A stretch of 64,000 nt of DNA from Arbacia lixula (Eukaryota; Echinodermata; Echinoidea; Arbacioida; Arbaciidae): the NCBI GenBank assembly GCA_963669155.1, contig CAVLGW020000018.1:1-64000 (forward strand), written 5' to 3'. The notes under the pieces were generated by a model. The model did no database searches. It was not told where the DNA came from and was given only the letters and a program-made list of their open reading frames with translations. Below, piece by piece: positions 1 to 64,000 of this stretch. The number at the start of each line of letters is the position of its first letter. Position 1 is the stretch's first letter. Position numbers and translations under genes: made by a program.

Positions 1-1340
1 AAAATATATACGACATTATCAAGGTTGGTGGTTGCTAGGAGAAGTAGAACCACACGTCGTAGATATAAATTATGCGGTATCATTTGAAGATTGGAGGTGT
101 GGGGGTGGGGGAGGGGGGGGGGGCATAAACGAACGATAACATTAATCTCAAAAAAAGAATTCGTCAGATAAGAGAGCAAAGTTACCGAGAAGGTGTCATA
201 CTGTCATGACACATTCTAGACAATCCCGTCTGTTTTAAAATCTACATGAACAGTCACTTACCATCCTCATCACAGATGCTAATGTATGGGCGCACAACAA
301 CGTCTGTTTATCGTTTTCCGTTGACATGCTGGAAATGATGAGCACGAATGTGGAAAATGGAGGTTTCTTTCATTAGAGCAACCTGCCAGGCACGTGGAAA
401 ATGACCGATATGGTCACATAATGCCATTAAACATGCATGTCTGGTAGAGTAAATGTAGAGTCACGCGTCATTATTGCAAATGTTAATAGGTGTATCTGGC
501 TAAGCATAGGCGCGTATGGATATTGCGAAAATGGAGAAGGGAGAAGTCGTTTATGGATAGAAGCATTTGGGGGTGGGGGGGGGGAGGTGGGGGGGGGGAA
601 CGTGAACATAAAAGGAGCGAATTTAGTAAGCTGGGATTCAACATTAGTAGGAATCGAAAGAAAGAAGCAAAATGGCGATATATAGTAAACTCCAAACTAG
701 CAGACGAGATTAACATTCAAATAGAAACACGAAGACATTTTATTCTCCATAATTATCCTTCCTCTCCTTGGAGAAACAGCAAATAAATCCAAGACATTGG
801 AAATGAAGGCTGGAAGATGTGAACCGAAAAGAAAAGCATTTACGAAATGATATTAAAAATTTATTAAGCCCCTTGAGATTCTCAGAGCGCGATGGCTTTA
901 CACTTTATGGCGCCGTATAAACTTTAGTAGACATTTTTATAAATATTACAGACGAAGCCCTGCTAAAGAGTCACAGCTTTATCACGGTGATTTATCTGAT
1001 GAGAAAAATGCATCACCCATTACCTATCATTCAGGGAATGCATGAATGCATTTAATACGAACAAATTGTTTGCCCACGTATTGTTTAGGGCGGTTTGGAA
1101 GAGCAGTCTTCGAGACTGAAAATACCACCTTGGTGAAATAAAACGTGAAATGAAAAGAGAAGTGAAACTACAGATGTATTTAGTACACACTGTTGTTGGT
1201 CCCATATTCATGTAGTAATAACAAACCCTAAGCGTTTTTGACCCCCCCCCCCCCCCTCTCCCCTCCCCAGCCCTCTAACATTCGATACAAAATGAGGAAT
1301 AATATTTCACTACAAGTCCACTTTATGCTTGTTATTCATA
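1..1340. other. Intergenic, no gene seen
   Basis: I see no supported gene here. Open frames are short, overlap on both strands and lack recognisable motifs. The stretch holds G runs at 113-123, 575-584 and 589-598, and a 15-base C run at 1242-1256. Frames running through those G runs give glycine or proline tracts that should not be taken as protein. Confidence 0.6.
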
Positions 1341-1344
1341 TTAA

Positions 1345-1709
1345 AGGGAATATACTGTACTGGGAAGTCAAAAAAACTTCGAAAATGTGACCGTGAGCAA
1401 TCTTCTTACCAATGGTCTTAAATTAATGTATTATCCTTTTTAGAAACTTGCTGAAAGTTATTTGTCCTCAAATGATCTACATTTGCAGTTATTAGTGATG
1501 AAATCACAAATCCTCAAAATGTGCAGGCCGAACAATTGGAGGATTTGTGATTTAATCACTAATTTCTACACATGTGGATCATTTCAGGGCAAATAACTTT
1601 CAGCAGGTTTCTAAAAAGGATAATACATGAATTTAAGACCATGGGTAAGAAGATTGCTCACCGTCTCCTGTTTGAAGGTTTTTTGTCTTCCCAGTACAGT
1701 ATATTCCCT
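1345..1709. mobile_element. TTAA-flanked foldback MITE, family A copy 1
   Basis: This 365-bp element is almost wholly an inverted repeat. The left arm begins AGGGAATATACTGTACTGGG just after TTAA (1341-1344), and the right arm ends with its complement just before TTAA (1710-1713). The arms pair through the phrase GAGCAATCTTCTTACCAATGG and on to the centre near 1525. A second copy lies at 22950-23177. It has no coding capacity, so it must have been moved in trans. The TTAA flanks suggest a piggyBac-like source; this is inference from the flanks only. Confidence 0.85.
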
Positions 1710-1713
1710 TTAA

Positions 1714-3597
1714 TTGTATGTCGGGACACAAAAAAAAGGCGGCACTCTAAAACCCGAACCGTTGGTCAAATACTTCGCAGGTTGTTTTTAGTATTGCAAG
1801 CGTATTGTGCGTGCTCCATATATTTGGTGACATTTCCGCATATCAATAGAATGAATAATTATGTGACATTTAAAGATGAAAACAAACTCGATTACAATGA
1901 GGATAAAAAAATAATACAAGTATAAGAATACGTCTCTACCACGTTTAGAGCAATTATCTCTGGCCTATATACTTTTCATTTCGAACTACTCAAGTTCCTC
2001 GTGCTTTTGACATTGGATATGCCTCGTGCAGTGAATCATTATGAAAGCAATTTTATCAACAGCAGTGAAATTTCAATTTCCGATTGATGGACGATTAAAG
2101 TCTGACATAGTTGGATATGTACCTCTTATGCATGGGATCCTATTTCAATTAGTAGACATCCGGGCTAAGAAAACTTATGACGTTCACAGGTAAAACGATA
2201 TGCATCTGCCTATAATGTCTGTCTTTAAAAGAAGGCACTTTGAATACAATTTCTTCATCCATTGATTCCAAGGGTATTTTGCGTAAACAACTACGTCATC
2301 TGCAAAATTTTACCGGTCAACGTTGTCTTGAGATACGGCGGGAGAATCTTGAGGTTACCCTAGAAAGAAGCGTCTATGTATCTACGGTTCTCTTAGTCAA
2401 CGTAACTTGACAAAGGTCACCGCAGCGATTTCATCTAAATCCAATACAATTCTCCTTCTTGCGGAACCCCCGAATGAGTGAGCATGCTGAGGAGACGATA
2501 ATGAGTTCAGGATAATTTCAGAGGACGTGAGGATATTCATAATCGAGGCCGATTCATGTTACTCTCACTTCTCCCTCAGACCATGGACCTATCATGGATG
2601 GACTGCGCTCGGATAGACTTCCTTTGATCTATGAGGTCCGCCGCCTCATAAAAATCCAAGACATTCAGGTGTTTTAAACAACTAGCTGTATTTCTAATTA
2701 GCTAGTGCCTTCCTCTGAATAACAAAAGAAAATCTGTTTTGAGAAGTATGCCAACCGTTCAGCCTTCGCTGGGAGCTCGTTGCTGATCTTTTTACACACA
2801 CTGTGAATTAGTTTTGGGGTAAGCGAAGGGAAACTTTGAAAAAAATTGTAGAAAGAATTTGGTCCGTAACTTTTTCGGACACCTCCGCACACGAAATTGA
2901 GGTTGTTTCCATGAAAGATGAAACACTCAATAAACGATTTACAAGATATTTTTAAGGAAATATTATTTGGAAATGTGTGATATGGAGGCATTTCTCTGGC
3001 ATGTTTTCTATAGTATTCTCATTTTATCACAAAAAACGAAGCAACAATATAATCTGAAATTCACAGAATCGTATCTTTATAAGATGTAATACTACTGCAC
3101 ATGCACTTCAGTTCATGTAGTGGTTCTGAAATCTTCTGCGCATACAGAATATATATTCCTCAAAATGCATCCTACATTTTGTCATGCTTGTTTGGCGGCG
3201 GATCTCCCTCGATCAAAGAGCCAAACGCGTAAAATATTCCATTGTGACATCAATGCACACGACTGCTGTAGGAATAAATTACACTTCGTGCTGACTCCAT
3301 TCCTTACACCTCTCTGCTCAGACTCAACTCTTTAAATGACACATGTGATTTTATTCACGATTAATTCACACAATTTCCATAAAGTTAATATGGGATAAGC
3401 ATGGTCTGTAAATACAATGTCGAACCTGTCTTGATATGCTAATAATCTATTTTCCCCACCTACCTTTTGCCTTTTCATAGATTCATAGAGACATCCGATA
3501 TCATGAACAAACATTGATTATTAGAACGCAATAAAATTGATTTGGTTGGTGTTGTATACGGTGTTCGCACTCTAGCATGTCTGTTTTGTGTTTGGAC

Positions 3598-3598
<1 letters not shown>
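1714..3598. other. Intergenic, no gene seen
   Basis: AT-rich sequence with no convincing coding region, RNA gene or repeat. The frames present (for example near 2698-2991 on the minus strand) are under 100 codons, lack recognisable domains and are not supported by splice signals. Confidence 0.5.

Positions 3599-3632
<34 letters not shown>
3599..3632. repeat. (TA)n microsatellite
   Basis: An uninterrupted TA dinucleotide run of about 34 bases. It produces a false isoleucine-tyrosine tract in minus-strand frames. Confidence 0.97.
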
Positions 3633-3635
<3 letters not shown>

Positions 3636-4832
3636 CTAGATGGTAACATAGCCGGACATCTGATATAAAAAAGGGGTCCAATTACGGGACAACTGGAATA
3701 GCCGAACATTTTGCCGTCCAGCTATTGTTTTTATGCCTTTTTTCTCATGGAATCGCTGCTTCAATGGACAAGATTGTATGGGGTTATAAAGGAAATGTCG
3801 CCATCTAGCGGTAGAAACAATTTCCAAAACCGTAACTTTCCTTCAAAAGTAAAAAATCTTTTCTGATTATACTGGGTTGTATATCAAGCATGTGTTAAAG
3901 TGGTACATCTGCTGGACATCATCATTTTTCATTTTTTTATGATAACGAATATGGTATATCTTCATTACATGATAAGTTTGGGCAATACAGTTATCAATCG
4001 TCCCTCCATTAAAATTTTACTCTTATATAATCTATAAACTCAAATATCTTGCAAATATGGTAAAAACGAGGGGTCTAAAACTTGATGAAATCTGTCCGTA
4101 CTGCACTACGTACCTCGCGTCGTTCTGATATCCTCGATCGATCGATAGTACAGATCGTGCGCGCGTACGCGCGCGGCTCTGGTGTACGTACGTGTTTTTT
4201 TTGTATTAAGAAGTTTTTATTTGTCAACAACTTCAATTCATACATGTGATATACAAAATAAAATACATACGGCAATACAATATATCCTTACAAATTAATA
4301 TATGAATACATTGTAAACTCATATAGTTAACACTTTACATTTTCTCTTTTTTCCTTTAGTGTTACAATAACACCTAATAAAACTCAACGTACTCAATTTT
4401 TTTGTAGTGTCAAAATATTCATAACATGACAAATTTTCCAAATACACAAAGCCAATCATTAATACAACCTAGTCGAATTGAAGCCATTAACAAGGATTTT
4501 CCATAACCCCCCCCCCCCCTCCCCACCTTGGCCTCATTCCTCAAATATTTCATATCCTCTAACAACAACAACAGCATCTGGCCCTGAACCCTACACCTCC
4601 CCATAACCCCTCCCCCTCCCATGCCCTTCGTCGTCACAACCTTCCCGTTCTACTCGTGTGGGGGCGGAAAGAACGTTTTCTTTCCTTCTCTGAATGGTAA
4701 GAATGAAACAAAAATATATATATATATACATATATTTATTAATGAAAAATACTCTCATACCTCAAATAGTTTATTCATTATCGTTATTATACACACATGT
4801 TATTTATTTCATTTATTCATTTTCACTTCATT
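3633..4832. other. Intergenic, no gene seen
   Basis: No gene supported. A small CpG-rich patch at about 4100-4200 contains nested palindromes (GATCGATCGATC and GCGCGCGTACGCGCGC). A 13-base C run lies at 4507-4519, followed by a CCCC/TCCC-rich tract. From about 4700 the sequence turns into T-rich and TA-rich low complexity leading into the LINE tail. Confidence 0.5.
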
Positions 4833-4893
4833 TTTTTTTATTATCATTATTTTATTATTATTATTATTATTATTTTTTTTTTTTTTTGCACAT

Positions 4894-7800
4894 CTAGCTC
4901 TCCCTAAACTCCTCCCAACATTCCCATTTTCTTAAGTGAAGGGGGTATTTATTTCTATTTAATGCCAATTTTCTTTCTTCAAATTCATCTTCTTTGAATT
5001 TACGTTTAATCTTATTCAAAACTATTTCTGATTTTTTTTCTCTACCACTGAAAACTAAATACTTCACAAGGATTATTAAGTGATTAACCAATTTTTCTTT
5101 TCCTTGATCTGCTAATTTTATCCCCCAAAATATGTCTTCCCAAGTAAGATTGGTGAAAGAAACAAAGTCAAAAATATTCTCGCAGTCTCTCCATATTAAT
5201 TTTGCTTTTCCGCATTGAAAAAATAAATGACGATAAGTCTCTTCTTCTCTTTTACAGTAGCTACACAGATTAGAATCAACTTTCCCAAATAAATACAAAT
5301 GCTGATTTGTATAAATGATTCCGTGTATTAATTTAAATTGGAACTCTCTAAGTCGGCTGTTTAATGTACATTGCCTGGGTCTTTTAAAAATATTTTCTAT
5401 GTCTTTATCTGAAAGACGATAGTTACACTTTAGTCTTGTGAATACTCCAGGTGTTATTGCTTTCTGGTTAAGAAATGTTGTGTAAATTTTTTTTGATGCA
5501 ATGTTATTTATTGCTACAACGTTTTTCCCTAATAAAAAAACTATGTCAGGATCATCAGGAATTGTGTCTCTATCTGTTCTCATATTTCTCTTCCAGCTGA
5601 CCGGAAGTGTATCATAGATCTTCCCAATCAATTCAACGTCATTGGATTCTAATCCTCGTCGTTGAAAGTATCCAAGGGATCTTAATTTTCCGTCACTATC
5701 CATTATGTGGTTCAATCTATATACTTTTTTGTCAAAAAGCTTTCTGTCAAATATACACTTTCCGTTAACTCGTATGAATTTATTATTAAACATTATTTCA
5801 TTTCCTTTATAAGGTTCATAATTCTGCTGGAAATTCCTCGTTTCTATCCACACTTCCAGAAGATCTGTATAGAATTTTGGCAATGTTAAATTCAAAAGGC
5901 CAAGTAAATAGTCACAAGAAAAAATGAAACTTCCGCCTACATGTTGTGTAGCGTGATTAAAATATAACTTCCATTTCATTTCGTTATTTTCCAAAAGTTT
6001 TTTGACCCACATAACTCTCTGTGCTTTTATTATCAGTTCAAAATTCATCATTTTCAGACCTCCCAAATGGTAATCCAGATACATCGTATTTTTATTAATT
6101 TTATTTCTTCCACCCCACAGGAACTCAAAAGTTATCTTTTCTAACTCCTCATAAACCCATTTTGGAACTGGCATGAGGGATGCTGTGTATATGAATTTTG
6201 AATATATAAATAATTTTAGTAACTGTATTTTACCCATCAATGTCAAATCCCTCTGTTTCCACCAATCTAAAAGTTTTTTTGTTTTACTTAATATTTCTTT
6301 ATAATTCAAATTTTCTTTTACTTCATTGTTCGAAGAAAAAAACACCCCTAATATCTTAACAAAATCCACTCTCTGGCCAAAGGGTATTTCATAAGATTTT
6401 CCTTGTAAAGCCCCAATCAACAGAACTTTTGTTTTATCTTTATTAACACCAAATCCTGAAATATTTCCAAAATTCTCTAATAAACATTTGACTTTTCTTA
6501 TTGAATCTTCATCTTGAACAAAAAGGGTCATATCATCTGCATACATGACTTGTTTTATTTCCTCCTTTCCAAACAAAATACCTTTAACTTCCCTATTATA
6601 TCTTATATTATGTGTCAGTATTTCTAAACATAAAATAAACAGGTATGGGGAGAGGGGATCCCCCTGCCTTACGCCTCTGCGTACCTCAAAATATCCCGTT
6701 GACATTCCTCCATTAAAAATACAACTTAATGAGTTTTTGTACAAAATTTCCACCCATCTGCAAAACTGTGGACCGAAGTTATAAAAATTTAATATTTTAT
6801 TAAGAAAATCGTGGGACACCGAATCAAAAGCCTTTTGGAAGTCAATTGCTATCATATACCCTGGTAAGTCATATTGTGTGGCATGGAATATTACGTCATC
6901 TATTATTCGGATTGCTTCTCCAATAGTTCTCCCGTTCATAAAACCTATTTGATCTACTGAAATAATGTCTTCTAAAACATCTTTTAATCTTGTTGCCAAG
7001 ACTTTAGATAGAATTTTATAATCAATATTTAATAATGATATTGGCCTGTAATTCTTAAGTAAGTGAGGGTCCTTCCCATCTTTGGCAATCAGAATGACCA
7101 CAGCTTGTTTTTGTGATGCAGTTAGTTCTCCCGTTTCAAAAGCCTCGTTAAAGGCCCCTAGTAATGTATCTTTTATTTCTGTCCAGAATGTAGTAAAAAA
7201 TTCTACGGTCAGTCCGTCATTCCCTGGTGATTTATTTTGTTTCATTCCTTGAAGGACTGCAAAACATTCTCCTTCATAAACTTTTCCTTCACAATTTGTT
7301 TTGCTTTCATTTGACAATGACGGTAAGTTTTTGAAAAAATCTATATCTGATACACTATCTTCTAAAACCTCCTTGGAATACAATTTTGAATAAAAGGATT
7401 TAATCATCTTGAGAATTTCTGTTTCCTTATCTATTATATACCCATCCGGATTGACCAAAGTCTTTATAATACACTTTTTCTTATTTGCATGTAACAGTTG
7501 ACTAAAATATCTAGTATCCTTTTCTCCACTTTCGTACCAAGTTGCCCTGGATCGTATTTTTATTCCTTCATTTATATAATTAAAAGTAGCTGCTAGATCT
7601 TCTTTTTTCTTTTTCAATTTTTCAAATATTTCTTCATTGCTTACTTCTGAAAGATTAAGTTCTAAAATCTCGATTTCTTTTTCAAGATTTTCTCTTTTCT
7701 TTCTTCTTTCTACAGCTAAGTTCTTTGAAAAGGCCTGTGTAAAATGTCTTATCTTCATTTTGATGTAGTCCCAGAGAACTCTTTTATCTTTGATGTCTGT

Positions 7801-8136
7801 TTTCAAATTATTTTTTAGACGAATTATTTCCTCTTTCATTTGCTTAACATACTCTACGTTTGTGCAAAGACTATTATTGAATTTCCAATAAGATCCCTTT
7901 TTACTTTTTTCTGCATCAGTTCCAGTATCATAAAGAGACAAAAATATTGCTGAATGATCGGGAGCTAAAGAGGATATTATGTCACACTTTGTAACCAAAC
8001 CTTGTATATTTTCAGACATAAGCCAATAGTCTAAACGACTTTGCATAAATGGATTTTGTTTGGTATATGTGTACTGTTTTTTCAGTCGATTTCTTTCTCT
8101 CCATATATCTATTAAATGTAGCTCTTCCATAACCAA
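4894..8136 (-). pseudogene. LINE ORF2, reverse transcriptase part
   Basis: An open frame of 1,080 codons. Its start carries the end of the endonuclease domain: SRLDYWLMS and the APDHSAIF signature. Reverse transcriptase blocks follow in order: SPGNDGLTVEFF, NYRPISLLNIDYKILSKVLA, DQIGFMNGRTIGEAIR, the catalytic AIDFQKAFDSVSHDF, RRGVRQGDPLSPYLF, the YADD box in QVMYADDMTLF, and KILGVFF. The C-terminal part holds HLGGLKMMNF and a CSYC...H...C motif (LCSYCKREEETYRHLFFQC). These features fit the L1/Tx1 group. The frame is intact to its stop, but it is out of phase with the endonuclease start, so the annotated ATG is internal to the ancestral ORF2. Target-primed reverse transcription is the family role. 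Confidence 0.92.
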
Positions 8137-8194
8137 ACTGACTTCTTTACTAAATCTATTACTAGTTTTTTTTACTTTACCATTGTAATCTAAG

Positions 8195-8665
8195 TCATCT
8201 CATAATCAAATTAAAGTCCCCTCCGATGATAACATGGTTTTTATCTTTATTTTTTTGTTTTAACCTTTTACATAAATCCTGAATCATATCTATTTGTTGC
8301 TTTTCTTTGTCCCTGGTCGGAAAATAAACATTACACAACACAATTCTTTTTCCTTCAATTTCACAGTCTATTATTATATAGCGTCCACTGTCATCCCTCT
8401 CTATCTCTATCAGTTTAAAATCTACGGAATTTTTAATCAAAATAAGTACCCCTTTACTGTGAGGAGAGCCATGGCTATAAAAACATGTCCCATCCCACAT
8501 TGAGCCCCATCTGTCCTCTATATCTTTTGTACTATATGTTTCCTGAAGAAATATGATATCACCCTTTTCTCTGCACCAAGAGAATATTATCCCCCTTTTA
8601 GCATTTTCTCTGATTCCTCTTACGTTAAGAGAACACAGTTTCCAATTTATCTTTCTACTCATCAT
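8195..8665 (-). pseudogene. LINE ORF2, endonuclease part (frame-broken)
   Basis: The amino-terminal part of ORF2 is an exonuclease/endonuclease/phosphatase-fold nuclease. I chose the ATG pair at 8665-8660 because the protein from there opens with KLCSLNVRG, the first catalytic strand. Downstream motifs are IIFLQETYS (metal-binding Glu), SHGSPHSKGVLILIK, LCNVYFPT and IIGGDFNLI (catalytic Asp and Asn). The frame then terminates at 8195, while endonuclease-like sequence continues in another frame toward 8136. A single-base indel near 8195 therefore explains the break. The short 8655-8948 frame upstream overlaps it and has no recognisable ORF1 features. Confidence 0.88.
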
Positions 8666-8949
8666 TGTGCAGGTGGTAAAGCCAAACAAAACATGGTGCT
8701 TCCATAGGAAGAGCCAGACGTGCAGCAACCAAGAATCTAACCATAATGTTATGAATTTGATTTCGATCATGAGTTTTATCACAATAAGAACTGATATAAA
8801 ATCCTGTGTTTTTGTTGTTTATGTATTCCACTTTTTTTCTTTCCACGATTCCCATTACCCCCACACAAGTAGAACATCCCACCCAGTCTGACATGAATCT
8901 ACTACCAAGAGTAAATTCATCCTTGTCGACAAGAGATGGGAAAAGCATG

Positions 8950-9790
8950 ACTTCGATTTAAGGGACCCTTCTCCTCCTTAAAAAAAATTAGAATAAGAAA
9001 AAAGAAAAATGAATAATTTTGAATAAAAAAAAAAAATAAAAAAAAATTAGATATATCAAATATACATATGTCATACATATATATATATATACACACATAT
9101 ATATACATATATACTTATACACATACTGACATACATATACATACACATATATAAAAGCACATTAACTAAAGTTAAACTCCCATTCACATTGAACCCTTGT
9201 ATACTTTTTATACACAGAATGGGAACACCAAAACACCCCTGGTTAATGGAATGTATGATTCTGATATAGAATAGGGAAGCAAAAACAAAATCCACCAAAA
9301 TCAGAAGATGAACTAAGCTACCGAACTCCGAAAGCCCTGCCCCCGTCTGGCGTCCGGAGACCAGCCCAACCCGCGCCCCCATGAAGAGCAAGAAAAGAAT
9401 AAAACTGACGATGCCGCATCCCCACAAAACGAAACCTTAACGTTTTTTTGTTTTTGTTTTTTTTTTCTCTCCTGAAGGGAGAGAAAAGGGAAAGTCGTGG
9501 CGCCACACCGTCGGCCTACCCGCCTCGCATCCATGACAACACGCACAAAACTACTCAACAGAAACATGCCGGAAATGCAAATCCCCCTTCCATTCTCCCA
9601 CGTTCAAGCACATTTTCTCTTATTTCTAACTATTCCCACTTGCCATTGTCTTATTTCTAACAAAACAAAACAAAATATTGAAAAAAATCTAAGCATCCTG
9701 AAGGATGAACTATCATATCCATTGCTTTCTTTTATCTGACTCCAATCTTGGTCCATTTATTTCAGTGCCTAATAGTATAGGCTCTGAGAA
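8950..9790. other. Low-complexity and unassigned sequence upstream of LINE
   Basis: A-rich sequence (about 8975-9050) and TA/CA dinucleotide sequence (about 9060-9150) are followed by a more GC-rich stretch near 9330-9540 with overlapping open frames on both strands. I recognise no domain in any frame. It could be LINE 5' sequence or ordinary intergenic DNA. Confidence 0.4.
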
Positions 9791-9799
9791 AATAAGGGG

Positions 9800-10130
9800 G
9801 AAATAGAAAGGCATGCTAGAATACTATTAATAAAAAAAACCATTTTCAATTCTGAACTATCTATAGTTCAGAAGAATGTCATTATTATTATGTAAAAGAA
9901 AAAGAAAACTGGTAGTGGGTTCTGGAAAAAAAAAAAAAAAAAAAAAAGATCCACGCCAGAAAGGCATGCTAAAATAATATTAACAGTGACCTTTTTAATT
10001 CTGACCTACCAGTAGTTCAGAATGTCATTAAAACTATTCATTATGTAAGACATACCATTCTGAAAACCATCTGTAGTTCAGAGGAATGTCTTTCAGAATC
10101 TTCATTATATAACAAAACAAACCCTTATGT
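9800..10130. repeat. Short diverged tandem repeat
   Basis: The phrase around TAGTTCAGAAGAATGTCATT recurs three times (near 9860, 10010 and 10075), each after a variant of AATTCTGA. The first two copies also share an upstream GGCATGCTA motif. It directly precedes the CpG-rich start region of the SET gene. Confidence 0.6.
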
Positions 10131-10169
10131 TAAAATGCCGGAAAATGCTTCACAAATTATCCCATCTTA

Positions 10170-10352
10170 TAAGAATACGTGTACGTGTACTATACTGTAT
10201 CGATCATATGCGCATGTACAATCGGCGCACGTGTGCACAATGCATAATTTATGCAGCGCTATAGCGCGTATCGTATTGTACCTCAACTAGTCCCCGTGCT
10301 CGCACAGGTGATTGAAACTGAGATTCGGGATCTTCATTTTCTGCCTATTCAG
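10170..10352 (+). promoter_or_regulatory. Probable promoter and non-coding first exon of the SET-recombinase gene
   Basis: A CpG-rich patch (many CGCG/GCGC and CACGTG-like words) stands out from AT-rich surroundings. It is followed by a good splice donor, CAG|GTAAAA, with the exon ending at 10352. The first coding exon at 10872 opens with an acceptor (TTTTCAG), so an untranslated exon must lie upstream, and this is the best candidate. No cDNA evidence is available to me; the transcription start is not defined. Confidence 0.4.
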
Positions 10353-10582
10353 GTAAAATATTATATATTTCAAACATAATTGAATAGATCTAAACGTGGG
10401 AACACTTAGGCCTAATTGATTCTAGATCTAGATCTTAGACTAAGTAAGGATAATGATAAGCCGATGTCTGGCGCTAGTTCATAAGTCAGTGTATCCATTA
10501 ATTCCATATCTTTGCCTTGTATAGCCTATCATTAGGGCCTAGGCCTATGGCTTTGCCTTTGGCACTTATTTTATGAATTTGA

Positions 10583-10643
10583 ACCCTAAACCTAACCCTG
10601 ACCCTGACCCTAACCCTAACCCTGACCCTAACCCTTACCCTAG
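10583..10643. repeat. Interstitial telomere-like CCCTAA repeats
   Basis: About ten degenerate copies of CCCTAA, mixed with CCCTGA variants, in the first intron of the SET gene. They match the TTAGGG-type telomere repeat of many animals and mark either an old break-repair event or simple repeat growth. Confidence 0.85.
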
Positions 10644-10871
10644 ACAATTTCTTTGCCGTTGAATTCGTCCAAAAAAGTGATTTCTAGGTCTGCATTAGCG
10701 CCCGTTTAGCTAGGCCCTAGCCTAGCCGGCCTAGCCCCGGGACTGCTAGGCGGCTAGCTAGCCGTGACTAGTCGCGTAGGCTGCCGTGGATACACTGAAC
10801 TAGCGCCCATCAATGCTGGTTGAGTCGTCACTTTAGTAATTAATATACACACGTTTCTATGGGATTTTCAG

Positions 10872-11009
10872 GTTGGCAACATAACCGCACGAGACAGTCA
10901 ATGAGGCAGTCAAGAAGGAGAGAAACTCAAGCAGATCGGGCAAGGCGATTTATAGAGGAAGGGTCAGATCAGGATGGCTTTGAAGCCAGGCACATCAATG
11001 ACTATATTG
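10872..11009 (+). CDS. SET gene coding exon 1
   Basis: This exon follows acceptor TTTTCAG and ends before donor GTGAGT at 11010. I chose the ATG at 10901 as start because it is the first in frame and gives a basic leader, MRQSRRRETQADRARRF. The exon leads directly into the SET fold (HINDYIG, then RGVF in exon 2). Intron phase is 1. Bases 10872-10900 would be 5' UTR. Confidence 0.8.
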
Positions 11010-14000
11010 GTGAGTTGTATTCAGTTTAACTTTAAGTCACTGATGATCATGAAGGTTCCAAACATTCACATTATCTACATTGAATGCAAAATTACTTAAT
11101 TTTTTCAACTCTTTTGGAAAGCTTAGACTGTGTACAATTTTTTCAACACACAAGCTAAACTGCACAATGCAGCGCGAAGTGTCCGTGGTGGCTGGAAGTT
11201 GGCTGCCGCGAGGCCAATTTCGACAGATTTCTAGTGAAATTTTGGATTTTCTCCGCGCGTACGGGTTTCTTCCCGTGCGTGCGTCTATGGAGTTATGTAT
11301 GTTAAAGCGTATACAAATGACATGTAGTTTTATTTATTTATTTTTACTTTTAAAGTTGTAGATTCTAAATGTAATACATTTACATTGTTAGTATGGAACT
11401 TATTCTTGTCATGTAAGATGAGGGGAACCAGAATAGAATCAATCGGACATTCACAGAAAAATCTGCCAGATATTCCTTCCGATTCTGTGTAGTAGCCATG
11501 GCATTAGCACAAGCACATATGCGGTTAGCCCCGGGGACAGCTCGGGGGACAGTTCAAGTTCAAACTTGAACTTGAACTTGAGATCTGAGAGTGGAGGGCC
11601 CTTCCCCCCCCCCCCCCCCCCCCACCCAGTTTTTTCAGCCTTCAAAATACCCCAGCCTTTTCAGGATTAAAACTGGTCTCTATTTTTGGTAAATATCAGA
11701 AAAGTATACATTTTCACTAAAATTTAATTTCATAGCCAAATGAGATGAAAGAATGTATATAATGCAGTGGATACTGAATGAAAACCCATAGATACATGTA
11801 TGTGTGGGTGTAGTATGTACATGTACATGTATGTATTTTACAATCAAAATGTCAAGATTTAGTATCGTCCCCAGAAAACATTGTCAATGCAGCATCACAC
11901 ACTGCTTGCATGCACACGTAAAGCCTTGATGGGTAAATCCACAATGTGCCCACATTTGCAACTTGAAACAGACAATCCCATTATTGATTATCATCATTAT
12001 AAAATCCATCTTTTTTCCAATAAAAAATATGTGAATTGTCCATCGTTTCCACATTAAAAATAGTGCTGTGGTATGGACATGTAATTATCCAGCTTTTCTC
12101 CTTTTCCTTTTTTATTTTAATCTAGAAACCCACAGGTCCATTCATTTCGCCACCATGTGTAGCATCCTCAACATCACCACTTCCACTCCCACCCCTTTAT
12201 GTGCTTCCTTTTCAGTCTTCATTCACATCCCTCTCTTGTCCAATTGATTTTTCTTCCCATACACCTCCTCCCACTCCAACCTGTTGCAGTTATTATTCTT
12301 CTGCTTCCTTACCTTCATTACCTTCCTTACCTCCATTTACCCCAGCTAATTCACTTGAAGTTCTTCCACCCACAACTTCAATTTCTCCTTCTCCATCCAT
12401 TTCTTCATTTCTTCCTTCCATTTCTTCTTCCCTTTCTTTTTCTTCTCCTTCTTTCTCATCTCATTTTCCTACTCCTCTTCCCACTTCTCCTTCTTTCTCA
12501 TCTCATTTTCCTACCCCTCTTCCCACTTCTTCTTCATCACTTCCTGCTTCCCCTTCCTCTACTCCTACTTCTCTCCCTGTTCATCCTCTCCAATCTACTA
12601 CTCCATTTCTAACCCATTCCAGGCCCTCATCAGCTCCCAGTACTCTTCCTCCCTTTTTCCGTAATATCCTGTATTTGTTTCTTGCTTTATTTCTTCTTCT
12701 TCTTTTATTGTTCATTGTGCTTGTGATTTGTTTTTATGTAATGTCATGAGGGGTGGGGAGGGGGAAGGCAACATTGACATTCACTCTTATATTTGTAAGT
12801 TATTAACTTATTGAGCATTTAGAAGTCTTTCTAATACACTTTATTGAGGGTAGTGGGATGTCTCGTTCAGGGTTAGGGTTATACGTTTCTTGAAATATTT
12901 GCCCCAAATATCATAGCATCAACATTGTCTTTTATTATATGATTTTTCCAGATTACCAGATAACTAATTGGGTTATGAGGTACGTGTAGCCTTTGATTTG
13001 TAAATTGTATGTTCAAGCTGCTTTCTACTAAAAATGTATGCTCTTTTATTGTTACAAATTGAATGAAAAGAGAAAAATTATTTTGCTCCAGAAGGAAGAA
13101 ATGCTATGTTTTGGAAAATAAATTTGAGTTTAAAAATGGGGGTCTTCTGCATGAGCTCTACATAATAAATGTATATATATACCCACCACAGTAATATTTT
13201 AACATTAGTGTTTAATATTAGTGTCTTTTGTTTGTCCGTAGGGCGTGGAGTCTTCACCATGCGAACATTTTCTGCGGGAGATTTCCTTCTGCATTATAGA
13301 GGGGAGTGCATCACAGCAAAGGAAGGGGAAAAAAGGGAAGACTCATACTCTCCAGAAGCAGGAAGCTTCCTTTTCTTTTGTGGAAAAAATGTGTGGTATG
13401 TACAAAATGAACCCTTTTTGTATGCATTTGCTCACCGTATTGCGTAACGTAGGTGGTTGCCGGAGGCATTAGGGAATTTTCGATTTAGGTCGATGTGCCT
13501 CCGGAACAATCGAGGCTGAGAAGCAAAGAATATGGAAGCTTTTGACAAACAATTCTAATAATGAAGGTGTACAGTACATCACCTTAGGTGACGCTCAAAG
13601 CTCTTGGTTGAGAGCTTGAAATTTATGCCTCGTCTCAGCCGGCCAGTCGATTGCTTTTGTAGCAAGGAAAGCTTATGGCATCTCAAGTGCATTGCAGAAA
13701 CCACCATTTCATTGTAATTACCTGTATTTGTCAAAAGCTTCCTTTCTTCACATACATGTACATGTATGCATGTACCTATCTCAACCTCGTTCAGGTACAT
13801 ACACATTATACCTACCCAAATCAGAATCTTCTTTTGAGTTTTCCTGTCATCTGTCCGTCTCGTTTTGGTTCTCGCGATAAGATCATGAACTGTTTGCCGG
13901 ATCAATTTCAAACTAATTATATCATGTATGCATAGGAGTAACAATTAATAATCTAGTAAGTTTTTTGGATATATCCACTCCAGCTCAAAGGAATTGGCAT

Positions 14001-17000
14001 AGGGAAAGGGAAAGGGAAGAAGGGGAAGGAGCCGCAGTTTTAAACCGCGGTATATTTTGTCGAGTTCAGCATAAAACATGATGCTTTTTAGGCTAAAGCA
14101 TCGTGTTTCATGCTGAACTGGAAAAAATATACCACGGTTTAAAACTGCGGCTCCTTCCCTTTCTTCCCTTTCCCTTTCCGTATGCCAATTCCTTTGAGCT
14201 GGAGTGTATATGTATATAATCAAGATCAATGTTTAACAGTCATGGAGTTCATACATAAAAATATATCTTTTCGCTATAACTACACTGAGAACACTTACTT
14301 TGAGATATCACATTCAAACTCGGATCATGTATGTATGCATATATAGGAGTGCCAATGATCTGATTACTTTTGGGAGTATCGAGGTCAAAGGTTACAGAGA
14401 TAACTATACATGTAGAAATATCACTGAAGGTGATTATAATACCCCCGCCCCGCAAAACATGCTTTTCCACCAGTTTTGGCATATGGCGTTACTATGGCAA
14501 CGCACAATCCACCATTGTCAAAAAATGTGTGTTGCACATTTACATATCTAGGCCAACATCTGTACCAACTTTCATTTGAAATGCTTTGTTTTCTTCAAAT
14601 TTAAGAAAAATGTGCTGTTATGCCGTTCCATGGCAACACACTTTCTGCTAGTCTCAAGAAATGTGTCTTGCACATCTACACCCCAAGACAAATATTTGTG
14701 CTGAATTCTATGAGAATCGGTCAAAAACTGAGGAAGAAGGCCTAAATGTTGAGTTCACTTAATTATTTTCTGTAATTATAAATTCAGGTTTGATTGACTA
14801 TTTTACACTTAATTTTGTAATTAAGAATTGGAAATTGAAACATTTTGTAAAGTTCTGTTTATAAAGAGAAAAGTGAAGGTATGACATCAAGTCACTTAAT
14901 GAATATTCATATCAACTGTTAAAGGACTGTTCCACAAAGAAAATGTGACAAAGTGTATCTTTTAAGATATAACAATTGCGGAGGCATATGTAGTTCATTC
15001 ATTCGTACAGCATTGTTAAATAGCATCAGACATATGTACTTGTATACGTGTACAATATGTATGTAAATTACCTTATGATCTCTCTAAATCTTGCTGATAT
15101 TTTAACCACGTACTATATAATGAGGACAAATGTCATTAAGCTTATTAGGCATGTTATCAAAAGTCAGCTAGGCCCATTTGGAATGCAGCTTTCAGTATCT
15201 TACATGTACCTGGTGCATTGTTCCAAGAAAGGTACTGGGAAGTGGGTTAATACACATTTTACTGACCACTCTTTTGGCTTGTGCTTGGAATGATTTAATT
15301 TCTATTTCCTCTCCATTTTATTCATATTTCAGCATTGATGCTACACATTCTGATGGTCTAGGGCGTCTTGTGAATGATGGGGTAGGAAAGGGTGCCAATG
15401 CCTTCATGAAACACTTACCTATTGGGACTAAGAATAAAACAATACTCTGCCTTTTCGCAAAAAGAGATATAGCTGTAGGGGAAGAGTTACGTTATGACTA
15501 TGGCGTTTCTGATTTGCCGTGGCGAAGTGAATCAAAGTCTAAAGGCTGCTTTCATCAGCAAAAGAAGAACAGAAGAGAAGACAAACTGAGAAGAGATGAT
15601 GGGAAAAAAGATGAGGGAATGGCAAAACAAAATGAATGTTTTGCAAGCTCTGATGTAAACTACATGCAAGAATTGTCAGATTCTGATCATCAGCCTGGAA
15701 GCACACAGGAAAGTGACTTGAGAAAGGAGAACCCAAGCAGAGAAGAAGAACTGAGAAGAGATAGCCTGAACAATGATAAGCGAATGACAAAACTAAATGA
15801 TTGTTTCCAAAGCTCTGATGTAAACTACATGCAAGAATTGTCAGATTCTGATCATCAGCCTGGAAGCACACAGGAAAGTGACTTGAGAAAGGAGAACCCA
15901 AGCAGAGAAGAAGAACTGAGAAGAGATAGCCTGAACAATGATGAGCAAATGACAAAACTAAATGAATGTTTCCAAAGCACACAGGAAAGTGACTTGAGAA
16001 AGGAGAACCCAAGCAGAGAAGAAGAACTGAGAAGAGATAGCCTGAACAATGATGAGCAAATGACAAAACTAAATGAATGTTTCCAAAGCTCTGATGTAAA
16101 CTACATGCAAGAATTGTCAGATTCTGATCATCAGCCTGGAAGCACACAGGAAAGTGACTTGAGAAAGGAGAACCCAAGCAGAGAAGAAGAACTGAGAAGA
16201 GATAGCCTGAACAATGATAAGCGTATGACAAAACAAAATGATTGTTTCCAAAGCACACAGGAAAGTGACTTGAGAAAGGAGAACCCAAGCAGAGAAGAAG
16301 AACTGAGAAGAGATAGCCTAAACAATGATGAGCAAATGACAAAACTAAATGATTGTTTCCAAAGCACAAAGGAAAGTGACTTGCAAAAGGATAACACTGA
16401 TAGAGGAGATGAATAGAATACAGATGATGGCACAGTGCTCAGTTCAGAGGTAGATGAACACCAGTATTCTGATTCAGATTCTGATTCAGAATATGTACCA
16501 GACTCTACAGACTCTGATGCTAGTGAATGTTTCAGTGTGCTTCCTGCTTTGAGAGCTAGACAAATGCATCCACAAATGTCAAATGCAGAGGAAGATGAAA
16601 ACAAAAAGACAAATGAGATTTCAAAAGCCAGTAATGCTGTAACAAGTTTTGCCCCCGGGCAAAAAGGAGGGAAACAGGATGGGAGTAACAAACTGCCTAG
16701 AACTGGAATAAGCCAAAGCCTGCACTGCTTGGATAAACATGCCCCATACCAGACAGGCAAAGATCCTAAAAGACTATGTCCGTTTTGTGACAACCTCTGC
16801 ACCAAGTTATCTCGGCATATTAGTACAGTACACAAAGACAGAGAAGATGTACAGGAAGCATTGAGATTACCAGACAAAGAACGTATCAAGAGATTAGCAG
16901 AATTCAAGAAAGAAGGAATATTGAAATTCAATAAGAAGATCTCTGGGGAATCTGACCCACATTTTCAACAGGAGAAGAAGTCTGCTAATAAGTGCAAACT

Positions 17001-20000
17001 TGTCATGTGTGGACAATGCAAGGGTTTTTACAATTCTGGCTACTTGGGCAGACACAGAAAAGAATGTGCTAAAGAATTGTGTGCAACAAATCTTGCAGTT
17101 CCCGCTTCTGTCATAAAAGACATGGACACTGACTCTCAAAACAATTCTTTCTTCACAGACATTCTTTGTCTGTTTAGGGATGATGACATAGGGCATTTGT
17201 GTCGCACAGATAACATGATAGTAACAGTTGGACAAAGACTTTGGGAAAAGGAGAGGACAAAAATGGACAAAAGAAATGAAGTCAAAAAAGGAGTTATGAC
17301 TGCCATGAGAAGATTGGGCTCATTGTATGTATATTTCCAGAGTACAGAAAATGAGCTTGGTCCATATGATACGTCACATGGATATTCATTGGACATGTTC
17401 ACACGCAGGAACTTTTCTCATCTAAAGGAGGCAATCAAGTCATATTGTCAGAAGGAAAGTGGTGATGTGAAGCATGGGTTGAAATCCTCTCTGTTCTATC
17501 TTCTCAAGAAGTCCTGTAAAATCATGAAAGGGACATTCCTGATACAAGATAAGGATGAATTAGCTGATGCCATTGATAAATTCACAGCGGTTCTCGATTT
17601 GAATCATGACTTCGTCTTTGGCGATGCCACTTATGCAGTGAATAAGAGCCGAAATGAAAAACTCCGCAAACCAGAGAAGCTTCCTCTGGAAGAAGACGTT
17701 CAACGTGTCCGGGAATATGCACATGGAAGAATGGAAGAGCTCATGAAAGAAGTGTATCATGTTTACGAAGGTCAACACTTTGTTGAACTTCGTGATCTGG
17801 TGGTTAGCAGACTTACACTATACAACGCCCGCAGGGGTGGTGAACCATGCAGACTCCATATCAAGGAATGGAGGGATGGTGAAAGTGATTCGTGGATTAA
17901 TGATCATGTTGCTAAACAACTCAACCAAGCTGAAAAGGCTGTCATGAGTAACTTCAAAATCACATACCAGAGTGGAAAGGGTCGGCACCTAGTTCCAGTG
18001 CTCATTCCGAAGGACTGCTTTAAACCCCTGCAGGTGCTATCAGATTGCGAAACTCGTGCCAGAGCAGGGGTTAAAGAAGGGAATGATTATCTCTTTCCTT
18101 CAACGCAGGGATCTTCATCTCATGTTTCGGGGTGGCATGCTGTACAAAATGTATGCAAACAGGTTCCAGACCTGGAGAGATTAGACCTTATCTCAGCAAC
18201 CAAAAATAGGCATAGAATTAGCACGATATATGCATCAATGGATGTCAAGCCATCAGATAGGAAGTACTTCTACACCCATATGGGCCACAGTGAAGAGATG
18301 AACACAAACACGTATCAGGCTCCACTTGCTGTGATGGAGGTCTTGAAGGTTGGAACAGCTTTGAGCAACATTGATAGTAAGTTCTCTGCTGTAATTGCAT
18401 GCAATTTGCTATCGATAAATGCATGGGAAATAATTTCAATATTGCTAAATATGTTACTCATTGCGGATAAATTGCTAGTGATAATCGTTTGTCTCGCAAT
18501 GTGTGGTCAACGGAATCTAAAAAGATCACATCGTTTTTTGCGCCGCTGCAACACTTCGTCAGGTGTGATACAAAATTGTAGTAAGTAGGGGTTTATATGT
18601 ACCCTTTGGTCAGTGCAGCGTACTAACCGAAACTCGCTCATAAACGGTCCAATACTATTGGCCGGCGCACCCGGATGCTCGACCAAACAATAGGCCGCTG
18701 ATTATGGCTCGCATTGTCGGGCGGCAATTACGGGTAATCAACCAGTCAAAGGGCCGCTAGTAGTTTCACATTGTTGGGCGGTAACAATGGTGAGCTACAA
18801 GCAATCAACGAGCTGCTATGGTGTGTTGATACGAGGTGGTCGGGGACTGTCATGGCGGCGCTGCACTGACCAAAGGGTATAAACCCCTACTTACTACAAT
18901 TTTGTATCACACCTGACGAAGTGTTGCAGCGGCGCACGAAACGTCGTGATCGTTTTAGATTCCGTTGACCATACATTGCGAGACAAAAGATTATCACTAG
19001 CAATTTCAATATTGACGATACTTGACTAAATTGAACAATCAAATAAGTTGCATGTGTATAATCAAGTGAAGTCACTTGAAAAACAAAGGAAAATAAACAT
19101 ATGATAACTGGAAAAAAAAATCTTATTTTTTTTCAATAACACAATTTTGTTTTAATGCACTTCAACTTCTGAACAACTCTAGCAGTGTTTTAACTCCTTC
19201 ACTATATATATTTATGCTCTGTTAGTATTCCATTATGCTTATGCTTGAACATATAATATGAAAGGATATTTAAAACTCTGATGCTTAAATGAAATTTGTA
19301 TTTGATTTTTTGAAAGGTGGTCAGCATATGGAGTCCACACGGCAGGAAAACGTGTCTGATGATGAAGGGAGCACTAGAAGAGGTACAATTTTTTCTTGTT
19401 GCCTGTTTGGAGATTTAAACCATGGACACATTGGTTGCTCTCATAAGGGATTTTTACACTGGCAAAATTGTCCTTAGTCCCGTACTATCGGTGCATGGCC
19501 GATAGTACCATACAATATCCTTAGCCCGCTTTCTGTTTACACTTTTGTTTTCATGAAATTAGGCTATCCCCACCGATGATTTCCCGTACTAGCTTGCAAT
19601 TGCCCTGCAAAAAAGCAGCTTGGTTGAGCACCCCAATTGCAGTGCTATATAACCCTGCAATTGCGGTGCCAATAAGCATGCCAGTGTAAACAAAACAAAA
19701 TTAGTCCGGGGTTAATTAAGCTGCGCAAGAAAAGTCTGGAAACCACTGACCATGCATGCAATCAGAAACAGGATATTATGGTGCATGTGTGCAGGTACAG
19801 TGCATAGCATATCGCATCATTTGGATAGTAAATACAAGTGTTAACAGCCATTGTTATTTCTCGGGACAAGGACTTGGTACGGTATTTATTAATGAGTTTA
19901 AATTGAAAATATATTAGTGGGATTAACGATAGTACCAGACTCAGGAAAGTATGTGGTTAATTAGGAAACACAAGTGTAAAACGAGCTATAGAACTGCTCA

Positions 20001-23000
20001 ACATTTGCATGGTTTTGTACAAAAATTAAAACATTTTCTCAGATATTCTACTGATCTTGAAACATATTTAGGTGAAGAATGCTTCCTGAACATACCACAG
20101 CACTTACAGGCATGAAGGTTAAAGAATATCTGACAATGAAGAAAAGTAATATATGCTAGCTGTGATTGTCAGCATTATCAATGTGAAATGAATTTTTAAA
20201 CTCCAATGCTTTTAGGATTAATGCTATTTTTATTTGATTTTACTTATAAATTAAAGGTGGTCAGCATTTGGAGTCTGCTCAACAGGAAAGGATGTCTGAT
20301 GATGAAGGGAGCACGAGTAGAGGTATACATTTTTTTTGTTTACCTTTTTGGAGATTTAAATTATTGACACATATATGGGTAATTGCTCTCATAGAATTGC
20401 TCAACATTGGTTTTGTACAAAAACAATAAAGCTTTTATATTTTCTCAGATATTCTACAGATCTTGAAACATATTTTGTTGAATAATGTTTTCCAAACATA
20501 CCACAGGCATTAAGGTAAAGAAAATGTGACAATGAAGAGTGGGAAAAGTTGCATGTGATTGTGAGGATTAATTATATACTTATGTGAAATGAATTTTTAA
20601 ACTCCAATGCTTTTAGGATTAATGCTATTTTCATTTGATTTTACTTACAAATTAAAGGTGGTCAGCATTTGGAGTCTGCTCAGCATGAAAGGATGTCTGA
20701 TGATGAAGGGAGCACGAGTAGAGGTACCTTTTTTGTTTTTGTTGCCTGTTTGGAGATTTAACCCTCAGTAGCCCAGGCTTATTTGAAACTATAGATTTCG
20801 GCCACAGAGCGAGGAAAAATGAAATTTGGCACGTACATAGAACATATCAAGAAACATTTTTATTTAAAAAAAAAAAAAAATTGTAACTATATGCAAATTT
20901 GTGTTAATTATGTGCATACATTACATTTTGATTAATATGTAAAATTATATTTATGTGAAAATATGAATTTCGCAAAACTATTGCATGCTGAAATGATTAT
21001 GAATATTTATAAGCTTTTTACCCAACAAATTTGGCATTGATGACTCAATTAATTGCTTGCCCATTTGCATTGTGCTCATTGTTTTACCTCAATATTAGGC
21101 AGACACATATTTACACCACGTTGGAAACATGCATGCATGCATATAGCAAAACAGTCCAATATTTAACCAGTTTAATTTTGCACAGTTTATCCAAATATAG
21201 GCCAACAATTATTTACCACATGTGGGGTAAATTTATGTAGCAAATAGTTGTACATGTACAAAGTTTACCAAATTTGTACCCAATTTTGATTTACCCGATA
21301 CAGGTTACCCAATGTTTCTAAGAGTCTAGCTAATTATTATTTGCCCTCAGTGTACCTATTGGAAGAATAATGCGATATGGCGTAGGCATATACCAGTCGC
21401 CATAGCAACATTTCTTGTTGAAAGATGTATGAGAGGAATATGCTATTAGTAAGTTGACTAACATGTACCTTTCTTTCATTTTTTGTTTTAAAGACGACTT
21501 AACTAATGCAGACAGAACAGATCGGAGACGAGGGAGAGGAGGTCAGCCAGCTACATGTGCCTCCAAAAGTAAGCAATGAAATCGGCAAATTTGTTGTGGT
21601 TTTTACACCTATGATATAGCGAAATTTATTTGAAATTATTAACAAATTAGGTTAAATATCTAAGTGTGATTTTTTTTTATTATACGTATGTACTTGACTA
21701 TCTGAATTGAAATATACATCAGTGAAATTTGTAACATTACAATGAACATCCAGGTCATAATTAAGTCTATTTTGTACATCCTGTTTTAGTTTTATGACTT
21801 GTGACAGGTTGGAAAAGGAATTAATTATTAGCTACATTTTGCTCAGGTTTGGTGTTACTTAGCTTGATTTTCAATTAAAGTTATGTTTTCTTGATCTGTC
21901 CTTGTTAATTTTTGGAAACATGATTGAATTTTTAGCTCATCTGGCCCAAAAAAATATAAGAGACTATAATTTGTCTTAGATTGTTTATATTGCTAAAACT
22001 GCTAATTCATGAGTTTCCAACTTACAATAAGTCATAACATTACAATTATAGTTTGCATATGCAGGTGCATATTCATTTCTTTGACTGAGATAGTTTCCAT
22101 CGCACACTATGTTCACCTCCTTAATTACTGCAAGCTTCCACATTTTTTCAGTAATTATGGCCATGCCTTAGACTTAGTTTTGCTATCATCTTCTACCCTG
22201 AGTCATCTTTGTTCCCTGAATTTGTATGAAATATTTATGACATGGCCTTACCATGCCTAAATATAGCACCATGTACTTCCTTTGTGTTCATGGGTTGTGT
22301 TTATGTTCAGTATTCATTTAATCTTTGCTCCCAATTAACACCTTATGTTTTCTATATTGGTTCGATCCTGGATCCTCTTTCCTAGTTTCTGTCTTGAGAT
22401 TGAATTTTGCATTATGTGGTGTACAGCGTACACCACTCGAGAGAACTCGAGTTTCCCTGCAAGGCAGCAGGAAAAAAATTAAATCAGTTTTCAGTTTGGA
22501 TATTGAGCTGTGCACATCTTTTTGATTTTGTGTTAATTGCTTGCTTTCCAAGGAGTTGGTATTTTGAAGGATAGTTTTTTTCAGTACTATACCCTAGCTA
22601 TTATAATTAAATTCATTTTACAGTGTGTCTTACTGTCTGCATGTTGTTGTTTTTTGTTACATTCTGTGGTAGTTGATGATATTGATACAAGATATTATTC
22701 CAGCATCATATAGCTCTCAGCAAGTTCATATGTTCTCGATTAAGTTAAGCAGTATGATCCCTCTCCTGGTGAGTCCTCCGACGCAGGAAATAAAGCAATT
22801 AATTGAAGGTGAAGAAGAACTTTGTGTACTTGTTGCATGCCGACCTAGGGCATGATGTAGGGCACGTACACACAGGCTGTGGCGGAGATGGGGGGAATTT
22901 GATAATTGTCCCAACCCAACTAACCAACATTTTCCTAAAATATGATTAAAGGGAATATATTGTACTGGGAAGACAATAAAACCCTCAAAAGTTGATCGTG

Positions 23001-24240
23001 AGCAATCTTCTTGCCAATGGTCTTAAATTCATGTAATACATGAATTAAAGACCATAGCAATCTTCTTGCCAATGGTCTTAAATTCATGTAATACATGAAT
23101 TAAAGACCATTGGCAAGAAGATTGCTCACGATCACCTTTTGAGGGTTTTTTTGTCTTCCCATTAAAATATATTCCCTTTAAACTAAAACATTTTCTTTGT
23201 CATCAATTTCTGCATTATAGAGCGCAAATATGTTCAGTGGACAGAGAGTGAGAGCAAAGTTATCCTGTCACACTTTGGGCATTACATCCGTGGGGAGGCA
23301 CCAAAAAGACTTCCAGGTAATCATACTGAGAATTATGCTCTATGCATCAGTAGTTTTAGAAAAAAAGGAGAAAATTTGAAAGATTATCCCTACCTTTAGC
23401 ATTTACTAAACTACATGTAAAAGGGGGGGGGGGGGGGGGTAGATGAGTATTTCTCCATACCATATAAATTCTTCTTTAACTCTATTAGCATTCACCTGTA
23501 ACTCTCTCCTGTTGTTTACCTGGAAAATTTTAAGATATATATGTTGTGTATCAAATGAAAGTTGAAGATTTTTTAATAAGAATTCTTATGTATAACTCAT
23601 ATGGTATACTGTCATTTGTATCATTTTTGCATAATTTCCTTGTGGCCATTCCTTCAAAACTTAAGCACTGTTTTGTTGCTTTTTCAGTAGGAGTTGATCT
23701 ACATGTATATATACATGTATGCACAAAGATTCTTATATCAACAAAATCTGACCAGATTCAACAGAGAAAAGGAGTGCATAATATATTATATTGGATGGTT
23801 ATACATGTATATTTGAAAGGGATACCAGAGAAGAATATTGCACAAGTTAGCCTGAGGGTCAATAAAGTTTAATCATATTAATTATTCTTTGTGCGTGAAG
23901 TTATAAAATGATATTTTGTCTCTGGAACGCTACTTTTGATTCCAATTTCATGATTGCATGTACATTAAACATTCATGATCAAGCGCATGGTGAAAACTGA
24001 TAGCTATTTTGAGGGCCATTAAAAAAAAAAAAAATCTTATTATATGAGAGAATGTATAACATAACATAGCATTTTTTTAAACATTTTTAACCAGGTATCC
24101 AAGAGCTAAAGGACTTCGTTGACCGGAAGATTGTGCAGCATGACTGCTTGACTATCAAGACAAAAATTTTCAATGAACAGAACAAAAGACGACGTCTTGA
24201 AAAGCAAAGATCTGTTGATATGGGAATTATGGAGATTTAA
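10901..24240 (+). CDS. SET-domain / Crypton-type tyrosine recombinase / Myb-like fusion gene (one in-frame stop)
   Basis: My model joins nine coding exons: 10901-11009, 13242-13395, 15333-18376, 19317-19382, 20257-20322, 20658-20723, 21494-21568, 23221-23316 and 24095-24240. Every intron is GT-AG, and the phases carry through to a TAA at 24238, giving 1,274 codons including the stop. Order: KMT5A/PR-Set7-like SET domain (residues ~37-148), acidic repeats (193-448), C2H2 (570-588) and C2HC (647-666) fingers, tyrosine recombinase core (~900-1090), three 22-residue repeat exons, an AT-hook-like stretch (~1180) and a Myb-like segment (~1195-1245). A TAG at 16414-16416 (codon 449) lies in frame between SET and recombinase halves. 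Related SET plus recombinase-like proteins are, to my recollection, present as uncharacterised predictions in other aquatic animals; I cannot search. Methylation and DNA binding are inferred roles. Confidence 0.85.
11010..13241 (+). other. SET gene intron with C run and polypyrimidine tract
   Basis: No coding exon is supported. It contains a 20-base C run at 11604-11623 and a roughly 550-base CCTT/TTCTCC-rich tract at about 12190-12660. That tract opens spurious proline/serine/leucine-rich frames on the plus strand, including a near-duplicate 36-base phrase around TTCTTTCTCATCTCATTTTC. No branch or regulatory element can be assigned with confidence. Confidence 0.6.
13242..13395 (+). CDS. SET gene exon 2, N-terminal half of SET domain
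   Basis: Acceptor CCGTAG and donor GTATGT bound the exon. It encodes RGVFTMRTFSAGDFLLHYRG and continues to FFCGKNV, matching the first strands of KMT5A/PR-Set7 SET domains (the GxGVF turn that contacts S-adenosylmethionine, then GDF and Y-x-G). It must be read with exon 3: the split cysteine codon TG|C joins them. Confidence 0.9.
13974..14207. mobile_element. Foldback element (234-bp hairpin) in SET gene intron
   Basis: Two arms of roughly 115 bases pair almost completely around a centre near 14090. The outer ends read CACTCCAGCTCAAAGGAATT and its complement, and inner segments include GGAGCCGCAGTTTTAAACCG. It has no coding capacity. In the pre-mRNA of the SET gene it would form a long double-stranded stem between the two SET-domain exons. 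Confidence 0.88.
15333..18376 (+). CDS. SET gene exon 3: SET C-half, acidic repeats, zinc fingers, tyrosine recombinase
   Basis: A 3,044-bp exon from acceptor ATTTCAG to donor GTAAGT. It starts with CIDATHSDGLGRLVND and ELRYDYG, the pseudoknot and catalytic-tyrosine motifs of SET domains. After the repeats come CPFCDNLCTKLSRHISTVH and CGQCKGFYNSGYLGRHRKEC. The recombinase core has Arg at residue 921/922 (NARRGGEP), Lys 970 (GKGRHLVPV), Arg 1047 (TKNRHRIST, with Thr in the usual His place), His 1073 (HMGHS) and Tyr 1082 (NTYQAP). The spacing Arg-His-Tyr fits phage-integrase/Crypton enzymes, which cut DNA through a phosphotyrosine. The frame past the donor is intron sequence. Confidence 0.88.
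15646..16413 (+). repeat. In-frame coding repeat, 165-bp and 111-bp units
   Basis: A tandem array inside exon 3. Long units of 55 residues begin SSDVNYMQELSDSDHQPG and continue TQESDLRKENPSREEELRR to about NDCFQ. Short units of 37 residues lack the first 18. The order is long, long, short, long, short, then a partial. The units are nearly identical at DNA level, so expansion is recent. The encoded region is charged, probably disordered and rich in acidic/serine motifs. Antisense frames here are artefacts of the repeat. Confidence 0.93.
16414..16416 (+). other. In-frame TAG stop inside the SET-recombinase gene
   Basis: The frame on both sides of this codon is the same, so it is a single stop and not a frameshift. 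It lies just after the coding repeat. The next in-frame ATG is at 16564. Possibilities: an allele-specific nonsense change, a sequencing error, splicing that removes it (GTAAAC donors occur within the long repeat units and CAG acceptors follow at about 16421 and 16434), readthrough, or two separate proteins. Confidence 0.9.
18469..19013. mobile_element. Foldback element (~545 bp) with ~155-bp inverted arms
   Basis: The arms 18469-18625 and 18858-19013 are inverted copies, sharing CAACACTTCGTCAGGTGTGA, AAGTAGGGGTTTATA and CCTTTGGTCAGTGCAG. The centre is a CG-rich ~230-base spacer. It lies in the intron after exon 3; the open frame that runs from exon 3 into this element is not coding. It has no transposase. 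Confidence 0.88.
19317..19382 (+). CDS. SET gene exon 4 (first of three duplicated exons)
   Basis: A 66-bp symmetric phase-1 exon with acceptor TGAAAG and donor GTACAA. It encodes GQHMESTRQENVSDDEGST, an acidic serine-rich segment similar to exons 5 and 6 but the most diverged of the three. Confidence 0.75.
19453..19690. mobile_element. Small MITE with 12-bp terminal inverted repeats
   Basis: Perfect inverted ends TTTACACTGGCA (19453-19464) and its complement (19679-19690) enclose 238 bp. Inside is a 10-bp-stem hairpin, GTACTATCGG and complement, at about 19482-19508, and AATTGC-rich sequence. It lies in the intron between exons 4 and 5 of the SET gene. I could not fix a target duplication. 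Confidence 0.6.
20257..20322 (+). CDS. SET gene exon 5 (second duplicated exon)
   Basis: A 66-bp phase-1 symmetric exon with acceptor TTAAAG and donor GTATAC. It encodes GQHLESAQQERMSDDEGSTS. Both the exon and about 200 bases of upstream intron recur at exon 6, with only about two exon differences, so exons 5 and 6 arose by a recent ~401-bp tandem duplication. Confidence 0.8.
20658..20723 (+). CDS. SET gene exon 6 (third duplicated exon)
   Basis: A 66-bp phase-1 symmetric exon with acceptor TTAAAG and donor GTACCT. It encodes GQHLESAQHERMSDDEGSTS. Because each copy is symmetric, any number can be included or skipped without breaking the frame. Confidence 0.8.
20760..21490 (+). other. SET gene intron, no feature seen
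   Basis: AT-rich intron sequence with an A run near 20866-20880 and short ATGCATGCATGCAT-type motifs near 21130. I see no exon, RNA gene or clear transposon. Confidence 0.5.
21494..21568 (+). CDS. SET gene exon 7, AT-hook-like
   Basis: A 75-bp exon with acceptor TTTAAAG and donor GTAAGC. It encodes DDLTNADRTDRRRGRGGQPA and a short continuation. The RRRGRGG core resembles an AT-hook (a short minor-groove DNA-binding motif), although the canonical RGRP is not exact. Confidence 0.7.
21569..22940 (+). other. SET gene intron, no feature seen
   Basis: No exon or recognisable mobile element. Two small palindromes lie near 22425-22450 (GTGTACAGCGTACAC and CTCGAGAGAACTCGAG). Confidence 0.5.
22950..23177. 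mobile_element. TTAA-flanked foldback MITE, family A copy 2
   Basis: Same family as 1345-1709. It begins AGGGAATATATTGTACTGGG after TTAA (22946-22949) and ends with the complement before TTAA (23178-23181). An internal hairpin around ATTCATGTAATACATGAAT with the GGTCTTAAATTCATG phrase is duplicated, so it is rearranged relative to copy 1. It lies in the SET gene intron just before exon 8. Confidence 0.87.
23221..23316 (+). CDS. SET gene exon 8, Myb-like segment
   Basis: A 96-bp exon with acceptor TTATAG and donor GTAATC. It encodes KYVQWTESESKVILSHFGHY and IRGEAPKRLP. The Trp-x-x-x-E start, hydrophobic helix positions and the following P-x-x...F-V pattern in exon 9 resemble the C-terminal Myb/SANT-like domain that I associate with this SET-recombinase protein group. 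The assignment is by pattern, not by search. Confidence 0.75.
24095..24240 (+). CDS. SET gene final exon 9
   Basis: Acceptor AACCAG opens an exon encoding GIQELKDFVDRKIVQHD, then a basic helix (NEQNKRRRLEKQR), ending MGIMEI and TAA at 24238-24240. The basic run could act as a nuclear localisation signal. No clear AATAAA lies close behind the stop, so the 3' UTR length is not defined. Confidence 0.78.
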
Positions 24241-24244
24241 AACA

Positions 24245-24760
24245 AAACTTTGCATGGTCATCTCGGTAAGCCCATGGACTCCGTGTCTAGCAAAGTCTCG
24301 GACATCCTGACCGACCCAGCGGAATGTGCGCCCGCGGTCAATCACCAGCACGGCAGCAGCACCAGCAGCAACGCTAGCGACCAGAGCGCCAGCTCGGGCA
24401 ACTCCCAGGGCACACTGGTCTACCGGCCCGTGGGAGGCGTCCCCGAATTCCAGACCGCCTCCATGCAAACAGCCGGGAGGGAAGGGGGCATCGCTGCCGG
24501 ACCAGTCCCCTCCGCGGGCGTCGAGGAGAAGCACGGGAACAGGGCCGGCCGGTGGCGGATGGCGGGGTACACACGTGGTCGCGAATGCTGGCAGATGGGC
24601 ACCCAACTCCGTCGTGGAGATCATGCAGCCATGATGCACTCAACGACATGCCGATGGGGAAGCCCAGCGAGGGAAGCTTTGCAGTCTCGCAGTTTGCTCT
24701 CCAGGGGTTTGCTGTCCAGGCGATGCACTATGACAATTTTAGGTTAGCATCGCTTGCTGC
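24245..24760 (+). pseudogene. GC-rich coding-like island, unrecognised, possible retrocopy
   Basis: About 500 bases of distinctly GC-rich, intronless sequence sit immediately after the SET gene stop in AT-rich surroundings. One plus-strand frame (from 24250) gives PMDSVSSKVSDILTDPAE and a Ser/Gln-rich stretch. A different frame is more protein-like downstream (SEGSFAVSQFALQGFAVQAM near 24665-24725). That suggests an indel within an old coding sequence. I do not recognise the parent. It may be a processed pseudogene fragment or the GC-rich 3' UTR of the SET gene. Open frames exist on both strands, so coding status is unproven. Confidence 0.35.
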
Positions 24761-24769
24761 CAGACTAGT

Positions 24770-27355
24770 ATGTCCCATAATCACAGTGTCCTACAGTTTT
24801 TTTTTTTTATATTTAAGTAAACAGTGTCCTACAGTTGCATATACTACATGTATGTGCACATTTCCAGTTTCCATTGAAAATATACACGATGTTTTACTTG
24901 TGAATAGTTGGGATTTTTTTTTATCATGATCAAGCCAAATTATTTCAATGGAAACCAGAAGTGTGGATACTGCAAATGTTGTGTGATGTAGCACTTTCTA
25001 CATTGGAGCAACATGTGATAGGGAGAATTGGTTAGCTATTTGGTGATAACATTTGTTGACTACTTCCTATGTCTTCTACACATAATTCAGTATTTTCTCA
25101 GAGAGATGTTTTGCTTGTTATCGTATATATTTTGTGAAGAAAGCACACTTGCATTCCATACATGTATCATTTCAAGTTTAGCTAAAGGTAATGTGGAAAT
25201 CTTAATTGAGATGCTTACACCTTCTATATGAGTTCTCTGCAAAATGACGTCATTAGCTATGGCAGTGTAATATAAAATTGGATATAGCAAAACTGCCTCA
25301 TTCCTTGTATTTATTTTCCAAATTACCAACTATTATGGTCAATCTTTCCCCGATATTTAATGGTGGGGAAATATGCACCAATCAAATAAGAGAAAAGAAT
25401 ATCCAATAACAGGATAGTAGTATAACTCAAACTTAGATATCCATGCAGTGAAGTAGTTCTTTTGCAGGAATACTGTTCCGTTAGTTGATTTTTTCTTTAA
25501 ACTTACCTGAGATGACTATATTTTATAGTTACAATGAATATGCAAACAGTGAGTAGAGTTTTGATGTGTTTATTATAATAATGTGTACTTTTGTAAAGGA
25601 TATACTATCAGAACAGAAATCTTATGGTCTTTGATCCATTTTTTTTCCTTTCACTTTTAGTTCTGTCCAAAAATACGTTTTAATATAACCAACTTGGTTA
25701 AAGGTCACATACGTGTATTACTGTACTTTGTCAAAAACAGAGTGATTTCAAAATGAGTGATGCTTATGAGTTCTGTTGAATGTGCAAATTTCTTTTGCAT
25801 ATGATGTGATGATATTCAAAGCGAAATCCTTAAATTATCGCATGCTCTTTGAAATGTTAAAGATATATGTTATGTTAACCCTATATCCACTGGGGGGGGG
25901 GGGGGGGGATCAAATTTTCAGTGAAGTGTCAAGCATTATTTGAAACAAGTTTTGTGAAAATCTGACGAGGTCATGTGACATTTCGTAGGCGCATTTCAGC
26001 CCAAAATTTGACAAAAACCTGCATTTTCCATAGAACATTTGCATACAAAACAGCACACATTTGATAAATTGCTCTGAAACGGCCTTTTCAATATTCTACG
26101 ACAATTACAAGCTGTTAGGTGACTTGAATCATTAAATTTTGAATTATATTAGAAAAAAAATAAAAACAATGAATCACATAAGAAATAAAAACTACATACA
26201 TATAATGAATTGTTTTTGATTTGCAAACTTTACAATATAATCTTGTTGACAATGCTTCTAGGATACTATCTGCAAATTGGCTTTCAATTGAAAGAAATTT
26301 TGATAGATTTGTGAAATTGGTGAAATGTGATGCATCTCATTTGCATACATTTTACTCAATGAAATTAAGAATGTTGGGACACGAAAAAAAAACATGCAGT
26401 GATGTTCTTGACATGTGTCTTCATGTGTTAGCAATTTTTGCGCCGATCAGACGTTCTACAACCAAGATCTCGGGGGGCCGGGGGCACATTGACGACCCCC
26501 CCCCCCCCCCCCCTAGTAAAAACCTGCTCTGAAATAGCCCAGTGGAATTAGGGTTTAAGAAGACAAAGTGTCGGCCTTACAATTGCCAGTGTTCTAGACT
26601 GAGTAGATGAAACAAATCTTCTTAAAAGTTTGTTTGCCAAGCATAAAGGAAGAGCTGTTCTGTGTTTTGTTCTGTTTTGTTTTGTTTTTTCATTTTCATT
26701 TTCATTTTCATTCTCATTCCAGGTAATCTTCAAATATTTTGTAACATAACTTTTGACTTCAAATTATTTTGAATTAACTATTTAAAAAGAATAAGACATA
26801 CATGTATTTCAGTTTTAGTTTTAGTTTTTGAAAGTTTGTTGTTATCAACAGAAGTGTGATTTTAACAAGAATATCAAATAAACAATTTAACATTCATACA
26901 TATAGTACATGTTGCATGTAGTACATTTCGAGCTTAGAATATGATTAAAGAATACATCCATGCATATCCGTAGTATAGGACTGTTCTGTTGCATAGGCGT
27001 ATGAACAAATGTAATTTATTATGTCCAGGGGGGGGGGGGGGGGGGGCGGAACCCGCACGCACGCACGCGCGAAAATAGTCCGGCTAATGTACACCATGCG
27101 TCATTAGCTGCACGTCCTGCAATTGTACCCCAAGTATGGTGAAAAACAACAGCTGGACAAAGTTTTGAGCCTAAACAATGTATATCTCTTAAATAGCAAC
27201 TGACATTTTGGAGCTAAATTGCTATTTTTTACTGATGGTTAGCAAACACAATAAACCATAAAAACACCTGAAATAATTGTGGTGTTAAAGATATATCGTG
27301 ATAGTCCTGCTAAGGAACCATTTTTTCGTATGTCCAGCTAAGTTACCATATAGAG

Positions 27356-27356
<1 letters not shown>
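24770..27356. other. Intergenic, no gene seen
   Basis: AT-rich sequence without a supported gene. It holds long G or C runs at 25892-25908, 26496-26513 and 27028-27046, and a short TTTTCATTTTCATTTTCATT repeat near 26690. Confidence 0.5.

Positions 27357-27398
<42 letters not shown>
27357..27398. repeat. (TA)n microsatellite
   Basis: About 42 bases of TA dinucleotide repeat. Frames through it are spurious. Confidence 0.97.
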
Positions 27399-27400
<2 letters not shown>

Positions 27401-27603
27401 TGTATACAATCATATACGCACACGCCAATATTTTATTCAATGAAAAAACAATTATATATTGCCAGATTTCAAGTAGGTTTCGGACAAGTACAAAACCCAC
27501 AGCTTCGACACCACACAATACACAATACGCCATAGCGAGCATCGCTGAGGCAAGCGGCGCACCCTGAACAAACGTTGCAATAATTGTATGTGAATGTAGA
27601 CCA

Positions 27604-27761
27604 GGGTCCCGTTGCATAAAACTTACCATGAATAGTAGCTCTACCATCAATTGTAACTACCATGGTAACATCACTCAAGAGCCAATCAAATTGAAGGTTT
27701 CCATAGAAGTTGCCATTGATAGCAAAGTTACCATCAATGTAAGTTTTATACAACGGGACCC
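27604..27761. mobile_element. MITE with ~30-bp inverted ends
   Basis: A 158-bp element. The left end GGGTCCCGTTGCATAAAACT is matched by the inverted right end (one base differs, TATACAACGGGACCC). The interior repeats variants of TACCATCAATGT in both orientations, so the whole element folds. No coding capacity. Confidence 0.85.
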
Positions 27762-27934
27762 AGGGTCGTTATAAACGTAAACAACGATAGTTTTTTACTT
27801 TCCATGAAAAGGTTCATAAACCTATGACTGTTACATTTCATATACAATACTCTTGAGGTATACTACGGATTCCTGCAGATTTTCATGTCTTTTGCAAATG
27901 GTCACTTTGTCTTAACTTTAAGAAGGTATCAAGT

Positions 27935-28200
27935 CGTGATAGTGTTGATGTTATTGGGAAGGTCACTACTGAGGACACTAAAAGAAACCAAACCTTTTTG
28001 ACATTGAATATGTCATTGTTCTGTCAAAGCATGTTTACATATCCAAAAATAATAACTTCGTCAACAATCATACTGATAAGATACAAGTTCATTGATCTTC
28101 ACTACCGGTGTACCATAAATCAAAACACTCTAATTTGATAAACAAATTGAAGGGCAGCAATTAAGCCTGTATCAATGTTGATACTGATAGATGTATTGAT
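27935..28200. repeat. Dispersed repeat, partner at 42780-43110
   Basis: The run from GATAGTGTTGATG through AAAGAAACCAAACC, GAATATGTCATTG, CAATCATACTGATAA and a final TATCAATGTTGATA recurs, diverged, at 42780-43110 in the same orientation. It also shares the TCAATATTGATA phrase with the tandem repeats at 30.2-32.5 kb, so it appears to be part of a larger dispersed family. Confidence 0.6.
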
Positions 28201-28883
28201 ATATCACTTGATATATCTTTGCCCTAAATTCTAACAACTAATTTTGTTTATTTATAGGATAGAAACAATCTCGCATAATGGTCAAAAGATCGAGGTCACT
28301 CGTGGCGGCCATTTTGAGAAATTGTGGTCAGCAGGGAGGAAAGTAAAGGACTGTTGTTTCCATTATTGATGCAATTAATACACACACTCCGTATTTAGAA
28401 AAATGTCATCTATTGTTGAATAGTTTGGTTACAATGTACCTCTTTTCATCATTTTCTAATCCTGATCTCTTTTTCTTATTCCCCTCTCGTCGACGCATAT
28501 AGTGTGTGTGTATGTGTGTGTGTGTGTGTATGCCTGTGTGTGCGTGTTATGTGTGATTATGTATATAACCTTTATAACATTGACTTCATTTGAATATGGA
28601 TCTGTTTATTATTGTTTATCTATGTATTTTAGTATGTAAAGGGAAGATTTGCTTCTTAAGGGTCCATATAACATTATTTTATGTTTGTAAATAAGTTGTA
28701 GTTTCGTTTGTTCATTTTTATAATAGTTGAATAAATAAAGTGGAATACAAAATTGCAATGTGAGGGAAAATGTTGACACAGAGGCCCATATAGTGGACAG
28801 AAGCGACGTGTTCACCCGATACACGGGTTTGTGTGTTAACCAAGGATACTTAAAGAAATGGATAATCCCTTAGGTTTGTATAC

Positions 28884-29821
28884 GCCCTGTTCATATAAAA
28901 TAATCATGATACATGTAATACTGGCGTTACTACCGATGCACTTTGGTAAGAAAATTTCCAGCGAGCCCCTAAATACATCGCTCGCTGAAAAAGCCATATA
29001 CATGTAGCTTTGATTTGGACAGCTGGAGTTTCTCCATGTTCCGCTAAGTACGAGCGGTGCGATTATAGCGAGCAACGTGCCAGACCGCAATGTACATGCA
29101 ATTAAGGCGTAACATTTCCGGCTATTTTGCGGACGCAGTTAAAAAGATTCGTTTAGCGCAATATTTTTATGTTATTACATGTAATACATGTACATGTACT
29201 AGGTCTCTATCCGCAAAATAGCCGCAAAATAAGCGGAAACAAGGAGAAAGCAAATACTGTACCGCATTAGTTGAGTGATTCCCGTTCATATATGCAGCTA
29301 TCGGTAATGCATCGGCAAAATTGCCGCAAATGTTGCGCTGATTTTGCGTGGTGTGTCGATAACCCCGTTCATATACACCACCTATCCACGAAAAAGGCGA
29401 AAAAACATTTGCGGCAATTTTCCCGATGCATTACCGATAGCTGCGTATGTGAACGGGAAGCGCTCAAATGATGCGGTATTTGCTTCCTCCTTTTTTGCGC
29501 TTATTTTGCGGCTTTTTCGCAGATTGAGACCTAGTAATAATATAGCAACATTGCGGTAACCGATTCTTGTAAACTGCGTCCGCAAAAAAAGCGTAAATGT
29601 TGCGCATTTTGCATCGCACTCTGGCACGTGGGTCGCTAATCCTACCGCTCGTATGGCTGAGCGGAGCATGTCACCACTGGTTTGGAGAGAGTCCAGCTGT
29701 CCAAAACACCGCAACTTTACGGCTTTTGAGGTGTATATGAACGGTGCTTTTGCGGCTCGCTAGAGACTATCTGAACGATGTGCATCGGTAATAATAGCGG
29801 CATATGGGATATGAACGGGGC
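28884..29821. mobile_element. Large foldback element, ~940-bp palindrome
   Basis: Two arms of about 470 bases are inverted copies around a centre near 29370. The ends read GCCCTGTTCATAT and the complement of GCCCCGTTCATAT. Both arms share TTTGGACAGCTGGA, ACTAGGTCTC, GCAGCTATCGGTAATGCATC and many GCAAAATAGCC-type words. It is CG-richer than its flanks and has no transposase-like frame. The open frames inside are palindrome artefacts. A shorter relative lies at 39903-40190. Confidence 0.87.
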
Positions 29822-30059
29822 TTATGAACGGGGTTAGATGTATTCACATACTGGTACGTAAACACATGTTGGTTGATCTTGCAGTAAAAAGAACCATGAT
29901 AATGTGAAGGTTAATGAAAGATTTACGCACAAAACCCGAACACAATCTGATTCTTAGTTAGCTGTTGCATAAGATATTATGACATTGACTCCTTGGTTGA
30001 TGTTTCATCACTTCAAACAGAGTTTGTATACCTTCATTTTTTAAACATTTTAATCTAGT

Positions 30060-32900
30060 CTTGTTTTCCCAGGGTAGCACCAGCGATCAGTGTAGGACAT
30101 GTTCATCCCCGAGACCTGTTTACAAATTCAAACCAATTACCATATCATGTCATATCATATCATAATTGACCAAACACCATCGATTAATGATGTGCATTGT
30201 TTTGAACGAAATTAGGCTAAAAGTCAGTGATGTTTATAAATGGCATATGCAGTATTTAAATTACTTAAATCAATATTGATACAGATTCCACAGAGATGGA
30301 CCTATGTCCATGTCAGCCTTATCACCCTCTTTTTGTATCACTAAAAGTGGTTTATATTAAGATTAAAAGTTCTAGATCAAGTTTATATGACACCATCAAT
30401 ATTGTAGTGATGTTGTGGAGACAGAATCGTGTGCATGCATGTTAGCCTCGTAACCCTCTTCTTATCACTCTAAATTATTATACATTATTTCAAGAATCCT
30501 AAGAACTACAATTTTCATAACATTAATATGCAGTCATTAATATTACTACTAGCTGGTTTTAAAGAGAGGGAGTTATGTCCCCGTCAGCTTTAAAGTGATA
30601 GTTTAAATTCTGTGATGTCATGTTTGAGGTGCTCTCCTATATGTTGTGTACGTACAATATAATTACATACATTCATCTTTTTCTGTTTTTGACAACGGAA
30701 TGATTTTTGTTCACACAGGTATGTCTGTAAAAACGTTTTTCTAATGCACAGGTAATATGATGCATACTTCTTTTGTTAGAAAATGCACATTTTCTAGAAA
30801 TATTGCACACAACATAATGGGGGAGCACCTCGCACGTGACGTCACAAAGAAAACAATTTAAAAGATCATAACCTTATTATCCTTTGACGGATTTTCATCA
30901 AACCTTCACTATTATGGTTCTTTCATGTGTCCGCTTTTATTGAAACAATGGCAGTTTCAAAATAAACTATACCTTTAACACTCTATATAATTGCCAAATA
31001 TCTTGGGAATGAAATTTTCAACAAGTTATAATGGAAGCATCAACATTGTTACATGTCACGTAGAGATGGAATAATGTCTACGTCAACTTTATTCACAGAT
31101 TTAATACAAAAAACTTTTAAAAAATACATCTGAGTAATCTGTTGCAAGAGATGTTATGACATTGACTGTTCAATTTATGTTTTATCAGTCTCAACACAGT
31201 TTATGTTCCTGATTTGTTAGTGCACTTCAACTTATTTTGATCTACGGAGTCTGTTCCCAGGGTAGCCAAAGCAATTGGTGTAAGCCCTGTTCTCCCCGAG
31301 GCCCTGGTTGCAAAATCAAAGTACCATAGTCTTATCAAGTCCTACCTTACCCACTGTTACCAAAGACCATCGGTTGATAAAGTGCATTGTTTTTAACGAA
31401 ATTAGGCCAAAAGTTATTAGTGAAGTCTTATAAAGATTATATGCAGAAATATCAATATTGATACAGATTCCACAGAGATGGAGCTATGTCCACGTCAGCC
31501 TTATGAACCTCTTTTTTATCACTGAAAGTATTTAATCTTCAGATTAAAAGTTCAATGAAGTTTATATGACACCATTAATATTCTGATGTCATAAAGATGT
31601 TATCATGCCCTTGCACGTCAGCCTCGTAACCCACTTTGTGTCTCTATACATTTTTTTGAAAAATCCTAATTAGTACACCTTATATTTCAATATGCAGTGA
31701 TTGATATTAGGACACTGTACTACACCTGTCCTAGTTTTATACAGATGGAATTATGTCCATGTCAACCTCAAAACTCTCTCTATATGGTCTTGGGAACGGA
31801 ATATTCGTATTATGAAAGCACAACATCTAGTCTTGTCTCGTAGAAATGAACAATCTATGTCTACGTCAACCTCATTCACAGATTTATGACAGAAAACCCT
31901 AAAATAATTTAATTCTGAGGTACCTGTTGCATGATATATTTATGACTTTGACTATTCGGTTGATGTTTAATTATTTCCAAAAAAATGTGTGTGCATTAAG
32001 TTTCTACTTATAACTTTCTAAGCTCACTTAACGTTATTTTGATCTACGGAGTCTGTTCCCAGGGTAGCGAGAGCAATCGGTGTAAGCCCTGTACTCCGCG
32101 AGGCCCTGGTTGCAAAATCAAACCAGCGTTGTCCTCGTATGCCCTACCTTACCAAAAACCATCAATTGATAATGTGTATTGTTTTGAACGAAATAAGACT
32201 AAAAGTCATTAGTGAAGTCTCACAAAGTTTATATACAGTATTTAAGCTAAAGTCAATATTGATACAGATCTCACAAAGATGGACCTATGTCCACGTCAGC
32301 CGTATGACCCTCTGTTTTATCACTAAAAGTACTGTATGTTATCTTAAGATTAAAAGTTCTATCAAATTTATTTGACAACATCAATATTGGTGCTGATGTC
32401 ATGGAGACGGGATCATGTCCATGCACGTCACCCTCGTAACCCTCTATTTATCCTAATTCATTCAATTTGTATAACAATAATATGCAGTCATCAGTATTGG
32501 TATATTGACATGTATCTGGTTTCAAAGAGATGCGGTTATATCCCAGTCAACGTAAAAAGTCTCTCTTTATAACTGAAATATTATATTTCGTAAAAAAACG
32601 TATTAAACTTGACCGCTTTTAGTAATCAAGAGAGCCTCTTTACTACTTAAAACAGTTTGTCTTCATAACAACAGTTTTATAACAATCATATGCAGCCAGC
32701 AATATATTGCAACTGTTTTTTTTTTATAGAGATTGAGTTATGTCTACGTCAACCTCGTAACCATGCCTTTATAATTGAAAATATGGTATCTTAAGATTAA
32801 GGTTTCATCAAGTCAACGTGAAAACGTCAATATTGGTCCTAGTATTATAACGATAAAAGTCTGTCCACGTCAACGTCATGACCTTTTCTACATGACTAAA
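30060..32900. repeat. Diverged ~0.8-1.2 kb tandem repeats with ~100-bp subunits
   Basis: Three copies of a block containing CCCAGGGTAGC...GAGGCCCTGGTTGCA (near 30070, 31257 and 32055) are each followed by TCAATATTGATACAGAT and GATGGACCTATGTCC. Shorter internal units repeat the theme AGAGATGGA..TATGTCCACGTCA..CTC many times. No frame is conserved between copies, so I treat it as satellite-like and not as a gene. Confidence 0.7.
30594..30974. mobile_element. TTAA-flanked MITE carrying an E-box/CRE
   Basis: Flanked by TTAA at 30590-30593 and 30975-30978. The left end is AGTGATAGTTTA and the right end is the complement of AGGTATAGTTTA. It interrupts one subunit of the surrounding tandem repeat: the subunit text (GAGTTATGTCCCCGTCAGC then CTCTATATAATTGCC) continues across it. 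It has no coding capacity. It contains CACGTG (30833-30838) overlapping a perfect TGACGTCA (30837-30844). Confidence 0.72.
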
Positions 32901-32939
32901 ATAGCGTATCTTTAAACTATCCAAGGTCGAAATCTCACT

Positions 32940-34860
32940 TATTATCGCGAGCGTTTACATACAAGTTAGAAATATCTTATTGGCCAGAGAACGCCGCGAC
33001 CATAATGCGGGAAGTACATCTTGCAAGTTGGCAAAAAAGTTAACATTATTATATATTTCAGAGCAAAGCACCGCAACCCACGTAGCAATTAGAGTGCAAC
33101 AATTTTCAGATATTATAAAATGGTTACAAGCATGTCATGCGATCTAATGAGTCATGCGTGCCCCAAATCAACTGGATGTCAAATTGCAGAAATGGCTGCC
33201 TCCATCTTGACGATACGGGGCCGGAGCACGCGATAATCCTGTTTGATTGGTTGACATGCATGAACCAGATTTAACCTTCCTACCCTAAGTAATTTAGTAC
33301 CGTAGATATCGGTAGGTAGTATTGTAAACATAAATGTGCATTATGAGTGGTGATCAGCTTGTGCTTGAGTCCATGTAGACGTTGTGTGTTAGACGTTGCG
33401 CCACCAACGTTGACACACCCATAAACGCCAGTGCGTAATGTGCCGATTCGTGGTAATTAGTTGCAAAGAGCAGTGTCGGTCGAGCTGTCTCACATGACAT
33501 CACAATGCTTTTTGTTTGCGCGCTTCTCGCAACTCGAATACAAATTTTATCAATGAAGATGACGCAGTGATCTAATTAAAAACAAACACGCGCTGTTGAT
33601 TGATGAAAATAGGGTAATGAGTTGTGTGTGATTTTTTTTTAATGTATTTATTAACATTTCTTGAGTAGCTTTGGGAGAGGGCGCCTCGATTCTAAAAAGG
33701 CAGTAAACTTGTTGGAATAAAAGCGTCATATATTTAGTAATAATGTAATATGTATATGTTATGTCATTAAGGATAGATATACATTTTATGTACATATATG
33801 TCATTTATTCACTCAAAATTACTGTATACATGTTAACAGCAAACTTAATAAGCACTGTCGTTTTCAGCATTTTTTTATGTTTATCTATTAACAACAAATT
33901 AATTGAAATGAATTGATTTTTGTTCTCAATCCGACTCTGGCAGTATCACAATAACTATTAAAAGATGTATATCAATTAGTTAGTGTTCATCTCGATTTAA
34001 TTCTGGTATTTGCAGTGTTGGCGCTATTCTAAATGCAGATCCACTTTTTTACCCGTACATGATTAAAAGTAAGTGGAAAATAACAGACCTAGATCCCTTT
34101 TATATTTCAAGAATATCATGCACAGGTTTGTGATAGTGGCGATGTTGAGCTGCAATGTTGCAATTTTATGCTGCTCACATCGGGTACTCACATGGATCCG
34201 GCTACGCCTCGTGCATGTTACACAATGTAAATACCCTCGTTGCGCTGTTTCGCCACTTACGCACTCTCACCTATGCATTTTATGTATATTATTTACAATT
34301 CAACACATTTGAATTATGCATTACCATAACAATTGAACACATCACCGACACGAAATAAGCACCACTAAAGTAAATTTTCATTGCTAAATTTTCATCATTT
34401 TAATCATCATAAAGAACATAATAAAATCTAAAACCAGCATAAACAATTAGTTTCGTTACCACAAAGCTGATTAATCGTTAAGTATATATAAACATTTACA
34501 TAATATCGAAGCTATAGTTGACTAGGAAATATAAGGGAAGCATAAAGTAGCAACAGTATCATGATAGTAAAGAACATAAAACACTTATATAGTTCACACA
34601 AACTAAAAAATATGATACAAACATAAAGACAATTTTGTTAAAGGCACAGTTATTACAAATTAATGGGTCTCATTTATCACTTCCATGTTGTTCTGTAGAC
34701 TGTAGGGTTTTTTTTTTCGAAATGAATCGGATGTATTTTAAACTGTTGAAACTTGTATTCCACATCACATGCAGCGAATGCTTCATACGTCCATACACAT
34801 GAAGATTCATATGGAATGTGCCGGTAATTTCTTTAAATTGTCCTCAGAAAACTGTTTTTT
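32940..34860. other. Intergenic, no gene seen
   Basis: No gene or clear repeat is supported. A CG-enriched patch near 32990-33010 and 33200-33240 does not come with a plausible exon. Confidence 0.45.
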
Positions 34861-34864
34861 TAAT

Positions 34865-35345
34865 CTTGATCATTTTTTTCATTAGAAAACAAGCAAAAAT
34901 GACGGTTTTATATAACAGCTTGTGTATATGGGTGGAAGTACATATAAGGTTTACGGTAGTATACAAAGATTTGCCATGTTCATGGTAATCATCTCCCGTA
35001 ACGAATTACACATAACAGATTTTCATGAACTTTGGATACAAACAATGTTTTCACACAATTCGAGCGATTATTTTGCATTAGCAAGCTGCATTATTTATTT
35101 ATTGTAATCTTTATCATTTTTTTTTCATTAGAAAACAAGCAAAAGTAGCGGTTTTTATATAACAGCTTGTGTATACGGGTGAAAGTACATATAAGGTCTA
35201 CGGTAGTATACAAAGATTTTGCCATGTTCATGGTAAATTATCTAACGTAACGAATTACACATAACAGATTTTCATGATAATAGATACAAACAATATTTAC
35301 ATACAACTCGAGCGATTATCTTGCAGTAGCAAGCTGCATTATTTA
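34865..35345. repeat. Tandem duplication, ~245-bp unit
   Basis: Two adjacent copies (about 34865-35108 and 35112-35345) share AGAAAACAAGCAAAA, TATAACAGCTTGTGTATA, GTATACAAAGATT, AACGAATTACACATAACAG and GCAAGCTGCATTATTTA. It is non-coding as far as I can see. Confidence 0.85.
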
Positions 35346-35349
35346 CAAT

Positions 35350-35885
35350 CAGACTTATGGTAAAGCGTTAACGGAATATTGCTAATTTCATGAAGATAAA
35401 AGTGATTAACATATTTATATCATTATTATGATTTCTAAAATTAATTCGGCTGTCTTCATTTAGAAAACAGTGATCATACATACTGATATCGAATGTTAAT
35501 GAGCGGAAATAAAATTGTTGGTAGTACATAATGCTGATCATGTAAATGTCCAAAGGAAATTATTTGATCTTTTGAGTCAATAGCCTTACAGGTGGCGTAG
35601 TCCTTTTGCAGGTTCAACATAAACTTGTGTAGATACAAAGGACAACTCAGTTTAACCACTTCCCTCTCAATATTACAAGTTGGAATCGTCTACAATTAAC
35701 TGACTCACTTAGCCTGACTCACTCAGTTGATTCGGAAAAATTTTGTCTTGATTGTGCTGTCAAAATAAAGAATCATCTTCACCCTCCCCCCCCCCCTCCC
35801 CTCCCCTCAAAAAAAAAATGACCCTGAACTCTTGTTCATATCTTTAACACATAGTCGTTAAACCCTTTATGTACCAGAAAAAAAC
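35350..35885. other. Intergenic, no gene seen
   Basis: AT-rich sequence with a C-rich tract at 35784-35807 that includes an 11-base C run. No exon or transposon end was recognised. Confidence 0.45.
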
Positions 35886-36075
35886 GGTTCCAGTTCGATA
35901 TTCCGAAGGTTCGTTAATCCAAAGCTTCGTTATTCCGAAGGTTCGATATTCCGAAGGTTCGTAATTCCGAAACACGTAAATTGCCAGTATCTTTAGTCCA
36001 AAAACGAAAAAGGGTTCGTTAAGCCCAGTATTTGTCGCGTAACGTTCGGAATAACGAAACTTCGGAATAACGAGT
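35886..36075. repeat. Foldback of TTCGGAATAACGAA-type repeats
   Basis: Several copies of CGATATTCCGAAGGTTCG or GTTATTCCGAA on the left face the inverted phrase CGTTCGGAATAACGAAACTTC on the right, with a ~60-base spacer. It behaves as a short non-autonomous foldback element. Confidence 0.7.
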
Positions 36076-36666
36076 GCTTCCCGAAAAACAACTATACGAT
36101 ATGTGTTTATGAATAGAGTAATAACCCACAAGTGGCATGTTAAGTTTCGTTGTTGTTGTTTTTTTTAATGGGGGCACACTGCAACCTGTGCAAACTGTTT
36201 GGAAGTAATAGCAAAGCTGCAAAATATATTACTAGCTCAAGTAATCAAATATTTAGTGTACACATAAGTACCGATCAATTGTACATTATCATTAGACTGG
36301 CGTTTATCCACAACTCGATGTGTTGATAATCAAATGTCTGTTAATGACCTTTAAAGATCTAAAGTAACTGTGCCCCCTTTGTCATACAACTTATAAATCG
36401 ATAATAAACAGCCGTATTTTCCTGTTTTACGATCATTATATCCGATAAAAGCAACACCGTGGTCCGCCAGTCGACTAAATTATATCTTTTCAAGAAATCC
36501 AGTGAAGTTCAAAGTACAGGTATGTGAGACGAAATAAGGCTGTGTAAATGAAATCTAATCAAAATTCTTTACACCTGGAACTACACGGAATTTAAGCTTT
36601 TTACACAATCCTGTTAATACTCATTGACCTTAAACTACCTAAACGTATTTAGACTGTGACGTGAAT

Positions 36667-37446
36667 TTAAAAAAGCCCATTCGTAATTGACATCAATGTT
36701 GGATTATGGTTAAGCTGGTTGAAAATCCGGATATATTTGTTGGTCTCTTTTTCTTGTTCTTTGAGTTTACTTTCTTCTTCGCCATACTCCCTCCTTACAA
36801 TATTTTGCTGCCTTCTTTCCCGAATTTTGACAGCCCCATAACCTATCAGCCCAAACGCCACCATTGAAGCAACTTTAGCACCACGGCGACGTGTCACCAT
36901 CTCCTCTACTTTCTTTTCCTTATCGCTCTCGGACTTAGCCTTGATCTTCTGAGTGGCCGTTTCGATGTGGTCCACGTACTTTGCAGCTAACTCTGACATA
37001 GATTCTAAGTATGATGACTTCCCAGCTTGACGGACGTGAGGATCGAGGAAGGCTAACTCTTGCAAAATAAACATATGCACGGATGCAGCATCCATGAACA
37101 CTTTCTGAGCCAATGGTTCCGAGATGAGGTAATCTGACATCAAGGGCGGGATCAGGGTAAAGCCGATCTTATCATGCTGAGGCTTCAACATTTCAAAGAG
37201 CTCGAAGTTTGTGGCGCCTGCGTGTTTTCGAGGACTGTATACGGTATCCAACCAGGAGACTATGCCATGCACCTGGGATTGAGTGTGGGATATCCTGTCA
37301 TCTTTGAGAACGTGTACGAAATCTTCGATGCTAACACGATTTCCAAACACCATGTTCAGCAATTCGACTCCAACGCTGTTTAAGCCTTTCTCTAAAAGGT
37401 CTTTTCCAAAAGCGCCAAAAACCTCTGCCGCGGCTGAAGCTGCCAT
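36667..37446 (-). CDS. Small all-helical membrane-associated protein, Endotoxin_N-like pattern (tentative)
   Basis: A 259-residue protein. I chose the ATG at 37446 because codons upstream look like leader sequence containing a possible short intron. An Ala-rich start leads to a glycine/hydrophobic segment (residues ~14-35), then amphipathic helices including FVHVLKDDRI (43-52) and YVDHIETATQKI. The C-terminal part has a predicted membrane segment of about 17 residues (VASMVAFGLIGYGAVKI, ~192-208), a basic RERRQQ, and a charged coiled-coil-like tail. The helix pattern resembles the N-terminal helical domain of delta-endotoxin-type pore-forming proteins, without their other two domains. That resemblance is from memory of the family pattern, is weak and needs a profile search. 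It does not look transposon-derived, and I see no partner gene nearby. Confidence 0.6.
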   Translation of the reverse strand: MAASAAAEVFGAFGKDLLEKGLNSVGVELLNMVFGNRVSIEDFVHVLKDDRISHTQSQVHGIVSWLDTVYSPRKHAGATNFELFEMLKPQHDKIGFTLIPPLMSDYLISEPLAQKVFMDAASVHMFILQELAFLDPHVRQAGKSSYLESMSELAAKYVDHIETATQKIKAKSESDKEKKVEEMVTRRRGAKVASMVAFGLIGYGAVKIRERRQQNIVRREYGEEESKLKEQEKETNKYIRIFNQLNHNPTLMSITNGLF

Positions 37447-37575
37447 GTTTTTCACTATCTCTGTTAAAGTTAGGAATAATGTACTGTTTTGGACTTCAAA
37501 TGAATACAGCTGTGTAAGAGAGCTTACCGTCAGAGCAGAGAGCAAGGGAGCGAGTGATATGATTCATGGGAGAGA
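37447..37575 (-). promoter_or_regulatory. Probable 5' leader of the 36.7-kb gene with a short intron
   Basis: On the minus strand a good donor (GACG|GTAAGC at 37527) and an acceptor (TTTAACAG at 37461-37468) would remove a 67-bp intron and leave the ATG at 37446 as first start. If unspliced, the frame extends up to an ATG at 37545, adding 33 residues. Confidence 0.45.
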
Positions 37576-37599
37576 TCGTTAATAAATGTTTAGAAACTT

Positions 37600-39230
37600 C
37601 TAGAAAGCCCTGTTGCAGACATGCGCACTACTTTCTGGGTCACGTGAGCATTTTACTCAAGTTACAAGCTATTTTTGACTTCTGCTTAGGTGGTAGGGTG
37701 GGTTGGTACATATTGACACGAACTTACGCAGGCTTGGCAAAAAGCCAATAATTCCATGTCCAGGGTGAAAACTACGAAGAAAAGCTGAACTGCAATGGCC
37801 AACTCTGTGAGTGGAACAAGTCGGAGATAACATATCTGCAAGAAATTGTAACAATTAGGCATATCGAGAGCTATAAATCTGCCATGAATAGATCTGCAAG
37901 TCGATTTCGAGAGATGCGATATCATACAAATGAAGACTGCTCTATGAAGATTAGATTTAAAAGTACAAAGCGCTCTAAATACATTACTATTATCATGAGG
38001 CCGCAGGTCAATGGATAATAACATTGTTTTGAGAGCACTTCGGGGTATAATTAAAACCATATCCCGAATCAGAGCAGTACTATATCGGTTTTCAAAAAGA
38101 TAATAAATATGCAGATATTTCGAGCAAACAGCCATCAAAACATTTTTTTTTCACAGCCGAACTCATCCATGTCTTCATTTCATCAATCAGCATCTCGCGT
38201 TGGCGCTCATGGTATATTACATTGCGTATGTGTTACGCGCGCTCGAATACCACTGCTTTTGCCACTTCTTTGTTCGAAACGGTAGTCGCGATACACTGAA
38301 GTCAACGGGGCTTTAATGTCCGTCATCACGCAAATGATTTAACACGCAAACCCCTGTTGAGATTTAAGAAAAAAACTGGTCGCCACTAAATATACAAATT
38401 TTGCTCATGAAAAAAAAAAACATAATTACTGTCGATCGCTTTATATGGTGATACAAGTATTTTAGGCCGCCACTAATGCACATGATAAAGATGATTTTGC
38501 TAGTGAGGATGGTTTAGGGCTGTTAACCAATCCGTTAACAAAATTATCATGATGTAAATGAATATCGTTGCTTCATCCTTGTACTTGACTCTAGGATAAT
38601 TAGATAGCTGTATTATTCATCTTTTCAAGGATGTATCGCTTGTGATGCTTAAGCAATCATGGAATACGCAGAACAAACTAGATATTCGTTGTTCTTTTTG
38701 TTTTGAAAGCGCATTGGGGTTTAAACGGGATATAGGATGTGGTGTAAAACCACCTGTTTGAATGTTCGAATGTTTTTCAAGATGATACAATGATTGCATA
38801 CCGTACTTGATTCCATTTAAATGTCATTGTTCCATTTCAATTAACAACAGTTAAAATGTGTTTCATTGATAACTTTCTGGGTTAGCGATTTACCTTGAGT
38901 TTATACTTTCAAATGAACTTGTTAACTTTTCCGTTTGACAAAACAGTTCTGCCACATTTCCTTGCAAATTTATCTCAGCGATTTCACGCGCATAAACGTC
39001 GATTCATTAAGTCAGGCTGAGTGATAGACTGATTCTCCCATGGGGTTGTCGTTTATGGACGCCCACCCTTCGTCTTACCATTCCCAGTGTTAATAAATTT
39101 CACCGGCAATATTGTTTACAGTGCCGCATCGTCTTTCGTGGATTTCTGCTCCTTGGAGTTGTCCAATTGTAAAAACTTTTAATAGATTAGATAGGCATGA
39201 CATACATGTTAATAAAAGCAACCATTATTC
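37600..39230. other. Intergenic, no gene seen
   Basis: No supported gene, RNA or transposon. Frames on both strands are short and overlapping. Confidence 0.45.
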
Positions 39231-39234
39231 AAGG

Positions 39235-39875
39235 CGCATTTTATTTTCAAAACAAGAGGGGAAATCATATTTAACCCATGCCCCTTTTTCACCTCATCAA
39301 TGACAACATGACTATCACTGCTTGATGTAGCATCCATCATTATTACCGTAATTAAACTAACATTAAACAATTACAATTCGTGCAAGACACGTATTTTCAT
39401 CGTGACACTGTTCGAGACACATTGCATCTTCAAGGAAAAAAAAAACAATTGTTATGTTTACTACTTTGTTGTATTGCGTCATTGTTTTGTAGCTTGTCAT
39501 ACAGTTAGGCAAGACAAATTGAAATGTGTAACTTCTATGTCATACCAAGTCTTCTTTTTCTGATATGGTTGTCCATATTCTTCAAAGGGGCCTTGGTTAT
39601 GCAAATAATTCAGTATATATAAATGTGTTATAACTGCACAATCTAAGACATCTAGCGTTTCAAAAAGATAAGCAAGACAAATTGAAATGTGTAACTTCTT
39701 CGTCATACTAAGTCTTCTTTTTCTGATACGGGTGGCCATGTTCTCCCTACCAGGAGACTCGTTTATGCAAATATTGCAGTATAAATTTGTTATTACTGCA
39801 TTGTCATTGATGAGGTGAAAAATGGCATGGATGAAAGATTATTGCCCCTCTTGTTTGGAAAATGAATTGTATTGA
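39235..39875. mobile_element. Foldback element with an internal tandem duplication
   Basis: The outer arms are inverted: TTTTTCACCTCATCAATGACAA on the left (near 39285) faces its complement near 39800-39823, and AAAACAAGAGGGG-type sequence faces CCCCTCTTGTTT. Inside, two ~160-bp direct copies share GACAAATTGAAATGTGTAAC, AAGTCTTCTTTTTCTGATA and TATGCAAAT. No coding region. Confidence 0.6.
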
Positions 39876-39902
39876 TACAACTGTATTCAGACACTGTATT
39901 TA

Positions 39903-40190
39903 GGGCCCCGTTCATATATAATATACAATAATCATCATACATCATTTATGCCGGTCACAAAAAAGAATTTCAGACAAACATTTCAAAACGTCGTTCATAT
40001 ACACCGAGAAAGCCGCAATATCGCGGTAATTTGTACGCGTGGACTCTCCCCACAACCCTAGCGGAGCTGGCCAAATCACCTCACTATCACGGGTTTTTTC
40101 GGTGCATATGAACGGTACTTCTAGGGGCTCGCTGGAATCTTTCTTACCGACGTGCATTGGTAAGAATAGCGATATTGCCATCATGGCCAT
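39903..40190. mobile_element. Short relative of the 28.9-kb foldback family
   Basis: It begins GGCCCCGTTCATAT and shares TTCATATACACC, AAAGCCGCAAT and the final CGTGCATTGGTAAGAATAGC with 28884-29821. It is a deleted copy. Its right terminus is less clear. Confidence 0.65.
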
Positions 40191-40539
40191 GGCAGAAGCT
40201 TTTTTAACAATATATTATTCCAAATGTTAATTATCATAATATTCGCCATACAAATGGCATATAAACTATGACGTGAGACACGGATCATAATTTAATGATA
40301 ATATTCAAACCATTGATATGGTAGAGTAAAGACAGGTAAAGGGGAAAGGAACCATGAATATGATTCGAAATCAATAAAAACCACAGATATCTGAAGAAGG
40401 TGAAACGTTCAATGCAAATGGAAGTTTTGATTAATGGTTTTGGTGCCAATATAGAAATTTGTTTATGACGTTCTTCTATGAATAAACCAATCTTCAGGTA
40501 CGCCGCAATATGTGTGTTTAGACAAAATAATAAGTCAAT

Positions 40540-40760
40540 CTTACTGTAAACCTGGCAAGACACAAGACAACAGATGGACCAAGAAACCCACAGAATGGCA
40601 ACCAAGGACAGGCAAGCAAAGAATGGGTCGACAAAAGAGAAGGTGGAGAGACGAAATATCATCATACACAGAAACAGCAACATGGAATAGAATGACAGCA
40701 AATAGAAGCGAATGGAAACTGATTGAGGAGGGCTTCATCCAACAATGGTTGAACAATGCC

Positions 40761-40796
<36 letters not shown>
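40540..40796 (+). mobile_element. 3' fragment of an RTE-like LINE with (TGA)n tail
   Basis: The plus-strand frame encodes the conserved C-terminal block of RTE/HmRTE-type polyproteins: RWTKKPTEWQPRTGKQRMGR, QKRRWRDEI and FIQQWLNNA. The stop is followed at once by a GAT/TGA repeat (40760-40796), the usual 3' tail. The rest of the element is missing by 5' truncation, so it cannot move. The clade is assigned from this block only. Confidence 0.75.
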
Positions 40797-40799
40797 CTG

Positions 40800-42779
40800 T
40801 AATCTTGGGCTACAGTGCATTCTTCTACCACTCATCAATATTTTTAACAGTTCTTACGCTCACACTGCCATAATATTGATATTACATCACCAAATAGCTC
40901 TAACGGTAATATCAAAATTAACTGTAAACATGATTATCCTGGGTAATTATCAATTCTACTTTTACATTTACGGCACACTAAGCTATGTAAGTGATTGTGA
41001 ACGATAAGACGTTTAAATATAATTCTCCTGGAAGTGTTTACATCTGTTAACTTCCTCTTTTATTGTCAAGCGATGGTTTCTTATCATCTCATCCTGGCGA
41101 AGCCGCCCGTTAAACGTAAATGCCGCCATCTACGACTTAGAAGCTATGTCTGTTTTCTGATCGCCTGAGTACCGGTCACCAAATTGTATCACAATCCCTC
41201 ATGGAGTCTGTCAGGTGCCAAGGGTCACTTTCTCCACTTTCACACATCAAAGGTCAGAGGTCAGACTTCAGTAAACATCAGGGGTCGAGAGTCGGGCTCT
41301 TGGTAATAACTGAATTCCAATGTCTCCAATGAGAGATGTGCTGGCTAATTCACATGTTGTGTAGAGAATTGGCGCGTGGGTAGGGGTTTGGGAAGGCTAG
41401 GTAACTTGGGAAAGACACAAATTATAAGTTATAGCGTGGTATAATCGTGGAGATTAATTTAAGGCGAGGAAGTGAATTAAAAGTATTAAAGATCAAAACA
41501 TGCATGTAGGCATTATTGAGCTCTTAGTAGGTGTGTGTGTTATCCAATATCTCCAGCAATAATGTGTCATACATGTTTGTTTAGCAAGCTTAGAGAGTCC
41601 ATTTCTGTTCACGTTACCGATGTCACATTATTCTGTGAATATCATCAAGTATTATAGCCGATATCAATATGAAGATAAACATCAATGTCATGTGTTTTAA
41701 AGTAGCCATATAAAATATGTGGTGTATGATTTGCAGTTGAGCGAAATTAATACAGCCTCTGGACAAACGAATTGGTTTGATAAAATTTTGCCAAGTAAAG
41801 ATGGTTACTCACAAAATTAGGTGGATTCAAACTGCGACAAAAAAACATTGTGTGTTAACCTGGTTATTTGTTGTAAGCAAACAAAGAGATGCTTATTGTT
41901 TGATAGTACAGTGACCTGGCCCTTAAAAACTGGATTATTTGCTGCCTCGATAGATAACAAATGATCGTAAATGTGGAGTAATGAGCTCCATTTGATATTT
42001 CTTTATTTACAATTGCCCTAACCCGCTTCCCTATATACAATACATATACTATATAAAAAAAAATGACACTGTTAAAAAAAAATGATAATAAGTCACAACT
42101 CAGGTTAAGTGGAGTTTAATACATCAAGAAGTCGAAGAATGTCAATCTTTTAAAATCAGGTTTCATGACGATTCATCAATTATTAATATTGCAATAGTTC
42201 ATTGAATATTTAGTGAGATGTTCACTTTTAGACACATTTGGATATAAAAGTATGTATATATATCATAAGTCAGAACACAGTCAGAACACAACAGTAAGCA
42301 TTGTGGACCATACAAGGTCTTTTGTGCAAGAAGCATAATGAATTATGACACTATAATAGCAGTTGATATCAAGTGAATTCGTAGGTGTAATGCTGAAATG
42401 GCATTCTTGTGTTTTGAATTGATTATCTGATATACGATTAAATTGCAAATTTGCTGAAAAAATCCAATTACATTTTGAAAGGACTATCACAAAATGTCAC
42501 GAAACATGATTCTAAAAAGATTGGTATCCTTTGACCTTAAAATATGTACATTTATGCTTTATTAAAGTTGTAACTTATTCTCAACTATTATTGAAAAGTG
42601 CTTTGCACACATAGAAAACGTCCACATACCTACACACACACGGACAAACAAAAATGCACAGACGCGCATGTTTCATTGAATTTATACAATAAACATACAT
42701 GCAAACACATATCCATGTTCATACTGATTGATAAACTTGCACACCTACATGTTCGTTGATGCTGCAACCTCATTTTAAC
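40800..42779. other. Intergenic, no gene seen
   Basis: AT-rich sequence without a supported gene. A cluster of nuclear-receptor-type half-sites lies at about 41220-41290 (listed separately). Confidence 0.45.
41251..41263 (+). promoter_or_regulatory. Perfect DR1 nuclear-receptor-type site
   Basis: Two AGGTCA half-sites in direct orientation are separated by one base, the layout bound by HNF4, COUP-TF or RXR dimers in animals. An AGGGTCA half-site lies about 30 bases upstream. No gene is identified nearby, so a role is unproven. Confidence 0.35.
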
Positions 42780-43110
42780 TTGAACACTTAAGATGGTAGA
42801 GACGGGATAGTGTTGATTTTACTGGAAAGTTCACGACCGGATAAAACTTAAAGAAACCAAGTCCTTTTTACATCGAATATGTCATTGCTGTTTCACCAGC
42901 TCCATCAAGTCATGTGTGCATTTCCCAGAATAAGAACTTTGCTAACAATCGTACTGATAACATAAAGGTTTATTGCTCATCTAATAGTATAGCGATATAT
43001 CAGTCAAAGTCCATAAATTTGATGAGATAAATATCATTGAACCATATGGCCTCTATCAATATTGATATTATGTGATAGGAACTACATTCTGTTCACTTCA
43101 ACCTTACCGC
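42780..43110. repeat. Dispersed repeat, partner at 27935-28200
   Basis: Diverged copy of the 27.9-kb repeat in the same order and orientation: GATAGTGTTGAT, AAAGAAACCAA, ATCGAATATGTCATTG, CAATCGTACTGATAA and TATCAATATTGATA. Confidence 0.6.
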
Positions 43111-44119
43111 CCTGTCGTTGTCATTCAACACATGTTGCCCTTTAAACAAACAATCAAATTAATGAGATGATGTACTAGCATTACACCAATGCCCTATAAC
43201 GTAGTAACCAACATTAATAAAAATGTGTTTCTGCCAACCGTACAAGTAACGTTACTAGTATTGGAAATAAGCTTTCAACCAAACTTGATTTTAAAGTGTA
43301 TTATTAGGCTACATATAGATAGTCTGGTGAGATAAGTTAAATCCCTCAAAGGTGAAATAATTACTTAATTTGCAAAATAATCTGCAAAACATTGCCCCAA
43401 AGTTGCATCTTTCCCGATAACCAGAAAATAAACGGCCCAGCTTATAAATACTTCATAGATATATTGATGATTACTCAAGAATTGAATCAAATCAAAAGAT
43501 GAAAATCAAATAAACGTAACCTCATTCTAGAAAGTGACCAAAATGTTAAGTTAACGCAGTCGCATAAACGACAATGATCAAAATTTAACCAATCGTGGTC
43601 CAGAGATTGATATTTGCGTGGGGATAAACTGATGCAATTTCTCATTTCCAGTAGATACAAGATAAATGATTGATTGATCGATTGTTTTTATTGCCATCAT
43701 CATCATCATCATTGACAAGAATATATATGACAAGATATGACATTTCTACTTACAATTTCATTAAATGGATACATGAATACTTAACACACATGTCATAACA
43801 ACATTTTTTTTCAACCGTCAGAGATGATTCACAATAGCAGTATGGAGTGAGATATAGCGCATGTGCTAGTCGAGCCTGCCTCGAAGTGGAAACTAAAATA
43901 TTACATATAATCCAATTATGTGTTTTTTCTTTATAATTGAATGATTAATTAAGGTAAAATAATGTACAAGTTAGTTAATCGTAGTGAAACATAATTATAG
44001 GGAATACGAGAGAGCCATTTACGTTTCGCTCAATAACATGTCTGAAATAGCTTTCCGAAAACCACATCGAGATGTTTCTCCTCTCAAAGTTTGTGGGATT
44101 GCGTTCCAAAAAGTACTTC

Positions 44120-46245
44120 CTACAAAGGACATTGGGTTTTCCCCTGCATTGTTTTGAAAAGGAAGAGACGAAGTTGTTGGCCTTCTTTTTGTTGCGTTGA
44201 ATAGTTGTGTTGTGTAATACTGCAATAATCCTTAACACCATGTCGCAACTTGTCATGAACTAAATCAAACATTAATGTCCATACAGATAACTTATGCAGG
44301 TGATATATGTTTAACAATTTTAGTTCTTTAAAAAGAGGTTGAGTATGGGCACGATATAAACTAAATATTATGACACGTACAGCAATTTTCTGTGTATAGA
44401 ATATACAATTAAGATTTGATTTATAAGTACTACCCCAAACCGCAATGCCATATGTAATGTGGGGTTGAATGAATGCTTTGTACAACATAATTACAGTATG
44501 CCTAGGTACAAAGTATCGTAATTGAAATAAAATACAAACCTTCCTTCTGATAGATTCATTTAGAGTACGGATCCGGCATCCCATGTCAAATGTGTACCAA
44601 TGTGTATGCCCACAAATGTAGCAACATTTACTTCTTTTATTTCCTGCCCATATAATTCCAATTTACCCTGAAGGGTCAACCTTTTTCTTCGGCTGCTTAA
44701 CAACATGTAATTTGTTTTTGAGATATTAACTGTTAGTTTATTTGCAACACACCATTCTTGTATTTTCCGTACATGGTAATTTACTTCATTGACATCTATA
44801 TCAATTTCTTCTTTTGAAAAAGTATGAAAAATATTAGAATCATCAGCAAATAATCTAAAGTTAAAGGGCCCCTGTCATCAAAATATATGTTGACTTCTGT
44901 TGATGCAACTCGATATGTATAGAACAAAATCACTGTTCATTGGAAATATGTGTCATATATTTTAAACTGATTTTTCTATATTTTTTCTCAGCACTGATAA
45001 GCCCAGCCTCCAAAATATCCTCCAACTCAAGATTCCCCCTGTGACATCATCAAAGGTAGAAATTAGCAGGATAATATACATAATTTATGCACAAACTAAA
45101 CATTGCAATGACTACCTCCACCTGCCCACAAAATCATCACATGTCTTCACACAATACCATCCAACAACCTTTCATGTGGGAACAATGGTTTCCTTATGTC
45201 AGAAATGTGCTAGCTATGTGATGCTATTATAAGCACTTGCAGATGTAGTCATTGCAATGTTTAGTTTGTGCATAAATTATGTCTATTATCCTGCTAATTT
45301 CTACCTTTGATGATGTCACAGGGGGAATCTTGAGTTGGATGGTATTGTGGAGGCGGGGCTTATCAGTGTTGAGAAAAAATATAGAAAAATTATCTTCAAA
45401 TATAGGACACATATTTCCATAGAAAATTTAGTGATTTTGATATATACATATTAAGTTGCATCAACAGAAATCAACATACATTTTGATGACAGGGGCCCTT
45501 TAAAGAAGTCAGTTGGAGATGACAAGTCTTTTATGTAAATCAAATATAATGTAGGCTCTAATACAGAGCCCTGTGGAACACCACATTTTATCAGACTTTG
45601 TATTTCACAACCTGATAACGATCTTTCAAATAACTTTCGAACCATTCAAGTGGGAGACCACGGATACCATAATGTGATAACTTCCGAAATTATATTCCAT
45701 GATCCATCGTGTCAAACGCTTTCTGGAAATCCAGAAATATTGCAAGTGTTAACTGACCTTTATCCATTTCTTTTAACACTGAATTGATGAGATTGACAAG
45801 GGATAATTGTGTGCTATAATGTCTCTTGAAACCCATACTGATGTCGGTATAAGATATAGCAATTTTCTAGAAAACAGATAAGACGGATATTAACAATCTT
45901 CTTTAAGATTTTACCTAATACTGGGAGCACTGATATTGGTCTGTAATTTCCAGAATGATCTTTACTTTCTTCCTTAAAAAGTGGGGTTACTTTTGCTTTT
46001 TTCATCTCATCAGGAAATTGACCACAGGCTAATGACAGATTGAATATATGTGACAGTGGTTCTGACAAAACAGGAGCTCCATCTTTAAGCAGACGTACTG
46101 GAATATTATCATGACCACATGCCCTTTTCACATCTAGGGAACGAATAAGATCCAAGACTTCGAGTTTAGTCACAGGTTTGCAGAATAAGGATTGCTCTAC
46201 ACAATTACCTAGATAGTCATGAACTGAATAATCAGAATTTGCCAA
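44120..46245 (-). pseudogene. LINE reverse transcriptase, copy A
   Basis: Fragments in order on the minus strand: KPVTKLEVLDLIRSLD, GHDNIPVRLLKDGAPVLSEP and NYRPISVLPVLGKILKKIV (45814-46245); then a catalytic FLDFQKAFDTMDH followed by an in-frame stop (about 45690-45750); then CGVPQGSVLEPTLYLIYIKD (from 45645); then a MITE insertion; then FADDSNIF with YMLLSSRRKRLTL; then the C-terminal FIQPHITYGIAVWGS block (44120-44584). Several stops and shifts make it non-functional. The usual Gly in the PQGSxLGP box is Glu. Confidence 0.85.
44865..45499. mobile_element. TTAA-flanked foldback MITE family B, in LINE copy A
   Basis: 635 bp flanked by TTAA at 44861-44864 and 45500-45503. The ends are AGGGCCCCTGTCATCAAAAT and its complement. 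Almost the whole length is inverted: for example GATGATGTCACAGGGGGAAT on the right pairs with the complementary block near 45035-45055. It sits directly beside the FADD box of the LINE reverse transcriptase, and removing it with one TTAA restores continuity of the LINE text. Non-autonomous, no coding. Confidence 0.9.
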
Positions 46246-46849
46246 CGCTTCAGCTAAATTTGCCCCTTTGTTTGAAAAGAAATCATTGAATTCATTTGCA
46301 ATGTCTTTTCTGATGTCATCACTATTTCATTTCCATCAATCATTTTGATAAGTTTGTCCACAGTGGTACCTTTGATTTTCGTATTTTGGCCGTTTAATAT
46401 ATCATTGATAATTTTCCATCTCTTACTTCTGTTATGTTTATTATCATTCAAAAAAGTACGTTAATATGCACGTTTCCCAGTTTTAAGAACTGTTGTTAGT
46501 GTATTGCGATAATTCCGATATATTTGCAAAACATTCACATTATAGTTGCATTTCATAACTTTTGAGTACAACTTAAATTTCTTATGGTTATACTTATAAA
46601 TACCTCTAGTTATCCATGGCTATTTAGGAGTGACCTTAACCCTGTCCCCCGTCCTTACCTTGATAGGCATGCTAGTTGCAAACATCATTAAACATATAAC
46701 AAAAGTTAGAATAAGCTTCATTCACATCCTCACAATTTTGGACGCATGACCAACTCTTGTGCAGCAAGTTCCTGAGCAAATGCATACAAATCTTACTGTT
46801 TGTAACATCTATAACGTATTCTTTGGAAATATCTTTCTTGTTTCCTTGT

Positions 46850-47035
46850 ACAATTTGACAAGATCATAAAAGTAGCAAAATGATCGGAAATATCACTTTC
46901 TATAATGCCTGAATGAATATCACGAGTATCCACATTTATGTATATATACAATTTGACGAGATCATAAAAGTAGCAAAATGATCAGAAATATCACTTTCTA
47001 TAATGCCTGAATGAATATTACGAGTATCCACATTT
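46850..47035. repeat. ~90-bp local duplication inside LINE copy A
   Basis: The phrase ACAATTTGACAAGATCATAA through AATATCACTTTCTATAATGC and CGAGTATCCACATTT occurs twice in a row. In copy B (near 51210-51300) it occurs once, so this is a later event limited to copy A. Confidence 0.85.
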
Positions 47036-47112
47036 GTGTATAATATTATCCAATAAAGAGACTGATTCACTCGTAACTCTCGTTGGAGATACAATTTGCT
47101 GCTCCATCATGT

Positions 47113-47197
47113 CATAATGTGATAACTTCTGAAGTTATATTCCATCATCAATCGTGTCAAACGCTTTCTGGAAATCCAGAAATAGTCGACATTTCCA
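47113..47197 (-). repeat. Chimeric junction between LINE copies
   Basis: The text ATAATGTGATAACTTC..GTCAAACGCTTTCTGGAAAT matches the reverse transcriptase segment near 45670-45740 and not the sequence expected next to the endonuclease. It marks the breakpoint of the tandem duplication, so a third fragment of the LINE was captured at the joint. Confidence 0.75.
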
Positions 47198-49427
47198 GTT
47201 AATCGTTGTGAAACATAATTATAGGGAATACGAGACAGCCATTTACGTTTCGCTCAATAACATGTCTGAAATAGCTTTCCGAAAACCACATCGAGATGTT
47301 TCTCCTCTCAAAGTTTGTGGGATTGCGTTCCAAAAAGTACTTCCTACAAAGGACATTGGGTTTTCCCCTGCATTGTTTTGAAAAGGAAGAGACGAAGTTG
47401 TTGGCCTTCTTTTTGTTGCGTTGAATAGTTGTGTTGTGTAATACTGCAATAATCCTTAACACCATGTCGCAACTTGTCATGAACTAAATCAAACATTAAT
47501 GTCCATACAGATAACTTATGCAGGTGATATATGTTCAACAATTTTAGTTCTTTAAAAAGAGGTTGAGTATGGGCACGATATAAACTAAATGTTATGACAC
47601 GTACAGCAATTTTCTGTGTATAGAATATACAATTAAGATTTGATTTATAAGTACTACCCCAAACCTCAATGCCATATGTAATGTGCGGTTGAATGAATGC
47701 TTTGTACAACATAATTAGAGTATGCCTAGGTACAAAGTATCGTAATTGGAATAAAATACAAACCTTCCTTCTGATAGATTCATTTACAGCACGGATCCGG
47801 CATCCCATGTCAAATGTTTACCAATGTGTATGCCCACAAATGTAACAACATTTACTTCTTTTATTTCCTGCCCATAAAATTCCAATTTACCCTGAAGGGT
47901 CAACCTTTTTCTTCGGCTGCTTAACAACATGTAATTTGTTTTTGAGATATTAACTTTTAGTTTATTTGCAACACACCATTCTTGTATTTTCCGTACATGG
48001 TAATTTACTTCATTGACATCTATATCAATTTCTTCTTTTGAAAAAGTATGAAAAATATTAGAGTCATCAGCAAATAATCTAAAGTTAAAGGGCCCCTGTC
48101 ATCAAAATATATGGTGACTTCTGTTGATGCAACTTAATATGTATAGAACAAAATCACTAACTATTCATTGGAAATATGTGTCATGTATTTTAAACTGATT
48201 TTTCTATATTTTTTCTCAGCACTGCAATGACTACCTCCACCTGCCCACAAGATCATCACATGTCTTCACACAATACCATCCAACAACCTTTCATGTGGGA
48301 ATAATGGTGCTAGCTATGTGCTAGCTATGTGATGCTATTATAAGCACTTGCAGATGTAGTCATTGCAATGTTAGTTTGTGCATAAATTATGTCTATTATC
48401 CTGCTAATTTCTACCTTTGATGATGTCACAGGGGGAATCTTGAGTTGGATGATATTGCTGGAGGCGGGGCTTATCAGTGCTGAGAAAAAAATATAGAAAA
48501 ATTATCTTCAAATATAGGACACATATTTCCATAGAACATTTAGTGATTTTGATATATACATATTAAGTTGCATCAACAGAAATCAACATACATTTTGATG
48601 ACAGGGGCCCTTTAAAGAAGTCAGTTGGAGATGACAAGTCTTTTATGTAAATCAAATATAATGTAGGCTCTAATACAGAGCCCTGTGGAACACCACATTT
48701 TATCAGACTTTGTATTTCACAACCTGATAACGATCTTTCAAATAACTTTCGAACCATTCAAGTGGGAGACCACGGATACCATAATGTGATAACTTCCGAA
48801 ATTATATTCCATGATCCATCGTGTCAAACGCTTTCTGGAAATCCAGAAATATTGCAAGTGTTAACTGACCTTTATCCATTTCTTTTAACACTGAATTGAT
48901 GAGATTGACAAGGGATAATTGTGTGCTATAATGTCTCTTGAAACCCATACTGATGTCGGTATAAGATATAGCAATTTTCTAGAAAACAGATAAGACGGAT
49001 ATTAACAATCTTCTTTAAGATTTTACCTAATACTGGGAGCACTGATATTGGTCTGTAATTTCCAGAATGATCTTTACTTTCTTTCTTAAAAAGTGGGGTT
49101 ACTTTTGCTGTTTTCATCTCATCAGGAAATTGACCACAGGCTAATGACAGATTGAATATATGTGACAGTGGTTCTGACAAAACAGGAGCTCCATCTTTAA
49201 GCAGACGTACTGGAATATTATCATGACCACAGGCCTTTTTTTACATCTAGGGAACGAATAAGATCCAAGACTTCGAGTTTAGTGACAGGTTTGCAGAATA
49301 AGGATTGCTCTACACAATTACCTAGATAGTCATTAACTGAATGATCAGAATTTGGCAACGCTTCAGCTAAATTTGCCCCTATGCTTGAAAAGAAATCATT
49401 GAATTCATTTGCAATGTCCTTTCTGAT
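47198..49427 (-). pseudogene. LINE reverse transcriptase, copy B
   Basis: A near-identical duplicate of copy A at an offset of 3,224 bp: the same C-terminal block (47344-47808), the same MITE position, the same PQGSVLEP fragment (48563-48757) and the same NYRPISVLPVLGK block (48926-49180). It differs by scattered substitutions and a smaller MITE. It is cut at 49427 by the LTR and continues at 50676. Confidence 0.88.
48089..48611. mobile_element. TTAA-flanked foldback MITE family B, in LINE copy B
   Basis: The same element at the same LINE position as in copy A, flanked by TTAA at 48085-48088 and 48612-48615, but 523 bp because ~112 bases around one arm are missing. Sharing the insertion site shows the MITE landed before the tandem duplication. 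Confidence 0.9.
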
Positions 49428-50675
49428 TGTAGCTGCCGCTGATTTAATTAGATGGTGACATACTTTACCGAAATTTAGTATTCACTACACCTTATTTGCT
49501 TTACGGCAAGGTGTCTTTTTATCGTGACCCCCCCCCCCCCCCCCCCCCCCTCGCTCGCGTGGTGGATTAAGTTGTTCCTTCAAGTTCAGGCATGCGAGCG
49601 ATTCGTCTCAAATGGTTTAGAATGCTTTATGACCGTAACACACAAATACACACAAGCTTACACGCAGTCTCAAAATTTCTCTTGCCTAACTCATCACGTA
49701 CTCATCGTGCTGCGCTGCACGTGAAACAATGCGTAGCTGTATTTAATCGCTAATTCGCACACAACCAATGCACTGTAATCACACAGCTCGCACTTCGTCA
49801 ATTTTCGTACTTTGAATAGAGGGAAAGTTCCACCCAAAGGGCCCTCTTTCTTCGTTTATTTGCTGCTCTAAAGTATTAATGTCCAGCCAACGAGGTGAAT
49901 GAGGATGGGACAAATGTTTGAGTATCATTTAGTCATACTTTCATGATGTTTGAACCCAAGATGGATTAAAGATTGTTAAGTTTTCTCTCTGATAAATGTG
50001 ATTGTTTAAGTATGCATACACGCCAGTGTATCGTATAGTACGACTCACTACGACAATGTAAGGCTATGAACGAGAACTACACAATGCCAATCATTGTAAA
50101 GCTTGTCCCTATTGATAGGCTCTTTAATCCACTTATAAATGTAATCAGTACATTTTACCTGTACTGTTATCACAATGACTGAGTTCTATGTTTACAGTTT
50201 ACTGTAAATATGTTAATTAGGTTTACTATCTATGTAAGATGTTCTCACAGAGAAAATGTAATTCATTTTCAGAGAATTTTGGTGAAAGTTATGCATATAC
50301 AAGTTTTAATCTGAGTAGATTGAAAAGTCTTTAATTATTTACTCATAAAGAGAGCTTTTATGTTATCAATGAGATGTTTTAAGTTTGGAAACTAGTAGGC
50401 TAAATAAGACACAAGGAAAACAATTTCATGATTATCATGACTTTTCAAGCCACATTGTTTATTAAGATAAGAAACAACTTCTATGCAAACTGCAAAGAAT
50501 TTATGGTTTAAGGACAACTCATTCCTTTCCTATCGTTGTAATTCTCATTATTGATTGTGTTCTGTGCATCATTTGTACACAGTTTCACGGCACTGTTGGT
50601 GAATAAAAGCTTCGCTTCGATCAATCATCAACATCCGTTCTTGCGTTGGTACTCATACTTTAGTGTGCAGCAACA
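49428..50675. mobile_element. Solo LTR (1,248 bp) with 5-bp target duplication
   Basis: Bounded by CTGAT at 49423-49427 and 50676-50680, so a 5-bp target duplication. It starts TGTAGCTGC and ends GCAGCAACA, giving TG...CA ends with a 9-bp near-perfect inverted repeat. A polyadenylation-type GTGAATAAAAGCTTCGC lies near the right end at about 50600, as expected for the R region if the LTR reads on the plus strand. Removing it with one CTGAT rejoins LINE sequence that is continuous in copy A (near 46300). It contains a 23-base C run at 49528-49550. No internal gag or pol remains, so it formed by LTR-LTR recombination. Superfamily not determined. Confidence 0.9.
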
Positions 50676-51378
50676 CTGATGTCATCACTATTTCATTTCC
50701 ATCAATCATTTTGATAAGTTTGTCCACAGTGGTACCTTTGATTTTCGTATTTTGGCCTTTTAATATATCATTGATAATTTTCCATCTCTTACTTGTGTTG
50801 TTTATTATCATTCAACAAAGTACTTTAATATGCACGTTTTCCAGTTTTAACAACTGTTTTTAGTGTACTGCGATAATTCCGATATATTTGCAAAACATTC
50901 ACATTATAGTTGCCTTTCATAACTTTTGAGTACAACTTAAATTTCTTATGGTTATACTTATAAATACCTCTAGTTATCCATGTCTATTTAGGAGTGCCCT
51001 TAACCCTGTCCCCCGTCCTTACTTTGATAGGCATGCTAGTTGCAAACATCATTAAACATATAACAACAGTTAGAATAAGCTTCATTCACATCCTCACAAT
51101 TTTGGACGCATGACCAACTCTTTTGCAGCAAGTTCCTGAGCAAATGCATACAAATCTTACTGTTTGTAACATCTATAACGCATTCTTTGGTAATATCTTT
51201 CTTGTTTCCTCGTACAATTTGACAAGATCATAAAAGTAGCAAAATGATCGGAAATATCACTTTCTATAATGCCTGAATGAATATCACGAGTATCTACATT
51301 TGTGTATAATATTATCCAATAAAGAGACTGATTCACTCGTAACTCTCGTTGGAGATACAATTTGCTGCTGCATCATGT
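50676..51378 (-). pseudogene. LINE copy B continued, upstream of reverse transcriptase
   Basis: This matches copy A 46305-47108 (apart from the local duplication there), including GTCCACAGTGGTACCTTTGA and TAACCCTGTCCCCCGTCCTTA. It carries the linker between endonuclease and reverse transcriptase, now full of stops. Confidence 0.8.
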
Positions 51379-51937
51379 CCAGACCTAAGCATTGCATTGC
51401 TGTTAAAAATCCATCTGATAAGATATCCTTGTTTAAAAGGTTGATGTTAAAATCTACAAGCAATATACATTTACGCCTCTCTACTTTGATATTTTCCAAT
51501 ATTTGTAAGAGGTCTTCTTGAAATGCTTTTATGTCTGTACTCGGTTTTCTGTATATTGCACCACCGACGGCTTTTTGGTTGTCTCCAATTTGAATTCCTA
51601 GCCAATGTGATTCTGCGTGTTCTAATGTGTAGTCTGTAGTTACATACTTCACATCTGAGCGGACGTAAGGATCTACACCCCTTCCCCTAGAATTATCACT
51701 CCTGCATTTTACCTCTAGGGAGTATCCTCCATGTTAAAAATAGATTTGTCTAAAACCATCCAAACCTTTAAGCTTTATACAGTCCTCATAAAGGAGTTTT
51801 ACAGAGTCAATATTTTTGTTCAGGGAACGCAAATTTACATGTGAAAAACTGAAAGAATTTACTGAGTTTACCGATGTCTCGGTATCAAACATACTTGTAC
51901 ATAAGTTAGGCCTATATGATGCTGCATTAGCAGCCAT
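51284..51937 (-). pseudogene. LINE endonuclease domain fragment
   Basis: On the minus strand the first fragment (from 51937) contains FSFSHVNLRSLNKNIDSVKL, the opening strand of a LINE endonuclease, and then breaks. After a gap that likely lost the ExW/metal-binding segment, sequence resumes with CRSDNSRGRGVDPY, GGAIYRKPSTDIKAF, RKCILLVDFNINLL (the GDFN-like box with Val for Gly) and SPTRVTSESVSLLDNII. The missing part and altered box mean the nuclease is dead. Confidence 0.8.
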
Positions 51938-51985
51938 CTTAAGTCAAAGATAATGTTCGCAACATTTAAAAACAAAACGTAAAAG

Positions 51986-52943
51986 TTAGTCCAGCAAATG
52001 AAGGCTGGACACTTTGTAGTCGACGTCGACCAGGGCAATGCCGAACAGGTCATCTGGGTTTGAAATTGGTTTATGCGAGTCCTCATTGAGTTTGCACACA
52101 ATGTTACCATAATTCGTACTGACACCTTTCACCAACCATGCCAACGTAGATCTTTTGGTTGCCATCAATAAGGCATAACGCATGGGTGTCAGGTCCTCCT
52201 TGAGGTACACCGCCCCCCCCCCCCCCCCCCCCCCTCTACAGTGGTCTTTCCCCTTCAACTGGAACCGCGCTTGGTAGAGACGGTTCCTCATTTTCTCTCT
52301 AACAAAACGCAAAAGAGAATCTCGGGGCTTCCCCTCCCTCTTTTTTCCGATTCGGCGACACGTTGATATGTCCCCTTCATCGACGTCCACCCCAGCCTCC
52401 TTCGCCACACTACATATTTTTCCAATAAAGGGCCTCCTCTGTCTCCTCATCCCCACTCTCTGGCAGCCCGCTGATGCGGAGATTGTCTCTCCTCTGCTGC
52501 TGACCCACCTCGTCATTCTTCAACTGCAGCCGAAGGAGATGGGGGTTCAGCACCTCCTTAACAGATTTCAGGAACACCTCCTTCACTGCCTGGACCACAG
52601 CTGGAAAAGCAGCCCGGACAGCTGCCCCCACTGCATTGGCCATCACCTCCCTCATCCAGACCTGCTCCCCAACATCAAGCTCTGCCAGATGGTCCTCCAC
52701 GTCGAAATCGACAAAGAGGCCCCTCTGCTCCTCCTTCCCCTCAGCCGCCATACCTTGCACAGAAGCGACCTTGCGGTCAACCTTCTGGTTGGTAACAAAT
52801 GGCCGTTTGGAAGTCGGCCTCTGATTTTTCGGCTCAGCTGGGGCTCCCAGAAACATGCCAGGCATGGTGGTTTTCCCCTTCTTCTTTTGACCAGGCATGA
52901 AGCCATGAGGATGAGCATGTATAAAGGAATGAGCAGGAGCCAC
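51986..52943 (-). pseudogene. LINE ORF1 (RNA-binding type), frame-broken
   Basis: Two overlapping minus-strand frames make one ORF1. The first (52943 to 52410) ends with a coiled-coil-like helix and RRDNLRISGLPESGDEET. The second (about 52440 to 51986) continues with KICSVAKEAGVDVDEGDIST, CRRIGKK, LLRFVREKMRNRLYQAR and VYLKEDLTPMRYALL, the usual ORF1 RRM/C-terminal order. The shift lies near 52430-52445. A 22-base C run at 52213-52234 inserts a glycine tract just before VYLKED. Confidence 0.82.
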
Positions 52944-53239
52944 ACACAGTACACAAGACGTGGCAGTATGGGACTACAGGAAACTTGAAGAGCAGAAATC
53001 TACTTTTCAGGATCAGGAATAAATGAATATTTCTACCTGATAGAAATGATCAGGCGGCGCCGAGAAGATCAAAACAGATGTAGAAACACATTAAAATGAC
53101 TTTGACATGCAAAACACATGACCATAGTACAGGAAGAACGCAAATCAGAGCACAAAAAACAGATGAACTATCATGACCTGCTGCTGCTGCTTTATACGTC
53201 GGGAGTCTTATGAATTTCATAAGTAACCAGGAATTCTAT

Positions 53240-56200
53240 AATGTTTCTACAACTAAACGTAAAATTTGTCTGAGTTAAGCAGATTTTAACCACCTAATAT
53301 AAAGGCGATTGCACACATTTCAAATGCATGTTTGTCGAATTAGTTTAATCTTTTCTTATGTATATCATTTCAATTTGTGGTCATTATGGAATTAGAACAC
53401 ACAATCAGTTTATTGATTTCTAGAACAAAAAAAAACACTTTATTCGTCAAATGTTATTTCAAATAACATTTCTTGAATCACCATCTTAATCACCACAATC
53501 TCGTGTAAAAAGACTTTGTACATGGCGTGTCTAATAACACAATAATCGCGCCATGATGTCTACCCAGGACGAAAAACCAGTAGAAACCAGTAAGGAAAAA
53601 CCATTAGAATGTCTACTGGTTTCTACTGGAAATTTTCTATTGGTTTGAATATGGAAAGTGAAATAATTTCCTGTAGAAACCATTAGGAAAATACCAGTAG
53701 AAACCAAATAGGAATCTCTACTGGATCCAATAGAAGACCAACAGAAGACCAGTAGAATACTAGAGACCAGTAGGAATCTGTACTGGATCCAATAGAAGAC
53801 CAGTAGAATACCAGTATGAAACTCTACTGGACCCAGTAGAGATTCCTACTGGTTTCTACTGGAAATTTTCTACTGGCTTGAATATGGAAAGTGAGATTAT
53901 TTCCAGTAGAAACCATTAGGAAAATAATAGTAGAGTACCAGTAGGAATCTCTACTGGTTCCAATAGAAGACCAACAGAAGACCAGTAGAATACCAGTAGA
54001 AACCAGTAGAATCAGAATGTTAATCCGACGTTAAAAATATTGATCTAACAATGATCTAAATTTATGTTAAGATAATTCGAACCGTGGCATGGTCCTAAAT
54101 GGTCTTACTTAATCCTATCCTTACCTATACTTCATCCTATCTTATCCTATTCTATCCTATTCCTATTATATTTCCTACTCGGACCTTTACATACTTCATA
54201 TATATAGTGGTACGGTTATAAGGTTCATAAGATATTGGTTAGTAAAACTTTTTACATAAGAAGATAATTTTTCGTTCCTGTTATCAGTATTGTCTTCACT
54301 TAAGGAGGTGACATTCACTATTTTATGTTTAAACTTCAAATCATGTATTTGTATATATACTCCTTTTATATAGTTATGTGGAAGTTATCTTTTTAAAAGT
54401 ACAAAATTGTGACACGTAAATGCTCATGAATATTCATGAGGTCTCACTGGTTTCTACTGGTCTCTAATGGTTTCTACTGGTTTGACTTTGTATTTTTCAT
54501 ACTCCTTTTCAAACCATTAAATCTCACTGGTTTCTATTTGTTTCTACTGGTTAAACTTTGATTTTTTCACACTCCTTTTCAAACCATTAGGTCTCATTGG
54601 TTTCTTCTAGTCTCTTATACCAGTAGAATTCACTGGTCTCTAATGGTTTCTACTGGTTGACTTTGTATTTTTCACACTCCTATTCAAACCATTAGATCTA
54701 ACTGGTTTCTACTGGTCTCCAATACCAGTTGATTTCACTGGTCTCTAATGTTTTCTACTAGTTTCTACTGGTTTGATTTTGCAGTTCCCCTTCAGACCAG
54801 TAGACTCTACTGGTTTATGAAAAAAACAGTAGAAACCAGTAGACGCTCTTTACTGTTTTTTACTGGTTTCTATGGGAATTTCGACCTAATACCATTAGAA
54901 TCCACTGGTCTCTAATGGTTTGACTTTGTTTTTGTTTTTTTAAACAAAGTCAAACCAGAAGAAACCATTTAGAGACCAGTGGATTCTAATAGTATTGAAG
55001 ACCAGTAGAAACCAATAGAAACCAGTGAGATCTGATGGTTTGAAAAGGAATGTAAACAAAATAAAGTCAAACCAGTAGAAACCATTAGAGACCTGTGGAT
55101 TCTAATGGTAGTGAAGACCAGTAGAAACCAATAGAAACCAGTGAGATCTAATGGTTGGGAAGGAGTGTGAAAAAAACAAACAAAGTCAAACCAGTAGAAA
55201 CCATTAGAAACCAGTGGATTGTAATGGTATTGAAGACCAGTAGAAACCAGTAGAAACCAGTGAGATCTAGTGGTTTGAGAAGGAGTGTGAAAAAAAAAAA
55301 AAATCAAATCAGTAGAAACCATTAGAGACCAGTGGATTCTAATGGTTTCTACTGGTCTTCAATACCATTAGAATCCACTGGTCTCTCATGGTTCTACTGG
55401 TTTGACTTCGTAGTTCCTCTTCAGACCAGTAGACTCTACTGGACCAGTAGAAACCAGTAGACGGTCTCTACTGGTTTCTACTGGTTTGTATGGGAATTTC
55501 GACCTGGGTATGTCGTGTCGAGTTCACTCGGCACACTACGTACTAAAAATATATAAAATCTTATTATCTAAAAACACGAACAACGATAAAAACAATACAT
55601 GTACCTTGAACTTGTAAACATGTTTAATAGTTGGAGTTTTAGTATCAATTCCGAGTGTCTCACATTTACACAAATCGTTTCTCGTACCTTTCGAAATTTC
55701 ACAATTTCGAAATTTCTTTTTAGAGGTGTGGTAAACATATTTTGACTTTCTCTCATTTAACGTCTATTCAAGCTCAAGACACGAACAGCATTATGTTGTT
55801 TATTAAAAAATCACTAATATCTTTGAAGAGACTTGCATTATGAATTGTTTTGTACAGTATCGATATATTCAAAATCATATTACTTGTATATCAAAACATC
55901 ATGATGATGATGATGGCTGAGATATTATATAATGCCGTCGTGGATTATTCTATATATTTTACGTGTAAAAACAAAAAATCTGCCGACATTGCTTGAGATG
56001 CTCTTTTTGTCATCCAATCAACAGAGATTCACCAGCCCAGCCTTATCCCAAATGACACGCAACGATGGAATACTACATTGATTTATTATAGCTATTTGTG
56101 ATTTAAATCATTAGAGGTACATAAAAAATGACAAGAATTTTAAATTTGGCAAACAATAAATCAAACGACAATTATCCAATATTCAACCAAACGTGGTACA

Positions 56201-58340
56201 GAGATTGATCAATGCAAGGGAATGAACTGATGAGATAAAATGCCGAATTCTTAAAATGTACACTGTGAATGAACTTCATCAATAATCAGAAATGTCATCA
56301 TGTGTTTTCAACCAAACGTTCAATTTTTCTGGTGATCGACACCAGCAGAAGCACACTTATCAACTGCGTGGTTGTTGAATTCTTTCTTTCTTTTTTAAAT
56401 ATAGCATTATAAGTTGTGTCCATTATTGAATAGGAACATATTATCAGTTAATAGATTTCTAGAATAAACACGTCTTTAGTGTAAGGGCTTCCGCGGATAA
56501 TTTAAATTTACAACTATAAAGTTTTTTATTCATGTACATGCAGGATTGAGCAGGCTCTCCTTATTACTGGGTATATGCCTAAAATTTCTTTGTAAAAACA
56601 CATCTTTATTCTGCAAATATCATTGCGAACAATTTTTTGAATCAAAATTGTTATCACTACAATCTCGTGTAAAAATAATTTGTACAGGGCAAGGCTAATG
56701 ACATAATAATCTCGCTTTTTTATGTACTGTCCAGGTTTGCAATTTGAACGTTTATTGACTTCACTCAGCAACACTTTAAACACACGTACAACGATAAAAA
56801 GAATACTTTGAACTTGTCAACATATTAAACAATTAAGTACTGATATGACTTCGAGTGTTCCACAATATCTAAACAAGAACACAATTTGTCTCTTGTCACG
56901 CGAGGGTTTATATTCTTTTTTAGAGTCGTGGTGAACTTAGTTAGTCTTTGTCTGATTCAATGCCTTTTCGACCTCATGTACACGAGTTCTCTTTATCAAA
57001 AAATCACTGATATCTTTAAAAAAAAAAAGTATATTAAAACATCATGATGATGATGGCTGAACTACCGCAGAAAATATTCCTAGATGAGATATTTACGCCG
57101 TCGTGAATTATTCTATATATTTTACGAATAAAAACAAAAAAATCTGCAAACATTGCCCTGATATGCTATTTTTGTCATACAATCACCAGAGATTCACCAG
57201 CCCAGCTATATCCCGAATGACATGCAACGATGGAATACTACATTGATTTATTATAGGTAGTTGTGATTTAAATCATTAGAGGTACAAAGAAAAAAAATGG
57301 CAAACAATAAATCAAACAATTATCCAATATTTGCGCAAGCCTAGTATAGATATTGACTAATGCAAAGGGGTTGAACTGATGAGATAAAAGGTCGAATTCT
57401 TAAAAGGTACACTGTGAATGAACTTCATCAATAATCAGGAATGTCATCATGTATTTTCAACCAAACGTTCTATTTGTCTGAGCAGAGATGATTAAAACCA
57501 GCAAAAGCACGCTTGTCAACTGCGTGGTTGTCTAATTATTTCTTTCTTTCCTTAAGTATAGGATTGTAAGTTGTGTCCATTATTGAATAGGAACACATTA
57601 TCAGTTAATAGATTTCTAGAATGAACACGTCTCTAGTGAAAGGGCTTTCTCAGATAATTTCAATTTACAATTTACAAATTTAAAATATTTGAACAGGCCT
57701 TCCTTAATACTGGGTATATGCCTAAAATTTCTTTGTATAAACACATCTTTATTCTGCGAATATCATTGCGAACAATTTTTTGAATCAATATTGGTATCAC
57801 TACAATCTCGTGTAAAGGACAAAAGTAGAGGACAAGGCTAATGACATTATAATCTTTTTTATGTAATGTCCAGGTTTGCAATTTGAACGTTTATGGAGTT
57901 CACTCAGCAACACTTGAAACTAAACACACACACAACGATAAAAAACGAATACCTTGAACCTGTCAACATCATAAACAATTAAGTACTGATATGACTCTGC
58001 GTGTTCCACAATATCTAAAGAAGTACACAGTTTGTTTCTTGTCACGCGAGGGTTCATATTCTTCTTTAAAGCTGTAGTAAACTTAGTTAGCCTGATTAGT
58101 TAGTCTGTCTGATTCAATGTTTTTTCGACCTCATGTACACTAACTGTTTCCTCTTATTTGTAAGTAAAATCACTGAGACATGCATTACGCATTATGAATT
58201 TTTTCTACAGTACGAATGCTTTCACAATCACTTTACTTTAACATGATGATGACTGAATTACTGACATGCAGAGAAATTCCCAGATGAGATATATGTATGC
58301 TGTTGTGGGGTAATCTATGCTTGTTTTCGAATGAAAAGCA
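53240..58340. repeat. Tandem array of ~1.15-1.2 kb units
   Basis: The landmark ACAACGATAAAAA..AATAC followed by TTGAAC.TGT occurs at 55577, 56787 and 57932, giving periods of about 1,210 and 1,145 bp. Shared landmarks also include CATCATGATGATGATGGCTG, AGATTCACCAGCCCAGC and ACTACAATCTCGTGTAAA. The first unit is incomplete and split by the 53.6-55.5 kb foldback. A diverged stray copy may lie near 43560-43660. The short frames in it are not conserved as protein. Confidence 0.82.
53566..55507. mobile_element. ~1.94-kb foldback built of CCAGTAGAAA repeats
   Basis: The left half is packed with ACCAGTAGAAACCAGTAGAA variants; the right half contains the same words in both orientations (CTACTGGTTTCTACTGG and back). 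The termini are inverted: TACCCAGGACGAAA on the left and the complement of TACCCAGGTCGAAATTCCCA on the right, each bordered by TGTC, a possible 4-bp target duplication. A non-repeat core lies at about 54010-54430. Frames inside are repeat artefacts. It sits inside the first unit of the surrounding tandem array, whose text resumes on the other side. Confidence 0.83.
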
Positions 58341-59077
58341 ATTTAACAACTGTTTTTAGGTTGAAAGGGTGCATTTTAGAGATTACACCGAGTAAAGTCA
58401 ATAAAGCTAACACACAGCATTACAAGTAAAATGATTAGATGCACATTATATAGAAGTGCAGTAGACTTACGGTCAGCTCTTTTCTAACTGGGTTTTTCAG
58501 ACTTGTTGACTAGGCATTTTGAGCCCTGCCCCCCCCCCCTCCCGAAAAAAAATAAAACAAAAACGTTTGTTTAGATTTCTTATGTATTTTGTTTTTAAAG
58601 AAATTGTCTCAAAACTCATCTTTATGATTTTTTTTTTTGCATAAGATCTGTATTTTGATAAGTTTAATTGTAATCAAGAGAAATGCCTAGAAGGCGCAAT
58701 TGACAGTGATATAGAGGAAATAGTCAGAACGCCCAAGCATCTTATTTGTATACAATGTACAAAAGTAAATGACATTGCTTATCTTGACATGTAGTTATAG
58801 TTATCTAAAGTCCATATCTTGATATTGGCCAACGCCGTCTTTGATACATATCTGTGCCTATGACATATGTTTAACACGCAAACCCGTGCATTGAGGATGT
58901 ATGTTGCTTGTGTCCATTATCGGCCTGTTGTGTCCACAATTTCTTCCATATCACAATTTGTTATTTGTCTATATTATCATGCTATGGTAAATGTCTGGTA
59001 AAGGAATGGATGGCCCTAATGGAGATTTATGGGATACGTAAGCCATGGTTGAAAATTACCAAGAGAAGAACCCGCCT
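58341..59077. other. Intergenic, no gene seen
   Basis: AT-rich sequence with an 11-base C run (58529-58539). The frame at 58908-59180 has no recognisable domain and runs into the adjoining palindrome. Confidence 0.45.
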
Positions 59078-60292
59078 TAATACAGGTTTATTTCAAATAA
59101 ATGTTTTCATGCCTACGAATCAACTTTTCATCACCGAGTCCTGGAATGCGCTATATCGCCTTAAGATAACAGTACAGTGACATGTTGCACTGGTCTTGAT
59201 ATCCACTATGACCTACCAAATGACCGCCATTTTTCAAAATGGCCGCCACGAGTGACTACTTTTAACCATATCTCGGCTAATCAGTATAAAGAGTTGCAAC
59301 TTATGTGGCATTAAACCGATTATAGGGGTTAAAAATCCAGGAAGTTCATGAAACTTATTTATGACATAACATGACATTCTCCATAACAGCTGACATTGAT
59401 GCCGACAGCTGGTTTTATCTTTATGAACAGTACATTGCAAGTATTCTGTTTCAGTGGGGTTTTGGAGTTTGGAGAACCATAACTGCGCATTAACATTAGT
59501 ACTGTTCTTGGCTTTTGTACATCATATATTTGGCCATATTTTCCATTCTTTTTAATTCTTTAGTGACAAGAGTTTTTGAAACATGAATACATTTCTTTGA
59601 TCAAAAAAAGTTAATTTTAGGGGGGAAGTTGTTCAATGTATTTTTTTTCATCATACGAGGTACCATATTAAAGTGCATGAAACTTCAAACAAGACGGTAC
59701 CACATTACTGGACTTTGAGGTGATTTCCATTACAATATTTGGGAAATAATTTTAATTTGATTGATTAAAAAAATGATTTTATGACATACTAATTTCATCA
59801 TATTTCCAGAAGAACTTTATCTAAGAAAGTGAAACTTTGTAACATATTGAGCAAAGTGAAACTTTTCAAATAACTGCCTAAACAGATTGTACATACGATG
59901 TGCAAAAATCAAGAACAGTAGTAATCTTGATACATAGTGATAGTTCTCTGAAGTCCTGAGTACTGAGCCAGTATAGTTACAAAAACTCACAATGTAAGCC
60001 GATTAAGACAAAACAAGCCGTCGGCATGAAGGTCAACTGTGACGGAGAATGTCAAACTTATTTCAGGATCAACATAAATAATTGCCATAAAATCAGATTA
60101 AAGCCCGCATGAATTGCAACTCTTCGTGCAGTATTGACCGAAATATGGCCCAGGGTAGTCACTTGTGGCGGTCTTTTTGGAAAATTTTTATTTTAAGGCG
60201 ATATAGCGCATCTCAGGACCCAGTAATAAAAAAGTTGATTCGTAGGCATGAAAACATACATTCCCAAATAAGCTGTATTAGGCTTTGGCTAA
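59078..60292. mobile_element. ~1.2-kb foldback (inverted repeat) element
   Basis: Arms of about 390 and 360 bases (59078-59470 and 59930-60292) are inverted copies. Matching phrases include TTCATGCCTACGAATCAACT, GCGCTATATCGCCTTAA and ATGCCGACAGCTGG, each facing its complement. The middle is unrelated AT-rich sequence. No transposase frame. Confidence 0.75.
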
Positions 60293-60722
60293 TATCAAGG
60301 AATGGACTTAAATTACAGTAACTATTATTAGCATGAAACTAAAATCTTTGGAGGGAAATAGTAAAAAATCACATTCTTTGCCCCGAAATGTTATGAAAAT
60401 CCTTACAATGCCTACCAAATGTAGTGCCATCTTGTAAAAAAAAAATGTTACCCACTTTTAAATGATACCTAATGTGATGTGGAAGAATGTTCCATTCAAA
60501 TGTTCTTAAATAGTAATCAATACTACATCTCCACGTCGGCCATTTTGCGAAATTGCTTCCATTTTTCCAGCTGTAAAATATCACGAGACGTAGATAATGT
60601 GCAGGCTGGCCATGTTGACACCCAACAAACTTTTACAATAGCCCCTGTCGGGTGGACCCCCAAAATCGGGGTTTGCTACCTAGGTATAGCTTTCAGCTAC
60701 CAATTCTTGTTTTGGAGTCGTC

Positions 60723-60855
60723 TGTTGCACAACAAATTGTCGCCGGCGACAATAATTTGTGCTGCAGGTGTTGTTCCCATTTTTTGCCCTCACTGGTGAC
60801 AGTTTTTGCAGGCAAACTGATAGCTAGTTGCACAAATTGTCGCCAGTCCCAGTCT
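60723..60855. repeat. GTTGCACAAATTGTCGCC repeat cluster
   Basis: Two copies of TTGCACAA(CAA)ATTGTCGCC bound this stretch, the first adjoining its own inverse (AATTGTCGCCGGCGACAATAATT). The same motif recurs at 63257-63310, so it is a small dispersed element. Confidence 0.6.
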
Positions 60856-61059
60856 TCAAGTTACATAAGATATTGCCGTGTGTGTTGCGCGCGTGCTGGC
60901 GTATGAGGAGGGACTATTTCGGGTACGATACACACAAACCTTGATTTTGATCCGTTTACCTGGTACCGCTAGCCCATAATCCACATACACAAAATGCCAA
61001 GTTTAATAATCACCCGTCCGTCGATATTTTAAACACTGATGTTCGTAAATATTAAAACA

Positions 61060-61260
61060 TAACCCACCCTCACACACGCGCACACACAATATACACACCT
61101 TTTATACACACACTCATTCAAACACACATCCATCACACAGTGGTAAAAAGTCGATTACAGTGGGTTAACGACCGGGGACGTCCTAATTCTCCCTCAATCA
61201 ATTAACCCCCCACTTACCCATTTCTCCCCACAGGCACGGACACACAAACACACATACACA
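61060..61260. repeat. Repeat with partner at 62830-63060
   Basis: TCACACAGTGGTAAAAAGTCGATT, ACGACCGGGGACGTCC and the trailing CACACA-rich text match, with divergence, TCACACGTTGCTAAGTCGATT, ACGACCGGGGACATCC at 62880-62940 in the same orientation, about 1.77 kb away. Confidence 0.6.
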
Positions 61261-61264
61261 CCCT

Positions 61265-61462
61265 TGTTACACGCACAAATGTAATAACGCCAACAAATGT
61301 AACAAACGCCCACAAATGTAACAACCCGCACAAATGTAATAACACTTTACCCACAAATCTAATAATTTCACCCACAAATGTAATAACGCACTTTACCCAA
61401 AAATGTAATAATTTTGAACCTCCCACAAATGTAATAATGACTTTACCCACAAATGTAATAAA
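61265..61462. repeat. CCCACAAATGTAATAA minisatellite
   Basis: About nine imperfect copies of an ~18-20-base unit, with ACTTTACC linkers between later copies. An isolated inverted copy (TTACATTTGTGGGCGATTAT) lies near 62785. Confidence 0.88.
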
Positions 61463-61641
61463 TTTTAGGGGATATTTTGGCGAATTTCTTCGAAACTGAA
61501 ACCCTGTACTAAAGCATGGGTAAAGCGCGCAGTCTTTATTACAGACCCAATTATAGGCGCGATCTTTTCTTCCTGTGGAATAACATTCCTCCAGACCGAT
61601 TATTTAAAGAATAAGAACCTATTCTTTCCTCTTTTGTAAAG

Positions 61642-61935
61642 TTACTCACTGATTATCCTTCCATCGTGACAACCTCTGACTTCCATTGATTTTCGCCGAA
61701 TTTCCTTTTAAAGTCGCCCATTTTCCGTGACCTCCATATCAAAGTAATCCAAGGTAGAAAAGGGCAAATTACGTATTGTGAAAGGTAAAATGTAACATAA
61801 AGAATAATTATGTTCCTCAATATGTTATTTCGTGTGCATAGTTACTCACTGATTATCCTTCCACCGTGACAATCTCTGATTTCCTTTCGTCTTCGCCGCA
61901 TTTCCTTTTAAAGTCGCCCATTTTCATATTGCCAT
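61642..61935. repeat. Tandem duplication, ~200-bp period
   Basis: Two copies of AGTTACTCACTGATTATCCT, then CCGTGACAA-type text and TTTCCTTTTAAAGTCGCCCA, start near 61642 and 61841. Non-coding. Confidence 0.85.
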
Positions 61936-62389
61936 ATGAATCGAAAAAATGAATTTTCATGTAAGACGTCATGAACTTATTTTACTCGTTTATGCTTATC
62001 TCGATTATCCTTGATCAATTTTCTCCCAAATTTCAGCATGTTGTGCCTAAGACATTGTTCTTTTTCACGACTGCCTTAATTTTTCATTTTGATTAGGTCT
62101 TCAAAGTGTAAATTTGATAAAAGTCATTAATGTCACGTTTGTACGTGTACTGTAATGTCAATGGGAGGGGCATTTATTTCAAATCATGAAATGACTTGAC
62201 GATCTTTTAGGAGCTGTATCTCGCTTATGTTTGTATCTTTTACTCTGAAATATTGATATGTTGTACCAAAGTATACTAGCTTTTGGAAATGTGTCTTCAT
62301 TTTCTAATTAGATGTCGGGATGGCAAAATATTAGCTTGAACATTGATTCCTAAATCATTATAGCCCCCTTTTCTGCTTTACGTGTTAAG

Positions 62390-62475
62390 TGAATGGGAAG
62401 ATTTGTGGCTCAAAGGGTAAGGCGTTGTTTTAAGAACGCGAGGCCCCCGTTTCGAATCCTGGTGTGCTTAGGGTG
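62390..62475 (+). other. tRNA-like relic (possible SINE head)
   Basis: An A-box-like TGGCTCAAAGGG and a B-box-like GTTTCGAATCC occur at roughly tRNA spacing, with a possible GCGTT/AACGC anticodon stem between. The loop would be 8 bases, and the T-arm and acceptor stem do not pair well, so it is not a functional tRNA gene. It may be a tRNA-derived SINE remnant with an RNA polymerase III promoter relic. Confidence 0.35.
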
Positions 62476-62829
62476 AGTTTTTCATTTCTTTTGCAATGTG
62501 ATTTTTGTGACCTGCTTCTGTTCAATCCCTCACTTTGTCATTCTCTTTGAGAGTTTCTTTCCCATTTCCCCCCTCACCTCTTTATCTTAAATGACTATTA
62601 ATTACATGTTGTTAGCATATACATGTGACCATTTAGGCAAGTCTCTTTCGTGAGTGCTGCATCTGATTTCTAATGAATAGAACCATGGAAGGTCCATGGT
62701 GTCATCGTGCATTTACCATCCCAAGTCCGTGCACAAATTTGCCAATGCAGACCACCTTATACTTGTCCACAAGTATGTCTTGTTACATTTGTGGGCGATT
62801 ATTACATATGTGGTTGCAACAACCCTCCA

Positions 62830-63047
62830 TACGTACACGTATATTTACGCACATCAGACTCATATATATCCATCACTCACATACGTACCTTCACACGTTG
62901 CTAAGTCGATTGCGATAGGTTTTACGACCGGGGACATCCCCTCTTTCAAATGCCCCGATTCTGAAATGTCCCTGGAATTGAGTGCTTACAAGTGCGCCTA
63001 TCCCTGAAACGCACGAAACACATCCCCCCATTCCTCCACATACACAG
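62830..63047. repeat. Repeat with partner at 61060-61260
   Basis: Second copy of the ACGACCGGGGAC-containing repeat, ending in CACACA-rich sequence that leads into a CA microsatellite. Confidence 0.55.

Positions 63048-63048
<1 letters not shown>

Positions 63049-63086
<38 letters not shown>
63049..63086. repeat. (CA)n microsatellite
   Basis: About 38 bases of CA dinucleotide repeat. Confidence 0.97.
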
Positions 63087-63088
<2 letters not shown>

Positions 63089-63256
63089 CTGCAAACTTTA
63101 ACGTGACCTTTTATATTGGTTTGTTGACTTATGTGTTGGTTTTCATGTATTGTGTTTGTCATCACCAAAAATGTATGCCCCTAATGGCCTTGAAGGTTTC
63201 AGCATGATATTGAATGTATTTCGAAGAGTGGCGTCAATTTGTAATGTCAGGGTTTT

Positions 63257-63310
63257 GCACAAATTGTCGCCGGCGACAATTTGTGCAGGGGCGACAATTT
63301 GCGGTGCAAC
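63257..63310. repeat. Perfect 30-bp palindrome of the GTCGCC repeat
   Basis: GCACAAATTGTCGCC is followed immediately by its exact complement, and then a third copy GGCGACAATTTGCGGTGCAA. It is a second locus of the repeat at 60723-60855. Confidence 0.8.
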
Positions 63311-63314
63311 ACGG

Positions 63315-63590
63315 TCTCTTAAATTTCTCCATCTTACTTCTCTCTCCATCTGTCTCTTCTAGTCTTACTTCACTGTACCCTTACCAATTGTGCCTCTCCC
63401 CCATCTTTGTCCATCTTTCCTCTCTCTTGTATCCTTTACTCCTCCTCCCTCCCCTCCCCTCTCTCTCTCTTTCTATCTATCACCTTGCCTTACATACAGT
63501 ACTCTTATCTGTCCCTGTTCTCTACGCTATGTTTCTTCCTTCTCTTTCCTCCTCCACCGCTCCCTAATATTTGTTGACTCTGCCACTCTC
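63315..63590. repeat. Polypyrimidine (CT-rich) tract
   Basis: A CTCTCT/CCTCCC-rich stretch that creates spurious serine/leucine/proline frames. After it, to the window end, sequence is AT-rich with T and A runs and no supported gene. Confidence 0.7.
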
Positions 63591-64000
63591 TGTCCTGTCA
63601 TGGATGAGTTGATACTATTGCAGCGTGAAGGGTAAAGGCTTGCACAGTCACAGCATTTTACAGAAGAACATTATTATTACGATTAGATATGAATGAATTG
63701 ACTTCGAATGTCATTTATTTATTGTCAACATCCCATGAGAGCACAATAATTTTTTTTTTTAATTAACAAATACATGTCAATAAATCTATGACAATCATTT
63801 ATCAAGAGCCTCATTCGGCAAAGAAATTTTTTAATAAAAAAAAAACAATACTTAATCAAAAATTGAAGGGATATGTCCCTTTTACAATTTAAAAAAAATG
63901 GAATATAGGCCTATGTAGCACTTATCGACATGCTCTTTAAAAGTAATAAAGAATCTAAGCGTTTATTTTTTATAGTATTTTATCGAACAGTACATTTGAA

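Follow-up and report, generated by a model that had tools for sequence, protein, structure and literature searches.

Gene structure at the locus

It was found that a predicted gene of nine exons occupies positions 10901-24240 on the forward (+) strand of the window, i.e. the whole 64-kb stretch of Arbacia lixula DNA that was analyzed. The exon chain amounts to 1,274 codons, counting the last TAA (24238-24240). The features of the gene are as follows.

10901-11009, + strand: exon 1, the ATG and the N-terminal flank of a SET domain (donor GTGAGT, in phase)
13242-13395, + strand: exon 2, the first half of the SET domain, RGVF to GKNV (positions 1-50 of the Pfam SET profile)
15333-18376, + strand: exon 3 entire (3,044 nt), with the SET half, the repeats, the TAG, the finger motifs, and the tyrosine recombinase (YR) in a single frame
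15333-15543, + strand: 5′ part of exon 3, the second half of the SET domain, IDATHSDGLGRLVNDG to YDYGVSDLPW, and a few further residues (positions 46-105 of the Pfam SET profile; KMT5A alignment)
15574-16395, + strand: in-frame tandem repeats of 111 nt and 54 nt, which encode a charged linker
16414-16416, + strand: in-frame TAG stop codon (codon 449), located between the SET and recombinase parts
16777-16833, + strand: finger-like motif CPFCDNLCTKLSRHISTVH, C-x2-C-x9-H-x4-H (pattern match)
17008-17067, + strand: finger-like motif CGQCKGFYNSGYLGRHRKEC, C2HC type, C-x2-C-x11-H-x3-C (pattern match)
17686-18372, + strand: YR catalytic domain
17833, 17977, 18208, 18286, and 18313, + strand: codons of the YR residues R922, K970, R1047, H1073, and Y1082, respectively
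19317-19382, + strand: exon 4, the most divergent of three 66-nt exon copies
20257-20322, + strand: exon 5, a copy of exon 4
20658-20723, + strand: exon 6, a copy of exon 5 (64/66 identical)
21494-21568, + strand: exon 7, an Arg/Gly-rich tail (placed by phase and splice sites only)
23221-23316, + strand: exon 8 (KRKYVQWTESESK...), the segment earlier described as Myb-like (without profile support)
24095-24240, + strand: exon 9, the C-terminus and the TAA stop codon (placed by phase and splice site only)

A preliminary description of this DNA had joined nine exons in phase through consensus splice sites, and this chain was reproduced. All eight junctions are GT-AG, all eight preserve the phase, and the donors match GTAAGT at three to six of the six places (n = 8). 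The product of exon 1 aligns with the segment preceding the SET core in KMT5A chains. Since the KMT5A alignment of the joined SET sequence starts in exon 1 (residues 7-146), junctions 1 and 2 are supported. The YR lies in the same exon and reading frame as the second SET half. Thus, their linkage is independent of any predicted splice, and a linkage depending on splicing was rejected. The SET domain and the transposase-type domain are, however, separated by the TAG at 16414. The spread of nine exons over 13 kb is more in keeping with a host-type gene than with a compact transposon.

A KMT5A-type SET domain

When the two halves of the SET domain were compared separately with the Pfam SET profile, the E-values were 2.4e-4 and 2.6e-4, each just below the Pfam cut-off. 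The joined halves (exons 1-3) gave 1.9e-14. In a PDB sequence search, the top 14 among the best 60 of 101 matches were KMT5A/SETD8 chains (6e-19 to 1.3e-16), and KMT2A was the next class (1.5e-10) among the same 60. Thus, the assignment to the KMT5A type made in the preliminary description is supported, and KMT5A/SETD8/PR-Set7 proteins are the best solved relatives of residues 7-146 (best 60 of 101 matches). Enzymes of the KMT5A type monomethylate H4K20. The GRGV sequence, the Asn of the NHS motif, and YDYG are kept here. In contrast to KMT5A, the catalytic NHS motif is altered to NDG by a His-to-Asp change (LVNDG versus LINHS), an Ile replaces the Lys of the KGRGV segment, and the SET domain is attached to finger motifs and a YR. 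Judging from these residues, methylase activity is possible but not assured.

The linker, the finger-like motifs, and the tail exons

The charged linker consists of five 111-nt units (37 amino acid residues each) and three 54-nt units (18 residues each), all in frame. The five long units deviate from their consensus by eight nonsynonymous and one synonymous changes, and thus the linker has no sign of purifying selection. Between the linker and the YR, the C2H2 and C2HC fingers of the preliminary description are present as two patterns, but neither of them was matched by any Pfam profile. A PDB sequence search with the finger region gave two matches at chance level (0.55 and 0.76).

Exons 4, 5, and 6 are copies of one another. 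Exon 4 is 83% identical to exon 5 or 6 in ungapped alignments. With gaps scored as differences, the corresponding flanks are 58-59% identical in the upstream 100 nt, 71% in the downstream 60 nt, and 42-48% in farther stretches. The higher identity within exon 4 than in the flanks favors these being real exons. Exons 5 and 6 differ at two of 66 positions, with 81% identity in the upstream 100 nt and 61% in the downstream 60 nt. The ratios of nonsynonymous to synonymous differences are 7:4, 8:3, and 1:1 for the pairs 4-5, 4-6, and 5-6, respectively. Thus, the repeated tail exons also have no sign of purifying selection. In the region 18377-24240, open phase-1 candidate exons of 60-200 nt number 45 on the + strand and 56 on the − strand. 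A Myb-like segment had been proposed for the tail. This proposal is unsupported; the tail matched no Pfam family up to an E-value of 10, and its lone PDB match is a cilia protein at chance level (0.89).

An in-frame stop codon between the SET and recombinase parts

The TAG codon sits just past the last full repeat unit of the linker. It is 3′ of both the SET domain and the repeat array, and 5′ of the finger motifs and the YR. Thus, an uninterrupted fusion protein is not encoded by this sequence. The preliminary description had one protein combining the SET domain and the recombinase. The single gene model and the shared exon and frame stand, but the TAG, which had been overlooked, prevents a continuous polypeptide. 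Apart from this codon, all codons ahead of the final TAA are open, and there is no frameshift in the model. Exon 3 has one stop codon in the gene frame versus 108, 64, 45, 37, and 31 in the other five frames, which indicates that the frame is coding in character. About 69 stop codons are expected from the base composition.

For a neutral pseudogene, 188 nonsense changes per substitution per site are expected. If 0.1 indels per substitution are assumed, the probability of having at most one disabling change is 0.35, 0.065, and 0.0014 at 0.5, 1, and 2% neutral divergence, respectively. Thus, the locus is either intact but for one change or only just lost. If function has really been lost, the loss is recent. 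I interpret the TAG as a null allele, an erroneous base, or a stop codon that unseen splicing bypasses, and not as the gene's usual condition. With a permissive filter on the splice sites, 68 in-frame GT-AG pairs are able to skip the TAG, a number which is uninformative.

It is possible, if somewhat doubtful, that the locus is a fusion gene copy that has recently died or is dying, perhaps as a member of a group of several paralogues. In such a copy, the TAG would be fixed, and no more than a 448-residue SET-plus-linker fragment could be made. The TAG itself and the lack of a purifying-selection signal among the repeat units and exons 4-6 are consistent with such a fate. On the other hand, the 1,273 codons of the model contain a single disabling change and are free of frameshifts, and the above probabilities imply that the death, if any, was very recent. 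Another arrangement, which I consider quite improbable, is two proteins from one locus: a SET-linker protein, whose reading frame closes at 16416, and a finger/YR protein translated independently from an internal ATG on its own transcript. The stop codon does fall between the domains, and two in-frame ATG codons (16564 and 16576) follow it ahead of the finger motifs. However, the frame is unchanged on either side of the TAG within one 3-kb exon, and the 49 codons from the TAG to the first following ATG are all open, which would be needless for a non-coding spacer.

The tyrosine recombinase domain

The preliminary description had recognized a recombinase core with R, K, R, H, and Y in order, and this was confirmed. 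By profile comparison, R922, K970, R1047, H1073, and Y1082 are in register with the XerD relatives. The hhalign score of the YR is 30.5, which none of 300 shuffled sequences reached (at most 22.1). The reversed YR scored 14.0 and seven control ORFs scored 17.7 at most. In the 44-sequence alignment, the query residues R50, K98, R175, H176, G200, H201, and Y210 are in invariant columns, with 13-24% identity to the 43 aligned YRs. The box-II His of the R-H-R-Y tetrad, a nearly invariant column, is replaced by Thr1044. A YR regular expression matched none of 200,000 shuffles; since it was written after seeing the protein, this result is only supportive.

No integrase family in Pfam or PHROGs matched the YR; the weak rows were DUF6273 (0.088-0.17, below the cut-off) and phrog_1090 of unknown function (0.18). 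A PDB sequence search with the YR ORF gave a single match at chance level (0.5), and a viral contig search gave three pattern matches with no relative among them. A structure model of the YR was built with an alignment of 43 XerD-like viral proteins, from 71 stretches listed (pLDDT 71.6, pTM 0.68). This alignment-guided model is nearest to XerH, XerA, and Cre. Foldseek returned no match at E ≤ 0.001, and the best hit was XerA at 1.7e-3. Because the model was guided by the XerD-like alignment, these fold matches are partly circular and not independent. A single-sequence AlphaFold2 model of the YR region (423 residues) had been discarded for its pLDDT of 38.

The YR thus resembles XerD, XerH, XerA, and Cre in its catalytic fold, as predicted from the guided model, and in its residue register, and the spacing of nine from His to Tyr resembles that of XerD. 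It differs from these enzymes in Thr1044 and in its eukaryotic fusion context. The YR is a plausible candidate member of the Cryptons. With the His-to-Asp change in the SET domain and Thr1044 in the YR, either activity may be lost.

It is unlikely that a working, catalytically competent SET-tyrosine recombinase is made as one protein, the TAG being missing from other alleles or spliced out. If it were, such a fusion would couple strand-exchange chemistry to lysine methylation and might mark or silence the cut or bound sites. It could also represent an ancient animal family in which the SET half tames a domesticated recombinase.

Origin and possible role of the gene

Given that one exon carries both the SET half and the YR, and given the host-like introns, the locus is best read as a host-type joined gene. 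I estimate a probability of about 0.5 that it is a multi-exon gene of the host type, which arose by the joining of a KMT5A-derived SET domain to a transposon-derived unit of fingers and tyrosine recombinase. In the putative fusion protein, the fingers and the YR fold would bind particular DNA, either old transposon ends or other repeats. The SET domain might then methylate histone or non-histone lysines at the YR-bound DNA, by analogy with SETMAR, which is guided by its transposase part.

SETMAR is the closest analogue. Its transposase is of the DDE type. In SETMAR, a SET methylase is fused to the Hsmar1 mariner transposase, and the transposase part targets the methylase to remnants of transposon ends (PMC6326780). 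The present gene likewise joins a SET methylase domain to a DNA-binding enzyme probably derived from a transposon. In contrast to SETMAR, the partner is a tyrosine recombinase rather than a DDE transposase, and the SET domain is of the KMT5A type. The present gene also differs in having one SET half and the YR within a single exon, in its additional finger motifs and multi-exon tail, and in the TAG that breaks up this copy. No SET-transposase fusion other than SETMAR came up in the open-access literature searched. A second independent case with another recombination chemistry would mean that the coupling of methylation to a DNA-targeting recombinase evolved more than once. It would also allow tests of how cutting by domesticated recombinases is held in check.

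Predicted proteins of teleosts and invertebrates that are annotated as KMT5A-like and have GRLVND-type SET motifs seem to be of the same family. Likewise, fingers of the form CxxCxGFY...RH...C ahead of a YR presumably mark the same family as the gene described here. If these KMT5A-like proteins do belong to it, the fusion occurs widely in databases, albeit without a name. No description of a SET-YR fusion was found in the available text of the open-access literature searched (including PMC3212892, PMC6326780, PMC12062965, PMC3537659, and PMC9945428), and the terms SET domain and methyltransferase are absent from the main text of PMC3212892. A male-specific SET-domain gene of gibel carp (setdm) is named in a reference of PMC9945428.

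Host genes derived from Cryptons are described in PMC3212892: KCTD1, ZMYM2/3/4, QRICH1, and WOC have DUF3504, and the bird ATF7IP has a YR. The present gene resembles them in that a YR, putatively of the Crypton type here, is fused to, or placed in, a multi-exon animal gene. Such YRs have been proposed as DNA- or protein-binding modules, many of them in transcriptional regulators (PMC3212892). DUF3504 is described as lacking most of the catalytic residues (PMC3212892), whereas the YR here keeps most of them, i.e. R, K, R, H, and Y. Since the YR of the bird ATF7IP may also retain activity (PMC3212892), this retention is not unique. Unlike the DUF3504-type genes, the YR part here has no Pfam match above the cut-off.

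It seems very unlikely that the locus is a mobile element, namely a Crypton-like YR transposon which captured a SET exon and is still moving. The YR retains R, K, R, H, and Y in register, and Cryptons are known from a sea urchin, an acorn worm, medaka, a mollusc, insects, and a sea anemone (PMC3212892), both of which speak for such an element. However, the nine exons extend across 13 kb, and no second copy or paralogue was found within the 64-kb window. Animal Cryptons are described as having neither a C-terminal domain nor terminal repeats (PMC3212892), whereas the model has six tail exons after the YR, of which exons 7-9 are placed by phase and splice sites only. Terminal repeats, raised in the preliminary description, were not seen as repeats of at least 40 nt bounding the gene within 9000-26000. 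This absence says little, since animal Cryptons have none in that account. The reading as a host-type joined gene is preferred.

Surroundings of the gene

No Rfam match was found across the window. A non-LTR element of the L1 type lies upstream of the gene on the opposite strand. Hairpins with arms of 110-129 nt were found in three introns (13971-14211, 18469-19006, and 22946-23181), and the last of them has relatives at 1340-1714.

Sequences flanking the gene and within its introns

On the 5′ side of the nine-exon gene that joins a KMT5A-like SET domain to a tyrosine recombinase, I found about 10 copies of a telomere-like hexamer, AACCCT, at 10582-10642; exon 1 starts about 260 bases further downstream. 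Further upstream lies a non-LTR element of the L1 type (4894-8818, minus strand). Pfam profiles identify its endonuclease (Exo_endo_phos, 5e-10) as well as its reverse transcriptase (RVT_1, 3.1e-36; zf-RVT, 1.7e-6), which are encoded in two frames with an overlap of only a few bases. On the 3′ side, a segment of raised GC content (about 48%) begins right at the end of the stop codon of the gene and extends over 24241-24747. It holds an open frame of 168 aa, for which no Pfam match was found at E 0.01, and the segment is possibly an inserted element or a long 3′ UTR.

Directly 3′ of the exon encoding the tyrosine recombinase, there is a hairpin at 18469-19006, with arms of 129 nt that are 95% complementary and a spacer of 280 nt. 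Comparable hairpins were found at 13971-14211 and 22946-23181, and these look like intronic MITEs.

Other features of the window

An open frame of 298 aa lies at 36667-37563 on the minus strand; a Pfam search at E 0.01 gave no match. At 43973-51379, there are direct duplications of about 0.6-1.2 kb with 96-98% identity, and the weak signals for RVT_1 (0.0053) and Exo_endo_phos_2 (0.00078) in this region are both under the cut-off of Pfam. Another direct duplication, of about 1.05 kb with 84% identity, was found at 55934-58140.
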